Program-made: the position numbers and the translations under genes
Source: an uncultured Sunxiuqinia sp.
GTDB lineage: Bacteria; Bacteroidota; Bacteroidia; Bacteroidales; Prolixibacteraceae
Reading direction: 5' to 3'
DNA length: 64,000 bases
Assembly (NCBI RefSeq): GCF_947495665.1
Contig: NZ_CANLZV010000004.1
Coordinates: forward strand, 186,001-250,000
The notes under the pieces: generated by a model
What the model was told of the DNA's origin: nothing
Databases searched by the model: none
What the model saw: the letters and a program-made list of their open reading frames with translations, nothing else
Shown: positions 1 through 64,000 of the stretch, piece by piece
Layout of the letters: every line of letters starts with the position of its first letter
Numbering within the stretch: the first letter of the stretch is position 1

Positions 1-1213
1 AGCGAATGATGTAGTAGTTGACGGCTGTAATGTATGGCCATACCGCCAAATAATGAGGGGAGTTAGTTGACAGTAGTCGCTTTTTTGTAATATGGGGTCC
101 GTATACCGAAGCTTCACGTGGTGTCCAGTCATAAACCTGAATATCAAAAAACGGAATACCGTGGCGGCCTAATGTGTGATCAAGTCTCGGGTCAATTGGA
201 TCAGCGTCTTCAAGCATGGTATTATCGTAAGCTGGCAAGCCATTAGCATCAGTTTTAAAGGCATTGACCAGGTTTTGGGATGGACGAAGGAAGCCATAGC
301 CTGCATAAGGGCCTCCGGGAGACATTAAGCGGTCTCCGATAGAGCCATTGTAGTTGCTCGGAGAACCATCATTAATTGAATACTGGATCGCAAATACAAT
401 CTCTGGCCCATTGTCATTATCTGGCAAAAAGACATCGCTGAAGTTGGTCATCAGGCTATACTTTTGCGATTCAATGACATCATCGGTTTCAGTAATCACA
501 TCATCCCACTTTTTCTGAAACAGATAACATTTGGCCAAGTAAGCTTTTGCAGCCCATTTTACCGGACGTCCGGGCTCAGTTTGCTCTCCGGGAAGTACTT
601 GGGCCGCGGCTTTAAAATCATCTTCAATTTTTGCCCATTGTTGTTCGTTTGTTAAATCAGAATTTGAAAGAGCATAGAAATCTTCCTTGGTAACAACCGT
701 TTCGTCAATGTAGCAAATATTGCCATAGATTTTTTTGGCTTCAAAATGATAATGCCCTCGCAAAAAGCGCATTTCTGCCAAACGTTGCTCTTTTAATGAG
801 GCGTCAAACTCTTCGCTTTCATTCAAGAGACGAATGGCCAGGTTGGCACGACGAATTCCTTCATAAAGGGCTAACCATTTACGCTCGATGTCTTTAACGG
901 TTGGGTCGGTTGCAAAAATCTCCATTAGGTGAATTTGGTTTTGGTCACCAGTACCACCACCACCTTTATAAGCATCATCGGAAACAACATCGCCAAAACT
1001 CCAGTTTGATGCTGGAGAATTGTATGCATTCGAGGCTTCGTCAAATTGTCCATTTAAAACAGAGTAAGCTGAAATAACAGTCTTTTCAACATTCTCTGGT
1101 TTTAAAATCTGATCGGGTGAAAGCTCTCCAATTGGGCTTTCCTCCAGGAAGCTATCACTACAACTACTTAAAAGGAATACGCTTAGAATCAGAAAATATA
1201 TAATTCGTTTCAT
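1..1213 (-). CDS. SusD/RagB-family outer-membrane lipoprotein (C-terminus cut by window edge)
   Basis: About 404 residues are visible from the ATG at 1213; the frame is still open at base 1. The N-terminus is a lipoprotein signal (MKRIIYFLILSVFLLSSC) followed by the SusD-typical start in which Leu-Glu/Asp and a Pro come just after the Cys. Downstream are helical stretches typical of the RagB/SusD N-terminal half, including RRANLAIRLL, EMRFLRGHYHFEAKKIYG and KWAAKAYLAKCYLF. The family forms the substrate-capturing lid on SusC. It starts 33 bp after the stop of the SusC at 1247-4666, so the two are surely one operon with the sigma/FecR pair upstream. The substrate cannot be inferred because any downstream enzymes lie outside the window. 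Confidence 0.93.
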   Translation of the reverse strand, partial: MKRIIYFLILSVFLLSSCSDSFLEESPIGELSPDQILKPENVEKTVISAYSVLNGQFDEASNAYNSPASNWSFGDVVSDDAYKGGGGTGDQNQIHLMEIFATDPTVKDIERKWLALYEGIRRANLAIRLLNESEEFDASLKEQRLAEMRFLRGHYHFEAKKIYGNICYIDETVVTKEDFYALSNSDLTNEQQWAKIEDDFKAAAQVLPGEQTEPGRPVKWAAKAYLAKCYLFQKKWDDVITETDDVIESQKYSLMTNFSDVFLPDNDNGPEIVFAIQYSINDGSPSNYNGSIGDRLMSPGGPYAGYGFLRPSQNLVNAFKTDANGLPAYDNTMLEDADPIDPRLDHTLGRHGIPFFDIQVYDWTPREASVYGPHITKKRLLSTNSPHYLAVWPYITAVNYYIIR

Positions 1214-1246
1214 GATAATTTCTTTTTATGGTTCACTGATTAAAGA

Positions 1247-4200
1247 TTAAAATCCAAGGTTTACACCAAAGGTGAATGTTCGGGAAGGAGGATATAATCC
1301 ACGGTCAACACCAATATCCAAGTTGCGGTGTTCCGAGCTATAGTTTTGTAAGCCGACTTCCGGATCCAGTCCATCGTAGCCAGTGATGGTAAATAGATTT
1401 TGGATTTGAACGTAAACACGGAGCTTACTGCTGTTGATACGTGATGCCAGCTTATCGAATGTGTAGCCAATCGTTAGGTTTTTCAGACGGACATAGGAAG
1501 CATCAGAAATGTAATAGGATGAAGGACGGATGTTGTTGTTGGTATCATCCAACGATAGGCGAGGAACTGTTCCGCCTGTGTTATCTGTACTCCAGGCATC
1601 GTGCACATGGTCCAGCTTGTTGTAAGCCGAAAGGTTGAAGAAATCTCCGTAGTAACGGGTTAAGTCCCAAACTTCGTTGCCAAAACTGCCATTAAAGAAT
1701 AAGGCCGCATCCAGATTCTTGTACTGGAATCCAAGATTCAATCCTAGAGTAAAATCAGGATGTGGGTTCCCGATAAAACCACGGTCATCTCCATCTAAAA
1801 CGCCATTGTCATCGGAGTCCTCAAATTTCAGGTCACCAGGCTTGGCATTCGGTTGAACCTTATGGGCATCAATTTCTGCTTGATCTTGGAAGATTCCCAA
1901 GCTGCGGTAGCCATAGAATGAAGAGATGGGCTGACCAACTTCAGAACGAGAAGTTTCCTGATCGAAGTTTACACTGTGCAGGTAGGAGCCTGGCAAAGCG
2001 ATGAAGTCAATGTCATCAGGCAGACTGGTCAATTCATTTTTAATGTGAGCGACATTTAGGCTGGCATTCCATGAGAAATCGGCTTTGCGAACACTTTGGT
2101 AGTCGATCAACAATTCAATCCCTTTGTTTTCCATTTCACCCACATTGTCCCAAACGGTTTGGTTGGTACCACCAGCAACCGGAGGAAGAGGACGCTCCAA
2201 AAGTAAGTCTTTGGTTTTCTTGAAGAAGTAATCGGCAGTAACACTTAAACGGTTATCAAAGAATCCCAAGTCTAATCCAATGTTGGTTTGGGTCGTTGTT
2301 TCCCATTTTAGATCGGCATTTCCGTTCCTACTTTGAGTAAAACCGTTGTAAACAGAACTTTGTGCTCCGTCAATCGCGTAGTTTGAATGATTTGGGTTGG
2401 TGTAATAACTTTCAATTGTGGCGTAAGGAGGAACATCCTGGTTCCCGTTTTGTCCCCAACCTAAACGTAACTTCAGATTATTTATGGTGCCTTTGTTGAA
2501 GAAATCTTCTTCACTGATTCGCCATCCGGCAGAAAGAGCCGGGAAGTTCCCCCACTTGTTGTTGCCAAGTTTTGAAGAACCATCACGACGGAAGGTGAAT
2601 GAGAAAAGATAACGACTGTCGTATGTGTAATCGGCTTTTCCAAAATAGGAGGTCAAAGAGGAGTTTAAGCCACTGCCCGAGTTCTTCTGAGTGCCGCCAT
2701 CTCCTGCATCCAGGTACCGGAAGTTATCTTCTTCATACGGAAAGCCTTCACGCGAAGCGCTGTTTATTTCGTAAGTTGATTCAATGGCTTCCATCCCCCC
2801 TAACAGATCAATTTGGTGCTTGTCGTTGATTCGGGTGCTATAGGCAATCGTATTGGTCCATATCCAATCAAACTTCCAGCTACTGGTTGTTGACAAGGTG
2901 CTAATGGTGCTGGGGTTGTGCGCTCCTGTTTCCTGAAACTTAGGGCTGAAATTTCTCCGGTAATAATTGGAGTAGTCGGCACCAAAGTTTGTTTTTAACG
3001 TCAGGCCCTTAATGATTTCCAGCTCAGCATAAATATTTCCAAAGAATTTAAGTCGTTTGTGGGGATTATCCTGGTTATGGAAAAGTTTGGCGTAAGGATT
3101 TCGGATGTCACTTAAAAAGGCTCCGGCAAAGTTGCCATCCAAATCATAAACAGGAGCAATCGATGGGTACTTGTAAGCATCGTAAACCACACTACCCAAA
3201 ACACTGTTCGTTTGCGCTTGGTTGGACCACGAGTGAGATAACGAAAGGTTTTCGCCAATTGTCAATCGGTCAAAGAAGCGGTATTCTGAATTGTAGCGGG
3301 CGTTTATCCGTTTAAAATCGGTGAATTTAATAACTCCTTCCTGATCGAAATAACCCAAAGAGAATGATTGGTTGGAATTGTCTCTTCCGTTGGAAATACT
3401 TAGGTTATAAGATTGAACCAGCGCATTTTGCTGAATTTGGTCTACCCAATTTATATCGGTTGATGGCACCAGGCTATTTTCATCTAAAAACGTTGGGATT
3501 GTTGGTGTAGCGCCCGTTCCGTAAACATCACTTACAGGTGTCTTTCCATCGTTTTTGTGGGCTTCCCACAGCAGGTCGCCATAGTCTTTTGCATTCAACG
3601 GATTCAGTTGCTTGGCTGATGATTGCACTCCCCAGTAAGCATCGAAGCTAACACGAGCATCCCCTTTTTCTCCTTTTTTGGTCGTAATGATAATCACCCC
3701 ATTGGCAGCCCGCGAACCATAAATAGAAGCTGACGAAGCATCTTTCAAAATTTGAAGTGATTCGATGTCATTGGGATTGATCATGTTAATGCCTGATTCG
3801 ACAGGGACTCCATCGATAACATATAGCGGATCATTGTTCCGAATTGTACTGAATCCCCGAACCCGAACAGACACGCCTCCACCTGGAGCATAATCCCCAA
3901 CGACATTAACTCCGGCCATTCGGCCTTGAAGCATCTGATCAACCCCGGCTACTGGTGTGCCGCTCAAATCTTCAACGTCAACGGTTGAAACAGCTCCGGT
4001 TAAATCTGCTTTTTTGACCGTGCCATAACCAATTGCAACGACTTCTTCGATGCCAATAGTTTCGTCTTGCAAAACAACATTGATTGTACTGCGTCCGGCT
4101 ACTGACACTTCTTGTAGCTGCATTCCTACAAAGGAGAAAACCAAAACAGCCTCTACCGGAACATTGGGTAATTCGTAAAAGCCTTCACCGTCGGTGATGG

Positions 4201-4666
4201 TTCCGCTTGACGTGCCTTTAACCATAACAGTCGCTCCGGGGATAGACTCTCCGGAACTGTTGGTCACCGTCCCTCTTACCGGTTGTTGTTGAACGGTTGT
4301 TTTTTCAGTGATGACTACATTCTTGCCAACAAATTCAAATTGGTAGCCATTGGGACTCAAAACTTCGTCCAATATTGTTTCTACAGTCGCATTTCTCACT
4401 GAAATATTAATATTCCTTTCGTCATTTAAGAGATTACTGGGAACAAGAAAACCAATACTGAGCTGATTCTCAATCTCTTCAAAAACCTCCGTCAGACTAA
4501 CGTTTTCAAAACTCATAGTTATTTTGGCGGTTTGTGAGTTGCCGGTATTGGCTTTGGCCAACATGGCTGAAATCAAAATTAAAAAGACAACTAAACGCAT
4601 CATGAGATACCATTTTTTCAAGTAACAACGGGATATTAACCCGTAGAATACAGATTTTTTTTTCAT
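1247..4666 (-). CDS. SusC/RagA TonB-dependent outer-membrane transporter with STN domain
   Basis: A 1139-residue SusC-type porin importing large nutrients with its SusD partner, energised by TonB. After a long basic signal region comes an STN domain (about residues 50-120, FENVSLTEVFEEIENQL), then a carboxypeptidase-regulatory-like domain (about 130-215, with GATVMVKGTSSGTITD), the motif EEVVAIGYGTVKKADLTGAV that marks SusC plugs, the plug (PLYVIDGVPV, LKDASSASIYGSRAANGVI) and a C-terminal beta barrel ending in Phe. STN domains in such receptors contact FecR-type anti-sigma factors, and a FecR gene lies immediately upstream, so this receptor probably signals to its own sigma factor when loaded. 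The 85-bp gap to FecR contains two hairpins listed separately. Confidence 0.96.
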   Translation of the reverse strand: MKKKSVFYGLISRCYLKKWYLMMRLVVFLILISAMLAKANTGNSQTAKITMSFENVSLTEVFEEIENQLSIGFLVPSNLLNDERNINISVRNATVETILDEVLSPNGYQFEFVGKNVVITEKTTVQQQPVRGTVTNSSGESIPGATVMVKGTSSGTITDGEGFYELPNVPVEAVLVFSFVGMQLQEVSVAGRSTINVVLQDETIGIEEVVAIGYGTVKKADLTGAVSTVDVEDLSGTPVAGVDQMLQGRMAGVNVVGDYAPGGGVSVRVRGFSTIRNNDPLYVIDGVPVESGINMINPNDIESLQILKDASSASIYGSRAANGVIIITTKKGEKGDARVSFDAYWGVQSSAKQLNPLNAKDYGDLLWEAHKNDGKTPVSDVYGTGATPTIPTFLDENSLVPSTDINWVDQIQQNALVQSYNLSISNGRDNSNQSFSLGYFDQEGVIKFTDFKRINARYNSEYRFFDRLTIGENLSLSHSWSNQAQTNSVLGSVVYDAYKYPSIAPVYDLDGNFAGAFLSDIRNPYAKLFHNQDNPHKRLKFFGNIYAELEIIKGLTLKTNFGADYSNYYRRNFSPKFQETGAHNPSTISTLSTTSSWKFDWIWTNTIAYSTRINDKHQIDLLGGMEAIESTYEINSASREGFPYEEDNFRYLDAGDGGTQKNSGSGLNSSLTSYFGKADYTYDSRYLFSFTFRRDGSSKLGNNKWGNFPALSAGWRISEEDFFNKGTINNLKLRLGWGQNGNQDVPPYATIESYYTNPNHSNYAIDGAQSSVYNGFTQSRNGNADLKWETTTQTNIGLDLGFFDNRLSVTADYFFKKTKDLLLERPLPPVAGGTNQTVWDNVGEMENKGIELLIDYQSVRKADFSWNASLNVAHIKNELTSLPDDIDFIALPGSYLHSVNFDQETSRSEVGQPISSFYGYRSLGIFQDQAEIDAHKVQPNAKPGDLKFEDSDDNGVLDGDDRGFIGNPHPDFTLGLNLGFQYKNLDAALFFNGSFGNEVWDLTRYYGDFFNLSAYNKLDHVHDAWSTDNTGGTVPRLSLDDTNNNIRPSSYYISDASYVRLKNLTIGYTFDKLASRINSSKLRVYVQIQNLFTITGYDGLDPEVGLQNYSSEHRNLDIGVDRGLYPPSRTFTFGVNLGF

Positions 4667-4698
4667 AATTTTGTCCTATTATTTTTTATTAAAACTCA

Positions 4699-4748
4699 AG
4701 GGATTGGTAGTCCCTTATTCCAGCGGGCAATATTGGTAGTATTGCCCG
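4699..4748 (-). promoter_or_regulatory. Two tandem hairpins in the susC leader with the same 7-nt loop
   Basis: Seen directly: AAGGGA (4699-4704), loop TTGGTAG, TCCCTT (4711-4716); and CGGGCAATA (4724-4732), loop TTGGTAG, TATTGCCCG (4740-4748), both perfect stems on the plus strand. The transcript of this operon is the minus strand, so both loops read CTACCAA in RNA. They occupy the gap between fecR and susC. On the minus strand neither stem is followed by a good U-tract, so a simple terminator is not the obvious reading. They may be processing or attenuation elements that set the ratio of regulator to transporter, which is inference. Confidence 0.6.
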
Positions 4749-4751
4749 TTT

Positions 4752-5753
4752 TTATTTCAAATAGATTAAGTCGGGCTCTGGAAACCTTTCTTTTCGTTCA
4801 ACTTCCATCGGAATTGAAATTTTTAGCATTTTGATGACTTCGCCAATAGAGGTCTCCCGGTGTATGGTCCCGGAAAAACGATAACTATCGGCAAGTTTGG
4901 TGTTTTGATAGATAAACTGGACATGATAGATTTTCTCCAGTTGCTTGGTTATGTTTCCAAGAGTTTCGTCCCTGAAAATTATTTTTCCATCTTTCCAGGC
5001 AACATAAAGGTTCGTATTTACTTCGCTAATAGTAACGGTGTTCTTTTGTGTATTTAGTTCAAGCATTTGATTCGGTTGCAGCAAGTATTTTTTTCCTGAA
5101 TTGGGCTGAAATTCTACCTGCCCTTCAACCAAGGTTGTTTGATAGATTGGTGCTCCCTGTTGGGCTGAAACATTGAACTTGGTTCCGAGTACTTTTATTT
5201 GAGCCAGATCTGTTTTTACAATAAATGGTTTGTCGGTCTGCCGGGTAACATCAAAATAGGCTTCTCCATTAAGTAAGACTTCCCGTTTGTTGGCATTGAA
5301 TCCATTATCGTAGTCCAGGGTAGACCCCGGACGCAGGCAAACCATGGTTTGATCCGGAAGTGTGACAATTGAGTTGGCGTAGGGAGTTGCACGAATTGAA
5401 AAATCCTGCTTGGCCGTTTGATTTTGTTTTTGGTAGAAAAAGTGAGAGCCCCACCAACCAAGGTTTAATACCAGAAACGCAATTGCAGCATACCGAAGAA
5501 TGAAAAAGGAGTTGAACCTTTGGGCTTGGTTATTTTTTCCTGTTTGCCGAGGCTGAATCTTTTCCCAAGTCTCCGAAAAAGGGACTGCCGGCTTTTTATC
5601 CGCCGCTTGCCCAGACCAGGACCAGAGTTTATGAAGATCAGCAAATTCATGGGCATTTTTATCATCATCGAGCCATTGGTCCAGTTTTTTTAGTTCATCC
5701 TGGCTGGCCTGACCTTGAAAAAAACGTGCTATGATTTCGTGAATATTTCGCAT
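4752..5753 (-). CDS. FecR-family anti-sigma factor
   Basis: A 333-residue inner-membrane anti-sigma factor. The N-terminal cytoplasmic part (about 1-85) carries the DUF4880-like start HEIIARFFQGQASQDELKKL; one membrane segment follows at about 86-105 (LRYAAIAFLVLNLGWWGSHF). The periplasmic FecR domain has the usual landmarks: SIVTLPDQTMVCLRPGSTL, LNGEAYFDVTRQTDKPFIVKT and VLGTKFNVSA, then a C-terminal STN-like stretch with FRDETLGNITKQLEKIY. It sits between its probable sigma factor (76 bp upstream) and the STN-bearing SusC, the standard trans-envelope signalling layout. It would release the sigma factor when SusC is occupied. Confidence 0.95.
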   Translation of the reverse strand: MRNIHEIIARFFQGQASQDELKKLDQWLDDDKNAHEFADLHKLWSWSGQAADKKPAVPFSETWEKIQPRQTGKNNQAQRFNSFFILRYAAIAFLVLNLGWWGSHFFYQKQNQTAKQDFSIRATPYANSIVTLPDQTMVCLRPGSTLDYDNGFNANKREVLLNGEAYFDVTRQTDKPFIVKTDLAQIKVLGTKFNVSAQQGAPIYQTTLVEGQVEFQPNSGKKYLLQPNQMLELNTQKNTVTISEVNTNLYVAWKDGKIIFRDETLGNITKQLEKIYHVQFIYQNTKLADSYRFSGTIHRETSIGEVIKMLKISIPMEVERKERFPEPDLIYLK

Positions 5754-5829
5754 TCGTTGAATGTGTTTGTTATAAAAACACGAACTGGAGGTTGAACCCT
5801 ACATGGATTTTGAAGAAAAATGGATTTTT

Positions 5830-6423
5830 TTAGGACAGACTTAAATAAAATAAAACGGGGAGTTTGGGGGCTGCTTCTTTTGAAATCAAATAAGGAGCAA
5901 GTTCTTCCCGGAGCTGCTTGATCGCTCTTGTTATATTGGCTTCAACAGCTTTGATTGAAATATCCAATACAGCAGCAATTTCTTTGTTGCTTAAATCTTC
6001 GAAGCGACTTAATTGAAAAACTTTTTTGCATTGTGGACTCAAGCCCTGAATGGCTTGTTGCACTTTTTCAAAAAGTTCGTGGTAAAGCAAAATATCTTCG
6101 CCTGTCTTTTCAAGCAGTTTATGACTGATTGAGTTGATTAGGTATTCCGGTTGATCTGTTGTTTGAAACTGTTTTTTTCGCTGCCGAATAACATTCAAAC
6201 TTCGATTGCGCACCAGAATGAAAAGATAGTTTTTGATCTCATCGTCGTTTTGCAAATGGATTTCGTTTTCCCAAAGTTTGATGAAAGCGTCCTGAACGAC
6301 GTTTTTGGCATCTTCTTCATGATACAAAAAACGTTGGGCAATGTCATAGTAAACGTGGAAGAAACGATTGTAAATCGTTTCAAACTCATTTTTTTGAAGT
6401 GGTTTTAGTTTTTTGTTAGCCAT
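5830..6423 (-). CDS. ECF RNA polymerase sigma-70 factor
   Basis: A 197-residue extracytoplasmic-function sigma factor. Region 2 lies at about 15-85 (YDIAQRFLYHEEDAKNVVQDAFIKLWE, then the RNRSLNVIRQR basic stretch) and region 4 at about 125-180 (LSPQCKKVFQLSRFEDLSNK, then EIAAVLDISIKAVEANITRA, the helix-turn-helix). This length and the final hydrophobic tail fit the Bacteroidota ECF group paired with FecR proteins. It heads locus A. A TAGCTTTG element matching the Bacteroidota -7 consensus lies just upstream at 6441-6448. Its likely target is the SusC/SusD operon downstream. Confidence 0.95.
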   Translation of the reverse strand: MANKKLKPLQKNEFETIYNRFFHVYYDIAQRFLYHEEDAKNVVQDAFIKLWENEIHLQNDDEIKNYLFILVRNRSLNVIRQRKKQFQTTDQPEYLINSISHKLLEKTGEDILLYHELFEKVQQAIQGLSPQCKKVFQLSRFEDLSNKEIAAVLDISIKAVEANITRAIKQLREELAPYLISKEAAPKLPVLFYLSLS

Positions 6424-6440
6424 ATAGCAAGCAATCTTTA

Positions 6441-6448
6441 CAAAGCTA
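6441..6448 (-). promoter_or_regulatory. Candidate -7 element for the locus A sigma gene
   Basis: On the minus strand the bases read TAGCTTTG, an exact match to the Bacteroidota TAnnTTTG element, 18 bp before the start codon at 6423. No TTTG is present at the usual 19-21 bp upstream spacing, so the call rests on the -7 element alone. Confidence 0.35.
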
Positions 6449-6822
6449 TGAAAAATATTATCGTCCTTTTTCTGCTTTTAAACAAGCCTGTTGTTAGCAA
6501 TACTGAATTTCGGTTTAAGATATCCGCTTCATACTAAATATAAGAAAACAATGTTAACAACCCGCAAACAATGAATGACTCAAAACTAAATACTGAAGTT
6601 TGCCTTAAGTTTAACTCAATATCAAATCTGTATAATTAGGTAATAACGCCCTCACTCATTCATCCAGAGCTGTTTGTTCTGTAATAAGAGCAATTACTTT
6701 AAATGCGCTTCGCTCTTATTGATGCTATATATCGCTTGCATTTGCACTAAACAAGAAATCACAGATTAACAGAAAAGATGGAGTAATGACTCTTCCAAGG
6801 CACTTCTAAAACAGCTATCAAC

Positions 6823-6855
6823 AAAAAAAACCGCCTCTGTAAAAGGGCGGTTTTC
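6823..6855 (-). terminator. Rho-independent terminator after the EEP hydrolase gene
   Basis: AAAACCGCC (6827-6835) pairs perfectly with GGCGGTTTT (6846-6854). Read on the minus strand the stem is followed by a run of U. It lies 30 bp after the stop at 6885 and closes the locus B operon before the locus A sigma gene. Confidence 0.85.
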
Positions 6856-6884
6856 TGTTTCTTTGGATTTTATAAAAACACGGA

Positions 6885-7748
6885 TCAATCGAGCACTACT
6901 TTGGCAACCACCGGCTGATGATCCGAAGGGTATTTCTGGTCATAGCTGTCTGTTAACACGCCGTAAGACATCACGTTAACATCCTCACTAACAAAGACGT
7001 AATCAATTCGATTGTTCATTGGGGCATCAAACTTGAAACTATTGAAGGTTCCTACCGGGCCATAAGGAGGCATTTGAGTAACCGCATAGGTATCGTTCAA
7101 GTAGCCGCTAATGGTTTGAATCTGCTCCGTTTCAGGAGTTGAATTTAAATCACCCATGAAAATAATGGTCCCATCACCCGCTATTTCCTTCATCTTTTCA
7201 ACAACCAGAATACCGGACTGACGCTGCGCCTCAACGGCCTGGTGATCAAAATGCGCATTGAAAACAAAGAAGGTCTTTGCCGTCAGTTTGTCTTTAAACT
7301 CACCCCAAGAACAAATCCGTCGGTGCTTGGCTTCCCAGCCGTAAGAGGGTTCTTCAGGTGTTTCGCTCAGCCAAAAATCACCACTGTCAAGCAACTCGAA
7401 ACGCGATTTCTTATAAAAAATTGCGGAGTGCTCTCCGGCCTGCTTACCATCATCGCGCCCCACTCCTGTAAAGGCAAATTCCTGCATTTCCAACAGGTCA
7501 TTCAGTTGCCCAATTAACCCTTCCTGCGTACCAAAAATATCAAACTCATGGTAGCGAATCAGCCCTTTCACTTGTTCCTTTCGGTTTGGCCAGGCATTTT
7601 CGCCATCATTTGGCGTATTGTAGCGGAGGTTGTATGAAGCAACAATCAGCTTGGTTTCAACTTGATTGGTATCCGATGTGGTTTGTTTGCCATTGCATGC
7701 AGCAAAAGCCAGCATCACAAAAATTGAGAAAAGAAATTTTATTTTCAT
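6885..7748 (-). CDS. Secreted endonuclease/exonuclease/phosphatase (EEP) family metal-dependent hydrolase
   Basis: A 287-residue probable lipoprotein (MKIKFLFSIFVMLAFAAC). It carries the EEP/DNase I-fold signature in order: ASYNLRYNTP, FDIFGTQEG (metal-binding Glu), NAHFDH, FMGDLNSTPE (Asp-Asn), NRIDYVF and the terminal SDHQPVVAKV. These are the Mg-dependent phosphodiesterase/phosphomonoesterase active-site motifs. It is the last gene of the SusC-SusD operon of locus B, 91 bp after SusD, so it probably acts on a phosphorylated or phosphodiester-linked nutrient at the cell surface or in the periplasm. The exact substrate (phospholipid head group, phospho-sugar, nucleic acid) cannot be told from sequence. 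Confidence 0.9.
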   Translation of the reverse strand: MKIKFLFSIFVMLAFAACNGKQTTSDTNQVETKLIVASYNLRYNTPNDGENAWPNRKEQVKGLIRYHEFDIFGTQEGLIGQLNDLLEMQEFAFTGVGRDDGKQAGEHSAIFYKKSRFELLDSGDFWLSETPEEPSYGWEAKHRRICSWGEFKDKLTAKTFFVFNAHFDHQAVEAQRQSGILVVEKMKEIAGDGTIIFMGDLNSTPETEQIQTISGYLNDTYAVTQMPPYGPVGTFNSFKFDAPMNNRIDYVFVSEDVNVMSYGVLTDSYDQKYPSDHQPVVAKVVLD

Positions 7749-7839
7749 TGTTATAAATTATGAAGAACGAATGGGTTCATTTCCATTCGTTCCTGTGGCT
7801 ATTCAATCCGTTCTTTTCCGTATTAAAAACCCATTTCGC

Positions 7840-9636
7840 TTACTCCCATCCTGGGTTTTGTTCCAAGTTAGGATTCATCAAAACATCATTCTCCGGAATG
7901 GGATAGTAATAATTCCGATCGTTCCAAACGCGTGGAATGTTATCCAACCAAGTCAATTCTCCCGAGGTTCCGTTGGTCAGACGCTGTGGGTTGGGCTCAC
8001 CATTGATCGTCTCCCCCACCTGCACAAATTCATACGAAACATCGGGCAGTGGATTCGGAAGTTGTTCAACAAAGATAACATCATCAATCCCATCTTCATT
8101 CAAATCCATCGGAACATTTAATGCCGGCACATAAAAACCACGCCAATTCATTTTCATTAGCTCTCCGCGTTTCCATCGCACTAAGTCGTTGAAACGAAAG
8201 CCTTCCATAACCAATTCAATAGCCCGTTCTCTTCTGACTTCCAATATTACCGGATCACCAATTTCCGGAAAGTAGTTTGTTTGCAGGTACGAATCAATCT
8301 GAGAGGGCAACTGATCAAGCCCTGAAGTAATGCCCGCACGTGCACGCAAAGCTCCAATGGTCATTGCCCAATCAGCATCGTTAAGAGTTCCCAGCTCAGC
8401 TTTGGCTTCGGCGTAATTTAACAACACTTCGGCATATCGGAAAATGGCCACTGAATTGTCATTGTAATCTCTCAAATCATAATAAGTATCATCCAAAACC
8501 CATTTGATCGGCTGGTAGCCCGTCAGCACATAACCGAAGGTTGGTGGCGCCGGAATAATTTGTCCGCCATGCACCCGCGTGTAATCACCCAAGCGAATGG
8601 TCTGTTTCAAACGCAAGTCCCGTTCTTTTACTTCTTCCCAGAAAGGCTTGGTTTCATAACCGGCTTCAGCCGTAAACGCTGTGCCATCCAGGTTCAGGTA
8701 GGTATTCACAAAAGTTCGGGACAAGCTTGACTTAACCCCGTAGGTAGGACTGGTATATTTCCAGTTGGCCGCATGCAGAATACCTAATTCCTGGCTCATA
8801 ACCACGGCCAGCATCACTTCGGTATTCACCGGGTTTGTGCTTACAAACAAGTTGCGGTAAGCCATGTCGGCATCCCCGGAACGATTCAGTGCATAGCCTG
8901 AATGGTCAATAACTTCCTTGGCAGCAGCGGCAGCTTGCTCCAGCCAGGCATCAGCCGAAGTTTGAAGTCCCAGTTCGGTATGGTACTTCCGGAAAGTTCC
9001 TTCGAACAGGCAAATGCGTGCTTTAAGCGCATAGGCCACCCATTTGGTAATGGTGCTGCTAGAGGCATCACTTTCTTTGCTGATGTTTGTGCAGGCATAG
9101 TCGATGTCTGCCAGCACCGAGTCCATCACCAGTGTCCGGGAATCTCTTCCGGCATAAAGCAATTCCGTGTCATTGATGTCCGGTACTTGGCTGATCCATG
9201 GAACATCGCCAAATCGCTTAACTTTTTCGAAGTAGAAAAAAGCCCGGAAAAAGCGCGCCAACCCCATGTAGTGTTCACGAACCTCCGGAGCAACGGCTTC
9301 ATCGGTATTGTTTTCAATGAAGAAATTAATATTCCTCAAGTCAGACCAATTCCATTCCGATGCCTGGTTTGGGCCATAGCTGTTGGTGAGGAACTGGTTA
9401 ATGGAATTGCTGGCAATAAAGTCAGACATGTCATCGCCCAGGTAAATATCCTGAGCGGATGGAAGGATGTTATAAAATGAGTTAGAGTACAATTTGAGTC
9501 CAGCCTCGGTGTTAAACACGGGCTCTTTAGAAACCTCGGCTTGCGGCAGTTCCACCATTTCGCATGAAGTCAGCAGCAAGACAAACAGCGCTATATATAA
9601 ATTGAAATACTTCATCGTTCTATTTTTATTTTTCAT
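7840..9636 (-). CDS. SusD/RagB-family outer-membrane lipoprotein
   Basis: A 598-residue nutrient-binding lipoprotein paired with the SusC that ends 6 bp upstream. The signal is clearest from the internal ATG at 9615 (MKYFNLYIALFVLLLTSC), so translation may start there. SusD landmarks include EHYMGLARFFRAFFYFEKVKRFGDVPW, KWVAYALKARICLFEGTFRKY, FRYAEVLLNYAEAKAEL and the C-terminal RRERAIELVMEGFRFNDLVRWK. It is longer than the roughly 500-550 typical of the family because of an insertion before the end (MDLNEDGIDDVIFVEQLP), which looks like a short Asp-rich calcium-type loop. Confidence 0.96.
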   Translation of the reverse strand: MKNKNRTMKYFNLYIALFVLLLTSCEMVELPQAEVSKEPVFNTEAGLKLYSNSFYNILPSAQDIYLGDDMSDFIASNSINQFLTNSYGPNQASEWNWSDLRNINFFIENNTDEAVAPEVREHYMGLARFFRAFFYFEKVKRFGDVPWISQVPDINDTELLYAGRDSRTLVMDSVLADIDYACTNISKESDASSSTITKWVAYALKARICLFEGTFRKYHTELGLQTSADAWLEQAAAAAKEVIDHSGYALNRSGDADMAYRNLFVSTNPVNTEVMLAVVMSQELGILHAANWKYTSPTYGVKSSLSRTFVNTYLNLDGTAFTAEAGYETKPFWEEVKERDLRLKQTIRLGDYTRVHGGQIIPAPPTFGYVLTGYQPIKWVLDDTYYDLRDYNDNSVAIFRYAEVLLNYAEAKAELGTLNDADWAMTIGALRARAGITSGLDQLPSQIDSYLQTNYFPEIGDPVILEVRRERAIELVMEGFRFNDLVRWKRGELMKMNWRGFYVPALNVPMDLNEDGIDDVIFVEQLPNPLPDVSYEFVQVGETINGEPNPQRLTNGTSGELTWLDNIPRVWNDRNYYYPIPENDVLMNPNLEQNPGWE

Positions 9637-9642
9637 TAATTA

Positions 9643-12600
9643 CTAGAATGTTGCTGAAATTCCGAAGGAAACTGTTTTCAACATGGGATAATTCAGCACG
9701 TTTCCGCTTCTGCGTCCACTTCCCGATGTTAATTCCGGGTCTGACCCTCCGATATTCTCCACATCAAAATCTTTGGTTGTGCGGTACAAAGGCGACCAGG
9801 ACCAAAGGTTTTCGCCCGACAGGTAAACCTTGGCTGACGACAGGAAGGAGATTTGCTGCATCATGCTTTTAGGCAGGTTGTAGCCCAGTTGCACATTCTT
9901 CAGCCGGACGTAAGCAACATTCATCGTATACCGGGTTTGTTTCTGATTGAGCTCTCTTCCCCAACCAGCAACATAGCCGCGGTAGCGCGGAAGAAAAGCG
10001 TTCGGATTACTCTCCGACCAAATGTTATCCAGGTGCCACTTAGGCATGTTGTTGTAAGGGCGGTTGTATTGGCCCCAAAAGTGACTGGCCTCGGCATCGG
10101 GCCACCAATCCTGCTTGCCAACTCCTTGGAAAAATCCGGAGAAAAAGAAGTTGTTCCAGTCACCGCCCAGGTTCAAACCAAAGGTATAGCGAGGACTTGC
10201 ATTCCCGATCACCTTCAAATCGCCCGAATCGCCAACCCGGTTTTGACCAATATTGATTTTTCCATCGTTGTTCAAATCCTGAAACTTGATGTCACCAGGC
10301 AAAAGAATATTGTTGGATGAAACCCGAATATAGGATTGATCGGCATGAGCCTGAATTTCGGCCTCACTTTGGAATAAGCCTTCAGTTACAAATCCCCAGA
10401 TCTCGCCAAGCTCCATGCCTTCATAATAGTCCGACAGCAACTTATCCGGGTTGTTAAATTTCGTAATCACCGATTTATTGTCGGCCAGGGTGAAACGCAC
10501 ATTGTAGTTAAACGGCTTGGCGGCTAACTTAAACTGATCGCGCCAGCTAACAGTCAATTCCCAGCCTTTGGTTTCCATATCGGCATAGTTGCCCTTAGGC
10601 ACGCTGGCTCCAAATACTGCCGGAACCGGTAAGCCACTGGTATACATATCGGTTGTTTCCCGCTTATACACATCGGCTGTAATGTTTAGCTGATTGGAAA
10701 AAAAGCCCAGGTCCAGACCAAGGTTTTTAGTGGTTGCCGTTTCCCAGGTCAATCCTTCCGGAATCACATTGGGCTGTGACGTAACCGCTGGTCGTGTTCC
10801 GTTGATTACGCGTCCCAGTTGCGAAATATTAAAAAGTTCGATGTAGGAATAAGGCGAAACATTACCATTTCCCAACGAACCGTAAGAGGCCCGCAATTTT
10901 ACGTTCGAAACTTTTTCATCATCCAGGTTCCAGAATGATTCTTCAGAAATACGATAACCGACAGAAACCGAAGGGAAAAAGGCCGTTTGCTGGTCGGACG
11001 GAAATTTAGAAGAAGCATCCAAACGACCATTGAACTCCACCAAATACTTGTCTTCGAAACTATAGTTTAACCGATAAAACTGACCGGCAACACGCCACTT
11101 ATTATAACTTCCGTCAGTAGCAATATTTTCCCCAATGGTCAAAGCTATATTTTCGGCATCCTCAAACAAAATTCCATTCCGTTGCCCTGAAAATGACTCA
11201 TAGGTACTTTCTTCATAGTTAAAGCCAGTCATAACTTTCAGGTAGTGCTTTTCGTTGAAGGTGTTTTCATATTCTCCATAAATATTGGAGGCCAGGTAGT
11301 GCGTATCAGCACTAATCCGACGAATATCATTGGTTGTTGTTCCAACATAGTTCACAACACCTTCCTGCCGGCTGTAAGGTACTTGTATCCGTCTTCGTTT
11401 CTTAGATTGGTTGTTGGTTGAAAAGGTAAAATCGCCTCGAAGACGCAATTTGTTATTGAGCAAACTGGCCGTTAAGCCGGTGGTGTTTTTAACAAACGTC
11501 CGCTCACTGTCCTCGCCGTTTTTGCCGTAGTACATGTCTCCTACCGTATAAGCCCCGGCATGAGTCAGCGTTCCATCCGGGTTCAGCATGGGTGATGTGG
11601 GGTGCCCTTCGTCGGCAATGTTTCGCCAGATACCGCCACCTTCACCAACATTCAGGGGTTGGTGGTATTTTTGCTGCGAGTACTCGGTATTGTTATCCAG
11701 CGTTAGCCAGTCCGTAATTTTAATGTCTCCCTTCGCTCTGAAGTTATAAATGGAATAATCATCAGAATTATACCGAAAGAGGCCTTCCTGATCATTGTAA
11801 CGGCCAGAAACATAATAGCTCACTTTTTCGTTGCTTCCTGAAACTGAAATATTCTGATCCACTGAAGTCAGCTTATCTTTATACAACAAACCGTACCAAT
11901 CCGTACTTCCATAATAGACATAGTTCCCATCGCTGTCAATTTCGTAGTCAGGCAAATCGGGGTTCTCCGAGCGCCTTTTCAGCTCTTCCAGATAGGCCAG
12001 CGAAAAAGCCTGGGTTTTATTAATCGAGGACGGAATACGGCTGTAATCATTGTAAGCATTGTAGCCCTCACTGAACCACTTGGCATAAGTATAACCATCT
12101 GTAACAAAATCGGGCACAGCGGTAGGAGATTTAATTCCGTAGTTCATGGTGTAATTCACAGCAACCTTCCCGCTCTCAGGTTTCTTCGTTGAAATAAGAA
12201 TCACCCCGAAGGTTCCACGGGCTCCATAAATGGCTGCAGAAGCGGCATCCTTCAATACGGAGATATTTTCGATATCATTTGGATTCAGCAAACTGGGGTC
12301 TCCCTCAACTCCATCAATCAGGATTAAGGCAGAACCTCCCTGCCCTATGGAAGAGGCTCCGCGAACCTGATAACTGGCACTCCGCATTGGCTTTCCATCA
12401 GCCAAATTGATGGTCAGGTTGGGAACGACACCTTGTAAGGCCTGCGTTAGGTTATTAACCGGACGGTTGGTCAAGGTTTCTGAACTAACTTGCTCAACAG
12501 CACCTGTCAGATTCACTTTTTTCTGAGTACCATACCCCACAGCAACCACTTCTTCGATACCAATAGTTGCATCCGCCAGACTAACATTAATCACGACTTG

Positions 12601-12945
12601 GTTACCCACGGCTACTTCCTTTGTTTCCATCCCAACGAACGAAAAAATCAAGATAGCATCAGCAGGTAGATTGGTTAAAGAATACTTCCCGTCAAAATCT
12701 GTAACCGTCCCCTTGGCTGTTCCTTTTATAACGATTGCGGCACCGGGTAACCCTACTCCGGAAACATCCGTCACCTTCCCGCTAATCGAGCGAACCGGTT
12801 GATTCGTTTGTGAATAGCCGTTTAACGCAATTGCTTGCATTACTCCGAGCAGCAAAAGCAAGCCTGTTAGTTTCACCCTCACTAGAATTTGGCCCGACTT
12901 CCCTGGAAGAGAAAATCCGGCATGAATCTTCTTGTTTTTATTCAT
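9643..12945 (-). CDS. SusC/RagA TonB-dependent outer-membrane transporter (no STN domain)
   Basis: An 1100-residue SusC porin. After the signal (LLLLGVMQAIALNGYSQT) it goes straight into the carboxypeptidase-regulatory-like domain (about 52-130, ISGKVTDVSGVGLPGAAIVI), then EEVVAVGYGTQKKVNLTGAV, the plug (ALILIDGVEGDPSLLNPNDI, LKDAASAAIYGARGTFGVIL) and barrel ending in Phe. There is no STN domain between signal and CarboxypepD domain, and no sigma/FecR pair in the operon, so this locus must be regulated another way. It heads a three-gene operon with SusD and the EEP hydrolase. A leader hairpin and a start region nearly identical to that of the SusC at 23790 precede it. Confidence 0.96.
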   Translation of the reverse strand: MNKNKKIHAGFSLPGKSGQILVRVKLTGLLLLLGVMQAIALNGYSQTNQPVRSISGKVTDVSGVGLPGAAIVIKGTAKGTVTDFDGKYSLTNLPADAILIFSFVGMETKEVAVGNQVVINVSLADATIGIEEVVAVGYGTQKKVNLTGAVEQVSSETLTNRPVNNLTQALQGVVPNLTINLADGKPMRSASYQVRGASSIGQGGSALILIDGVEGDPSLLNPNDIENISVLKDAASAAIYGARGTFGVILISTKKPESGKVAVNYTMNYGIKSPTAVPDFVTDGYTYAKWFSEGYNAYNDYSRIPSSINKTQAFSLAYLEELKRRSENPDLPDYEIDSDGNYVYYGSTDWYGLLYKDKLTSVDQNISVSGSNEKVSYYVSGRYNDQEGLFRYNSDDYSIYNFRAKGDIKITDWLTLDNNTEYSQQKYHQPLNVGEGGGIWRNIADEGHPTSPMLNPDGTLTHAGAYTVGDMYYGKNGEDSERTFVKNTTGLTASLLNNKLRLRGDFTFSTNNQSKKRRRIQVPYSRQEGVVNYVGTTTNDIRRISADTHYLASNIYGEYENTFNEKHYLKVMTGFNYEESTYESFSGQRNGILFEDAENIALTIGENIATDGSYNKWRVAGQFYRLNYSFEDKYLVEFNGRLDASSKFPSDQQTAFFPSVSVGYRISEESFWNLDDEKVSNVKLRASYGSLGNGNVSPYSYIELFNISQLGRVINGTRPAVTSQPNVIPEGLTWETATTKNLGLDLGFFSNQLNITADVYKRETTDMYTSGLPVPAVFGASVPKGNYADMETKGWELTVSWRDQFKLAAKPFNYNVRFTLADNKSVITKFNNPDKLLSDYYEGMELGEIWGFVTEGLFQSEAEIQAHADQSYIRVSSNNILLPGDIKFQDLNNDGKINIGQNRVGDSGDLKVIGNASPRYTFGLNLGGDWNNFFFSGFFQGVGKQDWWPDAEASHFWGQYNRPYNNMPKWHLDNIWSESNPNAFLPRYRGYVAGWGRELNQKQTRYTMNVAYVRLKNVQLGYNLPKSMMQQISFLSSAKVYLSGENLWSWSPLYRTTKDFDVENIGGSDPELTSGSGRRSGNVLNYPMLKTVSFGISATF

Positions 12946-12988
12946 ACTTTTGAATTGTCTTGATTAAATAATTCATTTATTTGATCTC

Positions 12989-13020
12989 AAACCCGAAGGG
13001 CGCGCAGGCCTTTCAGGTTT
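12989..13020 (-). promoter_or_regulatory. Leader hairpin upstream of locus B susC
   Basis: AAACCCGAAGG (12989-12999) faces CCTTTCAGGTTT (13009-13020); the arms pair with one wobble and one bulge around a GC-rich loop. It starts 44 bp before the susC ATG, a position matching the hairpins before the other two susC genes. Possible attenuator or mRNA 5-prime stabiliser. Confidence 0.45.
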
Positions 13021-13034
13021 CCTTTTTCTGGCGG

Positions 13035-13042
13035 CAAATCTA
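13035..13042 (-). promoter_or_regulatory. Candidate -7 element for locus B susC
   Basis: The minus strand reads TAGATTTG, an exact TAnnTTTG match, 90 bp before the ATG at 12945 and just before the leader hairpin. A TTTG lies upstream, but only 14 bp away, less than the usual 19-21, so support is modest. Confidence 0.35.
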
Positions 13043-13134
13043 GACCAGCCTTGTTACAAAAAGATTACAGCGAAATTAAGTTTGAACTGTTTTCTGATTC
13101 CCTTGAATTATTGAAGCAGATTCCCACACTAGTT

Positions 13135-13174
13135 TATAAAAGAAAAGGCCGCCCATTAAAAAATGAACAGCCTT
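13135..13174 (-). terminator. Probable terminator after the peptidase gene pair
   Basis: AAGGC (13145-13149) and GCCTT (13170-13174) flank inner CATT/AATG complementarity; on the minus strand the stem runs into TTTTCTTTT. It lies about 140 bp after the stop at 13312 and before the locus B leader. The interrupted stem makes it weaker than the other terminators here. Confidence 0.5.
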
Positions 13175-13311
13175 AAATTTCTAAAAAGAGAAATGCGTTA
13201 CCCCCAAAGACCTGAAGCAAAGAACGTAACTAATGCAAACTGAAATAGCCAGATCTCATTTGCAGCCTCGAATATGGGGAACAAGAGCAGGTGAAGTAGG
13301 TATTTCCTCAA

Positions 13312-14769
13312 TTAATTCTTTTCAATTCTTATCTCTGCTTTTGAACGATCCACCTCCATTCCATGCTCATTAAACCAGCTAAACAGGTCTTTCCCCATAG
13401 CCATGCTTAATAAAGCAACGGTATTATTCATATCATACTTGGTTATATTCTCTTTGGTAGCATGCTTTCTCTTTAGTCTAAAATAATCCGCTAAAAAGTC
13501 GGGATTTTCGCTTCTTAATTGCTCAAAAACCCAGTACGTTTTTCCCCAATGAATATTATTCTTTGCTCCCTTATCTAATTCATCGCCTGTTCCAGTCAGG
13601 TTGCCACGAATATCATAGTTCTTCATTGACGGATCATGTTTCAAAGCTCGTTCAATTGTTCTTTGAATACGCCGCATACCTTCTTCCTCATAGCCCATGT
13701 CCATCATCACCAAGTTACCAACATAGGTTGCTATTGGCTCATTCCAGACTTCAGCAAAAGGAAGCACCCAAGAGTGAACAGATTCATGCGTCAAAAATTC
13801 AATCATGCTATCTTCCCGTTCAGGAAAGCCTCCCCACCAAACGGCCAGGGCTACTACTTTTCCACTTGAAAACCCACCACCGCCAGTTGCTAGCAATGTG
13901 ATCTGAGAAGCCATCCCAGGGGATAATGAAACTCCCATTCGATTTTCAATATAGGGAAATGATCGTTTATATACATCCACCATGCTGTTAGCATATGGTT
14001 TCATATAATCGTTAAAACTCAAGTTGAAAGTTCCGTGATCTTCATTGTATTCTAACTGATCAATTCCCCTTCCATGAAACTCTTTTTCCTCATCAACTTT
14101 TTTACCTGAGACTATATCCTTTAACAATGGACGCCAAATAACCTTATTAATGGAATCTCGCGCACTGGGATGATTTCCAGCTAACGCCCTTGAAGAAACT
14201 AAAAGAGTACCTTTCCCAACTTTTCTTTTTGCCATTACGGGTTGCTCGGCAGCATCCTGAACAAGAATATCCCAGCGATTGGATTGATCCAATTTAAATA
14301 TTGCAGCCCCTTTGCCTTCTACTGTTTCTGCTTTTACTTTTTCAGTGGCAGCTAACGGGTACTGAGCTGGCCCTGTGCAAGAAGCTCCAAAAATATCAAG
14401 CAGCTTGTTTTGCGAAATACCATTCTCAGTTCCCATAATAACCACTCCGCCACCTTCAGTGAGAAAATCCTGAATTGTTTTAATATCTTCATCCGTATAT
14501 TGCAGGCGATCATCACAACTCAGCAGGATCAACAGGTTTGCATTGGAAAAATCAAAGTTATACAAGTTGCACCAGTTGGTTACTCCTTTCCCGTCAGGCA
14601 GGTATTGCTGATGAAAACGGTTATCGGCATAAAATGAAAACTCATGCGATAAATCGGTTACCGCATGGACAACTACTTCTTCATTTTCAGCTTCTGCAGG
14701 CCCTTTACAAGAATACAGAACTGAAAAAATAGAAAATAACACTACTGTTGTTAATTTAATATAATTCAT
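13312..14769 (-). CDS. Secreted dual-domain protein: glutamine-amidotransferase-like domain plus zinc-metallopeptidase motif
   Basis: A 485-residue lipoprotein (signal ending LYSC). Residues about 35-220 look like a class I glutamine-amidotransferase/ThuA-like sheet domain (LLILLSCDDRL, IQDFLTEGGGVVIMGTENG, VGKGTLLVSSRAL), with no catalytic Cys that I can place. Residues about 250-480 hold the zincin motif H328-E-S-V-H332 with W after it, and N-E344-P-I-A twelve residues later, the spacing of a gluzincin-like third ligand. A glycine run (LLATGGGGFSSG) precedes it. The gene is 94 bp downstream of a paralogue with the same architecture (14864-16594) and belongs to the SusC/SusD locus C. I do not recognise a named peptidase family; the fold calls are inferred from motifs. 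A role in digesting a protein or glycoprotein at the surface would fit. Confidence 0.7.
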   Translation of the reverse strand: MNYIKLTTVVLFSIFSVLYSCKGPAEAENEEVVVHAVTDLSHEFSFYADNRFHQQYLPDGKGVTNWCNLYNFDFSNANLLILLSCDDRLQYTDEDIKTIQDFLTEGGGVVIMGTENGISQNKLLDIFGASCTGPAQYPLAATEKVKAETVEGKGAAIFKLDQSNRWDILVQDAAEQPVMAKRKVGKGTLLVSSRALAGNHPSARDSINKVIWRPLLKDIVSGKKVDEEKEFHGRGIDQLEYNEDHGTFNLSFNDYMKPYANSMVDVYKRSFPYIENRMGVSLSPGMASQITLLATGGGGFSSGKVVALAVWWGGFPEREDSMIEFLTHESVHSWVLPFAEVWNEPIATYVGNLVMMDMGYEEEGMRRIQRTIERALKHDPSMKNYDIRGNLTGTGDELDKGAKNNIHWGKTYWVFEQLRSENPDFLADYFRLKRKHATKENITKYDMNNTVALLSMAMGKDLFSWFNEHGMEVDRSKAEIRIEKN

Positions 14770-14863
14770 TAGAACAAAATTTTAATAGAGTGAACAAAGT
14801 CCTTCAGGTCAACCCTGCATCAATAACACTCGTCTATCTTTTAGTTTTTATATCGTGATTATC

Positions 14864-16594
14864 TTAGAGCTCTTCTTTGTAATCCCCTATCTTCTCTAAC
14901 TTCACGACTCCCGCTTCAGACACTTCTAAAGGTGCTGCATTTAGATTGAAGATTTTTCCATTGAATTCAACCTTTTCCAAACGTTGTTTTTGCAAAGAAA
15001 GCCCTGCTGACCTCATAAATGGAAAAAGGTCTTCGCCTACAGCTATTGACATGTCTTCGACCATTTCCTCCCAAGTCAGGCGATGCATTGGAGTTTCTTT
15101 CCAACGCGTGTGCTGAACATATTTCCAGCGGGGATACCATGTTGGTCCATACCGGTCATCCAACTTCTGCCAAATCCACCAGGTCTTGGTCCAATCCTTG
15201 CCTTTTCCATACTTTTCTCTGAGTTTTTCATTCTCGTAATGGGTCACCAAATCAAGCTGATCTCCATTGGGGTCAAAATCAAAAAGACGATTACACTTCT
15301 TCACCGGATAGTCCCTTAGTCCTGTGTCAAACCAGGCATCAACTTTTCCCTGAAACCAACCCGCATGCGCTTCTCCGCGGTTTGGGACAGGAGTAATTCC
15401 GGCAACCTCTCCGTCATCATTTACCGGACCGTGCATCGTATGAGCCAATTCATGTGCAAATATGGAAATGATCCCCTTGGGAGAAAGGCTAATAATTCCA
15501 TTCTCTTTCGGCTTATAGGCATTAACGGCCCATCCGCCACCACCACCTGATGATAAAACCAAGTACATTGGCTCCAAAGTAGGTTTCGAAGGCAACCATC
15601 CTTCAATCAATTCTTTTGCTTTTGGAACATCCTGATTGACAGTTTGAATCAATTCCGGTTTTTGATTTGCGGCATAAAAAAGAACAATATCACTAAACTG
15701 TTTTTCTAATTCCGGATAAATTCCACCACCGCCGCCATTAGCCATTGGATAGCGCGGCTCACCTCCTACCGGATCTTTTCCTGTTGCCGCTTCCTGCAGT
15801 AAAGAAACCAGCAAACGATCTTTTTCTGCTGCTTTTAATTCGTCGCCTTTGGTATTACTCAACAGTTCCTCATGGCCAACTACAATAACCTTTCCTTTGC
15901 CAAGCTGTCGAGAAGCTACTACAGGATTTCCCTTTTCTCCTTTAGCTTTTACTTCCCACTCGTTATTACAGGAAATAGTTGCATAAGCCACATCGCGATA
16001 GGCATCACTCTCTGACGTAAATTTAGCTCCAAATCGACTACTAAGCTGATTGAGCGACCACTCCTCAACCAACTTCCCTGCTGTTGGGGTAGTTCCAAAA
16101 ATAATTAAGCCACCTCCTTCATTTACAAAACGAACCAATGCCTCTTGTTCTTCAGGGAGGTAATTTTGCGCATTAAGATCCGTTTGAGTAGTAATAATGA
16201 CATTGTATTCGAAGTTTGGATACCACGCAAAAGGATAAATCTTCCGTGTTTCATCCCAAGGCATCCTTACACGGCATTTTCCATTTGCATCCAGCACCGA
16301 ATTTAAAGCAGCTTGATTTCCGATTGCCCTGAACCCCTGATTGTTCAATCTCCGGGGCAAGCCCCACATCGTAGCAAACTTACACTGGTGGGCCAGGTCA
16401 ATCATCACATTCAAGCCATTATCTTCAACAACTGGTTGAAGCGGTAAGGGATATTGCTTGGCAACTGACACTGGTAGAGTCTTCCCGGTCTGCCAATACG
16501 AATCAATTTCATCATAAGTCAACTGTTGTCCCTGACCGACGTTAGAATTCAACAGCAAAATCAAACCAATTAAAATGGAATATTTGAAAGTCAT
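14864..16594 (-). CDS. Secreted dual-domain protein: glutamine-amidotransferase-like domain plus zinc-metallopeptidase motif (paralogue)
   Basis: A 576-residue exported protein. The start was taken at 16594 because the signal peptide (MTFKYSILIGLILLLNSNVG) begins there; the frame is open 28 codons further up but that part is not signal-like. The N-terminal half repeats the amidotransferase-like pattern (EQEALVRFVNEGGGLIIFG, LGKGKVIVVGHEELL). The C-terminal half has H381-E-L-A-H385 with a candidate third ligand E408 in NRGEAHAGWF, then an aromatic-rich tail (KTWWIWQKLDDRYGPTWYPRW). Two glycine runs (NGGGGG, SSGGGGGW) flank the linker. It shares its layout with the next gene but the sequences have drifted far apart, so this looks like an old tandem duplication. 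A terminator just upstream of the gene implies its own promoter. Confidence 0.7.
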   Translation of the reverse strand: MTFKYSILIGLILLLNSNVGQGQQLTYDEIDSYWQTGKTLPVSVAKQYPLPLQPVVEDNGLNVMIDLAHQCKFATMWGLPRRLNNQGFRAIGNQAALNSVLDANGKCRVRMPWDETRKIYPFAWYPNFEYNVIITTQTDLNAQNYLPEEQEALVRFVNEGGGLIIFGTTPTAGKLVEEWSLNQLSSRFGAKFTSESDAYRDVAYATISCNNEWEVKAKGEKGNPVVASRQLGKGKVIVVGHEELLSNTKGDELKAAEKDRLLVSLLQEAATGKDPVGGEPRYPMANGGGGGIYPELEKQFSDIVLFYAANQKPELIQTVNQDVPKAKELIEGWLPSKPTLEPMYLVLSSGGGGGWAVNAYKPKENGIISLSPKGIISIFAHELAHTMHGPVNDDGEVAGITPVPNRGEAHAGWFQGKVDAWFDTGLRDYPVKKCNRLFDFDPNGDQLDLVTHYENEKLREKYGKGKDWTKTWWIWQKLDDRYGPTWYPRWKYVQHTRWKETPMHRLTWEEMVEDMSIAVGEDLFPFMRSAGLSLQKQRLEKVEFNGKIFNLNAAPLEVSEAGVVKLEKIGDYKEEL

Positions 16595-16720
16595 TGTAGG
16601 TAAATTTTGGTTAGTAGTAAAGATTATTAATGTCTGATGGGTTGAAGCTTTTTCCTTTCTTATGGCAATTTCTACCACTGCATTGTTTCACGTTTCTATT
16701 CTCCCGCCCCCTATCCGACA

Positions 16721-16756
16721 TAAAAAAAAGCAGGCCTTACCTCCGTAAGACCTGCT
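16721..16756 (-). terminator. Rho-independent terminator after the DUF5007-like gene
   Basis: AGCAGGCCTTAC (16729-16740) pairs with GTAAGACCTGCT (16745-16756) with one mismatch and a 4-nt loop, and the minus-strand transcript continues into eight U. It lies 18 bp past the stop at 16774 and divides locus C into a transport operon and a peptidase operon. Confidence 0.85.
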
Positions 16757-16773
16757 AAAATTATCATTAAGGC

Positions 16774-17856
16774 TTACTCCAGTTTTTTAGAGTAAGGAAT
16801 TCGCATCTTAATTTCCCAGCTTCCCGAGTCGTTGATTTTTATTCCCCAACGGATGTAGGCTTCACAAACAATCTCCCCGGTTGTTTCATCCACCTTATAG
16901 TCAGACCAATCCTGCTCACCATAATCCGCCTCATAGGCCTCTTTATCAACCGTAAACGCATCCTTGGTACTCAAATAGTACATCAACTCTCCCCAATTAT
17001 TCCTTCCAAACTGAGGAAAGGGAGGAGCAGGAAGCGAAAAGGTCGTGCCTGTTTCATCTGTTGTTGTTTCCGTTGAATTATCATGAAAATTTTGATAGTA
17101 GCTTGCTCCATTAGGATAGCGAACTATTTTCTCTGGAGCAAATGGAGTATCATCGCTATCAGTAATTATCATCTTTACGCGAACACCTTGCTTTGGTTCT
17201 TCACTTGTTTTCTTAACCGCAAAATAAGGATCAGTTCCATTTAAAACTCCGGGAACCCTATCATCGTAATCATTCTTCAAATGAGAAGCAAAAAGAGCCT
17301 TTTTACTTCCATCCAACTTAATCAGATTATTCCTTACAATCATCTCTTTCGGAAACTCAACAGGTTTAAAATCCTCCAGCTTTACAATTACATAATCGTT
17401 TAGCTGACGTTCTCCCCTCACATTGGATACATTGACATCGAGAACAAAAATATTCTCATCGGCAGGAACAAATTTAGAAGCCTGGGTAAAAGCCATTTCA
17501 CCGCTAACGTCATTAATCAGGATACTTGGTTTATCCGCCAATTCCAGTTTGGCCTCAGCCAAAGCAAGTGTGGTATCCGTATCCGGGTTAAATGATTCTT
17601 TCCAAATCAAAATCTCATGCTCTTCCTGTAGTGCATTTGTCGGATTTCCATTCTTATCTCTTATGCCTGTAATTTCCCAATGCATAGGATAAGTTGATCC
17701 TTCGACAGAAGGAGGCGCGGAAGTCATAAAAGTTCCACGCGGAACAAAGATTGTATCTTCCAAAGCATATATATTATCGCTAATATAGCCTACCTCGGGG
17801 GCCTCACAAGAGACCATAGCTGAAAGCAAAATTACTATATAGAATATCTTTTTCAT
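16774..17856 (-). CDS. Bacteroidota lipoprotein resembling the DUF5007 family
   Basis: A 360-residue lipoprotein starting at 17856, where the signal MKKIFYIVILLSAMVSC begins. After the Cys comes APEVGYISDNIYALEDTIFV and a beta-rich body with no catalytic motif that I can see; conserved-looking blocks are the early MHWEITGIRDKNGNPT and the C-terminal EAYIRWGIKINDSGSWEIKM. From memory this is the kind of protein labelled DUF5007, commonly found next to SusC/SusD and fasciclin genes; I could not check this. It lies 199 bp after the fasciclin gene, with an 11-bp direct repeat in the gap, and before a terminator. It may be an accessory surface-binding lipoprotein of locus C. Confidence 0.65.
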   Translation of the reverse strand: MKKIFYIVILLSAMVSCEAPEVGYISDNIYALEDTIFVPRGTFMTSAPPSVEGSTYPMHWEITGIRDKNGNPTNALQEEHEILIWKESFNPDTDTTLALAEAKLELADKPSILINDVSGEMAFTQASKFVPADENIFVLDVNVSNVRGERQLNDYVIVKLEDFKPVEFPKEMIVRNNLIKLDGSKKALFASHLKNDYDDRVPGVLNGTDPYFAVKKTSEEPKQGVRVKMIITDSDDTPFAPEKIVRYPNGASYYQNFHDNSTETTTDETGTTFSLPAPPFPQFGRNNWGELMYYLSTKDAFTVDKEAYEADYGEQDWSDYKVDETTGEIVCEAYIRWGIKINDSGSWEIKMRIPYSKKLE

Positions 17857-17979
17857 TTGTTTATAATTTTTTACAGTAATCCCATTAACTGTGGAATAAC
17901 TTCTACTTAAAAACATCTTCACATTTTCAAAAATTATCATCCTGGCTATTTCATGATCAAAAAAATAAAAGCGGCAACA

Positions 17980-18012
17980 ACCAAGACTCTAACTCTCTCT
18001 TACCAAGACTCT
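17980..18012 (-). promoter_or_regulatory. Pair of 11-bp direct repeats spaced 22 bp
   Basis: ACCAAGACTCT occurs at 17980-17990 and again at 18002-18012 (AGAGTCTTGGT on the coding strand), start to start 22 bp, two turns of the helix. It lies about 125 bp before the DUF5007-like start. Two same-face direct half-sites are a usual arrangement for a dimeric activator, so this may be an operator for the downstream gene. Confidence 0.4.
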
Positions 18013-18055
18013 TTAATTTATAGCAAACCCTTACAGGTATTCTCACCCCAAGTCG

Positions 18056-18694
18056 CTACTTCTTTTTGTGATTGAACAGAACATGAGTTCCTTGTAAAAC
18101 ATGGATCACGCCGTTTGTTGAAATAAGATTAGAGGTACGGACAATTATACGGGTATCATCTTCAATATTATCCCACTCATCCCATTCTTCTCCTTTCTTA
18201 TACGTAAAATATACATACTCAGGCGGAGAGCTTAACTCATTGCTATACGAGTTAAGGTCTGGTTCCAACGAAATACGTCGTGTTTCTCCATTAACCGCAG
18301 TATAAATTTTTCCTTCCTTTGACATATCCTCACGAGCAATTTTTTCGGCAAATACATATCCCCCCATATACTTCTTCAGAGTATCCGTCGGAATATCATC
18401 AATCGTAAATTCTGCTAAAGGATCGGTCTCTCTTAATTCAGCAAGAACAGCATCAACATAATTTCGAACAGAAAGGTTATTCGCCACAAAAAGAGTTGTA
18501 CTCCCATCAACTTCGTCTGCCAGTCCTGCTCGCTCCAGCAGTATCGCCATTGTATCCAGCTGAGGGTGAGATTTCAGGAATTTCATCGTTGACATGCCTA
18601 CAAAGGAGTCACTAATTCCCCCATCCACAATGTAATCGTCTTCACATGAAAAAAGAACACAAACTACTGCTACTATTAATAACAAATTCTTCAT
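18056..18694 (-). CDS. Fasciclin (FAS1)-domain lipoprotein
   Basis: A 212-residue lipoprotein (MKNLLLIVAVVCVLFSC). The body is a single FAS1 domain: the H1 region is DGSTTLFVANNLSVRNYVDA, the middle has DTLKKYMGGYVFAEKI, and the C-terminal H2 region is TSNLISTNGVIHVLQGTHVLF, including the usual NGVIHVL motif. FAS1 domains are adhesion or binding modules. It begins 36 bp after SusD, so it is co-transcribed with SusC/SusD, and probably serves as an extra surface-exposed binding component of that transporter. No enzyme motif is present. Confidence 0.88.
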   Translation of the reverse strand: MKNLLLIVAVVCVLFSCEDDYIVDGGISDSFVGMSTMKFLKSHPQLDTMAILLERAGLADEVDGSTTLFVANNLSVRNYVDAVLAELRETDPLAEFTIDDIPTDTLKKYMGGYVFAEKIAREDMSKEGKIYTAVNGETRRISLEPDLNSYSNELSSPPEYVYFTYKKGEEWDEWDNIEDDTRIIVRTSNLISTNGVIHVLQGTHVLFNHKKK

Positions 18695-18730
18695 AGCTAT
18701 TTTAGTTATATTTTATTATCCAGTAATTAA

Positions 18731-20269
18731 TTAAATCTTACCTCTCCAATACTCCGTTTGGACAATGGAAGGGTTATTCGAAATGATTGATGGAGAAATA
18801 GGCCAAAAATATCCACGCTTTTTGATCCGGTTGGTATTCATCCAGGAAACTCCTTCGTAGTAATAATCCATCCGAATCCGGTCAAAGCCGGAGTGCCCCT
18901 CTCCAACAAGCTCGATTGCACGTTCGTCAAACAGTGCTTTTAGTAGGCTTGCACGATCAGTTCCACCTGTATAGGCAGGAACTCCAGCTTTAGAGCGAAT
19001 TAAATTTAAGTCTGCCACAGCAGCCGCTGCATTGTTCAGTTTTGCATTTGCCTCAGCACGAAGCAAGTAAACATCAGCTAAACGAAAGATCAAGATATTT
19101 GATTCCAAAAACTGCGAGTACTGATCTTCTGAATCCGGATCTTGTGATTGATGGGAATACTTCATCAGGAAGTCCTCATCGGGCGTACTGTAATCATAAA
19201 AGAAAAGGTCTTTCCGGACATCATTCTCCCGAGCTTCATCTTGAGCCATAAACTGATTTCCATAAAAGTCAGGATCAATAAAAGGTGATTTATTCGTATT
19301 CCTGTTTTTCCAAATAGGATAATTCAAGGTTAAGCCCGTAAAGGCATCATCCGCATTGCGCATCCGCATCGACTCGTTCATGTCTGAACTCCAATTAATT
19401 TCAAACAAGCCGGTTTTAGACTGTCCAATACACATTTTATTAAACCCTTCAACTCCCTCAGCCACATAATCAATTAACTCGACATTTCCATTGTCAATAA
19501 CCGATGTAGCTGATGCAATACATTCATTCAGCATTTCCTGGTTATTATTATCCCGGCTTGCATACCACAAGGTAAGATGTGCTTTCAATGCTTCCGCACT
19601 TGCCTTATTAGCTGTTATCGCCCATCGGGGATCATCTGGGGTAGAATATTCCAAATTATCAATTGCCTTGTCGACAGCCAATAAAGCATGATCCAGAACA
19701 TCTTTTTCAGGAGATCGGGGGATTTCTACAATAAAGCCATCTTCAGTTACCAACTGATCCGATGACTCTACAGACTCGGTTACGATTGGCACATTTCCCC
19801 ATACCCGAGTAAGATAAAAATAGGACAAGGCCCGAATAAAAGCGGCTTCCCCAATAATCCGTTTTTTATCTTCAACTGAAGAAAAAAGCTCATCAGGCAT
19901 CTCCTCAACATAGCTTTCAATTGTGACTGCCCAGTTCGCTGCCCGGTAAAGCTCTTTCCAGCTTTGTGAATATCCTCGATAAGGCAGGTTATAGTTTCCA
20001 CTTCCTTCGATATAATTTGTGATCCAATTACGGCTATTCATGAAAGTCATTCCTGTAAACTCTCCCCAGAACATGAAATTTGATTGGACAGTTACAGCAT
20101 ACTTTAAAAGGCCATAGGCTCCTGCTAATGCTTGTTCGGCATTACTCTGGTTTACCCAGAATACATTTGGGTGGGTTATTGTTACCGGCTCTTGGTCTAA
20201 CAAATCATTACAGCTCTGGCTACTAAGCAGTAGCATGAAAGCAATAAATATGTGTGTTATCTTTTTCAT
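18731..20269 (-). CDS. SusD/RagB-family outer-membrane lipoprotein
   Basis: A 512-residue SusD lipoprotein. The ATG at 20269 is used because it opens the signal MKKITHIFIAFMLLLSSQSC; the codon three positions upstream is TTG. SusD features are LLDQEPVTITHPNVFWVNQSN, GEAAFIRALSYFYLTRVWGNVP, KASAEALKAHLTLWYA, IFRLADVYLLRAEANAKL and the C-terminal DERAIELVGEGHSGFDRIR. It follows the SusC at 20290 by about 20 bp and is followed by fasciclin and DUF5007-like lipoproteins, which together look like the surface part of locus C. Confidence 0.96.
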   Translation of the reverse strand: MKKITHIFIAFMLLLSSQSCNDLLDQEPVTITHPNVFWVNQSNAEQALAGAYGLLKYAVTVQSNFMFWGEFTGMTFMNSRNWITNYIEGSGNYNLPYRGYSQSWKELYRAANWAVTIESYVEEMPDELFSSVEDKKRIIGEAAFIRALSYFYLTRVWGNVPIVTESVESSDQLVTEDGFIVEIPRSPEKDVLDHALLAVDKAIDNLEYSTPDDPRWAITANKASAEALKAHLTLWYASRDNNNQEMLNECIASATSVIDNGNVELIDYVAEGVEGFNKMCIGQSKTGLFEINWSSDMNESMRMRNADDAFTGLTLNYPIWKNRNTNKSPFIDPDFYGNQFMAQDEARENDVRKDLFFYDYSTPDEDFLMKYSHQSQDPDSEDQYSQFLESNILIFRLADVYLLRAEANAKLNNAAAAVADLNLIRSKAGVPAYTGGTDRASLLKALFDERAIELVGEGHSGFDRIRMDYYYEGVSWMNTNRIKKRGYFWPISPSIISNNPSIVQTEYWRGKI

Positions 20270-20289
20270 CGTATTCAATTTTTATTTTT

Positions 20290-23200
20290 TTAGAACTTAA
20301 CATCAACCCCAAATGAGATGGTGGATGCCTGCGGATATCCATTACCATAAACGTGTCCTTTCGCATTAACCATGGTTGCATCAACCACCGCTTTTGACCG
20401 TTGCCATTGATAAGGATTAAGAACTGACAAGTATACTCTTAAACGAGAAAGCCCATAGTCGCGAATAAAACTTTTCTTATCAAAAGTATAACCAATAGAT
20501 GCATTGGTAATTTTCCAGTAGTCACCACTCTCCAGCCATAAAGTTTGATTCCCTCTAAAACCATAAAAAGCTCCTAGACTTGGACTGGTAGGATAAAGGG
20601 CGGGGAAGCGAACTCCAGCAGCTCCATCTCCAGGTTTTTCCCAAAAGCTATGAGCACTTAAATCAGCCAATCCTGTTTTCGCCCAACCATCTCCTCCGCG
20701 ATCATAGCGATCCATATAGCTATTAAGTACTGTATTTTTAATATCTGCCCCGAATGAAAACTGACTGTATGCTCTCAGGTACCAACCTTTATACTGAAGA
20801 TTAATATTAAATGATCCTAAAAGGTCTGGAACGGGAGAATAGTCAGGCGCTAACTTCAAATCATGATCTTCATTGAGAATATAATCCCCATTTAAATCTT
20901 TCCAGATTGGAAAGCCCGGGCGAATTGCAGCCCATGCACCTTTTCCTGCCAAAGGCTCTCCTGTGTATGGATTTACCGGTAACTGAGACAAATCATCAAT
21001 AATATAATCATTCAGAAACATTTTATACAAGTTAACCGGCAAGCCAACAACATAGCCATAGTCACCTCCAATATAATCTCTGTTTCCGCTCGGCAATTTA
21101 CTGATGAAGTTCTTATTCTGAGATAAGCCTGAACTAAGTTCTAAACGCAAGTCATTATTCCGGGGAAAGACATGCCAGCGAACCATTGACTCCCAACCGT
21201 AATTAAGAATACCTGCAACATTTGCTTTTGCTTTATTGTAACCGGAGTAGGCCGGGAACCGAACATCAAAGAATAGCTTGTCGGTCAATTTATTGTAAGC
21301 ATCAAATGTTACACTTAACCGTTGCTTAAACATATCCAACTCAAACCCCAGGTTCCATTGACGTGAATTCTCCCATGATAATTTATCATTTCCAATGCTA
21401 TTATAATTCGGAACAACTCCAGTCACTCCGGCATATGAGGATGGGTTCATCTGATTGGCCCCAAAATAAGTTCCACTATACCCAAGTTGATAGCTACCAA
21501 ACCTCAGGTAATTTTCGGGAAACTGTTTCCCATTAATCCCCCAGCTAAATTTAACCTTTGCAAAATCGACAAAGCTTTCTTTCACCAAGGCAAACCAAGG
21601 CTCATCAGAAATCACCCAAGCTGCTGAGAAGGAAGGGAAATGTGCCCAACGGACATCAACTCCAAATCGGGAAGATCCATCAATACTATAGCTCGCACCA
21701 ACGATGTATCTTTTCTTATATTTATAACTTACCCGTCCAAAATATGAGATCATTGCATTGGAAGACAAAGAAGTAAAACCTCCAATTTCTTCTTGGGTAT
21801 ACCGATCATTCACTACTTGGATGGCATCACTACCAAAGCCAATGGCATTCAGCCCCATATCTTCATAACGGTTGTAATCAACCTTTTGCCCTAAAATACC
21901 GGTGAACTGATGCAATTCAGTATCTCTATAGTAGCTCAAATAGACATCTGAAGAAAGATTCTTTCGGGTATAAAGAGAATAACTGGCAAATCCATCTCCT
22001 TCGGTTCTTGTCGTTGACGGTTCATAAAAATTCTTCTTATTACTGTCATAAACAAAGGTCTGTTGCGAGTTTAAAGTAAGACCTTTAAAAAGATCCAAAG
22101 ATGCAAAATTTGAAACTGTCGTAGTAATTGATTGATCAGTATTTAACTTCTCTTCCAATTCCCCCTGTAATGATGCTATCTTTTCATCCGTTACGTAAAA
22201 CAGCGAAGAGTTCAATGAATTCGGACTAACTGGCAAGGCCGGATTTGCATAATTTGTGTATCTCCAAGGATTTCCCTGTCCTGTTTGCTGATCAGTGAAT
22301 ACAATTCGTGTATTTAACTGATTATTAAAACGCTTACCTACCTTGCTATTGATATTGGCCGATAAAGTATATCGATCAAACCCAGTCTCTTTTACGACCC
22401 CCTTATTATCATCATAACCTAGTGATATCCTATAGTTTGCCTCTTCAGACCCTCCTCTCATGCTCACATTATACTGCTGCTTAATACCTGACTGAAAAAA
22501 CAGACTTTGATAGTCCATATTATTATTAAAAGCATAGTTCAAGCTGTCTGACAGCATAATTGGTAAATTATCTGACATTTGCTCGCCAGTTGTCCACCAT
22601 TTTTGAACCATATCCATTTTGGCTTGTCTTTCAGCTGCCCCAATAAGCATTGCAACTCGATCAGGTTTAGGCTGAAATCCATAATTTGCAGTAAAAGTAA
22701 ATTCAGGCTTAGCTAACGCTTTTCCTTTTTTGGTATTAATAATAATTACGCCATTTGCCCCTCTGGAACCATAAATTGCTGCTGCAGAGGCATCCTTCAA
22801 AATATCAATACTTTCAATATCCGTTGGGTTCAAGGATGCTAAGAAGTCCGTATTAGAAACATTATAACCGGCAAGGTCTTCCAATGAGGTCTGCACCCCA
22901 TCTACAACGTAAAGCGGATTACTAAAAGCAGTATTCGCATTCAAATCGCCCGAAATACTTGTATTACCGCGAATTGTTAATGCCCCTCTGGCTCCGGGAG
23001 CTCCACTAAGTGTCACATTCTGTATTCCGGTTGTCTGAGTTGCAAGCAAGGCACTAACATTCGTTACAGGAATATTCTCCAGATCTTCACTACGAACACT
23101 TGTAACCGACGCTGTCAAATCTCTTTTATGTACCGATTGATAACCAATGGCAACCACTTCTTCCACGCCAATGCTTTCTTCTTCCATCATTACATTAATC

Positions 23201-23790
23201 GTTGTTTGGCGTCCAACTTTTATCTCCTGAGTCTTCATCCCGATGAAAGAAAATATCAAAACAGCATCTTCAGAAGAAACTGTAAGCTCATAATTTCCAT
23301 CAACACTAGACACAGTCCCTTTAGACGTCCCGGCAACAGCAATGGTCACTCCAGGTAGTGCCCCCCCATCTTCGTCAGTTACTTTTCCGGTTATAACCCT
23401 GTTATTTTGTGTTAAATGCAAAGTCGAAAGAATGATGTGTCTCTCAGAAATCCGGTATTTCACGTTAGTGTCACCAAAAAGGACATCCAGCACGTCTTCA
23501 ATACTGCGATTTTTAACATTAAGTTCAACTTTACGTTCCAGATCAATAGCATCTTTGTTATATACGAAATAGTATTCACTTTGATCCTCTATTTGAACCA
23601 AAGCATCAACTACCCGAACATTTCGAAGATCTAGTGAGAATTTAGCTGTTTGGGAATGAACCTGAAGTGCAAATGACTGCGCAATTCCCAACATAACAAA
23701 CAAAATCGTAAACTTCATTTTCAATACAATTTTTCGGGGATGCCTGGCTTTTAGACAGCTACAGGCATAGAACCCTCTGTTTTTTTTCAT
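20290..23790 (-). CDS. SusC/RagA TonB-dependent outer-membrane transporter with STN domain
   Basis: A 1166-residue SusC. The N-terminus has a long basic lead (SCLKARHPRKIVLKMKF) before the hydrophobic signal, an STN domain at about 50-115 (FSLDLRNVRVVDALVQIEDQ), a CarboxypepD-reg-like domain (ITGKVTDEDGGALPGVTIAV), EEVVAIGYQSVHKRDLTASV, the plug (PLYVVDGVQTSLEDL, LKDASAAAIYGSRGANGVII) and the barrel. It sits 155 bp after a FecR gene, so the STN domain presumably signals to it. The fecR-susC gap holds a strong hairpin. The first residues and untranslated leader closely match those of the SusC starting at 12945. Confidence 0.96.
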   Translation of the reverse strand: MKKNRGFYACSCLKARHPRKIVLKMKFTILFVMLGIAQSFALQVHSQTAKFSLDLRNVRVVDALVQIEDQSEYYFVYNKDAIDLERKVELNVKNRSIEDVLDVLFGDTNVKYRISERHIILSTLHLTQNNRVITGKVTDEDGGALPGVTIAVAGTSKGTVSSVDGNYELTVSSEDAVLIFSFIGMKTQEIKVGRQTTINVMMEEESIGVEEVVAIGYQSVHKRDLTASVTSVRSEDLENIPVTNVSALLATQTTGIQNVTLSGAPGARGALTIRGNTSISGDLNANTAFSNPLYVVDGVQTSLEDLAGYNVSNTDFLASLNPTDIESIDILKDASAAAIYGSRGANGVIIINTKKGKALAKPEFTFTANYGFQPKPDRVAMLIGAAERQAKMDMVQKWWTTGEQMSDNLPIMLSDSLNYAFNNNMDYQSLFFQSGIKQQYNVSMRGGSEEANYRISLGYDDNKGVVKETGFDRYTLSANINSKVGKRFNNQLNTRIVFTDQQTGQGNPWRYTNYANPALPVSPNSLNSSLFYVTDEKIASLQGELEEKLNTDQSITTTVSNFASLDLFKGLTLNSQQTFVYDSNKKNFYEPSTTRTEGDGFASYSLYTRKNLSSDVYLSYYRDTELHQFTGILGQKVDYNRYEDMGLNAIGFGSDAIQVVNDRYTQEEIGGFTSLSSNAMISYFGRVSYKYKKRYIVGASYSIDGSSRFGVDVRWAHFPSFSAAWVISDEPWFALVKESFVDFAKVKFSWGINGKQFPENYLRFGSYQLGYSGTYFGANQMNPSSYAGVTGVVPNYNSIGNDKLSWENSRQWNLGFELDMFKQRLSVTFDAYNKLTDKLFFDVRFPAYSGYNKAKANVAGILNYGWESMVRWHVFPRNNDLRLELSSGLSQNKNFISKLPSGNRDYIGGDYGYVVGLPVNLYKMFLNDYIIDDLSQLPVNPYTGEPLAGKGAWAAIRPGFPIWKDLNGDYILNEDHDLKLAPDYSPVPDLLGSFNINLQYKGWYLRAYSQFSFGADIKNTVLNSYMDRYDRGGDGWAKTGLADLSAHSFWEKPGDGAAGVRFPALYPTSPSLGAFYGFRGNQTLWLESGDYWKITNASIGYTFDKKSFIRDYGLSRLRVYLSVLNPYQWQRSKAVVDATMVNAKGHVYGNGYPQASTISFGVDVKF

Positions 23791-23843
23791 ACTTTTGAAT
23801 TGATTTGTTAGTACTTAATAAATCGTTGATTTTTTCAAACTTT

Positions 23844-23876
23844 AAACAGGAAGGAGTTGCCGCTCTTTCCTGTTTT
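23844..23876 (-). promoter_or_regulatory. Strong leader hairpin between fecR and susC of locus C
   Basis: AAACAGGAAGGAG (from 23844) pairs with CTCTTTCCTGTTT (to 23876) with one G-T wobble around the loop TTGCCG. It ends 54 bp before the susC ATG. On the minus strand it is not followed by a long U-run, so it could be a partial terminator, RNase barrier or attenuator that decouples regulator from transporter expression. Confidence 0.55.
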
Positions 23877-23945
23877 TGCTTCATGTTTAAGTTTTTATCA
23901 TCGTATTATCTTTCTATTTTTGTTTAGGGTTCGTATTTCTTCTGT

Positions 23946-25049
23946 CTAATTCGTGACTTTATTCACATCCCGGCTGATCACGATCTTCCGCTTTGAGTAA
24001 CTTCCATCAGGCTGTTTTTCACGCTTAATATAGTTGATCGTTATCGGGATCGAGCTGGCAAAGATGTCCAATACCTGCTCAATATTTTCGTCAATGAAAG
24101 TGGCATATAATGTATAGTTCCCCAGCGAGGGATCAGTCATTTCGATATCGACATTGTACCAGCGCTCCAGCTTGTTGACAATCCCAGCAAATGGTTCATT
24201 CTGGAACAGCATTTTACCGTCTTTCCACCCGGTAAACACATCCATCTCGTCTACTTCAGAGGCACGTATTTCCTGGCTTCTGATGTCGTAGGAAGCCGAA
24301 TAGCCCGGTTCGAGCAAATACTCTTTGTGACTTGCTTTGAGGATCAGTGTTACTTTGCCTTCCACCAGGGTGGTTTCCACTTTCCCGTTATCTGCAAAGC
24401 CGTTCACATTAAAAGTAGTCCCATACACTTTTACAGTCAACTGGTTGGTCGAAACCTGCATGGGCATGCTCTCATTCTTCGTAACTTCAAAATAAGCTTC
24501 GCCTTTGAGTTTCACCTCGCGGGTAGAGCCAGTAAAAACCGATGGAAAGGAAAGACTGCTTCCCGAATTGAGCCAAACTAGGGAGCCATCGGGTAAAACA
24601 ACTTGTGTTTTGGCTCCAAGGGGAGCCCGAAAGGTATTAAAGGTCTTCTGGCTAGCCGTCAACGAATTAAGGTTAGGGTTACCTGTGGATGCCTGGTAAT
24701 AAAAATAAATGGTTGTTAAAAGTAAGGGAATAGACAAAATAGCTGCGATATGAGAAACCCACTGCATCATACTTCTTGATCGAAGTCTATGCTCGGCTGA
24801 ATCAGGTGTAGCAGCAAGCCTGCTCATCAGCCGTTTTGAGGCCTGCTTCCGTTCTTCCGCAGCAAGCGCTATTGGAATAAATACCAATCCGGCAATAAAC
24901 TTTCTGGCATAAGCCAACTCCTCTTCAGAAAGTTCATACTGTCCCTGTATTCTTTTTTGCTTTTCGGCATTGTAGTCGTCAAAATTTCGGATTTCAGTCT
25001 GAAAAGCCTCATCTGCAAGTAAGTTTGTTAATTTATCGTGTACCTCCAT
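23946..25049 (-). CDS. FecR-family anti-sigma factor
   Basis: A 367-residue anti-sigma factor. The N-terminal cytoplasmic segment (1-95) is charged, the membrane helix is at about 96-118 (ISHIAAILSIPLLLTTIYFYY), and the periplasmic FecR domain shows TQVVLPDGSLVWLNSGSSLS, LKGEAYFEVTKNESMPMQVS and VYGTTFNVNG, ending in the DUF4974-type tail (FAGIVNKLERWYNVDIEM). It lies 54 bp downstream of the ECF sigma gene and upstream of the STN-bearing SusC. It keeps the sigma factor inactive until the receptor signals. Confidence 0.95.
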   Translation of the reverse strand: MEVHDKLTNLLADEAFQTEIRNFDDYNAEKQKRIQGQYELSEEELAYARKFIAGLVFIPIALAAEERKQASKRLMSRLAATPDSAEHRLRSRSMMQWVSHIAAILSIPLLLTTIYFYYQASTGNPNLNSLTASQKTFNTFRAPLGAKTQVVLPDGSLVWLNSGSSLSFPSVFTGSTREVKLKGEAYFEVTKNESMPMQVSTNQLTVKVYGTTFNVNGFADNGKVETTLVEGKVTLILKASHKEYLLEPGYSASYDIRSQEIRASEVDEMDVFTGWKDGKMLFQNEPFAGIVNKLERWYNVDIEMTDPSLGNYTLYATFIDENIEQVLDIFASSIPITINYIKREKQPDGSYSKRKIVISRDVNKVTN

Positions 25050-25103
25050 GAGTTTATCTTTCTTGCCGTTTTAATAGGTAGAGGGCAAAAAAGCAAAAAG
25101 GTA

Positions 25104-25745
25104 CTACCCCAAATCAATCTTTTTTTGAAATAATAATAGAAGCGCCATCAATAGCTCATCCCTATAATCGATACCCTCCCAGAGTTGAGAGTCAATTTTA
25201 GTTCGAAGATTCGCAATGGCCCGTTGCATCATATTTTTAATGGTCTGTTCCTTGACATCCATGATCCGGGCAATTTCGGCATAAGACAGGTTGAAATAAA
25301 AACGCAGGAAAATTAATTCTCGTTGGCGGTCAGGCAGACTATTAATGGACTGGACTAACAAACTACGCAATTGCCTGGAAGTTTCTTCAACTTCAATAAA
25401 CTCGGCTGATGAGAAAGAAAAAGCTTGCGAATCACTATCTTCAGGATTCCGGGAGGTAATTGCCCAATTGATTGCTTTGTTTTCAAGAAGTCTTCGTCTT
25501 ACCGAAGAAAGGAGGTAAGCCTTCGTGTTTTTCACATCACCCAGAGTTGTTCGTCTCTCCCAAATCCGAAGAAAAACATCCTGTACCGAATCTTTGACCA
25601 GGTCTGGCTCATTAACAATCTTCAGCCCATAGTGATATAAATCCGAATAAAAATGATCGAAAAGTAGCGCCAAAGCAGCATGATCTCCGGATTTCATCTG
25701 TTTCCAGGCAATTATCATTTGGTTTGTGTCCACGCTCATTTGCAT
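25104..25745 (-). CDS. ECF RNA polymerase sigma-70 factor
   Basis: A 213-residue ECF sigma factor, started at the ATG at 25745 (the frame extends four codons further only by way of a TTG). Region 2 is ALALLFDHFYSDLYHYGLKI with DLVKDSVQDVFLRIWERR; region 4 is SLPDRQRELIFLRFYFNLSY followed by AEIARIMDVKEQTIKNMMQR. It leads locus C and is divergent from the PorE-like gene at 25882, with 136 bp between the two starts that must hold both promoters. It probably drives the SusC/SusD/fasciclin operon and its own regulator. Confidence 0.95.
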   Translation of the reverse strand: MQMSVDTNQMIIAWKQMKSGDHAALALLFDHFYSDLYHYGLKIVNEPDLVKDSVQDVFLRIWERRTTLGDVKNTKAYLLSSVRRRLLENKAINWAITSRNPEDSDSQAFSFSSAEFIEVEETSRQLRSLLVQSINSLPDRQRELIFLRFYFNLSYAEIARIMDVKEQTIKNMMQRAIANLRTKIDSQLWEGIDYRDELLMALLLLFQKKIDLG

Positions 25746-25881
25746 ATTTGATGACAAAACACCCCATAAAAGAACTAAAATATTTATGAATACAGAAATG
25801 CATATACTTTATCTTTTCATTTTACGTTTTTCCATAACGAACAAATTTGGTTACTTTTATTGCCTTAATCAGCCTTGTTTC

Positions 25882-27879
25882 ATGAAGCGGACCTATTTAA
25901 TCAGTATGCTCTTTTTAGCCCTGTTTGTTTTGGGCGCTTGTTCCCCTCAAAAACATTATCGTTTAGGAACAGTTTCTTTTGAAATTGGAGAATACTACCG
26001 GGCCACCGAAAAATACCGTAAAGCTTACCGCAAGGATGACAACCTGCAGCATAAAATGGACATGGCTTACAACATGGCTGAAGCCTTCCGCGCCACTGGA
26101 GAATATGGGAAAGCAGCCATTTGGTACAAAAATGCCATCCGACGCCAGCACCCCGATTTCAAAGCCCTGCTTTATTATGCAGACTGTTTGCGGGCCACTC
26201 AAAAATACGATGAAGCCATTGAAGCCTACCAGCAATACCTCGACTCCATCCCCAACGATGTGCAAGCAATCAATGGGTTGGATGCCTGTCGTTACACCCG
26301 CGACTGGGAGGAGAATCCCTCCCGCTATGTGGTTAATCCGGTGCGCGAGCTCAACTCCAAATACAGTGACTACGCGCCTGTTTTTGTGGGCGGACGCGAC
26401 AATGAAATTTTGCTGACTTCTACCCGTGAAAATACGGTAGGTAAAAGGCAAAGCGCCATCTCCGGAAGTTACTTTGCGGATATATTCCGGGCCGAATACC
26501 AAATTCAACGGCAAAAATGGGGAGCACCGGTTCTGGTTGATGAATCGGGCATGATCAACTCGCCCAATGAAGAAGGAGCCGTTACCCTGTCGGAAAATGG
26601 TGACGAAATGATTTTCACCCGGGCTCGTTATGACAAGCAAACCGACTTGGGCGCTGAACTCTACCGCGTAAAAATGTCACGGGGCAATTGGTCCGAGCCC
26701 ATAAGGCTGGACTTGGTTGGCGACAGTCTGATTGCAGCTCATCCTTCGCTGTCGGCCGATGGAGACACCCTTTATTTTGTGTCGGACAAACCCGGCGGCT
26801 ATGGCGGCAAAGACATCTGGATGGCAACAGCCAGCGGAAACACGTTTTCCAATCCGGTGAACCTGGGACCTAAAATCAATACGCCAGGAAATGAGGTTTT
26901 CCCAACCATCCGATCCAATGGCGAGCTTTATTTTTCTTCAGACTACCACATGGGCATGGGCGGACTCGACATTTTTAAAGCCACCCGCAATGAGGAAGGC
27001 GAATGGCACATCCAGAACCTGAAGTCGCCCATCAACTCCACGGGTGATGATTCTGGCATGGCATTTATTGAAGGCGAAGAGACCCGCGGGATGTTTGCTT
27101 CAAACCGGAAAGGTTCGCGGAGCGATGATATTTACTCCTTTTATTTGCCTCCTAAAGTTTTCCGTATTGCTGGTGAAATTTATGACAAAGAAACCAATCA
27201 ACGGTTGGATGGCGCCCGCATCCGGATTATCGGAACAGATGGCACCAACCTTAAAATGCGGGCTGACAATGGGCAGTTTCAACTCAAACTGAACCCTGAA
27301 ACAGAATACGTTTTTGCAGCGTTTAAAGACGGCTACCTGAATGATAAAGGCCGCGAATCCACCATTGGTTTGGAAGACAGCCAGGATTTCCGCGTCAACT
27401 TGTACCTCACCCCTACCGATGCGCCCATCAAAGTTGACAACATCAACTACGAGTTTGGAAGCTGGGAGCTACTGCCCCAATCGGTCAATGCCCTGGACAG
27501 CTTGGTAACAATTTTGGAAATGAATCCCACCATTACCATCGAGCTGATGTCGCACACCGACTTTGTGGGTTCCGAAGAATTCAACTTCGACTTGTCGCAA
27601 AAACGTGCCCAGGCCGTGGTTGATTACCTCATTCAAAAAGGCATTAATCCTGAACGACTGGTAGCCAAAGGCTACGGCGAAACCTGGCCCAAGAAAGTAA
27701 CACGTACCATGGCTCGTCAATATGATTTTCTGAAACGAAATGACGAGCTAACCGAGGAATTCATCAACCAACTTAGTCCGGAACAACAAGAAATTGCCAA
27801 AGGACTGAACCGGCGCACAGAGTTCCGGGTTCTTTCAACCGATTTTTACGAACGCTTTGCACCCGAAGTCGAGAAGTAA
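25882..27879 (+). CDS. porE: PorE-like lipoprotein: TPR, beta-propeller, carboxypeptidase-regulatory and OmpA domains
   Basis: A 665-residue lipoprotein, started at 25882 where MKRTYLISMLFLALFVLGAC gives a lipobox with Cys20. Domains in order: TPR-like repeats (about 25-145, YRATEKYRKAYRK, GEYGKAAIWYKNAI, QKYDEAIEAYQQYL), a PD40/WD40-like propeller (about 150-420, repeats such as AHPSLSADGDTLYFVSDKPG and SNGELYFSSDY), a carboxypeptidase-regulatory-like domain (about 430-515) and a C-terminal OmpA peptidoglycan-binding domain (about 520-650, with VDYLIQKGINPERLVAKGYG). This order is that of PorE of the type IX secretion system in Porphyromonas, which anchors the trans-envelope complex to peptidoglycan. 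The symbol rests on architecture only; related four-domain paralogues exist in many genomes. Confidence 0.8.
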   Translation: MKRTYLISMLFLALFVLGACSPQKHYRLGTVSFEIGEYYRATEKYRKAYRKDDNLQHKMDMAYNMAEAFRATGEYGKAAIWYKNAIRRQHPDFKALLYYADCLRATQKYDEAIEAYQQYLDSIPNDVQAINGLDACRYTRDWEENPSRYVVNPVRELNSKYSDYAPVFVGGRDNEILLTSTRENTVGKRQSAISGSYFADIFRAEYQIQRQKWGAPVLVDESGMINSPNEEGAVTLSENGDEMIFTRARYDKQTDLGAELYRVKMSRGNWSEPIRLDLVGDSLIAAHPSLSADGDTLYFVSDKPGGYGGKDIWMATASGNTFSNPVNLGPKINTPGNEVFPTIRSNGELYFSSDYHMGMGGLDIFKATRNEEGEWHIQNLKSPINSTGDDSGMAFIEGEETRGMFASNRKGSRSDDIYSFYLPPKVFRIAGEIYDKETNQRLDGARIRIIGTDGTNLKMRADNGQFQLKLNPETEYVFAAFKDGYLNDKGRESTIGLEDSQDFRVNLYLTPTDAPIKVDNINYEFGSWELLPQSVNALDSLVTILEMNPTITIELMSHTDFVGSEEFNFDLSQKRAQAVVDYLIQKGINPERLVAKGYGETWPKKVTRTMARQYDFLKRNDELTEEFINQLSPEQQEIAKGLNRRTEFRVLSTDFYERFAPEVEK

Positions 27880-27990
27880 TTATTTCAGAGAATTCCGGAA
27901 ATTAAACAGAGCCAAAATCCGCCCCGTTAGTCAGATAAGAAGGACACTCTGAACAATACTTTAAATTCGAAACAAAATTTCGCCAATCGT

Positions 27991-28021
27991 TTTTAAGACG
28001 TGCGAAAGTGACGTATTTTTG
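27991..28021 (+). promoter_or_regulatory. Candidate promoter of ilvA
   Basis: TTTT at 27991-27994 and TATTTTTG at 28014-28021 are 19 bp apart, fitting the Bacteroidota -33/-7 pattern with three of four bases in the upstream box and an exact -7. It lies about 65 bp before the ilvA ATG. Confidence 0.5.
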
Positions 28022-28085
28022 TAGGTCGATTTATTCAATAGATCGATACTATTGCGTAATGTTGCTTTCAACTAAAAGAGAAGAA

Positions 28086-29342
28086 ATGACCAAAAAATAT
28101 TTCCCGACGCTCCAGAATGTTAACCGGGCCAAATTGACCCTCAACGAAATTTTATCGTCCACTCCGCTCATGGAAAACATGAACCTGTCGGAGCAGTTTG
28201 GAGCCTCCGTGTTTTTAAAACGCGAAGACCTGCAGATTGTGCGCTCCTACAAAATTCGTGGTGCCTACAACAAAATCAAAAGCTTGAGCCAGGAAGAGCT
28301 GAAGAACGGCGTAGTATGTGCCAGCGCCGGAAACCACGCGCAAGGTGTGGCATATTCGTGCCAAAAGCTGGGGATTCACGGGAAGATTTACATGCCCACC
28401 ACCACGCCAAGACAGAAAATTAAGCAGGTGCAAATGTTTGGACGGGAGTTCGTGGAAATTGTTTTGATTGGCGACACTTATGACGATGCCAGTACTGAAG
28501 CCTGGAAAGACTGCACAGAAAATAAAAAGACCTTTATTCACCCCTTTGACGACCCCTTGATTATTGAAGGGCAGGCCACCACAGCCCTTGAAATTCTGCA
28601 GGATTCAACCCGGCAGATTGACTACCTTTTTGTTCCCATTGGCGGCGGCGGACTGATTGCCGGTGTAGGCAGCTATTTCAAACAGGTTCATCCCAGCACC
28701 AAAATCATCGGAGTTGAGCCGGCCGGAGCTCCTTCCATGTCCGAATCGCTGAAACAAGGCAAAGTTGTTACCCTTGAAAACATCGACAAATTTGTTGATG
28801 GCGCAGCCGTGCAACGTGTTGGCGAAGTTACTTTCGACATCTGCCAGCAAGTGATTGATGACATCGTACTGGTTCCGGAAGGCCGCATCTGCACCAAGAT
28901 TTTGGAACTGTACAACCGCGATGCCATTGTGATTGAGCCGGCCGGAGCCCTTTCCATTGCCGCGCTCGACTATTACGCCGATCAAATAAAAGGGAAAAAC
29001 GTGGTGTGCATTGTTTCGGGCAGCAACAACGACATTACCCGTACCGAAGAAATTAAAGAACGCTCCCTCTTGTTCGAAGGGCTGAAGCATTATTTCATCG
29101 TTCGTTTTCCGCAGCGGGCTGGAGCTCTACGCGACTTTGTGGAAAACGTGCTTGGACCTACCGACGACATTACCCACTTCGAATACACCAAAAAGAACAG
29201 CCGTGAACGAGGGCCTGCTTTTGTCGGCATCGAGGTACAGGACCACAAGGATGTGGAAGGACTGCTAAACCGAATGAAGGAAAATGGCTTTGTGTATGAA
29301 TATGTGAATGACAAACCCGACTTGTTTCAGTACTTGATATAG
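28086..29342 (+). CDS. ilvA: Biosynthetic threonine ammonia-lyase (threonine dehydratase)
   Basis: A 418-residue PLP enzyme converting threonine to 2-oxobutanoate, the first step of isoleucine synthesis. The start at 28086 gives MTKKYFPTLQNVNRA; further upstream codons are not conserved-looking. The PLP lysine is in RSYKIRGAYN, the substrate loop is ASAGNHAQGVAYS, and the phosphate-binding glycine loop is VPIGGGGLIAGVG. A single ACT-like regulatory domain (about 325-418, FIVRFPQRAGALRDFVENVL) makes this the short, Bacillus-like IlvA form and not the two-ACT enterobacterial one. The stop codon is abutted directly by an AG-rich dispersed repeat. No other ilv genes are near. Confidence 0.94.
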   Translation: MTKKYFPTLQNVNRAKLTLNEILSSTPLMENMNLSEQFGASVFLKREDLQIVRSYKIRGAYNKIKSLSQEELKNGVVCASAGNHAQGVAYSCQKLGIHGKIYMPTTTPRQKIKQVQMFGREFVEIVLIGDTYDDASTEAWKDCTENKKTFIHPFDDPLIIEGQATTALEILQDSTRQIDYLFVPIGGGGLIAGVGSYFKQVHPSTKIIGVEPAGAPSMSESLKQGKVVTLENIDKFVDGAAVQRVGEVTFDICQQVIDDIVLVPEGRICTKILELYNRDAIVIEPAGALSIAALDYYADQIKGKNVVCIVSGSNNDITRTEEIKERSLLFEGLKHYFIVRFPQRAGALRDFVENVLGPTDDITHFEYTKKNSRERGPAFVGIEVQDHKDVEGLLNRMKENGFVYEYVNDKPDLFQYLI

Positions 29343-29527
29343 GAGGCAGAGGGCAGAGAGCGAAGCGGTATGGGCGAAGAGCAGAGCGGTAAGAGAAGGA
29401 CGGTTCTGTACTTATGCACAAAAACAAGGCTCAGGCAAAGGCATAGGAGAGTTAATGCTTGCCTCTTGGTTCTAAAGCTAGCAAGGCAAATAGTTTAAAG
29501 TCTGGAGTCTAAAATCTAATATCTGGA
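29343..29527 (+). repeat. Dispersed AG-rich intergenic repeat, copy A
   Basis: It begins at the base after the ilvA stop codon. The first half is AG-rich (GGGCAGAGAGC and related units), leading to the core AAGGACGGTTCTGTACTTA at 29396-29414; the second half ends with GTCTGGAGTCTAAAATCTA near 29500-29518. The same order of elements is found in reverse orientation at 34742-34950, and the first half again at 35314-35401. The element is non-coding in any obvious frame. It fills most of the gap before the DUF5995-like gene at 29636. Confidence 0.75.
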
Positions 29528-29635
29528 AGTCTTCGCTCTTATCTGGAATTTGAAACTTGAAGCTCTGGATCTGAACCTTATCCGCAGGCAAACCGTTGAT
29601 TAGCTTGATGTAAAATAAGTCAACGCAATAAACTA

Positions 29636-30421
29636 ATGCCTGTTCTTATGCCAGCCAAACCACTGAAAACCATTGATGAGGTGATTGAAACCCTGGATCA
29701 GATTATCCAGCACTGCGAACACAATAACGATCCTTCCGGATACTTTGCAGCCTTATACCAGAAGGTCACCCTCAAAGTAAAAGAAGGAATTGAAAACAAC
29801 TATTTTGACAATGGTCCCCGCATGGAGGTGCTCGATGTACTGTTTGCCCAACGGTACATCGATGCCTGGGTCGGCAGCCGGGCCGGACTTCCGCTAACCC
29901 GCTCCTGGCAGAGAGCCTTTGACTTATCAACCAGCTACTGGCCCATTGTTTTGCAGCATCTGCTCATGGGCATGAACGCCCACATCAACCTCGACTTAGG
30001 CATTGCCGCTGCCCAAGTATCGCGTGGAAAGGAGCTGAATAAGCTGCACAATGACTTCAACCGGATCAATGAAATTCTCTCTTCGCTGGTGCATGAAGTG
30101 CAGGATGACCTCTCTCAGGTTTGGCCGGCCTTGAAATGGATTCTCAAATGGACCGGGAAAGTGGACGACTACCTGGTGGATTTCAGCATGCAGCTGGCCC
30201 GTGATGGCGCCTGGAAATTTGCCGGTTTGTTTTTCCATACACCAGACCATGAATTGGAAGCCTGCCTTCAGAAGCGCGACCAGCAGGTGGCCGACAAGGT
30301 AAGCGTTGTCCTCGACCCCGGATTAATTGCCAACGCCGTCCTGGCCTTGGTTCGCCTGACCGAACGTGGCTCCGTTTCCCAAAAAATCGGAAAGCTAAAA
30401 CACACAAAACCTTTCGCTTAG
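29636..30421 (+). CDS. DUF5995-like protein of unknown function
   Basis: A 261-residue soluble, mostly helical protein with no signal peptide. Motifs that stand out are DNGPRMEVLDVLFAQRYIDA, the HINLDLGIA stretch after HLLMGMNA, and ARDGAWKFAG. I recognise this pattern as the DUF5995 family, for which no function is established. The conserved MNAHINLDLG and the two nearby Asp/His-rich helices could form a metal or ligand site, but that is speculation. It stands alone between copy A of the dispersed repeat and the acetate-permease gene, on the same strand as both, with 293 bp upstream and 170 bp downstream. Confidence 0.7.
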   Translation: MPVLMPAKPLKTIDEVIETLDQIIQHCEHNNDPSGYFAALYQKVTLKVKEGIENNYFDNGPRMEVLDVLFAQRYIDAWVGSRAGLPLTRSWQRAFDLSTSYWPIVLQHLLMGMNAHINLDLGIAAAQVSRGKELNKLHNDFNRINEILSSLVHEVQDDLSQVWPALKWILKWTGKVDDYLVDFSMQLARDGAWKFAGLFFHTPDHELEACLQKRDQQVADKVSVVLDPGLIANAVLALVRLTERGSVSQKIGKLKHTKPFA

Positions 30422-30539
30422 TTAAGCGCTTCTTGCTTCAAACAGGCCTGCCCGCTCGTCCAATATTACCAAATCACTAATCCTTTAAAAGAACCATCAG
30501 CCGCAGGCTACAGCCCTGCCGTCAACTCGATTTAATTCT

Positions 30540-30547
30540 TAGTTTTG
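30540..30547 (+). promoter_or_regulatory. Candidate -7 element for the acetate-permease gene
   Basis: TAGTTTTG matches TAnnTTTG exactly, 44 bp before the ATG at 30592. No clear TTTG lies at the expected upstream distance. Confidence 0.3.
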
Positions 30548-30591
30548 CGCCGAATTTAAAAGAAAAATCAACACAACTAAAACACCTGTCA

Positions 30592-31161
30592 ATGAACAAC
30601 ACAAAACTAGGAAACCCTGCCGTAGTAGGCTTGGCAGGATTCGGTTTAACAACCCTTCTGCTTCAATTTCACAACCTCGGATGGATCGGCCTCGGCCCGG
30701 TACTGGCGATGGGTTTCATCTTTGGCGGACTGGCTCAGCTGGTAGCCGGTTTTCTGGAACAAAAAACAGGCAATAACTTTGGTTTTGCCGCTTTTTCAAG
30801 CTACGGTGCATTCTGGATCGGCCTGGGACTGATCTGGCTGTTCAACCACTTGGGGATTTACGAATCGTCGCACACCGACGTTGGTTTTTTCCTGCTGGGA
30901 TGGACCTTGCTCACGTTCATTTTCTGGATTGGAACATTCTTTATTCACCGTGCCATGTTTATCACCTTTACAACTCTTTTACTTGGTTTCATCTTCCTCG
31001 ATCTGGGGCATTTCGGATGGCCGGTGATGAACCAGGTAGCAGCAGTCGTTCTGATCGTTTGTGCCTTCTCGGCCTGGTACATGATGGGCGCTATTATTCT
31101 GAATGATTTGGCCAAACGCACCATCTTACCCGTTGGGCAAGCGCTGATCAAGACAAAATAA
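30592..31161 (+). CDS. Acetate uptake transporter, GPR1/FUN34/SatP (YaaH) family
   Basis: A 189-residue inner-membrane protein with six predicted membrane helices filling almost its whole length. The family signature NPAVVGLAGFGLTT is at the N-terminus, followed by MGFIFGGLAQLVAGFLEQKT and FAAFSSYGAFWIGLG; the final helix is VVLIVCAFSAWYMMGAII. Members such as SatP of Escherichia coli carry acetate and succinate with protons as hexameric channels. The gene has a candidate promoter and its own terminator, so it appears monocistronic. It would allow recapture of fermentation acids. Confidence 0.93.
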   Translation: MNNTKLGNPAVVGLAGFGLTTLLLQFHNLGWIGLGPVLAMGFIFGGLAQLVAGFLEQKTGNNFGFAAFSSYGAFWIGLGLIWLFNHLGIYESSHTDVGFFLLGWTLLTFIFWIGTFFIHRAMFITFTTLLLGFIFLDLGHFGWPVMNQVAAVVLIVCAFSAWYMMGAIILNDLAKRTILPVGQALIKTK

Positions 31162-31183
31162 AGAAAGCACCCAAACAACATTG

Positions 31184-31222
31184 AAAAGTATTGACGGATT
31201 CTATTCCCTCAATACTTTTTTT
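31184..31222 (+). terminator. Rho-independent terminator of the acetate-permease gene
   Basis: AAAGTATTGA (31185-31194) pairs with TCAATACTTT (31209-31218), extended by CGG/CCC opposition near the loop, and is followed by a T-run on the plus strand. It lies 23 bp after the stop at 31161. Confidence 0.85.
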
Positions 31223-31247
31223 GTTTCTACCCAAAACCTTAGGCATC

Positions 31248-31275
31248 AAAAAAAGCCTTCCTATTTGGAAGGCTT
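31248..31275 (-). terminator. Rho-independent terminator of the GH92 gene
   Basis: AAGCCTTCC (31253-31261), loop TATTT, GGAAGGCTT (31267-31275) is a perfect stem; the minus-strand transcript continues into a U-run. It lies 63 bp after the GH92 stop and faces the previous terminator across a convergent gene junction. Confidence 0.85.
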
Positions 31276-31337
31276 CTTATCTTTAGCTCAGGATATCTAA
31301 CATCCTGTTATTTTCAGAAACGGAAGTAGTAATACCA

Positions 31338-33611
31338 CTACTCGGTTGCTCCTGCTTCGCCCACATAAGCCATCGGCTTGGAAGTCATAAAGAACTCCAG
31401 CTTCCCGCCTTTCATCAGCTCATCGTGCGTGAAGAATGGCTTATCAAGCTCTTTACCATTCAGCACCAACTTCTCAATATATTTGTTCTCTCTTGAATTA
31501 TGGTGGGCTACAATTTCAAAAACACCACCCGGAACGTGAATTTTAGCCTGATCAACAATCGGACGGCCAATGGTGTAGGTAGGATCACCCGGACAAACCT
31601 GGTAAAATCCAATGGCATTCAGCACATACCAGGCCGACATTTGACCGCAGTCTTCGTTCCCGATAATTCCGGCCGGCGTGGGCAAGTAAAAATCATACAA
31701 AATCTGGTCGAGGTAGTTCTGGGCTTTCCAGGGCGAATTGGTCCAATTGTACAGAAAAGCCATGTGGTGACTGGGCTCATTGCCGTGCGCATACTGTCCG
31801 ATCAACCCAGTAATATCGCCCGAGGCATTTTCGCCCACAATTTCAGAACTGGTGGTAAACAGCGTATCGAGCTGGGTTTCAAAATTGGCTTTCCCGCCAT
31901 ACATCGCAATATGGTTTTCAATAGCATGCGGCACAAAATAGCTCCACTGGTAAGCATTCCCTTCTACATAATCGCTTCTTTCGTGTTCCGAAAAGCGGGG
32001 CTGAAAAGGAGTTCGCCAGCTTCCATCGCCATTTTTTCCGCGCATAAAGCCGGTGCTTTCATCAAAATACAGCTTGTAGTTTTCCGATTTTCTGAAATAG
32101 CGCGCAGCTGTTTCCTCATCGCCGGCTGCCTCGGCTATTTTGGCAATACACCAGTCGTAATAAGCCATTTCAACGCCATACGACACCGATTCAGAAATAG
32201 AGTCCGCCGGAACAAAACCATATTTCTCCTTGAAATAAATGTGCTTCGACATCACATTCTCTTCGCGTGTTCCCTTCACCTTTTCCAGCCATTCGGGTTG
32301 GTAGGTGGATGAAGTAACAGCCGCTTCGAGCCATGCTTTTAAATCGGCTTGCGGCACCAAACCTTTGGCCAATGCATCGGCCAAAACCGAAGTGGCCGGA
32401 TAACCCACCATGGTTCCGGTGTAATTCGAAGCCAGCGGCCATTTAGGTAACAAGCCTCCTTCGCGGTATTTCTGCACCAGCGACTCGGCCCATTCCCTGG
32501 CCTTTTCCGGGCGGATAATGGTCATCAACGGATGAAAAGCCCGGAAGGTATCCCACAACGAAAACACGCTGTAGTTGGTAAATCCTTCAGGAGCTGTCCG
32601 AATACTCTTATCCATTCCACGGTAGCGGCCATCAACATCCTGGTACGTAAAAGGCGCCATCATGGAATGATACAACGCAGTATAAAAGTTGGTTTTTACG
32701 TTCTGGTCATCGGTACTGATTTCAATGCCCTGCAAGGCTGCTCTCCATTCGTCTTGCGACTGGGCAACCGTAGCTTCAAAATCCCAGTCTGGCAGTTCGG
32801 CCTGCATGTTTTGTGCTGCTCCCTTTTCGTCTACAACCGAAAGGGCCACTTTTACCAACAAGGGCTCTTCTGCATTGGCAAACTGAAAATGCAGTTGAAT
32901 ATCACGTCCTGTTAGTTCGCTTTTATTGGTTTTTTCGTTTTCCGAATACACAGTCAATTGCTCGAAAGGCTCGGCAAACTCAATGCGGTAAGCCATCAGA
33001 TGATCGCTGGCCCAACCACTTGTTTTCTGCACACCCTCCAGGGTTTTATCATCAATTTTGCGGAACGAGTTTTCAACAATGCGGTGTCCCCAGTTGGGTT
33101 GAAGGATGTGCCCCAGGTTCAGCATCAGCTTTCTTTCCGAAGCTTTTGCGTAACTATACCGATGGAAGCCAACCCGCTTGGTAGCCGTCAGCTCGGCGGT
33201 AACACCGAAGTTTTTAAGCTGCACCTGATAGTAACCGGGAGTCGCCGATTCGTCCTTCTTGTCGAAGGCGCCAACAGGCTTTTGCTCATCGGTATTGGAG
33301 TACGGAAGCAACAGGACATCGCCCAAATCGCCAATGCCGGTGCCACTTAGGTGGGTATGGCTAAATCCGTAAATGGTAGAGTCTTCGTAATGATAACCAC
33401 TGCTGGCATCCCATCCCATAATATGGGTGTCGGGACTCAGTTGAACCATCCCGAAAGGAACGGTTGCCCCAGGGAAAGTGTGCCCGTGAAATCCGGTCCC
33501 GATAAAGGGATCGACATACTGTAGCGGGTCGAAATTTGATTCAGTTGTTGAACTTGGTGTACAGCCCGTTAAAAAGGCTGCCAACAAAAAGACAAATAGG
33601 CTCGTTTTCAT
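31338..33611 (-). CDS. GH92 family alpha-mannosidase, secreted lipoprotein
   Basis: A 757-residue exo-alpha-mannosidase of glycoside hydrolase family 92, calcium-dependent inverting enzymes acting mainly on alpha-1,2 and other mannosyl linkages of N-glycans and yeast mannan. The signal (MKTSLFVFLLAAFLTGC) makes it a lipoprotein. Family motifs are VDPFIGTGFHGHTFPGATVP, FGMVQLSPDT, YGFSHTHLSGTGIGDLGDV, YSVFSLWDTFRAFHPLMTII and the C-terminal GNEDCGQMSAWYVLNAIGFY. It is a stand-alone gene with its own terminator, distant from the SusC/SusD loci, so it may serve more than one mannose-containing substrate, including glycoproteins handled by locus C. Confidence 0.96.
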   Translation of the reverse strand: MKTSLFVFLLAAFLTGCTPSSTTESNFDPLQYVDPFIGTGFHGHTFPGATVPFGMVQLSPDTHIMGWDASSGYHYEDSTIYGFSHTHLSGTGIGDLGDVLLLPYSNTDEQKPVGAFDKKDESATPGYYQVQLKNFGVTAELTATKRVGFHRYSYAKASERKLMLNLGHILQPNWGHRIVENSFRKIDDKTLEGVQKTSGWASDHLMAYRIEFAEPFEQLTVYSENEKTNKSELTGRDIQLHFQFANAEEPLLVKVALSVVDEKGAAQNMQAELPDWDFEATVAQSQDEWRAALQGIEISTDDQNVKTNFYTALYHSMMAPFTYQDVDGRYRGMDKSIRTAPEGFTNYSVFSLWDTFRAFHPLMTIIRPEKAREWAESLVQKYREGGLLPKWPLASNYTGTMVGYPATSVLADALAKGLVPQADLKAWLEAAVTSSTYQPEWLEKVKGTREENVMSKHIYFKEKYGFVPADSISESVSYGVEMAYYDWCIAKIAEAAGDEETAARYFRKSENYKLYFDESTGFMRGKNGDGSWRTPFQPRFSEHERSDYVEGNAYQWSYFVPHAIENHIAMYGGKANFETQLDTLFTTSSEIVGENASGDITGLIGQYAHGNEPSHHMAFLYNWTNSPWKAQNYLDQILYDFYLPTPAGIIGNEDCGQMSAWYVLNAIGFYQVCPGDPTYTIGRPIVDQAKIHVPGGVFEIVAHHNSRENKYIEKLVLNGKELDKPFFTHDELMKGGKLEFFMTSKPMAYVGEAGATE

Positions 33612-33634
33612 TTTTCTTATTTTGCTTTACGAGG

Positions 33635-33642
33635 CAAAAATA
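33635..33642 (-). promoter_or_regulatory. Candidate -7 element for the GH92 gene
   Basis: The minus strand reads TATTTTTG, an exact TAnnTTTG match, about 24 bp before the ATG at 33611. The upstream TTTT is only 13 bp away, so the -33 element is uncertain. Confidence 0.35.
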
Positions 33643-33772
33643 GGATTTCCTGAATAAAAGGCCAGCCGATCCGCTTCTTTTTCAACGATGATCGAGGTTC
33701 TGCAAAGTACAACAAAGACAAATGGTCAGTTCGGGGTATGGTTAAGACCAACGCCTCAGAAAAACCTTCCGT

Positions 33773-34717
33773 TTAAAACGGCAGGTTGTCAAGGTCTACA
33801 TTGCCGCCACTGAGGATGATTCCTACTGTTTTGTTGGTTACAACAACTTTGTTTTCGAGAATGGCTGCCAAGGGGACAGCAGAAGATGGTTCCACAATGA
33901 TTTTCATGCGCTCCCAGATCATGCGCATGGCCTGTACAATGCCCCGTTCGGAAACGGTGACAATCTCATCGGTCTTGCGCTGAATGATGCGAAAATTCAT
34001 TTCGCCAACCGAGGTCAGCAAGCCATCGGCAATGGTTTTGGGGTCGACTGACGGAATCAGCTTGTTGGCATGAAACGAGCGATAGGCATCATCGGCTCCT
34101 TCGGGTTCGGCAGCAATTACCAGGCCTTTGGGATTTAGTTCGCGTCCGGCAATGGAAGTTCCACTCAACAAGCCACCACCACCAATGGGGCAAAGCAAAA
34201 TATCCAGCGGCCCGACCTCTTCCAACAGCTCTTTAGCTGCTGTTCCTTGTCCGGCAATCACATCAAAATTGTTGTACGGATGAATCTCAGTCGCTCCGGT
34301 TTTAGCCGCTATTTCGGCCAATGTTGATTCGCGACTGGCCAGCGTAGGCTCGCAAAAGGTGATTTGGGCACCATAGCCTTCCACTGCCTTTTTCTTGATG
34401 GAAGGCGCATTGCGGGGCATCACGATGTAAGCGGGCACGCCACGCATCCGCGCTGCCAAAGCCAAAGCTGCCGCATGGTTTCCAGAGGAATGGGTGCACA
34501 CCCCACTCGCCACCTGCTCGTTGCTTAATGAAAACACCGCATTGCAGGCCCCCCGAAATTTAAAGGCACCAACTTTTTGCAGGTTCTCGCACTTAAAATA
34601 CAGCTGCGCACCTGTTATTGCATTGAGCGAACGGGAAGTAAGCACCGGCGTACGATGTACCAGGGAACGAATCCGTTCATGCGCTTGAACCACATCGGTA
34701 TAATCGGGTAGTTTCAT
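33773..34717 (-). CDS. PLP-dependent serine/threonine dehydratase or serine racemase-like protein
   Basis: A 314-residue fold-type II PLP enzyme without an ACT domain. The PLP lysine is in KVGAFKFRGACN, the substrate loop is THSSGNHAAALALA and the cofactor-phosphate loop is PIGGGGLLSGTS; an acidic pocket motif EPEGADDAYRSF follows. The length and SSGNH loop match the eukaryote-like serine racemase/catabolic threonine dehydratase group and not IlvA. It could make D-serine for the envelope or simply degrade serine and threonine; sequence alone does not decide. A dispersed repeat copy lies directly upstream and the ABM gene beyond it, on the same strand. Confidence 0.88.
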   Translation of the reverse strand: MKLPDYTDVVQAHERIRSLVHRTPVLTSRSLNAITGAQLYFKCENLQKVGAFKFRGACNAVFSLSNEQVASGVCTHSSGNHAAALALAARMRGVPAYIVMPRNAPSIKKKAVEGYGAQITFCEPTLASRESTLAEIAAKTGATEIHPYNNFDVIAGQGTAAKELLEEVGPLDILLCPIGGGGLLSGTSIAGRELNPKGLVIAAEPEGADDAYRSFHANKLIPSVDPKTIADGLLTSVGEMNFRIIQRKTDEIVTVSERGIVQAMRMIWERMKIIVEPSSAVPLAAILENKVVVTNKTVGIILSGGNVDLDNLPF

Positions 34718-34741
34718 AAAATAAGAACTAAAACTTTTAAA

Positions 34742-34950
34742 TACTAGATTTTAGACTCCAGACTTTTAACTACTTGCTCCACTTTCTTTAGAAACAAGAG
34801 CCAGGAAACAGAAGGCAAACATCAACTTCCTTTGCCTATGCCTTCTCCTGTGCCTTGTTTTCGTGCATGAGTACATCGGTGCGTAAGTACAGAACCGTCC
34901 TTCTTTTCTGCTCTGCTCTTTGCCCTTACCACTTTGCTCTCTGCCCTTCC
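34742..34950 (-). repeat. Dispersed AG-rich intergenic repeat, copy B
   Basis: Read on the minus strand it starts directly after the stop codon of the ABM gene (34951), as copy A does after ilvA. It has the same order: AG-rich units with GGGCAGAGAGC, the 19-nt core AAGGACGGTTCTGTACTTA (34884-34902, identical to copy A), AAAACAAGGC, AAGGCATAGG, and the end segment GTCTGGAGTCTAAAATCTA (about 34747-34765). It fills nearly the whole 233-bp gap. Confidence 0.75.
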
Positions 34951-35244
34951 CTAGGCCAACTTCTTACAAACGTGGATCGCCGGCTCTGCTGCCGACAAGT
35001 CCACCAGCTGGGGAACAATTCGTGTAAAATGCTCCGAAGCCATATGCTGATTTAACAGCGACTTGCTTTCCCACTCTTCCAACATCATCAGTACCTCGGG
35101 GTTTTGGCGGTCCTGCACCAACTCATAGCGGATGCAACCTGCTTCTTTCAAGGTTTCCTGAACCAGCTCTTTCGCTAGGTTTAAAAACGAACCAAATTTA
35201 GTCTCATTCACCGCAAAGCGGGCAACTACTTTTATTGTGCTCAT
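34951..35244 (-). CDS. Antibiotic biosynthesis monooxygenase (ABM) domain protein
   Basis: A 97-residue single-domain protein of the dimeric alpha-beta barrel ABM fold. The start at 35244 (MSTIKVVARFAVNETKF) is where the domain begins; the frame continues upstream through a repeat element and is not used. Fold markers are the first strand IKVVARF, the helix FLNLAKELVQETLKEAGCIR, strands YELVQD and LMMLEEWES, and HMASEHFTRIVPQL. The His in the HxxSEHF stretch is usual for this family. Such proteins act as quinol or heme monooxygenases or bind small ligands; the substrate is unknown. Both flanks are occupied by dispersed repeats. Confidence 0.85.
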   Translation of the reverse strand: MSTIKVVARFAVNETKFGSFLNLAKELVQETLKEAGCIRYELVQDRQNPEVLMMLEEWESKSLLNQHMASEHFTRIVPQLVDLSAAEPAIHVCKKLA

Positions 35245-35313
35245 TGTTTGTATTTTAGTTTTAATTACATGGTCAGCTCTCTCCCAAATAGACAATTGTC
35301 GATCTCGCTTACC

Positions 35314-35401
35314 TAAACAAGGTTCATGAGTGCATTCTTTCATAAGTATAGAACCGTCCTTCTCTTACCGCTCTACTCTTACCTCTTTGCCCTTGCCCTT
35401 C
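35314..35401 (-). repeat. Dispersed AG-rich intergenic repeat, copy C (short)
   Basis: On the minus strand it begins directly after the stop codon of the phosphorylase gene (35402). It contains AG-rich units (GGGCAAGGGCAAAG, GTAAGAGTAGAGCGGTAAGAG) and the core AAGGACGGTTCTATACTTA (35343-35361), one base different from copies A and B, then ACTCATG and ACCTTGTTTA. The second half seen in A and B is missing or diverged. Confidence 0.7.
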
Positions 35402-36217
35402 CTATCCCATTCGGGCTATCAGGTTGGTCAGAATCAGAGTCATGGAAGGCTCGGAACGCATGGCAACTTCCTGCACCTCTTCGTGCGATATTTCAACAAT
35501 TTCGCCAGGCACACCGCTATCGGTTATAATGGAAATACCAAACACTTTCATATCCATATGGCGGGCAACAATAACTTCAGGCACGGTGGACATGCCCACT
35601 ACGTCGCCACCTAAAATGCGGAACATCTTGTATTCGGCCGGTGTCTCGAAAGTTGGTCCCTGCACACCCACATAAACCCCTTCCTTCACTTCAATTTTGT
35701 TTTTCAGGGCGATGAATTTGGCCTGGTCGCGCAGTTCTTTGCAATACACCTGACTCATATCGGGAAAACGAGGCCCCAGCTCATTTTCATTTTTACCGTG
35801 CAGCGGATGCTCCGGAAACATGTTGATGTGGTCGCTGATAATCATCAGGTCTCCCACTTTGTAGTCGGGGTTAAGCCCTCCAGTAGCATTGGAAACAATC
35901 AGATTACTGATTCCCAAGCGATTCATCACCCGCACCGGGAAAGTCACTTCCTTCATGGAATAGCCTTCATAATAATGAAAACGACCTTGCATAGCCAGAA
36001 TTTTCTTACCCCCCAGCTCGCCATAAATTAAAGTGCCGTTGTGCCCATCAACTGTCGATACCGGAAAATTTGGAATTTCCTTATACGGAATCTTCGTTTC
36101 AATCGCTATTTCATTGACCAAGCCACCCAGTCCGGAGCCCAGAATGATCCCTACTTCAACGTTGCCTTTGATACGTTCGCTTATGTAATTCGCGGTTACT
36201 TCTATTGTCTTTAACAT
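35402..36217 (-). CDS. punA: Purine nucleoside phosphorylase
   Basis: A 271-residue trimeric (type I) purine nucleoside phosphorylase, splitting inosine and guanosine with phosphate to base and ribose-1-phosphate in salvage. Phosphate loop is IILGSGLGGLV, then FHYYEGYSMKEVTFPVRVM, the base-site SNATGGLNPDY, SDHINMFPEHPL and the purine-pocket block GVYVGVQGPTFETPAEYKM with VVGMSTVPEVIVARHM. The N-terminal ATG at 36217 leaves 24 residues before the phosphate loop, as usual, so the start is sound even though it lies 62 bp inside the 3-prime end of lpxK. The two are certainly co-transcribed. Confidence 0.95.
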   Translation of the reverse strand: MLKTIEVTANYISERIKGNVEVGIILGSGLGGLVNEIAIETKIPYKEIPNFPVSTVDGHNGTLIYGELGGKKILAMQGRFHYYEGYSMKEVTFPVRVMNRLGISNLIVSNATGGLNPDYKVGDLMIISDHINMFPEHPLHGKNENELGPRFPDMSQVYCKELRDQAKFIALKNKIEVKEGVYVGVQGPTFETPAEYKMFRILGGDVVGMSTVPEVIVARHMDMKVFGISIITDSGVPGEIVEISHEEVQEVAMRSEPSMTLILTNLIARMG

Positions 36218-37259
36218 AGCCTACAATTGTTTTGTTAAAACTTTTTCCTTCGTGATCCAGAAATTTAATTTTCAATGGGACATAGTAAAATTGCGATTGA
36301 ATGGCCTCCGGGAAACTGGTTTCATCCCGAAGTCGCATGGCATCTTTTTCCGTGGTCAGAATAAGCGGATTGCGGTCCTGGTATTTAGCCAGTCGCTCTT
36401 CAATCATCTTTAAGTCCTTGGCGGTAAAATGATGATGATCTCCAAAAATCAGTTCATCCACCAAAGCAAACTTGCCGGCCACATAGGTTTGCCACAACTG
36501 CGGATTCGCAATCCCGGACAGCAAAATAACCGGCCTTTTCAGGTCCTCATCAGCCAAAGGCTGTTTGATCGCGTCCGGAAAAACAGGCATCGGATCACCA
36601 TACTCCATGGTTGTAAAATACAAGGATTGGTAAGGCCGAAGGTTCACATCTTTCATAATAATCCGCCGGGTAATGGGTGTGATTTCATCCGGACATTTGG
36701 TATAAATGATGATGTTGGCCCGTCGACGCTGGTATTTGCGTTCGCGCAGACGCCCCACCGGTAGCAGTTCGTCTTTATCAATCGGACGGTTATAGTCAAT
36801 CAGCAGAATGTTGATTCCCGGCGTCACCTTCCGATGTTGAAAGGCATCATCCAGCAAAACCGCATCGGGTGAATTGGCTTCGTCCTTCAGCAGCTCCTGA
36901 ATTCCACGCACTCGTTTTTCGTCAACAGCCACCGTTACCTCCGGAAATTTTTGTTTAATCTGAAGCGGCTCATCGCCCACCTCCCGGGCTTGCGAAGTGG
37001 TTTCTACCAAGCGAAATCCTTTGGTTTTGCGCTTGTAGCCCCGACTCAGGGTAGCCACCCGAACATGCTTTTTCAGCAACTCCACCAAGTATTCGGTATG
37101 CGGTGTTTTTCCGGTCCCCCCAACGGTAATGTTACCAATGGAAATCACCGGGATTTCAAATTCGGTGGATTTAAATATTTTGTAGTCATACAGGCTGTTT
37201 CGGATGTAAACAACCAGTCCGTAAATCCATGAAACAGGGTATAATAAAAATTTTAGCAT
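36156..37259 (-). CDS. lpxK: Tetraacyldisaccharide 4-prime-kinase
   Basis: A 367-residue inner-membrane kinase adding the 4-prime phosphate to the lipid A disaccharide. The start at 37259 puts the membrane anchor first (MLKFLLYPVSWIYGLVVYIR); an ATG 12 codons upstream is less likely. The P-loop is NITVGGTGKTPHTEYLVELL, followed by ATLSRGYKRKTKGF, VGDEPLQIKQKFP and VLLDDAFQHRKV, the DDxFQH block with catalytic Asp and His. The C-terminal 21 codons overlap the purine nucleoside phosphorylase gene in another frame. It lies downstream of sppA but is separated from it by a terminator-like hairpin. Confidence 0.95.
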   Translation of the reverse strand: MLKFLLYPVSWIYGLVVYIRNSLYDYKIFKSTEFEIPVISIGNITVGGTGKTPHTEYLVELLKKHVRVATLSRGYKRKTKGFRLVETTSQAREVGDEPLQIKQKFPEVTVAVDEKRVRGIQELLKDEANSPDAVLLDDAFQHRKVTPGINILLIDYNRPIDKDELLPVGRLRERKYQRRRANIIIYTKCPDEITPITRRIIMKDVNLRPYQSLYFTTMEYGDPMPVFPDAIKQPLADEDLKRPVILLSGIANPQLWQTYVAGKFALVDELIFGDHHHFTAKDLKMIEERLAKYQDRNPLILTTEKDAMRLRDETSFPEAIQSQFYYVPLKIKFLDHEGKSFNKTIVGYVKDNRSNRELHKRTYQRQR

Positions 37260-37298
37260 AGTTGAATTTTGTTCTACGAAGTTATTAAAATTCATACA

Positions 37299-37330
37299 TA
37301 AAAAAAGAAGCTGCCACGAGGAACAACTTC
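37299..37330 (-). terminator. Probable terminator after sppA
   Basis: On the minus strand GAAGTTG pairs with CAGCTTC with one wobble around a roughly 10-nt loop, and is followed by seven U. It lies about 75 bp past the sppA stop and 40 bp before the lpxK start, so lpxK-punA likely have some transcription of their own. Confidence 0.6.
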
Positions 37331-37402
37331 TCTTTTCATCTTGTTAGTTAACCGAACAAAATCGCTGTTGGGGAACAGTTCTGTCTGCCCGTTCAGACCG
37401 AT

Positions 37403-39175
37403 TTAATCCAGCTGAATATCATAAGGCATGCGGGCCAATATGCCGCGCGTTTGCTTCATCCGCTTCAGGTGCTGATAAACCGGATAAGCATCTCCAAGTT
37501 CTTGTTTTACAAACCACATTTGTGCCGATCCGGACATCTCTTTCAGCCATTCTTCAAACGGATCTTTAATCTCAGGTAAGGCCTTAATGCGGTAACGATC
37601 CAGTCCGGCCATTTCTTTAGCCAACTGAATGGCATCGGTTACGCCCCCATACTGATCAATCAGGCCAATTTCCAAAGCATCAGGACCTGCCCAAACCCGG
37701 CCTTGCCCCACTTCATCCACCGCCTCCATGGTCATGCTGCGCCCTTCGGCCACCCGACCGGTAAAGGTGCGATAGCCTTCTTCAATGTAATTTTGCATCA
37801 ACGCTTTCTCAAATTCAGTGAGCGGACGGGTAAGCGATAACATGTCGGAATGAGCATTGGTATTCACCACATCCTGTGTGATTCCCAGCTTATCCGTCAT
37901 CAACTCTCCGGCGTTGGGAATCACCCCGAAAATACCGATGGAACCGGTGATGGTTGTCCGATCGGCCAGGATGGTATCAGCCGCCGCTGCAATGTAATAA
38001 CCACCTGAAGCGGCCACATCGCCCATCGACGCAATTACCGGCTTGACATCGGCCGCCAGTTTGACCTCACGCCAAATGACTTCCGAGCCGTAAGCACTTC
38101 CTCCCGGCGAGTTAATACGAAGCACAATGGCCTTGATGGAACTGTCGCGACGAGCCTGACGAATGGCACGTGACAACTCTTCCGAGTCTACCCCATCGTT
38201 TCCGGAACCGGGCATATCGATACCACCACTGGCATAAACCACCGCAATTTTGTCGCGAGCCAGTCCTTTACCATCCGTTGGTGCAGGTACCCGGGAGTAA
38301 TCATTCACGTCAACAACCCGTACATCTTTGCTTTCGCGGGTTCCGGTAAGTTGTTTCAAATCATCAATCACCTGATCTTTATACTTCAACGAATCCACCA
38401 GGCCTTGCTCTAAAAGGTAATCGGCCAATTGGAAAGTCGTTACCTCGTCAGCTAAGTCGCGCAGTTTTTCGACTGAAACTCCGCGTGAACCGGCAATATC
38501 TTTCAGCATTTGAGTCCATAAGCTGCCAATGTATTTTTCAGTTTGCAAGCGGTTTTCCGGGCTCATTTTTTCCAACAGGTAAGGTTCAACTGCTGCCTTA
38601 AATTTCCCGTGACGAATCACCTGCATTTCAACGCCTACTTTTTCCAGCGCATTTTTAAAGAATAAATGCTGCGAGCTCAAACCTTTCAACTCCAACATTC
38701 CTTTCGGGTTCATCACCACCTGATCGGCAACCGATACCAGGTAATAGGCTTTTTGCGACAAGGCCTCGCCATAGGCATAAATAAATTTGCCACTTTCCTT
38801 GAAGTCCAGCAACGCTTTCCGGATTTCTTCAACAGTCGCCAAACCGGCATTAATCATTGACGGATTCAGGTAAATGCCTTCTATCTTGTCATCCGTTTTG
38901 GCTTTCTCAATGCAATTCAGAATATCCTCCAAGCCAATTTGTTTTGTTCCGCTAAAACCCGGAAGATCCAGATCACTGAAAGGACTTTTATTGGTTCGTT
39001 CCACAATTTGGTGTTCCAGGCGAAGGATTAGCACGGTTTTATCCTTGACGGCAACCGTCTTTTCACTCATGGAAACCAGGGATGAGAAAATCCCAATGGA
39101 CAAAATCATCATTAAAAACCCGGCAATCATCACGCCCACAATTGTTGCCAGGGTATACTTCAAAAAACTCTTCAT
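37403..39175 (-). CDS. sppA: Signal peptide peptidase A, 67-kDa type
   Basis: A 590-residue serine-lysine protease of the S49 family with two tandem ClpP-like folds, degrading cleaved signal peptides in the inner membrane. One N-terminal anchor (TLATIVGVMIAGFLMMILSI). The general-base Lys lies in the N-terminal domain within RHGKFKAAVEPYL; the nucleophile Ser in the C-terminal domain is in MGDVAASGGYYIAAAAD, preceded by LRINSPGGSAYGSEVIWREV. Length and both catalytic blocks match the long form found in Escherichia coli and Bacteroidota. It is divergent from folK with 89 bp between the two start codons. Confidence 0.95.
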   Translation of the reverse strand: MKSFLKYTLATIVGVMIAGFLMMILSIGIFSSLVSMSEKTVAVKDKTVLILRLEHQIVERTNKSPFSDLDLPGFSGTKQIGLEDILNCIEKAKTDDKIEGIYLNPSMINAGLATVEEIRKALLDFKESGKFIYAYGEALSQKAYYLVSVADQVVMNPKGMLELKGLSSQHLFFKNALEKVGVEMQVIRHGKFKAAVEPYLLEKMSPENRLQTEKYIGSLWTQMLKDIAGSRGVSVEKLRDLADEVTTFQLADYLLEQGLVDSLKYKDQVIDDLKQLTGTRESKDVRVVDVNDYSRVPAPTDGKGLARDKIAVVYASGGIDMPGSGNDGVDSEELSRAIRQARRDSSIKAIVLRINSPGGSAYGSEVIWREVKLAADVKPVIASMGDVAASGGYYIAAAADTILADRTTITGSIGIFGVIPNAGELMTDKLGITQDVVNTNAHSDMLSLTRPLTEFEKALMQNYIEEGYRTFTGRVAEGRSMTMEAVDEVGQGRVWAGPDALEIGLIDQYGGVTDAIQLAKEMAGLDRYRIKALPEIKDPFEEWLKEMSGSAQMWFVKQELGDAYPVYQHLKRMKQTRGILARMPYDIQLD

Positions 39176-39201
39176 AATGCTTATTTATAGCTTGTGGTTT
39201 C

Positions 39202-39209
39202 TAACTTTG
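39202..39209 (+). promoter_or_regulatory. Candidate -7 element for folK
   Basis: TAACTTTG matches TAnnTTTG exactly, 55 bp before the folK ATG. The region at the expected -33 position has no TTTG, so support comes from the -7 alone. Confidence 0.35.
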
Positions 39210-39264
39210 TATTTCTTATGAATATGTACGAAAATACACAATTAGTTACAATAATAATCTAAAC

Positions 39265-39753
39265 ATGGCCAAGGTTTTTTTGCTTTTGGGAGGTAACTTA
39301 GGAAACAAAAAAGTAATTTTTAATCAGGCGCTTGCCTTGCTGGAAGAGGCCGTTGGTAAAATCGAACAACAATCAGCCATCTATGAAACAGAGCCCTGGG
39401 GCTTTGAGTCCGAGGATTTGTTTTGGAACCAGGTCGTGGTGCTTGAGACCCGTTTGGATGCTGACAGCCTCTTGGTTGAAACACAGCAAATAGAGTATCA
39501 ATTGGGACGTGTGCGGCATGGAGCACAATACAGTTCGCGCTTGATTGACCTGGACATTCTCTTTTACGACCAGCTGATTCTGAATCAACCCCGGCTTGAA
39601 ATCCCGCATCCCCGCATGGGCGAGCGACGGTTTGTGTTGGAGCCGCTGGCCGAAATTGCTCCTGACTTCATTCATCCTGCTTCCAAAAAAACAATTGCTC
39701 AATTACTTGCCGAATGCACGGACCAATTGGCGGTGAAAAAACTGGACGCCTGA
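39265..39753 (+). CDS. folK: 6-hydroxymethyl-7,8-dihydropterin pyrophosphokinase
   Basis: A 162-residue HPPK enzyme that transfers pyrophosphate from ATP to hydroxymethyl-dihydropterin in folate synthesis. The family signatures are LLGGNLGNKKVIFNQAL at the start, SAIYETEPWGFESEDLFWNQ (pterin-binding loop), and RLIDLDILFYDQ, which carries the two Mg-binding Asp residues, with IPHPRMGERRFVLEPLAEIA after it. Full length, good start. It is a single gene, followed 108 bp later by a transporter gene on the same strand. Confidence 0.96.
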   Translation: MAKVFLLLGGNLGNKKVIFNQALALLEEAVGKIEQQSAIYETEPWGFESEDLFWNQVVVLETRLDADSLLVETQQIEYQLGRVRHGAQYSSRLIDLDILFYDQLILNQPRLEIPHPRMGERRFVLEPLAEIAPDFIHPASKKTIAQLLAECTDQLAVKKLDA

Positions 39754-39861
39754 TTTATCCAATCAGCAGGCATTTCCACTCCACGGCTGAATAAGATCTT
39801 TCAAAAAAGTGCTACCTTGTTGCCCTAAACAACTAGTTCAAACTAAAATTTTAAAAGCGCG

Positions 39862-41145
39862 ATGGCTAAACGAACACCATTCCCAAAAGTTTTTTGGGTA
39901 GCCAACACCATTGAAGTGTTGGAACGCTTTGCCTATTACGGCATTTACATGAGTTTTGGAATTTACCTGGGACAACTGGGCTTTTCCAAAGGTGATTTGG
40001 GGGCAATCCAAAGTATCTTTCTGGCCCTCTCCTATCTTATTCCCCTTTTTTCAGGGACTTTTGCTGACCGGTACGGTTTTAAAAAGATGTTGCTCATCTC
40101 GTACATGGCCTACCTACCAGCCATTTTACTGCTCATTTTAACCCAAACCTTCAACGGGATAGCCCTGACCATGCTGACTATTGGTTTTGCAGCCGGTATT
40201 TTTAAACCTCTGATTTCGTCAACGGTACGGGCGACTACTGATTCGACCAACAAAACGCTGGGTTTCGGTATTTTCTACCAAATGGTTAACCTGGGGGCTT
40301 CGTTGGGACCAATCGTTATGGGTAAGCTGCGCGGATGGTCGTGGGATTATGTGTTTTATACCGCTGCTGCCACGGTGGGTTTGATGTTTATCATTACCCT
40401 GCTTTTTTACAAAGAACCTGAGCGGGAACTGGAAGGTGTCACCCTTCGTCAAAAGTTCAGGGATATGGGCGAAGCGCTTTCCAACCTCAAATTTTTGAGT
40501 TTTCTGATTTTACTGGGGGTATTTTTCTGGCTTCCCTTCTGGGCCTTTTTCAACGTACTGGCCGTGTATATCAACGATTATCTGGATACCGCATCGCTAT
40601 ACGAATCGGTTCGCATGGTAACCGGCACCGGTATTGCCCAGTTCATTTCGAGCCAGGAAGAAGGCGTATGGCGGATTAACGCCGAAGCCATTTCGCACAC
40701 CGGCTACATCATCATCGTTTTTCAATTGCTCATTTCCCGGATTTTTGAGAAGCGGGCGGCCATTCCTTCCTTTATGATTGGCTTGCTGATTGCAGCGGCC
40801 GGCTTTGTGGTGCTCGGACTTTCTGTGACCTCTGCAAGCGGCCTGGTGTTTCTTGGCGTATTTTTGTTTGCCGTAGGCGAAATGATTTCCTCTCCCCGTA
40901 TTCAGGAGTACATCATGTGGATTGCACCGAAAGAGAAAGCTGGGTTATACATGGGAACCAATTTTCTGGCCACCTTCATCGGGGCTACACTCAGTGGTGT
41001 TTATACCTGGCTGATGGGAATTTACGAATCTTCCGGTCATCCGGAATACATCATGTACACGCTGACAGTACATACCCTGTTGGGCATTCTGGCCATCTAC
41101 CTGTTTGTTAAAAAGCTGGGCGAGTTCCAGGAACGAACCGAATAA
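39862..41145 (+). CDS. MFS transporter resembling POT/PTR2 peptide transporters
   Basis: A 427-residue inner-membrane protein with about 12 hydrophobic segments. The first helix region EVLERFAYYGIYMSFGIYL is close to the POT family ERFxYYG motif, and GIFKPLISSTVRATTD plus GFGIFYQMVNLGASLGPIV is close to the second POT signature. The MFS loop motif is FADRYGFKKM. POT carriers import di- and tripeptides with protons; many are longer than this, so the assignment is to the superfamily with POT likeness. Peptide import would fit the peptidases of locus C, but no direct link is visible. It ends at a shared terminator opposite upp. Confidence 0.8.
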   Translation: MAKRTPFPKVFWVANTIEVLERFAYYGIYMSFGIYLGQLGFSKGDLGAIQSIFLALSYLIPLFSGTFADRYGFKKMLLISYMAYLPAILLLILTQTFNGIALTMLTIGFAAGIFKPLISSTVRATTDSTNKTLGFGIFYQMVNLGASLGPIVMGKLRGWSWDYVFYTAAATVGLMFIITLLFYKEPERELEGVTLRQKFRDMGEALSNLKFLSFLILLGVFFWLPFWAFFNVLAVYINDYLDTASLYESVRMVTGTGIAQFISSQEEGVWRINAEAISHTGYIIIVFQLLISRIFEKRAAIPSFMIGLLIAAAGFVVLGLSVTSASGLVFLGVFLFAVGEMISSPRIQEYIMWIAPKEKAGLYMGTNFLATFIGATLSGVYTWLMGIYESSGHPEYIMYTLTVHTLLGILAIYLFVKKLGEFQERTE

Positions 41146-41172
41146 GGCAATCATCAGACAAGTGAAGACATA

Positions 41173-41200
41173 AAAAAACCGGGCAACACCCGGTTTTTTC
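41173..41200. terminator. Bidirectional terminator between the MFS gene and upp
   Basis: AAAAAACCGGG, loop CAACA, CCCGGTTTTTT (about 41173-41199) is a perfect stem with T-runs on both strands, serving two convergent genes that end at 41145 and 41236. Confidence 0.88.
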
Positions 41201-41235
41201 TATTGTGAATTATCTTAACGCTTATTCGTTATTTT

Positions 41236-41898
41236 CTAGTGTGAATCAGCTTTGGGGCCAAAAGCCAAATCGCCTGCATCTCCCAATCCGGGAACAATGT
41301 ATGATTTAACGGTCATTTCATCGTCAATGGCACCAACCCAAAGTGTTACATTTTTGGCTTTAATTGTCTCCTGAACGTATTCCACCCCTTTCTTACTGGC
41401 AATAACCACCACCAGGTGTACATGTGTTGGATCACCTTTTTGCAAAAGTGCTTTGTATCCCATTTCCATCGAAGCGCCCGAAGCCAACATCGGATCCGAA
41501 AGAATTGCTACTTTTTCATCCAGATCCGGCGATGCCAGGTATTCAAACTCAATATGAAACTGCCCTTGATCATCATACTTCCGGTAAGCCGAGATAAACG
41601 CATTTTCAGCCCGGTCAAAAATATTCAGCAAACCTTGCTGAAGAGGCAATCCGGCACGTAAAATAGTTGCCAGAACCGGTTGCTGGTGCAGGGTTGGAAC
41701 TTTAGCCACACCAAGTGGTGTTTTTACTTCTTTTACTTTAAAATCGAGCGTCTTGCTGATTTCGTAAGCAAATATTTCGCCAAAACGTTGTAAGTTTTTT
41801 CGAAATCGAAGAGGATCCTTCTGAATCTCGTGATCTCGTATCTCTGCAATGTATTGATTGAAAATGGAATTCGACTCGCTCAGGTTGATTACTTTCAT
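41236..41898 (-). CDS. upp: Uracil phosphoribosyltransferase
   Basis: A 220-residue enzyme making UMP from uracil and PRPP. The start is the ATG at 41898 (MKVINLSESNSIFNQYIAEI); two codons upstream the frame opens only with TTG. The PRPP-binding loop is LSDPMLASGASMEMGYKALL, preceded by RAGLPLQQGLLNIFDRAENA and followed by VVIASKKGVEYVQE; the C-terminal uracil-binding region is VPGLGDAGDLAFGPK. The gene appears monocistronic, sharing a terminator with the MFS gene. Confidence 0.95.
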   Translation of the reverse strand: MKVINLSESNSIFNQYIAEIRDHEIQKDPLRFRKNLQRFGEIFAYEISKTLDFKVKEVKTPLGVAKVPTLHQQPVLATILRAGLPLQQGLLNIFDRAENAFISAYRKYDDQGQFHIEFEYLASPDLDEKVAILSDPMLASGASMEMGYKALLQKGDPTHVHLVVVIASKKGVEYVQETIKAKNVTLWVGAIDDEMTVKSYIVPGLGDAGDLAFGPKADSH

Positions 41899-41947
41899 GT
41901 CCAAAAAATTTTGCCGAAAATAACGATTTTTTTCTTTTTAGAGGGGC

Positions 41948-43015
41948 TTAAGTAAAGATAAAATCCCCTTCACCGTCCTGAATTTTGCGCATCGCTGCAG
42001 AAATCGGGAAAGAAGAATAAATTCCTTGTTCTATTCTCTTATGAAACAAGAATGGGTTCGCATGTTTCTGAATCTTTTTTGCCAGCTCAGGCTCCAGAAT
42101 TGTCAGAATTTCAATTTTTTTCCGCACCGAAAGCTGAATCAGAAAACGCGCAGCTACCCATAGTGAATTCTGCGGCAACTGCAGATGAACGGTTTTCAAA
42201 TGGCCATCGCGGATCGAATAAATCAGAAAGCCAATCAACCGCCGCCCCTTCATGAATTTGACCGTTTTGTAATGAAACTGGCTGGCATAGGAAGAAAACG
42301 GATAGTTCGGCAGCCAGTCCTTTTTCGCAGTGGATACCCAAGGATAGGCAAAAATCCATTCCAGTTCTTTTTGCCCACGCTCAAACAGGTAACTATCCTT
42401 TTTGGCTTCAACCAAGCGATAACAAGCCTCATCCGGCAAGTCGAGCACATCAATATTGAGCTGCTTCCAGCGGCGGGGATGATACAGCAAGCGCATCAGG
42501 TTGGCCAAAAGACGAATGAACACATCCACAACTTTAAAGAAAAGCGTCATCCCCTTAAACCGATCGCGCAGCAAGTCAGCGGTTTTGACAAAAAAGTAAA
42601 AGCGCACGCCATCCTCCAAAAACATCGGTGTAAAGAATTCTGATTTTAAGTAAACCTGGAGCGAAGCAGGCGCGTAGTTGGTAAACAGCAAGCGCTCCTC
42701 CCAATCCTTCAAGGCCTCTGTCAGCAGTTGTGTTGAATATCCCCGACGTCGATAATCGGGATGAACCCAGTTTCCACTCAGCCAGGCAATTCGCTTGCTT
42801 TGGTTCATCAGGCGGGCAGGATAAAGAGTTCGAAAAGCAATCAGCTTTGTATCATCGTGAAGCAGGTAAAGCACCGGATCTTCCGCCTCTGCATGCGGGT
42901 TGTTAACATAGGAGGCTACCCGGGCCGGACTAATGGGTTTTGTTTCCAAATCCCGAAAAAAATCACTCGTTAGAAATGACTCTAACTCCTGCAACCGAAT
43001 CTTCTTCAATTCCAT
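41948..43015 (-). CDS. GNAT-family N-acetyltransferase with a long C-terminal extension
   Basis: A 355-residue protein. Residues about 45-160 form a GNAT domain; the acetyl-CoA pyrophosphate-binding motif is VHPDYRRRGYSTQLLTEAL. The remaining 200 residues include a hydrophobic segment (FFKVVDVFIRLLANLMRLLY) and a second, GNAT-like half (KGRRLIGFLIYSIRDGHLKT). It is the last gene of a tight operon with two polysaccharide deacetylases and a FemAB-like protein (3 bp after the previous stop), so it probably modifies a cell-surface glycan or its precursor; this is inferred from context. The substrate is unknown. Confidence 0.85.
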   Translation of the reverse strand: MELKKIRLQELESFLTSDFFRDLETKPISPARVASYVNNPHAEAEDPVLYLLHDDTKLIAFRTLYPARLMNQSKRIAWLSGNWVHPDYRRRGYSTQLLTEALKDWEERLLFTNYAPASLQVYLKSEFFTPMFLEDGVRFYFFVKTADLLRDRFKGMTLFFKVVDVFIRLLANLMRLLYHPRRWKQLNIDVLDLPDEACYRLVEAKKDSYLFERGQKELEWIFAYPWVSTAKKDWLPNYPFSSYASQFHYKTVKFMKGRRLIGFLIYSIRDGHLKTVHLQLPQNSLWVAARFLIQLSVRKKIEILTILEPELAKKIQKHANPFLFHKRIEQGIYSSFPISAAMRKIQDGEGDFIFT

Positions 43016-43018
43016 GAT

Positions 43019-43957
43019 CTATTCTCTTTTTACCACATGTTTATTTACCAATCGTTTCATTTGAAACGACAAAAATTCCATTTTCACAAGTTGGCTGGCA
43101 CAAGCAAAACCGTCCTGCTCCATGGCCAGCCGCTGATAATGTTTCTTTTCCGGATCCAGCTTCAGACCGGCCGTACCAAAGGTCAGATCACATAAACGCT
43201 CGCGCCGAATGGCATCAAACACATCGCGCGACACCCCTTCATCGGTAAACGGAAAAGCAAATGCTTTAACGGCAGGCGAAAAATTGGCCGTCAGCCACTC
43301 CATACTTTCCCTGATTTCATCCAGCTGATGTTCTTCATCCAAGAGCCAGAATTCCGGATGATCCCAGCTATGAGCTCCCACCGTAAAACCATCCTTTTCC
43401 AACTGATGCAGTTGTTCCAGGGTCATGTAAGGACTTTCCTTTTGCAGATAGGCTTCCCAATCCAGGCCAACGTCTTCGGCCATCTGGTCCAGCGAAAGCA
43501 AATCGGCATAGGTATTTTGCAGATCAGAAGCCACCCCTTGTTTGGCAAAAAACTGATGCAAAACCGCTGCTTTATACCGGTGAAAAAGATCGTGATTATC
43601 GACAAAAGCCGGGTTGACGAAAAAAGTAGCCGGAACACCCTTCTCCTTCAAAATAGGAGCAATCACCTCATAACATTCCCGCAAGCCATCATCAAAACTA
43701 AGGTGAAAGGTATTCCTCAGATTGTGACCTTTGTAAAGCTCTTCAAGCGATATGGGGTCAAAATGGGTCAACAAAAAGTCCAGGTCTTTCTTGAACCGGC
43801 TGATTGACGGGAAACGGTAATTGTACTGAAACGGGTGTTCCCCATCTTTCACTATGTGATAAAAAGGCAGCAGTACAGGCACTTCCTCCCCCGAACCTAA
43901 AGAGGCAAGTGAAAAAGGTTTAGCCACCGCTGTTAATATTTTGTTTCTGATGTTCAT
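43019..43957 (-). CDS. Polysaccharide deacetylase (NodB-like) family protein
   Basis: A 312-residue carbohydrate esterase family 4 type protein. The metal and catalytic Asp pair is in FHLSFDDGLRECYE, the metal His pair in VGAHSWDHPEFWLL, and the later motif is FAFPFTDEG. No clear signal peptide. A helical insertion of about 70 residues sits between the first and second motifs (ATFFVNPAFVDNHDLFHRYK onward), a common variant in Bacteroidota. Its ATG overlaps the stop of the preceding FemAB-like gene by four bases (ATGA), indicating translational coupling. Confidence 0.9.
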   Translation of the reverse strand: MNIRNKILTAVAKPFSLASLGSGEEVPVLLPFYHIVKDGEHPFQYNYRFPSISRFKKDLDFLLTHFDPISLEELYKGHNLRNTFHLSFDDGLRECYEVIAPILKEKGVPATFFVNPAFVDNHDLFHRYKAAVLHQFFAKQGVASDLQNTYADLLSLDQMAEDVGLDWEAYLQKESPYMTLEQLHQLEKDGFTVGAHSWDHPEFWLLDEEHQLDEIRESMEWLTANFSPAVKAFAFPFTDEGVSRDVFDAIRRERLCDLTFGTAGLKLDPEKKHYQRLAMEQDGFACASQLVKMEFLSFQMKRLVNKHVVKRE

Positions 43958-44865
43958 TTTTTAAGCCATTTTGACCACCACGGCAACCGGTTGTACCGGT
44001 AGTGATGGTACTTTTCGGGGCTTGCCCCAAATCCTTTATATAGTCGGGCAACGCCCGGTATTTGTGATCCTTCAAAATCCAGCAAGTACTCTTTGCCGGC
44101 GTTCTCCTGAATAAACCGGTCAATCAGGAAATACATGGCCTGGTACTTTTTACCTTCCGCACTGCTGATAGCACTCAGGTAAGTTACCCGGTATTTATCC
44201 CGAATAAAAAAGGCTGCTGCACAAAGCTCATTGCCGGGCGAATAAACGCCATAGATTTGCCCCAGGCTTCGGCTTAGCGCAAAGGCCAGAATATTTCGCA
44301 GCTTCTGCATTTCCTTCTCCGACAAACGAACCTGTTGGTTTTTCTTTTTAAAGCGCAGGTATTCTCCTGCTGAAATACTGCTCACCAAAATCAATTGGTG
44401 CTTGCTGGCTTTTTTAAGTTTACGCCGGGTATGTTGCGAATAATTACCGGCCATTACCTCATAACTATCCACGAGCGACAACAACAGGTTTTGCCGTTTT
44501 TCATACCCACCAACACTGTCTACCGGAAGTTGCATGGCGTTCAGATTGATTTCGGCAAACGAAAACCGCCGGGCCACTTCCTGTAAAAACAGCTGACTGA
44601 CTTCCCTGGTTGGTGTTGGAAAAATACCGAGTTGCTGACAAAACAAAGGTTGGTACAAATAGCGAATGCCGAACTTCTGGCGGTAAGTCAAGGGCATGAC
44701 ATACCGATAATTCCCCATCACCAAAGCATCCCAACGGTCGCAAAGCTTGTCGAGATACCATGAGCGGGCATAAATCAAGCTATTGGGCGCATTGTCCAAA
44801 CACCGATCCCATTGGTCGGTATCAATCGCTTCATAATTGACGTAGCTAATTAGTTCCTGATTCAT
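43954..44865 (-). CDS. FemAB/GNAT-like (Acetyltransf_6 type) protein
   Basis: A 303-residue protein of the double-GNAT fold used by FemAB and BcsL/CelD-type enzymes. The N-terminal half has SLIYARSWYLDKLCDRWDAL, the middle the typical YSQHTRRKLKKASKH stretch, and the C-terminal half YGVYSPGNELCAAAFFIRDK and LSAISSAEGKKYQAMYFLID, ending with LLDFEGSQIPGVARLYKGFG. Such proteins transfer amino-acyl or acyl groups onto peptidoglycan or exopolysaccharide precursors. It overlaps the upstream deacetylase gene by 20 bp and the downstream one by 4 bp, so the four genes are one translation unit. Substrate unknown. Confidence 0.82.
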   Translation of the reverse strand: MNQELISYVNYEAIDTDQWDRCLDNAPNSLIYARSWYLDKLCDRWDALVMGNYRYVMPLTYRQKFGIRYLYQPLFCQQLGIFPTPTREVSQLFLQEVARRFSFAEINLNAMQLPVDSVGGYEKRQNLLLSLVDSYEVMAGNYSQHTRRKLKKASKHQLILVSSISAGEYLRFKKKNQQVRLSEKEMQKLRNILAFALSRSLGQIYGVYSPGNELCAAAFFIRDKYRVTYLSAISSAEGKKYQAMYFLIDRFIQENAGKEYLLDFEGSQIPGVARLYKGFGASPEKYHHYRYNRLPWWSKWLKK

Positions 44866-46174
44866 CCTTGTACTTAATCGCCTGTTCTGTCATCTGTTCA
44901 AACACGGTACGCCATCCTTTCCATTCTCCCCGGTCACTCAGACTTTCATTATGCCATAAACATATAAAAGTTCCCCCGTATTCCCGAATTTCCTGCATTA
45001 ATTTTCCGATGACCTCCAATGCCTCGTCAGGCGCAAGTTTCAGGTAATTTTTAAGCGTGACATCCATGAGCTGAAAAGGGTGAATCCGAAGCGTGGTTTG
45101 CTCCTCTTTTTTCAGGTCATAAAACCAGAAGGAGCTGGAAGTTCCTGCGCGAAATCCACACTGGTCGGCATAACCCATGGTATAATCATGTTGAATACCA
45201 GCCTTGATTAAACGCCGGTATGTGGTTGGAAGCACCAGACGCAAAAAATGCTGACGCGAGGCTTCCACCTTTTGCTGAGTAATAGTCTCCAGGGTTCGGA
45301 TCTCCTGCCGAAGTTCCTTTTTCCTTTTTGTTGACCGATAGGAAGGATGAATGCCCAATTGAAAATTGGCACTTAGCTCTTTTATCAGTTTTTGAAGTTC
45401 CTCATTGTCTGGCGACACATTCCGGTCGTATTGACTTGTTTTGCCTAATAAAATAAAAAAGCGAAGCAGCTCTTTTCGCTCCCCATACAGCTCGCGAATG
45501 TAATCGTAAGTATCGTACGGATCATCCAATTCTCCTCGCAACACCTGCATCCGTTCTTCCAGCAAATGCTTTTCACCTTTGAGCAAACCACGCACAAAAG
45601 CGCCAGCCGTGCGCCACCATCCTTTATTCTTATAGGCCCAGGCATTATCAATATCAATGGTTGAAAGAAAATCAAAGCGAGGTTTTTCATAGTCAAATCC
45701 GGGATAATGCATCTTTATTTCATGAGCAATAAGTTGCGCCCACTGATTAACCACCGGCTTATCCAACAAATGATTGCGATACAGCACACTATGATGCGAC
45801 GGATAACGATGATGTTCATCCAGCTCGCGCATCAGGTACTCCTCGTACCGACTCAGCAAATAAAAACTGGCTGCAAAAGGATCAAAGGGTAAAAAAGAAT
45901 CACCTGAGGATTCAAAAAAATACACTTCGTCCTTATAGGGCACTGCTTCCAGACTATGAAAATTAATGGTATGTTGAAAAAGAATCGGATGTGGATGCAT
46001 CTGTAACGGACAATCCAGTGGAAGCAAGGAATAATTTATCTTCGGAAACTGGCTTTCATTAAACTCATGCAGGTCGGTTGTCAACAAAAAAGGAACGCCC
46101 AGGATTTCGGAAAAAATAAAATCAAAGGTGTATTGCAAGCGATTGGTTATTTCCTGAGCAAATACAACAAGCAT
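44846..46174 (-). CDS. Large polysaccharide deacetylase family protein
   Basis: A 442-residue protein with an N-terminal Bacteroidota-specific region (about 1-150, FDPFAASFYLLSRYEEYLM) and a NodB-like C-terminal part beginning at PRFDFLSTIDIDNAWAYKNK, where the Asp-x-Asp takes the place of the usual FDDG, and continuing to LGIHPSYRSTKRKKEL (a His-Pro-Ser metal motif) and GGTFICLWHNESL. The motifs depart from classical CE4 enzymes, so activity may differ or be lost. It starts 9 bp after radC, and its 3-prime end overlaps the FemAB-like gene by 20 bp. Confidence 0.8.
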   Translation of the reverse strand: MLVVFAQEITNRLQYTFDFIFSEILGVPFLLTTDLHEFNESQFPKINYSLLPLDCPLQMHPHPILFQHTINFHSLEAVPYKDEVYFFESSGDSFLPFDPFAASFYLLSRYEEYLMRELDEHHRYPSHHSVLYRNHLLDKPVVNQWAQLIAHEIKMHYPGFDYEKPRFDFLSTIDIDNAWAYKNKGWWRTAGAFVRGLLKGEKHLLEERMQVLRGELDDPYDTYDYIRELYGERKELLRFFILLGKTSQYDRNVSPDNEELQKLIKELSANFQLGIHPSYRSTKRKKELRQEIRTLETITQQKVEASRQHFLRLVLPTTYRRLIKAGIQHDYTMGYADQCGFRAGTSSSFWFYDLKKEEQTTLRIHPFQLMDVTLKNYLKLAPDEALEVIGKLMQEIREYGGTFICLWHNESLSDRGEWKGWRTVFEQMTEQAIKYKDESGTN

Positions 46175-46183
46175 AATTGGTTT

Positions 46184-46873
46184 TTAAAGTAAAGCCTCAT
46201 CAGCAAAGCTAAGATACTGATCGTGGGCAATAATGACATGATCGAGCACTGTAATTTCCATTAATTCGGCAGCATCCTTAATTTTTCGGGTTACTTTTTT
46301 GTCAGCTTCGCTGGCAGCGCAGTTTCCCGAAGGATGATTGTGGCATAAAATCAAGGAGCAGGCTAATTTTTCAAGGGCTGTTTTCAAAATCAGTTTGACA
46401 TCAATCACCGTCCCAGTAATGCCGCCTTGGCTCACCATAAATTTATCGATAACGGTGTTAGAACGGTTGAGCAATAAAATCCAAAATTCTTCATGAGGAA
46501 GATCTTCCAGCAGAGGCCGAAAATAGTTTGCTGCATCACGACTATTGACTATGACCGTTTTGGCCGGGGCATTTTCTTCTTTTCGGCGCCTCCCCAATTC
46601 CAGTGCAGCCAGAATATTCACTGCTTTGGCCTCTCCAATACCATTAAACTTAAGCAGGTAGGAGGCATCTTTTTTACTGAGCGTCGCTAAATCATTGTTC
46701 ACCGTTCCCAAAATACGGCGGGATAATTCAACGGCTGATTCTTTCGAATTGCCTGAGCCAATTAAAATGGCCAGCAATTCAGCTTCCGACAGGGAGCGTG
46801 TTCCTTTGGTCAACAGTTTTTCCCGTGGCCGGTCTTCCACGGCCCACTCTTTAATGCTTGGTTTCTTGTACAT
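46184..46873 (-). CDS. radC: RadC-family JAB-domain protein
   Basis: A 229-residue protein with an N-terminal helix-hairpin-helix-type UPF0758 region (EWAVEDRPREKLLTKGTRSL, GIGEAKAVNILAALELGRR) and a C-terminal JAB/MPN domain with the metalloprotease-type motif SLILCHNHPSGNCAASEADK. Once linked to recombinational repair in Escherichia coli, the family has no settled biochemical role. Here it is the first gene of an operon continuing into the deacetylase genes with a 9-bp gap. Confidence 0.94.
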   Translation of the reverse strand: MYKKPSIKEWAVEDRPREKLLTKGTRSLSEAELLAILIGSGNSKESAVELSRRILGTVNNDLATLSKKDASYLLKFNGIGEAKAVNILAALELGRRRKEENAPAKTVIVNSRDAANYFRPLLEDLPHEEFWILLLNRSNTVIDKFMVSQGGITGTVIDVKLILKTALEKLACSLILCHNHPSGNCAASEADKKVTRKIKDAAELMEITVLDHVIIAHDQYLSFADEALL

Positions 46874-46945
46874 GATACTGCAGTTGTGCTAAACCAAGTT
46901 ATGAAGAATGAGAGAAATAATGAAATCCATCCTTCAGTTCAGAGC

Positions 46946-46976
46946 AAAAAAAAAGCCTCTTCTTTCGAAGAGGCTT
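46946..46976 (-). terminator. Rho-independent terminator of rpsT
   Basis: AAGCCTCTTC (46953-46962), loop TTTC, GAAGAGGCTT (46967-46976) is a perfect 10-bp stem; the minus-strand transcript runs into U residues. It lies 20 bp past the rpsT stop. Confidence 0.92.
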
Positions 46977-46996
46977 CCTTAATATCTTGTGTTTGC

Positions 46997-47248
46997 TTAT
47001 AACTTGCTAACGTGTGAAGTTAATTTTGATTTCAAATTGGCTGCTTTGTTTTTGTGAATCAAATTCTTCTTAGCCAATCGATCAATCATAGAAACAACCT
47101 TTGGAAGTTGCGCTACGGCTGCTTCCTTTTCGCTTATCGCACGAATATCACGAAGCGCATTACGCATAGTCTTGGCAAAGTACTTATTGTGTACTTTCTT
47201 TTTTTCGTCTTGACGAATTCTTTTTTTAGCCGATTGATGATGTGCCAT
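46997..47248 (-). CDS. rpsT: 30S ribosomal protein S20
   Basis: An 83-residue basic protein that binds 16S rRNA early in small-subunit assembly. Typical features: MAHHQSAKKRIRQDEKKK at the start, KTMRNALRDIRA in the middle and LIHKNKAANLKSKLTSHV at the end, as in all S20 proteins. It lies 30 bp downstream of a tRNA-Glu gene on the same strand with no promoter or terminator seen between them, so the two are likely co-transcribed from the promoter at 47378-47408. Confidence 0.97.
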   Translation of the reverse strand: MAHHQSAKKRIRQDEKKKVHNKYFAKTMRNALRDIRAISEKEAAVAQLPKVVSMIDRLAKKNLIHKNKAANLKSKLTSHVSKL

Positions 47249-47278
47249 TTTCTGTTTCTTCTGAATAAATAAAATTAG

Positions 47279-47350
47279 TAGCCCGTAGGGGATTCGAACC
47301 CCTGCTACCAGGATGAAAACCTGGCGTCCTAACCCCTAGACGAACGGGCC
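47279..47350 (-). tRNA. tRNA-Glu (anticodon TTC)
   Basis: On the minus strand the 72 nt fold into a full cloverleaf: acceptor GGCCCGT with ACGGGCT (first pair G-U), anticodon stem CCAGG/CCTGG with loop TTTTCAT giving anticodon TTC, and T arm GGGGTTCGAATCCCC. The discriminator base is A and CCA is not encoded. It decodes GAA/GAG. Confidence 0.95.
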
Positions 47351-47377
47351 ATCATGTCTGTTCCTGAATTGGAGTTG

Positions 47378-47408
47378 CAAAAGTAATTGTTTTTTTTTTG
47401 CTTCCAAA
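47378..47408 (-). promoter_or_regulatory. Promoter of tRNA-Glu and rpsT
   Basis: On the minus strand TTTG (47408-47405) and TACTTTTG (47385-47378) are 19 bp apart, an exact match to the Bacteroidota housekeeping consensus TTTG-N19-TAnnTTTG. The predicted start is about 20 bp before the tRNA. Confidence 0.72.
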
Positions 47409-47427
47409 TTTTCTCAGGATTTTTTTT

Positions 47428-47477
47428 CGCTGAAATCGGCTGCCCTACTTTTAGGGTGGCTGTTTTTGATTTCAGCG
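47428..47477. other. Long imperfect hairpin between oxyR and tRNA-Glu
   Basis: CGCTGAAATC (47428-47437) and GATTTCAGCG (47468-47477) form a perfect outer 10-bp stem; inside it CCCTA and TAGGG form a second stem with loop CTTT. There is no U-run on either side in the minus direction, so it is not a standard terminator, though it is placed where oxyR transcripts should end. An RNA end-stabiliser or small-repeat remnant is possible. Confidence 0.5.
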
Positions 47478-47530
47478 ATGCAAAGAAATGGAACATTTTT
47501 TAAACTTCAAAACAAAAAATGAAAAAAAAT

Positions 47531-48472
47531 TTACTTCCATTCTACAATTGTTCCCCGCTCGCGACTCAACAGTTCCTGGGGCATGGCAGCAGCCATCTCT
47601 TTCCACAACAAGTCAACCAGCTTATTCTTAGCAAAATGGCGTGAATACACCAGACTAACTTCGCGCAAAGGGGTTACATCATCAAAACTTCGAACATGTT
47701 TTCTTCGACAATCAGACATATCCACCGTTGCCAATTCCGGAATCAGGGTAATGCCGCCTTCCTTGTCAATAATGTTCATAAGCGTCTCTAACGAGCCTGC
47801 TTCGAAGTGAAAAGGAAGCTCCCGGTTGGATGCCCCTTTAAAGGAACACAGGTTGATTACCTGGTGGCGGAAACAGTGGCCATCGCTCAGCAACCAAATC
47901 TCCGGCGTGGCAATGTCTTTCACTTTTAGTTTTTTCTGATTGTAAAGCGGATGATTCTCGTGGCAATAAAGCATCATTTCCTCGTAAAAGATCGGCCTCT
48001 CATTAATCTTATCCTCTTTAAGCGGTGTGACTAAAACGCCCACATCCAGCAAATCGCGCTTTAAGTGGTCCACAATATTTTCGGTAGTCAACTCCTCAAC
48101 GGTAATCAGAATATTGGGGTATTTGCGCTTGTAGTTACCAATAAAGAGCGGCAATAGGTAAGGTGCTAATGTGGGAATGATTCCGATTTTCAGTTCTCCG
48201 GAAATCAAATTTTTGTGATCCTTGACAATGTCGTTTACCTTTTCGGTTTCCTGCAAAATAATCCGCGATTGCTCAATAATGCGTTTGCCAACATCGGTTG
48301 GAATTAAGGGTTGCTTGCTTCGGTCGAAAATAATAATCTCTAAATCTTCTTCCAGCTTTTTGATTTGCATACTGAGGGTGGGTTGCGTGATAAAGCAATG
48401 TTCGGCAGCGCGGCCAAAATGCCTAAACGTGTCAACAGCAACAATGTATTCCAACTGAGTTAGTGTGATCAT
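47531..48472 (-). CDS. oxyR: LysR-type peroxide sensor OxyR
   Basis: A 313-residue LysR-family activator of the hydrogen peroxide response. The N-terminal winged helix-turn-helix is FRHFGRAAEHCFITQPTLSM followed by QIKKLEEDLEIIIFDRS; the effector domain contains DGHCFRHQVINLC, with Cys200 and Cys209 nine residues apart as Cys199/Cys208 in the Escherichia coli protein, the pair that forms the regulatory disulfide. This separates it from other LysR proteins with good confidence. No catalase or peroxidase gene is adjacent, so its targets must be elsewhere. Confidence 0.93.
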   Translation of the reverse strand: MITLTQLEYIVAVDTFRHFGRAAEHCFITQPTLSMQIKKLEEDLEIIIFDRSKQPLIPTDVGKRIIEQSRIILQETEKVNDIVKDHKNLISGELKIGIIPTLAPYLLPLFIGNYKRKYPNILITVEELTTENIVDHLKRDLLDVGVLVTPLKEDKINERPIFYEEMMLYCHENHPLYNQKKLKVKDIATPEIWLLSDGHCFRHQVINLCSFKGASNRELPFHFEAGSLETLMNIIDKEGGITLIPELATVDMSDCRRKHVRSFDDVTPLREVSLVYSRHFAKNKLVDLLWKEMAAAMPQELLSRERGTIVEWK

Positions 48473-48532
48473 GGATTTTTCTATTTTATCTTGCTACTTG
48501 CTAAAAATAGAAAAAAACAACAGAAACTAAAC

Positions 48533-49105
48533 TTAATTAGTAAAAAGTTGCTGACGCAACCACTCAAAAAGAGCAATACTTAACGCATGGGAGATATTCA
48601 TTGATTTACAAAGACCTGTCATCGGAATATGAACACTGTGAGCACAGCGATGGATATGTTCTTCGGAAAGTCCATGCATTTCACTTCCCAGCAGAAACGC
48701 AACTTTATCAGGAAGTTTCGTGGCAAACACGTTTGTCGATGCTTCATTGGTTTCAATTGCCACCAGGGTATAGTCCTTCGGAATGGCCTGAAAAAATTCC
48801 TCCGAGCTAAGCCAAACCAGTTTGACATGCTTGTAGCTTAGTCCTGCCGTTTTCCGAATGCTACCTTCGCGCTTGGGGTTTTCATCATCGAGCAAGTAAA
48901 GCGTGTCGCCCCCAACATTATCTATTAGACGCATTAAACTACCCACATTTTGCGGATTTTTAACTTTCAATGCAGCCACAATGGGCTTGTGCGTTGGTTC
49001 AGGATACTGCTGTGACTGAAAAAAAGCAACTGAATTTGTTTCCATCCTGTTCTTGCTATTTGAATTCTTTGCCCCTATACCTATCTGGAAAGAATCCTTT
49101 ATCAT
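48533..49105 (-). CDS. SPOUT-class RNA 2-prime-O-methyltransferase (TrmH family)
   Basis: A protein of up to 190 residues with the trefoil-knot methyltransferase fold. The three SpoU motifs are NPQNVGSLMRLIDNVGGDTL, LLGSEMHGLSEEHI and IPMTGLCKSMNISHALSIAL. It should use S-adenosylmethionine to methylate ribose in tRNA or rRNA; which site is not clear. Two starts are possible: the ATG at 49105, which overlaps the stop of the LytTR gene as ATGA, and the internal ATG at 49045, after which family-like sequence begins. The overlap favours translational coupling with the LytTR gene. Confidence 0.88.
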   Translation of the reverse strand: MIKDSFQIGIGAKNSNSKNRMETNSVAFFQSQQYPEPTHKPIVAALKVKNPQNVGSLMRLIDNVGGDTLYLLDDENPKREGSIRKTAGLSYKHVKLVWLSSEEFFQAIPKDYTLVAIETNEASTNVFATKLPDKVAFLLGSEMHGLSEEHIHRCAHSVHIPMTGLCKSMNISHALSIALFEWLRQQLFTN

Positions 49106-49593
49106 TTAACTGCCCGGAGTACATTCTGTTCAGACAAGGTGCCGGATATTTTTTCCTTAAACGATTTTCTGCGCGGAGCTGAAAAACACGTGCAATCAAA
49201 CATGATCCACTTTTTAAAGCTTGCCACCTTGTTCTTTCCTATAATCATGTTTCGACCACTTCCGTGACGAACACATAATTCAATTTTGCTATTCTCAATG
49301 TAGGAAAACGATTGAATCGCATTATAATTGACAATAACCTGCCGGTTAATCCGAAAAAAGCCCGGGCAAATATCTTTTTCTATGGCCGACAGTCCTAATT
49401 CACAAAAATAGGTTTCATTATCTTCGGTTACGACAAATACGTTTTTATTCTCATGAAAAAAATAAAGAATTTCCTGAATCGGAAGAATCAACTGGGTTAG
49501 CCCTTTCGATACAATAATATTCTTCAATACCAAGGAAGCTCCCTGGCTTTCATCATGCTCCTGAATCTCACAATACGCCTTCATTGTCAACAT
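49102..49593 (-). CDS. LytTR DNA-binding domain protein without receiver domain
   Basis: A 163-residue protein (ATG at 49593 or 49584). Residues about 24-130 form a LytTR domain: ILPIQEILYFFHENKNVFVV, then YFCELGLSAIEKDICPGFFR, INRQVIVNYNAIQSFSYI, and MIIGKNKVASFKKWI. It lacks the N-terminal receiver of normal LytR-type response regulators, so it is either constitutive or driven by the 25-residue N-terminal segment. No histidine kinase is near. The stop overlaps the ATG of the SPOUT gene by one base pattern (ATGA). The upstream 500 bp has two hairpins that may belong to its leader. Confidence 0.85.
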   Translation of the reverse strand: MLTMKAYCEIQEHDESQGASLVLKNIIVSKGLTQLILPIQEILYFFHENKNVFVVTEDNETYFCELGLSAIEKDICPGFFRINRQVIVNYNAIQSFSYIENSKIELCVRHGSGRNMIIGKNKVASFKKWIMFDCTCFSAPRRKSFKEKISGTLSEQNVLRAVK

Positions 49594-50110
49594 GTTTATG
49601 TTGCAGAGTATTAATTAAGAACGCCTTAATGTCTGAAACAAACCACAAACAAGAAAATTGATTAGTTTAAAAAAAGATGAAAGCATGGAATCACAACATC
49701 AGGTATGCTAAAGCCCTTCATCCGATTCATTGCTGAATTGGCAAATCGTCAAAGGCTTATTTTATAAGCCCGTTTATCCCTAAAAGTCCCTTTTCTTCAA
49801 TTTGCAGTAAGCGAGCACCCGGCATTTATGTAGTTCCCGGATGATCAAACATTATAGTCTCTACCCTCTTCACGTTATTACTTGTTCTCTTTCATTTAAG
49901 CTTAGGCTCCATTCGCTATTTAGCAGAAAAACAACCTAAAAAAAACGCCATTTGGGTCAACCCTAAATCCATCGTAACTCTCTTAAGTAATTTTCAGTTA
50001 CGATAATTCCACCCCAAACAGACTACAAAGAAAACAAAAACAACTTAGCAAATGACCATTTATGTCTTGCAAATCGATTATTTAACTTATCAATCAGAAA
50101 AAATACGTTT
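49594..50110. other. 517-bp intergenic region with two inverted repeats
   Basis: No gene is seen. A perfect hairpin GGCTTAT-TTT-ATAAGCC lies at 49754-49770. A 9-bp inverted repeat ATCGTAACT (49971-49979) / AGTTACGAT (49996-50004) with a 16-nt spacer lies closer to the thioredoxin-like gene. Both are transcribed, if at all, between that gene and the LytTR gene. The second could terminate the former weakly or be a protein-binding dyad; neither has a flanking U-run. Confidence 0.4.
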
Positions 50111-51550
50111 CTAATTGCCACTGATAAATGATTCAAGCTGCTTAAAGGATTCCGGAATTTGTAAGATCGTTTTATCCTTACCCAGAATAAACATAACCGG
50201 ACTCGACAAGATGTAGTAATCATTAGCCACCGGGCTATTGATACCACCGGGCGCCCACACATCAGTCCATCCATAATTTTTTTGATTGTGAAACTGCTCC
50301 CATTTTTCCCGGTCCTCATCCACTGAAATGGTAATCACATCGAACCAAACCTTATTTTCAGGCACGTCATTCCAGCTTTTCAGTTTGTCAAGCAGCTCCT
50401 TGCAATGGCTGCATTCCGAATCGTAGAACACGAGCAGGCCATAGCTTTTATCGTTGGAAATTCCGTTAAACCGCACCTGCATACCGTTCACCATTTCGGC
50501 CTCAAAGGAGGGAGCCAGTGCCCCTGCCGTTAGTTTCTTCATTCCTTCCAGCCGCCGAAGAATTTCCTGTTTTTTGGATGTCAGACAATGTGGATTCTGA
50601 ATATGCGCTTCAAGCATTCGCATGCCCGGTGCAATTCCCAAAGCCTCGTATCCGACATAAAAATAATCAACCATCCAGCCATACACCTCCGGATGCCCTT
50701 GCGCCGCTTTTTCGCAGGCAATCCTTCCTGCTTGGGTAAACAGGGAATCCCGAAGTTCATCCGACGTGACATGCATGCCAAACATGCGCATGTAAGCGGT
50801 TACAAAGTCATTGAAAGCCTGAGTACGCAAAAGCCAGGGATCACTCAAATCAATCTCATCAAAATAATGCAAAGCCTGCTCGTGCAGTTGTTGCTCTGCC
50901 GAAGTTTCCCAGCTGATGTCTGGCACTTTCTGAAAAGCATACACACGGCTTACGAACAAGTCATTTTGAGCTTCCTCCAACGCGGCAATCCATTGGTTAT
51001 AGCGCTGTCTGTTTTTCTCAAACTCCTTTTCCGCTTCCTTGTAAAACCGGCCTTCCTTTTCATGATAACCAGCCAGAAGCTGCTCCAGCAAAATAAGGGG
51101 TTGTCGGCGCGTGGCATTTTCTTTCAGAAAAGCAAAGTAGCTTGTGTTCTCCACGTCATTGCCCAGGTAAACGCTATCCGGCTGTGTTTGCAGCGGATTA
51201 ATGCCAATTTCCAGGTCATTTTCATTCATGAAAAAAACAAACTCCGAAGGATAAGACTGGTCCGTTGCTTTTTGGCGGTAATCCATCCGTAACAAAAACT
51301 GTCCGGGAAGATGTGCTTTCGGGATTGTCAGACTAACCGAATCCTGTACGCCATCAATCGTCTTCAAGGCCGATTCATAGCGTCCGTTTTCAAAGGGAGT
51401 CACCGTTATTTTGGAATCATACACTCCCCGAATGTGAATGGTTAGTTTCGTCTCATTCCCCTGCCCTGAAGCCTTCAGGCTCCAAGGTAGTAGTGCCAAA
51501 AGCACCAAGGCAAAAATGTAAATTGGTTGATTATCTCGTTTTAAATTCAT
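50111..51550 (-). CDS. Exported thioredoxin-like (TlpA/DUF5106-type) protein
   Basis: A 479-residue periplasmic protein with an N-terminal hydrophobic segment (YIFALVLLALLPWSL). Residues about 35-330 are the mixed Bacteroidota N-terminal region typical of AhpC/TSA- or DUF4369-like thioredoxin proteins, and 345-479 a thioredoxin fold: APSFEAEMVNGMQVRFNGIS, GLLVFYDSECSHCKELLDKL (active site CSHC) and cis-Pro in ILSSPVMFILGKDKTIL. It presumably acts as a disulfide oxidoreductase in the periplasm. It is followed on the opposite side by the giant surface-protein gene, 109 bp upstream. Confidence 0.88.
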   Translation of the reverse strand: MNLKRDNQPIYIFALVLLALLPWSLKASGQGNETKLTIHIRGVYDSKITVTPFENGRYESALKTIDGVQDSVSLTIPKAHLPGQFLLRMDYRQKATDQSYPSEFVFFMNENDLEIGINPLQTQPDSVYLGNDVENTSYFAFLKENATRRQPLILLEQLLAGYHEKEGRFYKEAEKEFEKNRQRYNQWIAALEEAQNDLFVSRVYAFQKVPDISWETSAEQQLHEQALHYFDEIDLSDPWLLRTQAFNDFVTAYMRMFGMHVTSDELRDSLFTQAGRIACEKAAQGHPEVYGWMVDYFYVGYEALGIAPGMRMLEAHIQNPHCLTSKKQEILRRLEGMKKLTAGALAPSFEAEMVNGMQVRFNGISNDKSYGLLVFYDSECSHCKELLDKLKSWNDVPENKVWFDVITISVDEDREKWEQFHNQKNYGWTDVWAPGGINSPVANDYYILSSPVMFILGKDKTILQIPESFKQLESFISGN

Positions 51551-51659
51551 TGTTCTCTCTTTTTAGCCACTTCAATTCCGGGATTTCGCTCTCCGCTACG
51601 CTCCCATTTTTTCTGCGGCAAATATATTTAAGTTTCATAGAATATCCGTGTTCATCCAA

Positions 51660-54600
51660 TCAGTTGCTTTTAATACACCGGACGGGGAAAGCATACGCCT
51701 TAGTTGTTGTGCTCATCGCGCTCCCCGAAGAGGTAATGGACAAATAATAGCCCGTGGTGCTCGAGTACTGCGTACCGCTCCAATAATAGCCGTTGCTTCC
51801 CCGGTATTGCAAGTTTCCGTTCGAATAGTACAAGTTCCCGGCCAGATGAAGTTTCAATACAGAGTTGAAGGCATCTGCACCCCTCGTCCAGTACTGAGGC
51901 GGGTTATCTGCATTGGTCCATTCAGTCAACGTAGGAATACGCCAGGTACCACCAAGCAACAGTCGACAAGGATCATTACTTACAGCCCATTGCGCACTCT
52001 GAGAAATCCCCGGAATCCAGCTATCCGCAGGCGCACGCGTTCCGTCGTACTTAAAGCCCTGCGAGCAGTTAAACTGCCAGTACCATCCCCCCGAAGCTTC
52101 GGAATTGTCGGTCAGGGCAGTTGGCTGACGATCGGCGCCCAGGTTCTGAGTTAACCAACAAGCTGCACTTCCCGACATGGTGCTGCTCACCGAATGATAA
52201 GTAACTGTTTTGCTTTCCGGTGCTCCGTTCTCACCTTCGGTATGCAGGACTGAAAATGTTTTTCGGCAAACCTTAAAGCTAGATTGTACCGGGCTGTAGG
52301 CTGTGCCTTCACTGTTAGTGGCAAAGGCACGAACATAATAAGTTGGCCCTTCGGTCAAGCCCGAAATCATTCCAGTAAAACTTCCAACACCACTTCCCAC
52401 TGAAACCTTGCTATCTGCGATGGTCGGATTTCCAGTTGTATTCCAGCACAAACCGCGGTCTGTGACTGGCTGGCCTCCGTCAATCGTCACAGTTGCTGTT
52501 CCGGCGGCTGTGCTTAAACTGATGGTTGAGTTTGGAATAACTACAGCACTAACGGAAGGCTTTGCCAACTGAACCTCATCGCGAATACACCTTACCGGGA
52601 ATGCATAAGCCTTGGTGGTTGTACTCAGGGCACTGCTTGATGTATTCAGGCTCAGGTAGTGCCCGGTTGTGGAGCTGTACTGGGTGCTGGTCCAATAATA
52701 GCCATGACTTCCACGATACTGCAAGTTTCCGTTCGAATAATACAAGTTTCCGGCCATGTGTAACTTCAGTTCCGAATTATAAGCATCTTGAACACTGTTC
52801 CAGAACTGTGGCGGAGCATCGGCTTTGGTCCATTCGGTCAGGGTTGGAATGCGCCATCCAAGGCCAAGCAACAAGTGGCACGGATCATTGCCCGAAGACC
52901 AGTTTGAGCTTTGAGAGATGGAGCCAATCCAGGATTCCCAGGCCGGTGCAGGCGAATAGGCCGTTCCGTTGTGTCTAAAACCTTGTTCTTTGTTAAACTG
53001 CCAGTACCAACCCGAAGCCGCTTCTGCATTGTCGTTATACGAAGTAGCTTCCCGGTCGGCTCCCAGGTTTTGAGTAAGCCAGCAAGCAGCTTTCCCCGAC
53101 ACATTGGTGCTAATGGAATGGTAAGTTACAATTTTGCTCACCGGAGCTCCATTTTGACCTTCAACATGAATAACATCAAACGAGCTTGGGCAGATCTTAA
53201 AACTGGTCACCGTTGGGCTGTAAGCCGTTCCTTTGCTGTTGATGGCATACGCCCTTACGTAATAGGTTGGTCCTTCTTTTAACCCGGTTAGCTTGCCGGT
53301 AAATTTACCAACATCGCTTCCAAGCGGCACGGTATTGTCCGCCGTTGTTGGTGTGCCGGAAGTATTCCAGCAAAAGCCCCTTTCAGTAACTTCAGCCCCT
53401 CCGTTTGAAGAAACCGTTGCCGTTCCTTCCGCAGTGGTCGCCGTCATCCCGGAAGTTGGGATTTCAACATCGCTTACCGATGGGATGCTGATGCTTACCT
53501 CATCGCGAATACAACGCAGAGAATAAGCATAGGCTTTGCTGGCCGTACTCATAACACTGCTTGAGGAATTGATGATAAAATAATGCCCCGTGGTTGAACT
53601 GTACTGCGTACTGCTCCAGTAGCTTCCTACGCTCCCCCGGTTCTGCAACACACCGGTTGAATAGTACAGATTCCCGGCCTGGTGCAGTTTCAATACCGAA
53701 TTATAGGCATCCGTTGCACTGTTCCAGAACTGAGGTGCTGCATCGGCTTTCGTCCACTCAGTGGAAGTTGGAATACGCCAGCCCAAACCAAGTTGTAAGG
53801 CGCAAGGATCCTCTGCGGCCGTCCAGCTCATGCTTTCTGAAATGCTTCCAACCCAAGTTGTCCAGGCATCCGAAGGTGTTCGACCACCATCAAACTTATA
53901 GCCTTGTTTCCGGTTGAACTGCCAGTACCAGCCTGAAGAAGCCTCCGTGGCATCGTTGTATGCCTTGGGCTGCTGGCTGGCTCCCAGGTTTTGGGTTAAC
54001 CAGCAAGCCGACTTGCCCGAGATATTGCTACTTATGGAATGATAGGTTACGGTTTTTGTTTCCGGAGCCCCATTCAGCCCTTCGGTGTGAATTACTTCAA
54101 ACTCAACCGGACAGATTTTAAAACTGGTTACTTCGGGGCTGTATGCCGTTCCTTCGCTGTTAGTTGCATAAGCACGTACATAGTAAGTATCACTCTCATT
54201 CAAACCTTCCAGCATACCGGTAAAGCTGCCCAAGCCACTTCCTACCGGAACAACTTTATCCGAAAGCGTTGGAGTCACTCCGGTCGTATTCCAACACAAT
54301 CCTCTTGCAAGAACCTTGGCTCCACCATTCGTGGTAACCGTGGCTGATCCTTCTGCGGTGGTTGTTTTCATTCCGGAAGTCGGTACTTCCACATTGCTGA
54401 CCGTGGGAATTGAAATCTTCAGGTCTTCGCGTAAACAACGCACCGGAAGCGCATAGGCTTTACTGATTGTTCCCATCACACTGCTTGAAGAAGTCAAAGC
54501 CAGGTAATGCCCGGTTGTTGAGGCGGACTGGGTACTGCTCCAATAATACCCAAGCCCACCGCGGTTTTGCAGCGCTCCGTTTGAATAATATAAATAACCG

Positions 54601-57600
54601 GCCAGGTGCAGCTGCAATTCGGACTTATAGGCATCAGATGCACTTGTCCAAAATTGTGGAGCGGCATCTGCATTAGTCCATTCAGCAGAAGTCGGCAGTC
54701 GCCATCCAAGGCCCAACAGCAGGTTACATGGGTCATTATTCAACGACCAGCTTGAACTCTGCGAGATGCTGGAGATCCAGCTGGTCCATGCATTGCTGGG
54801 GCTGTAAGAAGAACCATCGTGTTTATAACCCTGCGGCAGGTTAAACTGCCAATACCAGCCTGAAGCAGCCTCCGCATTATCACCAACAAATTCGCCTTGG
54901 CGGTCAGCTCCCAGGTTTTGAGTCAGCCAACAAGCCGATTTGCCGGAAACATCAGAACTAACAGAGTGGTAAGTTACGTTTTTGCTTACCGGTGCTCCAT
55001 TAACCCCTTCGGTATGAATAACAGTAAACGTTGCCGGACAAATTCTGAAGCTGGCATCCGCCGGGCTGTAAGCCACCCCTTCACTGTTGATGGCATAGGC
55101 ACGGATGTAATAGGTTGGCCCCTCAACAAGTCCGCCAATTGTACGGGTAAAACTTCCTACGCCATCGCCGGATGAAATTTTGCTGTCGGCAATGGTCGGA
55201 TTGCCGGTTGTGTTCCAGCACAATCCCCGATCCGTAACTTCTGCTCCTCCATCATTTGTAACCGTCGCATTTCCTGTCGCGGTGGTTTCAGTCATGGCTT
55301 CAGCTACAATCGTTACCTTGCTAACGGATGGTGTTGAAATAACCACTTTGTCGCGAATACAACGTACTGAGAAGGCATAGGCTTTACTGGCTGAGTTTGG
55401 GGCACTGGAAGAGGCATTCAAGTACAAATAATGTCCCGTAGTAGAGGCTGCCTGCGTGCTACTCCAGTAGTACCCATGACCTCCCCGGTTTTGCAGTCCT
55501 CCGGTCGAATAGTAAAGGTCTCCTGCCAGATGCAATTTCAAGTCAGAATTGTAGGCATCGGCTGCCTTTTGCCAGAACTGGGGAGCATCATCGGCATTTT
55601 CCCATTCCGCTTTGGTTGGAATCCGCCAGCCCAAACCAAGCAGCGAATTACAAGGGTCATTGCCTGCTGACCAGTTTGAGCTTTCTGAGATGCTTCCTGT
55701 CCAGGAAGTCCAATCGTTGTTTGGAACGTAGGAGTTCCCTACCGGCTGATAGCCTTGCTGGCGATTAAACTGCCAGTACCAGCCGGCGGCAGCCTCAGAG
55801 GCATCATTGTAAGCATCCGGTGCGCGATCAGCTCCCAGGTTTTGGGTCAACCAGCAGGCTGCTTCGCCTGAAATATTCGTGCTCACGGAATTGTACGTTA
55901 TTGTTTTACTAACCGCTGCTCCATTCAACCCTTCGGTATGAATCACTTCAAAACCGGTCGGACAAATCATGAAGCTGGTCACTTCCGGGCTGTAGCCCGT
56001 TCCCTGACTATTGGTTGCAAAAGCGCGAATGTAATAGGTAATTCCTTCTTTAAGGTTTTTCAGATCACCGGTAAAACTGCCCAAGCCGCTTCCGATGGTT
56101 AATGTGCTGTCTGAAACAGTTGGCGCATCGCCGGTTGTATTCCAGCACAATCCGCGGGTTTCCACAGCAGCACCTCCATCTGTTGTAACAATGGCTGTTC
56201 CTTTAGCCGCATCCGAGGTCATGCCCGAAACAGGCACCTCAACCTTACTCACCTGCGGTGCCGACAAAGTCATCTCCGTGCGGATACAACGCATTGGGAA
56301 AGCATAGGCCTTATTAATATAGGTAACGCTACTTCCACTCGTTGTTAAATAGAGATAATAGCCGGTGGTACCCGTATACCGGTCACTACTCCAGTAATAC
56401 CCATAGCTACCGCGGTTTTGTAATGCCCCGGTAGAATAATTCAACAGTCCTGCCAGATGCAATTTCAATTCTGAATTGTAGGCATCGGCCGCCTTTTGCC
56501 AGAACTGGGGAGCAGCATCGGCATTTTCCCATTCCGCTTTGGTTGGAATCCGCCAGCCCAGACCTAAAAGCAAGCGACAAGGATCATTCGCACTTCCCCA
56601 GTTAATGTTTTCAGAAATGCTGGAAGTCCAGGAAGTCCAGGCATTGTTCGGAATATAAGATGATCCTACCGGTTTGTACCCCTGAGAACGGTTAAACTGC
56701 CAGTACCAGCCAGAAGCAGCTTCGGACTTATCATTTACTGCAGTGGCTTGCTCGTCAGCTCCCAGGTTTTGCGTCAGCCAGCAAGCGGCTTCGCCCGAAA
56801 TCATACTGCCAACCGAGTGGTAAGTAACCGTTTTGCTTTCCGGTGCTCCATTCAAGCCGGCGGTGTGCATCACATCAAATTCATAAGGGCATATTCTGAA
56901 GCTGGTTACAGTGGGGCTATAAGCCGTTCCTTCACTGTTGGTGGCATAAGCCCGCACATAATAAACAGGCCCTTCTTTCAAATCAGCCAAGGTTCTTGTA
57001 AATTCCCCGGTTCCTCCTCCGGCCGTAATCACCTCGTCGGCAATGGTAGGTGTTGAATTGGTTTCACTCCAACACAAACCTCTTTCGGTTACCGGCATCC
57101 CCCCGTCCGAAGCAACAGTAGCCGTAGCATCCGCCGATGTGGCGGTCATCTCTTTTGCAGGTACCTCAACATCACTCACTACTGGCGCTGATTTGACAAG
57201 TTCGTCACGAATACAACGCACCGGAAATGCATTTGCCTTGTTGGAGTAGGTAACGCTGCTGCTTCCCGAATAAATGTATAAGTAATTTCCGTTGGTTGAA
57301 TTGTAGCGATCGCTACTCCAGTAATACCCATAAGTTCCGCGGTTTTGAAGCGCGCCGGTATTGTAAGCCAGAAGTCCGGCCTGGTGAAGTTTCAATTCGG
57401 AATGATAAGCATCCGCTGAATTTGTCCAGAATTGGGGAGCGGCGTCGGCATTTTCCCACTCCGCTTTGGTAGGAATACGCCAGCCTAAGCCCAACAACAA
57501 GTTACACGGATCATTGGCACTCATCCAGTTCACATTCTCCGAAATACTCGTTATCCATGGGGTCCAGCTATTGGCCGGCAGACGTGAACCATCGTATTTA

Positions 57601-58733
57601 TAGCCTTGTTTCCGGTTGAACTGCCAATACCAGCCGGCCGAAGCTTCGCTGGCATCGCTAACCGAAGTGGCTTGCTGGCTGGCTCCCAGGTTTTGGGTTA
57701 ACCAACAGGCCGATTTACCCGAAATACGTGAACTTACGGAACTATAAATTACCTTTTTCGTCTCCGGTGCTCCATTCAATCCTTCGGTGTGGATAATTTC
57801 AAAATTGGTTGGACATAACTGAAAACTGGTGGTTGACGGGCTGTAAGCTGTCCCTTCGCTGTTGACCGCATAGGCCCGCACATAGTACGTAACCCCTTCT
57901 TCTAAATTAGATAACAGCTCGGAGAACGTTCCCTTTCCGGAGCCACTTGGAAGCGTATGATCGTCAACCGTTGGGTTGCCAGTTGTGTTCCAGCAAAGTC
58001 CCCGGCTGGTTACTGCGGCACCTCCATCTGAAACAACAGTTGCCACACCTGCCGCCGAAGTTTCCGTTACCAGCGAATCCGGAATAACAACATCACTCAC
58101 CGATGGTAAAGCAATGGTAATTCCATCGCGGATACAACGAAGCGGCAAGGCATAAGCTTTAGAGAAATAGTTAATCCGGCTGCCGGAATACAAATCCATA
58201 AAATAAGCACTGCTGGTGTTAATCTGGGTATTACTCCAGTAACGTCCATAACTGCCTCTGCCGGCAAGTACGCCATTGTTGTATGCAAGCACCCCTGCTG
58301 AATGCAGTTTCAGTACCGAGGCAAAAGCATCGGCACCTGTTGTCCAGTCTTGCGGTGCTGCATCGGCATTTTCCCATTCGGTCTTAGTCGGGATGCGCCA
58401 TCCCAAGCCCAGCAACAGGTTACATGGATCCTTGGCTGCCACCCAGGCTGAGCTTTCCGAAATGCTCGTTGTCCAGGCTTCCCACGCATTCGAAGGTGTC
58501 CGGGAGCTATCGTATTTATAGCCCTGCGAACGATTGAACTGCCAGTACCAACCCGCCGAAGCTTCGGTGGCATCATTCATACTCGTTGCTTGCTGATCGG
58601 CTCCCAGGTTTTGGGTAAGCCAGCAACGCAAGTCACCGGACAAATCGGTACTTACGGAATGATAAACAACCGTTTTTGATTCCGGAGCCCCGCTAAATCC
58701 TTCCACATGCATAACCGTAAAAGCGGTGGGACA
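51660..58733 (-). repeat. Composite repeat array: eight FISUMP domains alternating with FN3-like repeats
   Basis: The period is about 920 bp. Approximate FISUMP domain limits, from the C-terminus: 51660-52270, 52572-53192, 53503-54113, 54428-55041, 55358-55963, 56280-56892, 57204-57816 and 58126-58733. Each domain keeps four Cys (before the first strand, in CWLTQNLGA, in NDPC and in VRC), suggesting two disulfides in an oxidising compartment. The copy at the C-terminus is the most divergent: it has a shorter TSW/SIS region, an extra Cys (FNCSQGF) and GGTWRIPT in place of LGWRIPT. Such near-identical DNA units invite recombination and assembly collapse. Confidence 0.85.
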
Positions 58734-61700
58734 GCTCTTGCTGCTGATATCAGGTCCGTAAGCCGTTCCAACACTGTTGGTGGCATAAGCCCGTACATAA
58801 TAAGTAGGTCCTTCAACCATTCCTGTAATGGTATCGCTATAGGTTCCCACTCCGGCTTCACCATTTAAGATGACCTCATCATCAAGCGTTGGGTTACCTG
58901 TTGTGTTCCACACCAGCCCCCTTTCGATTACTTCTGCACCCCCGTCATCAATAACATCAGCTGTTCCGAGTTGAGTTGAATCATCAATCGCCTCGAGCAC
59001 AACCGAGCCAAGCGTTGGCACAACCGGTGCGGTTAAAATCGTATCAATTTCGCCATAAGCCGTGCCCAGGCTGTTGGTGGCATAAGCACGGATATAATAC
59101 GTTGAGGCATGTTTCAGTCCTCCAAGAAAGGACTCGAACTCACCCAGTCCGCTACCATTTTTTGTTTTGGTCAACAGATCTATCGTGGGGATGGTGTCAC
59201 TACTCCAGCAAACGCCTCGCAGAATTACTTCGGCGCCGCCATCAGCAACCACATCACCTCCGCTAACAGCACCTGAACTCCAAATGGAATCGGACGCCAA
59301 GGTATGAACAGTCGGAATCGTCAGCGTTGTCAGGGTATCCACTTCGCCATAAGCCGTTCCCATGCTGTTGATGGCGTAAGCCCGTACATAGTAAGTCGTT
59401 CCCTCCTTCAGTTCAGTAACGTTCAGCGAGAACAAGCCTGTTCCGCCAGTGCTATGCTCCACCGATAAACTGTCGGTCGTTGGTGTTCCGAATGCACTGT
59501 AGCAAACCCCTCGAGCGGTTACCTCCACACGACCATTGTCCGTAACCTCACCACCACATACTGCCTCGTTCCGGGCTACCGATTTCGGTGCGCTGGTAAT
59601 GACTGTTGGAATGGTTGGCGTGGTAAATGAAATTGCTTCCGGGCTGAAACGGGTTCCAACCGCGTTGGTCGCATAGGCCCACACATAATAAGTGGTGCTG
59701 GCTTTCAGGTTTGTAATCGTTCCGTTGATTTCGGTTGAACCGGCTCCCAACGAAATGCTGCTGTCAGCCGGCATAGGAACCGTAGGGGCCTGACCGGTGG
59801 TATTCCAGTAAAGTCCCCGGTCGGTAACCGGAGAACCTCCATCCGTAATGACAGAGGCTGAACCGTCTCCCGTTGTCATGGTCAAGTTGGTCATCAAAGC
59901 AATACTTACCATTGGACGAATGGCTTCGGTCACCAGACTATCCAGCTGTCCGTAAGCCGTTCCCAGAATGTTGGTGGCAAAGGCTTTAATGTAGTATTTG
60001 GTTCCGGGCAACAATCCGCTGACGTTGCTCACATAAGCTCCTATTCCACCAGCCATATCATTCAGTTTAACGCCCGTTTCCAGGTCAGGATCGTTCGTCA
60101 GGCTCCAGCACACACCTCTCACATTGACCGGCATTCCTCCGTCATTGGTCACTTCACCTCCGCATACAGCATGCGTACTATCCACCGCCGAAGGTTTCGT
60201 TGTTGTTACTGCCGGAAGCATTACTTCCTTGGTACGGAAGAAGACCTGACTGCCATAACTTGTTCCAACCGCGTTGGTCGCATAGGCTCTTACATAGTAA
60301 TCGGTCTCCGGTTTCAGGCCAGACAAGTTGGCGGTGAAACGCCCAATACCCGTTGTGGTTTCATCAACCGTTTTGGTGGGAAGTGCCACCGTTGGCGCAT
60401 TGTGCATGCTCCAGCAAACCCCGCGAGCCAAGATGGGCGTCCTTCCATCGTCAGTAATTTCACCCCCGCTGGTTGCGGTTGTCGCAATAATATTTGTAAC
60501 CGGCGTTGTCGCCACCAGAGTTGGGAAAGCATCGGTCAAAAATGTCCGTTCCAAACCGTAGGCCACCCCAATCTTATTGACCGCATAAGCCCTTACATAA
60601 TAAAGCGTGTTCGGTTTCAGATCAGTCAACTTGCTGATGTAAGAGTCTGTTCCCGACCCGTTGTATGTCCGGCTGTCTTCGATGGTTGGGTTGGTATGTG
60701 TACTCCAGCACACTCCCTTAAGCGTCACATCAGCCCCGCCATCGCTGGTAATGTCTCCTCCGCAAACGGCGGTGTAACCTTCAATCTCGGTAACTTCATG
60801 GGTAAACAGTCGGGGCGCAGTTGGAAATATAGTTACTGAAACCTGGTTTCCATAAGCCGTACCTGCGCTGTTGGTTGCATAAGCCCGGATGTAATAGCTA
60901 ATGCTCATGTTCAGTCCACCAATGTTGCTGGTAAAATTACCGATTCCCGTACCATCCGAAGTTTTATTGACCACTACGGTGTCGGGATCAAAATTGGCAT
61001 CGGTGCTCCAAAGCACCCCGCGGTCAGTAATTTCAGCTCCTCCATCATCCGAGATTGTTCCTCCGGTAACCACTTCTGACTTGGTAACAGGAACAACATA
61101 ATTGGTTGTAATGCTTGGCAAAATTGCCGGAGTGGTGTAGCTCACCTCATTTCCGTAAGCCACTCCCTGGCTATTCACCGCATAAGCCCGCACATAATAG
61201 GTCGTCACCGGATCCAAGTCTGTCAAGGTACTTCTAAAGGTGTCTCCGTTAAGTTTGTCGTACCTTGTTTTGGTGTGTAAACTGACCGTTGGATTATGTC
61301 CGGTACTCCAGCAAACTCCTACATTGGTGATGCTTGAACCTCCGTTACTTTGAATAAGTCCACCTCCAACGGCTGATGTTCCGGTTGATGATGCCAGTAA
61401 TTCCTGCGTGGTTAAACTGGCAAAGTCAAGAGTAGTGAAGCTTAACTCATCGCCAAAGGCTATGCCGATTTCGTTCTCCGCATAAGCTCTTATGTAATAG
61501 GTTGTTCCTCGTTTTAACCCTTTGAGCTGGGTCGTGAAATAGCCAATACCGGTACCCGTTTGAGCCGATTTATTGACTTTAACCGTATCAGGCTTGAAGC
61601 CGGAAACAGTACTCCACACCATTCCACGGGTAGTAACCGATGACCCGCCATCATCGGAGATATGGCCCCCGCTATAAGCAGTCGTTCCGTTTACATACCA

Positions 61701-64000
61701 GGCCGGACGGGTAGTCAGAGTTGGCAGGACCGCAGGATCAGTAATAAAGCTAAGTAAGTTTCCGTAGCCTGTTCCGGCAATGTTTTTGGCATAGGCCTGT
61801 ATATAATAAGTGGTATTCCCTTTCAGACGTTGAAGTTTACTGAGGAACGAACCGGTTCCACTACCATTAGTCGTGCGGTTCACCACCACCGTATCCGGGT
61901 CGAAAGTAGCGATTGTGCTCCAAACTACTCCGCGCGAAGTAACATCTGCCCCACCGTCCTTGGAAATGTTACCGCCACTGGTAGCCGTTGTTGGCCCCGT
62001 TGCAGACGCATAAATTGTTCTTATCGAAGGAACTACCGGTGTAAGAAAACTCACTTCCTCGCCATAAGCAATGCCGACACTGTTTTCGGCATAAGCCCGG
62101 ATATAATAAACCGTGTTGGGAGCCAGCTTCGTAAGCAGGTCGGTAAAGGAACCGGTAAAGTAACCGGTTGATGCTGTCCGGTTTTTAACAATGGTGTCCG
62201 GTTCGAAATTGGGCTGGGTACACCACACCAACCCACGGGTAGTCACCAAAGCCCCTCCGTTGCTGGTAATGGTTCCGCCGCCATTAGCCGACGTTGAGGA
62301 CAGCAGCGTAACCGGATCGGTAACAACCGTTGCCAAAACCGGAGGTTCGGTCGTGAAGCTCACTTCTTCGCCATAAGCTATTCCAACGGCATTCACCGCA
62401 TAAGCCCGCACATAGTACGTCGTGCTTCCCATCAAGTCGGAGATGGTACTTGTAAAATCACCTGATCCTCCGCCATTCGTCGTATAGTTCTCGTCTTCGC
62501 GAACCGGGTTGTGCGAGGTACTCCAGCAAACACCACTTTGCGTAACCGGACTGCCTCCATCTGAAATGATGCTTCCTCCGGCCAAGGCTGACGTGCTGGT
62601 CACTGAGCTCTTTTCAATGTCAGTAGTTACTACAACCGGAATGTCTTTCGTGGTGAAACTCAGTTCCTCCTCGGCGTAAGAAGTTCCAATCCCATTCACC
62701 ACATACGCCCGAACATAGTAAGTGGTGTTGGGCAATAAACCAGTCATGCGCGAGCTGAAACTTCCTGAAACACTTTCAGTGGTTCGGTTCACCAATACCG
62801 TATCCGGAATAAAACCAGACTGGGTGCTCCAAACCAATCCTCCGGAAGTAATCAAAGTTCCTCCATTGCTGATGACCGTTCCACCGCTGGTTCCTTCCAC
62901 CCCGTTGAGTTCACTCTTCGGCGTTACTGTTCGTACAATCGCAAATTCCGGAGGGCCGGAAATGAAACGCACCTCATTTCCGTAACTTACTCCAGCCTCA
63001 TTGATGGCATAAGCCCGAACATAGTAGGTGGTGTTGGCCATCAAATTGGTCATGGTATGAATAAATTCACCAATTCCCACTCCTTCGGTGGTCCGAGGAT
63101 TATATATTGTCGGGTTGCCGGTCGTGTTCCAGCAGATACCACTTTGGCTCACCTCCGAACCGCCATCATTACTAATGAAACCGCCACCAACAGCCGAAAC
63201 TCCGCTGATGTCCGACACTTCATTGGTGGTAATCGTGGCCAGAGTTGCGGTAACAAAACTCAACTCATCGCCATAAGCAATACCAATCCGGTTGATGGCG
63301 TAGGCCCTCACATAATAGGTTTCCCCCTTGGTCAACCCTGTAAGCTGCCCCGTAAACGATCCATCTCCGTTGCCACAAACCAGTCGGTTATCATCAATGG
63401 TTGTCATTTTCTCCGTGCTCCAGCAAATACCCCGCTCCGTAATGGGCTCTCCCCCATTATCGGCAATCGTTCCCTGAACAGAAGCTGAAGTTCCCTGAAC
63501 AGAAGTAACTCCATCGGTTACCACCCACGGCACTGTTGAGGTTGTCGTGACCAAACTATCCAGGTTACCGTAGGCCACTCCGGCACTATTGATAGCATAA
63601 GCACGCACGTAATATTTCGTACTTCCACTCAGCCCCGACAGCTGGCTCGAAAAAATACCGACATCTGAACCGTCAATGGTATAGCTGTCTTCCATGGCTG
63701 GATTGGGGAAAGTTGACCAACAAACCCCGCGGCTGGTTATGGTATCGCCACCGTCGCTGGTTATGGTTCCGCCACTTATTGCCCGGCTACTTCTTACATC
63801 CGAAGGTTTGGTTGTAATTAAGGTGGCCAGCTCATCGGTCTTAAACTGGTACGAATCGCCGTAGGCAATCCCCTTTTCATTTATCGCGTAGGCTCTTACA
63901 TAATAAGTTGTTCCCGGAGCCAGGCCAACGAGTTGAGTTGAGAAGCTTCCGGGCCCCATACCTACTTTTACCGTATCATTCAAAATGGTTGGATTATCCG
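51660..64000 (-). CDS. Giant surface-type protein with FN3-like repeats and eight FISUMP domains (5-prime end outside window)
   Basis: One frame of over 4110 codons, open at base 64000; the TTG at 63983 is not a start, since the preceding codons encode NPTI, matching the repeats. The C-terminal end at 51660 is inside the window (VRCIKSN). From the visible N-terminal side there are 18 FN3-like repeats of about 95 residues, each with a TxYYVRAYAxNxxGxAYG strand motif, a (V/C)WST block and a DGG turn, then eight FISUMP domains (about 205 residues: CWLTQNLGA, GWYWQFN, NDPCxLLLGLGWRIPT, VRCIRD) alternating with seven more FN3-like repeats. No T9SS C-terminal sorting domain is seen. The signal peptide lies outside the window. 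Likely an exported adhesin or glycan-binding surface fibre; function unknown. Confidence 0.88.
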   Translation of the reverse strand, partial: DNPTILNDTVKVGMGPGSFSTQLVGLAPGTTYYVRAYAINEKGIAYGDSYQFKTDELATLITTKPSDVRSSRAISGGTITSDGGDTITSRGVCWSTFPNPAMEDSYTIDGSDVGIFSSQLSGLSGSTKYYVRAYAINSAGVAYGNLDSLVTTTSTVPWVVTDGVTSVQGTSASVQGTIADNGGEPITERGICWSTEKMTTIDDNRLVCGNGDGSFTGQLTGLTKGETYYVRAYAINRIGIAYGDELSFVTATLATITTNEVSDISGVSAVGGGFISNDGGSEVSQSGICWNTTGNPTIYNPRTTEGVGIGEFIHTMTNLMANTTYYVRAYAINEAGVSYGNEVRFISGPPEFAIVRTVTPKSELNGVEGTSGGTVISNGGTLITSGGLVWSTQSGFIPDTVLVNRTTESVSGSFSSRMTGLLPNTTYYVRAYVVNGIGTSYAEEELSFTTKDIPVVVTTDIEKSSVTSTSALAGGSIISDGGSPVTQSGVCWSTSHNPVREDENYTTNGGGSGDFTSTISDLMGSTTYYVRAYAVNAVGIAYGEEVSFTTEPPVLATVVTDPVTLLSSTSANGGGTITSNGGALVTTRGLVWCTQPNFEPDTIVKNRTASTGYFTGSFTDLLTKLAPNTVYYIRAYAENSVGIAYGEEVSFLTPVVPSIRTIYASATGPTTATSGGNISKDGGADVTSRGVVWSTIATFDPDTVVVNRTTNGSGTGSFLSKLQRLKGNTTYYIQAYAKNIAGTGYGNLLSFITDPAVLPTLTTRPAWYVNGTTAYSGGHISDDGGSSVTTRGMVWSTVSGFKPDTVKVNKSAQTGTGIGYFTTQLKGLKRGTTYYIRAYAENEIGIAFGDELSFTTLDFASLTTQELLASSTGTSAVGGGLIQSNGGSSITNVGVCWSTGHNPTVSLHTKTRYDKLNGDTFRSTLTDLDPVTTYYVRAYAVNSQGVAYGNEVSYTTPAILPSITTNYVVPVTKSEVVTGGTISDDGGAEITDRGVLWSTDANFDPDTVVVNKTSDGTGIGNFTSNIGGLNMSISYYIRAYATNSAGTAYGNQVSVTIFPTAPRLFTHEVTEIEGYTAVCGGDITSDGGADVTLKGVCWSTHTNPTIEDSRTYNGSGTDSYISKLTDLKPNTLYYVRAYAVNKIGVAYGLERTFLTDAFPTLVATTPVTNIIATTATSGGEITDDGRTPILARGVCWSMHNAPTVALPTKTVDETTTGIGRFTANLSGLKPETDYYVRAYATNAVGTSYGSQVFFRTKEVMLPAVTTTKPSAVDSTHAVCGGEVTNDGGMPVNVRGVCWSLTNDPDLETGVKLNDMAGGIGAYVSNVSGLLPGTKYYIKAFATNILGTAYGQLDSLVTEAIRPMVSIALMTNLTMTTGDGSASVITDGGSPVTDRGLYWNTTGQAPTVPMPADSSISLGAGSTEINGTITNLKASTTYYVWAYATNAVGTRFSPEAISFTTPTIPTVITSAPKSVARNEAVCGGEVTDNGRVEVTARGVCYSAFGTPTTDSLSVEHSTGGTGLFSLNVTELKEGTTYYVRAYAINSMGTAYGEVDTLTTLTIPTVHTLASDSIWSSGAVSGGDVVADGGAEVILRGVCWSSDTIPTIDLLTKTKNGSGLGEFESFLGGLKHASTYYIRAYATNSLGTAYGEIDTILTAPVVPTLGSVVLEAIDDSTQLGTADVIDDGGAEVIERGLVWNTTGNPTLDDEVILNGEAGVGTYSDTITGMVEGPTYYVRAYATNSVGTAYGPDISSKSCPTAFTVMHVEGFSGAPESKTVVYHSVSTDLSGDLRCWLTQNLGADQQATSMNDATEASAGWYWQFNRSQGYKYDSSRTPSNAWEAWTTSISESSAWVAAKDPCNLLLGLGWRIPTKTEWENADAAPQDWTTGADAFASVLKLHSAGVLAYNNGVLAGRGSYGRYWSNTQINTSSAYFMDLYSGSRINYFSKAYALPLRCIRDGITIALPSVSDVVIPDSLVTETSAAGVATVVSDGGAAVTSRGLCWNTTGNPTVDDHTLPSGSGKGTFSELLSNLEEGVTYYVRAYAVNSEGTAYSPSTTSFQLCPTNFEIIHTEGLNGAPETKKVIYSSVSSRISGKSACWLTQNLGASQQATSVSDASEASAGWYWQFNRKQGYKYDGSRLPANSWTPWITSISENVNWMSANDPCNLLLGLGWRIPTKAEWENADAAPQFWTNSADAYHSELKLHQAGLLAYNTGALQNRGTYGYYWSSDRYNSTNGNYLYIYSGSSSVTYSNKANAFPVRCIRDELVKSAPVVSDVEVPAKEMTATSADATATVASDGGMPVTERGLCWSETNSTPTIADEVITAGGGTGEFTRTLADLKEGPVYYVRAYATNSEGTAYSPTVTSFRICPYEFDVMHTAGLNGAPESKTVTYHSVGSMISGEAACWLTQNLGADEQATAVNDKSEAASGWYWQFNRSQGYKPVGSSYIPNNAWTSWTSSISENINWGSANDPCRLLLGLGWRIPTKAEWENADAAPQFWQKAADAYNSELKLHLAGLLNYSTGALQNRGSYGYYWSSDRYTGTTGYYLYLTTSGSSVTYINKAYAFPMRCIRTEMTLSAPQVSKVEVPVSGMTSDAAKGTAIVTTDGGAAVETRGLCWNTTGDAPTVSDSTLTIGSGLGSFTGDLKNLKEGITYYIRAFATNSQGTGYSPEVTSFMICPTGFEVIHTEGLNGAAVSKTITYNSVSTNISGEAACWLTQNLGADRAPDAYNDASEAAAGWYWQFNRQQGYQPVGNSYVPNNDWTSWTGSISESSNWSAGNDPCNSLLGLGWRIPTKAEWENADDAPQFWQKAADAYNSDLKLHLAGDLYYSTGGLQNRGGHGYYWSSTQAASTTGHYLYLNASSSAPNSASKAYAFSVRCIRDKVVISTPSVSKVTIVAEAMTETTATGNATVTNDGGAEVTDRGLCWNTTGNPTIADSKISSGDGVGSFTRTIGGLVEGPTYYIRAYAINSEGVAYSPADASFRICPATFTVIHTEGVNGAPVSKNVTYHSVSSDVSGKSACWLTQNLGADRQGEFVGDNAEAASGWYWQFNLPQGYKHDGSSYSPSNAWTSWISSISQSSSWSLNNDPCNLLLGLGWRLPTSAEWTNADAAPQFWTSASDAYKSELQLHLAGYLYYSNGALQNRGGLGYYWSSTQSASTTGHYLALTSSSSVMGTISKAYALPVRCLREDLKISIPTVSNVEVPTSGMKTTTAEGSATVTTNGGAKVLARGLCWNTTGVTPTLSDKVVPVGSGLGSFTGMLEGLNESDTYYVRAYATNSEGTAYSPEVTSFKICPVEFEVIHTEGLNGAPETKTVTYHSISSNISGKSACWLTQNLGASQQPKAYNDATEASSGWYWQFNRKQGYKFDGGRTPSDAWTTWVGSISESMSWTAAEDPCALQLGLGWRIPTSTEWTKADAAPQFWNSATDAYNSVLKLHQAGNLYYSTGVLQNRGSVGSYWSSTQYSSTTGHYFIINSSSSVMSTASKAYAYSLRCIRDEVSISIPSVSDVEIPTSGMTATTAEGTATVSSNGGAEVTERGFCWNTSGTPTTADNTVPLGSDVGKFTGKLTGLKEGPTYYVRAYAINSKGTAYSPTVTSFKICPSSFDVIHVEGQNGAPVSKIVTYHSISTNVSGKAACWLTQNLGADREATSYNDNAEAASGWYWQFNKEQGFRHNGTAYSPAPAWESWIGSISQSSNWSSGNDPCHLLLGLGWRIPTLTEWTKADAPPQFWNSVQDAYNSELKLHMAGNLYYSNGNLQYRGSHGYYWTSTQYSSTTGHYLSLNTSSSALSTTTKAYAFPVRCIRDEVQLAKPSVSAVVIPNSTISLSTAAGTATVTIDGGQPVTDRGLCWNTTGNPTIADSKVSVGSGVGSFTGMISGLTEGPTYYVRAFATNSEGTAYSPVQSSFKVCRKTFSVLHTEGENGAPESKTVTYHSVSSTMSGSAACWLTQNLGADRQPTALTDNSEASGGWYWQFNCSQGFKYDGTRAPADSWIPGISQSAQWAVSNDPCRLLLGGTWRIPTLTEWTNADNPPQYWTRGADAFNSVLKLHLAGNLYYSNGNLQYRGSNGYYWSGTQYSSTTGYYLSITSSGSAMSTTTKAYAFPVRCIKSN
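58734..64000 (-). repeat. Tandem array of 18 FN3-like repeats
   Basis: About 290 bp per unit, more diverged than the composite array. Two sub-types alternate irregularly: one has a Cys in GVCWST and an NPT motif, the other replaces this Cys with Val or Leu (VVWST, LVWST) and carries FxPDTVxVNxT. By my reading, counting from the visible N-terminal side, the second type is repeats 5, 7, 8, 9 and 11. The array continues past the window edge, so its real length is unknown. Confidence 0.8.

Follow-up and report, generated by a model that had tools for sequence, protein, structure and literature searches.

REP elements of enterobacteria, which go with RAYT transposases, are short palindromes often found near stop codons. 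Heptamer repeats have also been described. Rehm et al. 2015 (PMC4692102), in the accessible part of their paper, reported G-rich heptamers, GGGNATC in Xanthomonas and GGGGA(C/T)T in Nostoc, and stop-proximal G-rich heptamers are already published for these genera. TAACTGA heptamers of Beggiatoaceae, Cyanobacteria, and some Bacteroidetes have been presented by MacGregor 2015 (PMC4679880; excerpted text). A different insert, the intervening sequence (IVS) of 23S rRNA, e.g., in Coxiella, carries an S23/IVP ORF and is termed a selfish element in the available section of a report (PMC4990558). In part of another paper (PMC10053308), PF05635, the family of the IVP (23S rRNA intervening-sequence protein) genes, is stated to resemble Avd, a protein of diversity-generating retroelements.

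The present study started from a window of 64,000 nucleotides of an uncultured Sunxiuqinia sp. (genome G000), in which an initial annotation had noticed an AG-rich repeat behind the TAG stop codons of three genes. The annotation knew of no described family of this kind; the published portion of the Xanthomonas and Nostoc work that we could retrieve (PMC4692102) already contains one. We report here that heptamer arrays abut sense stop codons, that IVP genes have inverted, element-specific arms, and that the left arms abut stops as well.

Three repeat copies and their gene setting

The three copies (c1 to c3; Table 1) constitute a real repeat, as had been proposed. Their core, AAGGACGGTTCTGTACTTA, is exact in two copies and has one change in the third, with 0 occurrences expected from 100 shuffles. 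Each copy begins at the first base 3′ of the upstream gene's TAG and lies on that gene's coding strand. Furthermore, the second half common to both long copies is borne out, c1 and c2 forming an inverted pair of 83 nt that is 80% complementary. The term "dispersed" fails for the core, since only 3 sites exist in the 4,731,162-base (4.73-Mb) genome with up to 3 mismatches allowed. Sixty relatives give 1 more site, at the orthologous ABM stop of the congener G006 (up to 2 mismatches). Gene calls were made with an in-house script, and gene names other than IVP were assigned by eye.

Table 1. Coordinates of the copies, their parts, and the neighbouring genes in the window
Feature	Position	Strand	Remark
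Copy c1, entire gap after ilvA	29343..29635	+	array-free 24-nt counterpart in four congeners
c1, RGCARAG array	29345-29386		
c1, core	29396-29414	+	exact
c1, RTCTRAA heptamers	about 29492-29525		
Copy c2, entire gap, ABM gene to dehydratase-like gene	34718..34950	-	orthologue in G006 (L004/L035)
c2, RGCARAG array	34911-34948		
c2, core	34884-34902	-	exact
c2, RTCTRAA heptamers			stop 17 nt short of next start
Copy c3, gap, phosphorylase gene to ABM gene	35245..35401	-	
c3, RGCARAG array			weak (score 13)
c3, core	35343-35361	-	one change
ilvA-like gene, upstream of c1	28086..29342	+	name by eye
ABM (monooxygenase-like) gene, c3 to c2	34951..35244	-	name by eye
Purine nucleoside phosphorylase-like gene, upstream of c3	35402..36217	-	name by eye
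Threonine dehydratase-like gene, downstream of c2	33773..34717	-	name by eye

The self-inverted scores of c1 to c3 (18, 21, and 22) are ordinary against a median of 22 for 297 gaps, and the fold z-scores (-0.5, -2.0, and -0.9) are ordinary too; simple hairpins were rejected on these grounds. By eye, no terminal repeats or target duplications were seen, and none of the three copies contains an IVP (PF05635) gene. An Rfam search of positions 29200-35500 returned no family at cut-off, the best match being an archaeal snoRNA (E 0.72). Elsewhere in the window, a coding stretch at positions 51775-64000 holds direct repeats in a long run, spaced about 924 and 300 nt apart.

The phosphorylase is 91% identical to that of Sunxiuqinia dokdonensis, in which it is followed after 12 nt by the dehydratase, the ABM gene and the repeats being both absent. 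Among the congeners searched, the ABM gene occurs in G006 only; it was not found in G001-G005 (G002 being 71% complete). Its neighbours on either side are operon genes with only 12 nt between them in S. dokdonensis, and it arrived along with repeat tracts on both sides.

From the ilvA stop to the next ATG, four congeners have an array-free gap of 24 nt behind a TGA, compared with 293 nt in the present genome. The outcome that the initial annotation named as refuting its stop-codon link was seen in part: there are array-free orthologous gaps, and the ilvA TAG has therefore changed in this lineage, but G006 shows a TAA followed by a different repeat. G006 has the ABM gene and c2, but where c1 and c3 would lie, at the ends of ilvA and of the phosphorylase gene, it bears a different composite. 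Three perfect copies of this composite all lie at ilvA/phosphorylase ends, two weak ones lie elsewhere, and none occurs in the present genome. Because neighbouring post-stop tracts are alike within each species and unlike between species, we read the tracts of the c1-c3 locus as probably copied among neighbouring gene ends.

The retention of c2 at 83% identity in G006, the sense-strand site beside stops, and the arrays at an adaptor stop in several genera would suit a functional 3′-UTR or intercistronic RNA element under selection. We nevertheless consider such an element improbable, as two of the three sites in G006 bear the unrelated composite, most congeners are without arrays, no common fold emerged, and the locus matched no Rfam family at cut-off.

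Heptamer arrays behind stop codons

The AG-rich part of the copies consists of degenerate RGCARAG heptamers in tandem. Although this start is shared by the copies, as first noticed, it is not private to them and recurs in this genome as RGCARAG arrays. When c2 was compared with its own genome by BLAST, the matches beyond c1-c3 were mostly to the AG-rich part. The RGCARAG pattern gave 35 + 27 matches in this genome against 3 + 3 for the reversed control pattern. Strong arrays in sampled stretches were all intergenic (19/19); two scrambled units gave none, and another scrambled unit gave 3 intergenic matches at score 16. A unit length of 7 dominated the intergenic periodicity (16 of 25 tracts, against 4 in the shuffle). 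GTCATTN heptamers formed one tract, and five of seven RTCTRAA tracts, including that of c2 and its orthologue, lay no more than 24 nt from a sense start. The arrays are patchy among relatives, with matches in 24 of 61 genomes; among congeners, G002-G004 had 0, G005 had 1, and G001 had 6.

Two other repeats were observed in the present genome. GTTATCR/TCAGTTA heptamers, which represent the published TAACTGA unit in reverse complement, occur at G000:C1:154969, C1:131079, and other places. This genome and G006 also have in common a dispersed element whose ends resemble CTCACCCCAGAGTC and GACTCTCCCCAAGCTC (G000:C19:1-369, 1000-1830; G006:C10:846600-849350).

The position of arrays relative to stop codons was assessed from 115 array rows, of which 29 from small loci of other genomes, 7 inside predicted genes, and 1 without a 3′ neighbour were removed, leaving 78. 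The 86 rows from genomes with G handles (those of G034 being among the matches listed) comprised 79 intergenic arrays and the 7 inside predicted genes. A same-strand stop was the 5′ neighbour of 48 of the 79 arrays, and 31 of these 48 begin -12 to +16 nt from it. Stop-abutting arrays thus amount to 31/78 in seven genomes (G034 again among the matches listed), compared with about 4% for random placement. The proposed stop-codon link is real and also general. Orthologous stops were counted several times within the 31; without repeats at orthologous stops, the value is 25/72. At their 3′ ends, arrays abutted antisense stops in 0/35 and sense starts in 0/43 cases; antisense starts were abutted in 3/31. 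Corresponding values for stop-abutting arrays per genome were 6/13 in the present genome, 13/33 in G006, 3/6 in G009, 4/5 in G030, 5/8 in G034 (among the matches listed), and 0/1 in G014. G023 has many RGCARAG arrays, yet 0/13 abut a stop. A general purine enrichment after all stops is weak at best, as 30-mers with at least 80% purine were found at +0 for 8 of 266 genes of the present genome, against 4 at +30 and 3 at +60.

The stops of the 31 abutting arrays are TAG in 15, TAA in 13, and TGA in 3 cases. TAG is over-represented (15/31 versus 80/338, or 24%, in a 400-kb sample, p = 0.002), and it is enriched but not needed. A transposable element supplying or targeting a TAG stop, one of the possibilities raised initially, would explain this excess and the change of the ilvA stop from TGA to TAG. 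It would leave unexplained the 16 of 31 arrays that follow TAA or TGA, the presence of the core in three copies only of its own genome, and the absence, by eye, of terminal repeats and target duplications; TAG as the target was rejected on the stop counts, and we regard such an element as very improbable.

A stronger rival, although one that we still hold to be rather unlikely, is that the arrays are plain heptamer tracts of the STRR or G-rich heptamer kind, grown by slippage, with IVP genes merely among them. The post-stop slot would then be a tolerated site in tight operon gaps. The strand preference would follow if C-rich sense RNA invited Rho, or if transcription favoured growth of the purine strand. 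The dominance of unit length 7 agrees with slippage, and so do the unit number and variants at the orthologous adaptor stop, which differ in the g1, g4, g9, and g11 genomes. Array-free orthologous gaps are as small as 24, 15 (the G006:17241 site), and 12 nt, and the same polarity is given for the Xanthomonas and Nostoc heptamers in the accessible part of PMC4692102. However, one array-free gap, that between the OmpA-like and ilvA genes in the present genome, measures 206 nt, and the G006 array nonetheless lies at the stop. Moreover, slippage does not predict IVP genes whose two flanks are matching reverse complements, with sequences that differ from element to element, as described below.

IVP genes and their inverted arms

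PF05635 genes occur in 45 of 61 Bacteroidota genomes, with up to 16 per genome. At the stop of an efflux-adaptor gene lies an array; after it come a PF05635 gene (Pfam, E 8.8e-28) and, ahead of the following gene, an array in inverted orientation. Arrays lie inverted on both sides of one IVP subfamily in the present genome, G006, G009, and G016, and, at the threshold applied, on a single side in G030. The same subfamily is found, by eye, between such arrays at two other genomic places, in G001 and G013. Such arms accompany one IVP subfamily at more than one genomic location. The adaptor junction of G002 and G004 lacks an IVP.

In the present genome, the PF05635 gene between the efflux adaptor and the ABC gene lies at G000:C19:68456-69003 (L088), and by eye other IVP-like genes are located there in G001, G003, and G018. 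IVP genes with inverted arms were also seen in five genomes between genes that resemble, by eye, those of the methylmalonyl-CoA mutase small and large subunits (L320, L334, L326, L329, and L332).

Of 23 additional IVP loci inspected by eye, most had inverted phrase pairs in their flanks, differing from element to element, and phrases of the RTCTRAA type were recognized as right arms of IVP elements. Arms were scored by locally aligning the upstream flank with the reverse-complemented downstream flank, each 250 nt long. From 60 loci, 3 with short flanks were dropped, leaving 57 (29 across the phylum and 28 of relatives). A third set of 26 loci was hand-picked from the listed matches; 10 of these came from three genomes of one genus, and one (L391) duplicated L336 of the second set. 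The median arm scores were 27 (29 loci), 27.5 (28), and 30.5 (26), compared with 18 each for swapped partners and for 161 ordinary genes, and direct orientation of the flanks gave 19. A score of at least 26 was reached by 34/57 and 17/26 IVP loci versus 4/161 ordinary genes. When pairings were permuted, 0 of 20000 reached the true pairing (true-pair mean 30.1; best permutation 21.3), with the own partner strictly the best right flank for 23/57 only. The median predicted duplex energy of the arms was -42.4, compared with -31.7 for swapped and -33.4 for ordinary flanks. Among loci scoring at least 26, the left arm starts -15 to +25 nt from a sense ORF end in 25/34, whereas 101/1700 random positions do so.

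A full element would comprise, in order, a stop codon, a sense-strand left arm of degenerate heptamers, a small PF05635 gene, an inverted right arm, and the next start codon. It would fit the gap exactly, so that neither gene is broken. In the operon transcript, the arms could pair with each other, and the stem may make the insert tolerable to the host mRNA, perhaps through RNase III as in the case of the rRNA IVS. The arms might outlast loss of the IVP gene, and c1-c3 would then be surviving arms, subsequently copied among neighbouring gene ends. The three copies carry RGCARAG on the stop side, and c2 additionally has RTCTRAA near the next start, which is the layout of a gene-less IVP element. 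The ABC/permease gap of the present genome, considered as a possible remnant without an IVP, is no more than suggestive: on the right it resembles the right arm of the G002 IVP at that junction (score 30), its left part is unremarkable (15), and its self-inversion is 26 versus the median of 22.

A literature search covering few subscription journals gave no account of IVP genes with inverted arms in operon gaps. We judge it to be only a little short of an even chance that c1-c3 are IVP-less arms or remnants of operon-dwelling, 23S rRNA IVS-like elements, a little-noticed kind of insertion element. This remnant reading is held at that strength, and slippage is kept as a strong rival, because the direct tests of c1-c3 are weak. 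The three copies lack an IVP gene and are ordinary in self-inversion and folding, and their core AAGGACGGTTCTGTACTTA is present in 0/86 IVP flanks, on either side. At score 30, the AG ends of c1 to c3 matched 2, 4, and 1 of 86 IVP left flanks versus 2, 1, and 0 among 129 upstream flanks of ordinary genes, with no clear IVP preference. Most arrays, moreover, lack a neighbouring IVP gene (six such genes in 1.81 Mb holding at least 79 arrays). The 0/13 abutting arrays of G023 count against the remnant reading too, as does the ABM gene, which c3 and c2 flank in direct, not inverted, orientation.

More tentatively still, a large share of the phrase-like heptamer and octamer repeats between Bacteroidota genes, c1-c3 included, may represent arms or remnants of mobile IVP elements. 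These would be mRNA intervening sequences that settle exactly from stop to start, shielded by two arms that drift freely while left and right match. If PF05635 genes are indeed carried as cargo by stop-to-start elements whose arms pair, these genes would gain a context, and the stop-abutting heptamers would be explained. This would also provide a testable claim on how bacterial operons tolerate inserts.

Comparison with known systems

Like REP elements, c1-c3 are extragenic and near stops; unlike them, they are not palindromic. With the Xanthomonas and Nostoc heptamers, as portrayed in the accessible part of PMC4692102, the arrays share the heptamer unit and the intergenic location, both of which hold for the copies (c3 being weak, with a score of 13). 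There, the 5′ end of the G-rich strand lies by an ORF, often less than 50 bp from a sense stop or overlapping it. The unit differs, being RGCARAG here, and a G-quadruplex was rejected as the common denominator, since 8/78 arrays and none of c1-c3 fit the pattern. In contrast to both ORF orientations in that account, the bias here appears to be for sense stops, the 5′ ORF being the nearer one for 42/48 sense stops and 19/30 antisense starts. The arrays here are, furthermore, linked to IVP genes.

The TAACTGA repeats are likewise intergenic, missing in near relatives with shorter gaps, and mixed with other heptamers (PMC4679880, excerpted text). They differ in lying mostly upstream of start codons, and the excerpt reports no inverted arms or IVP genes.

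Unlike the 23S rRNA IVS, the IVP elements described here reside in protein-gene operons and have arms of degenerate, element-specific heptamers. The copies c1-c3 stand further apart, as they contain no S23/IVP ORF, lie between protein genes and not in 23S rRNA, and do not on their own have the stem-forming terminal inverted repeats present at 34/57 and 17/26 IVP loci. What the IVP elements appear to have in common with the 23S rRNA IVS, as described in the available section of PMC4990558, is a small PF05635 gene flanked by terminal inverted repeats able to form a stem.
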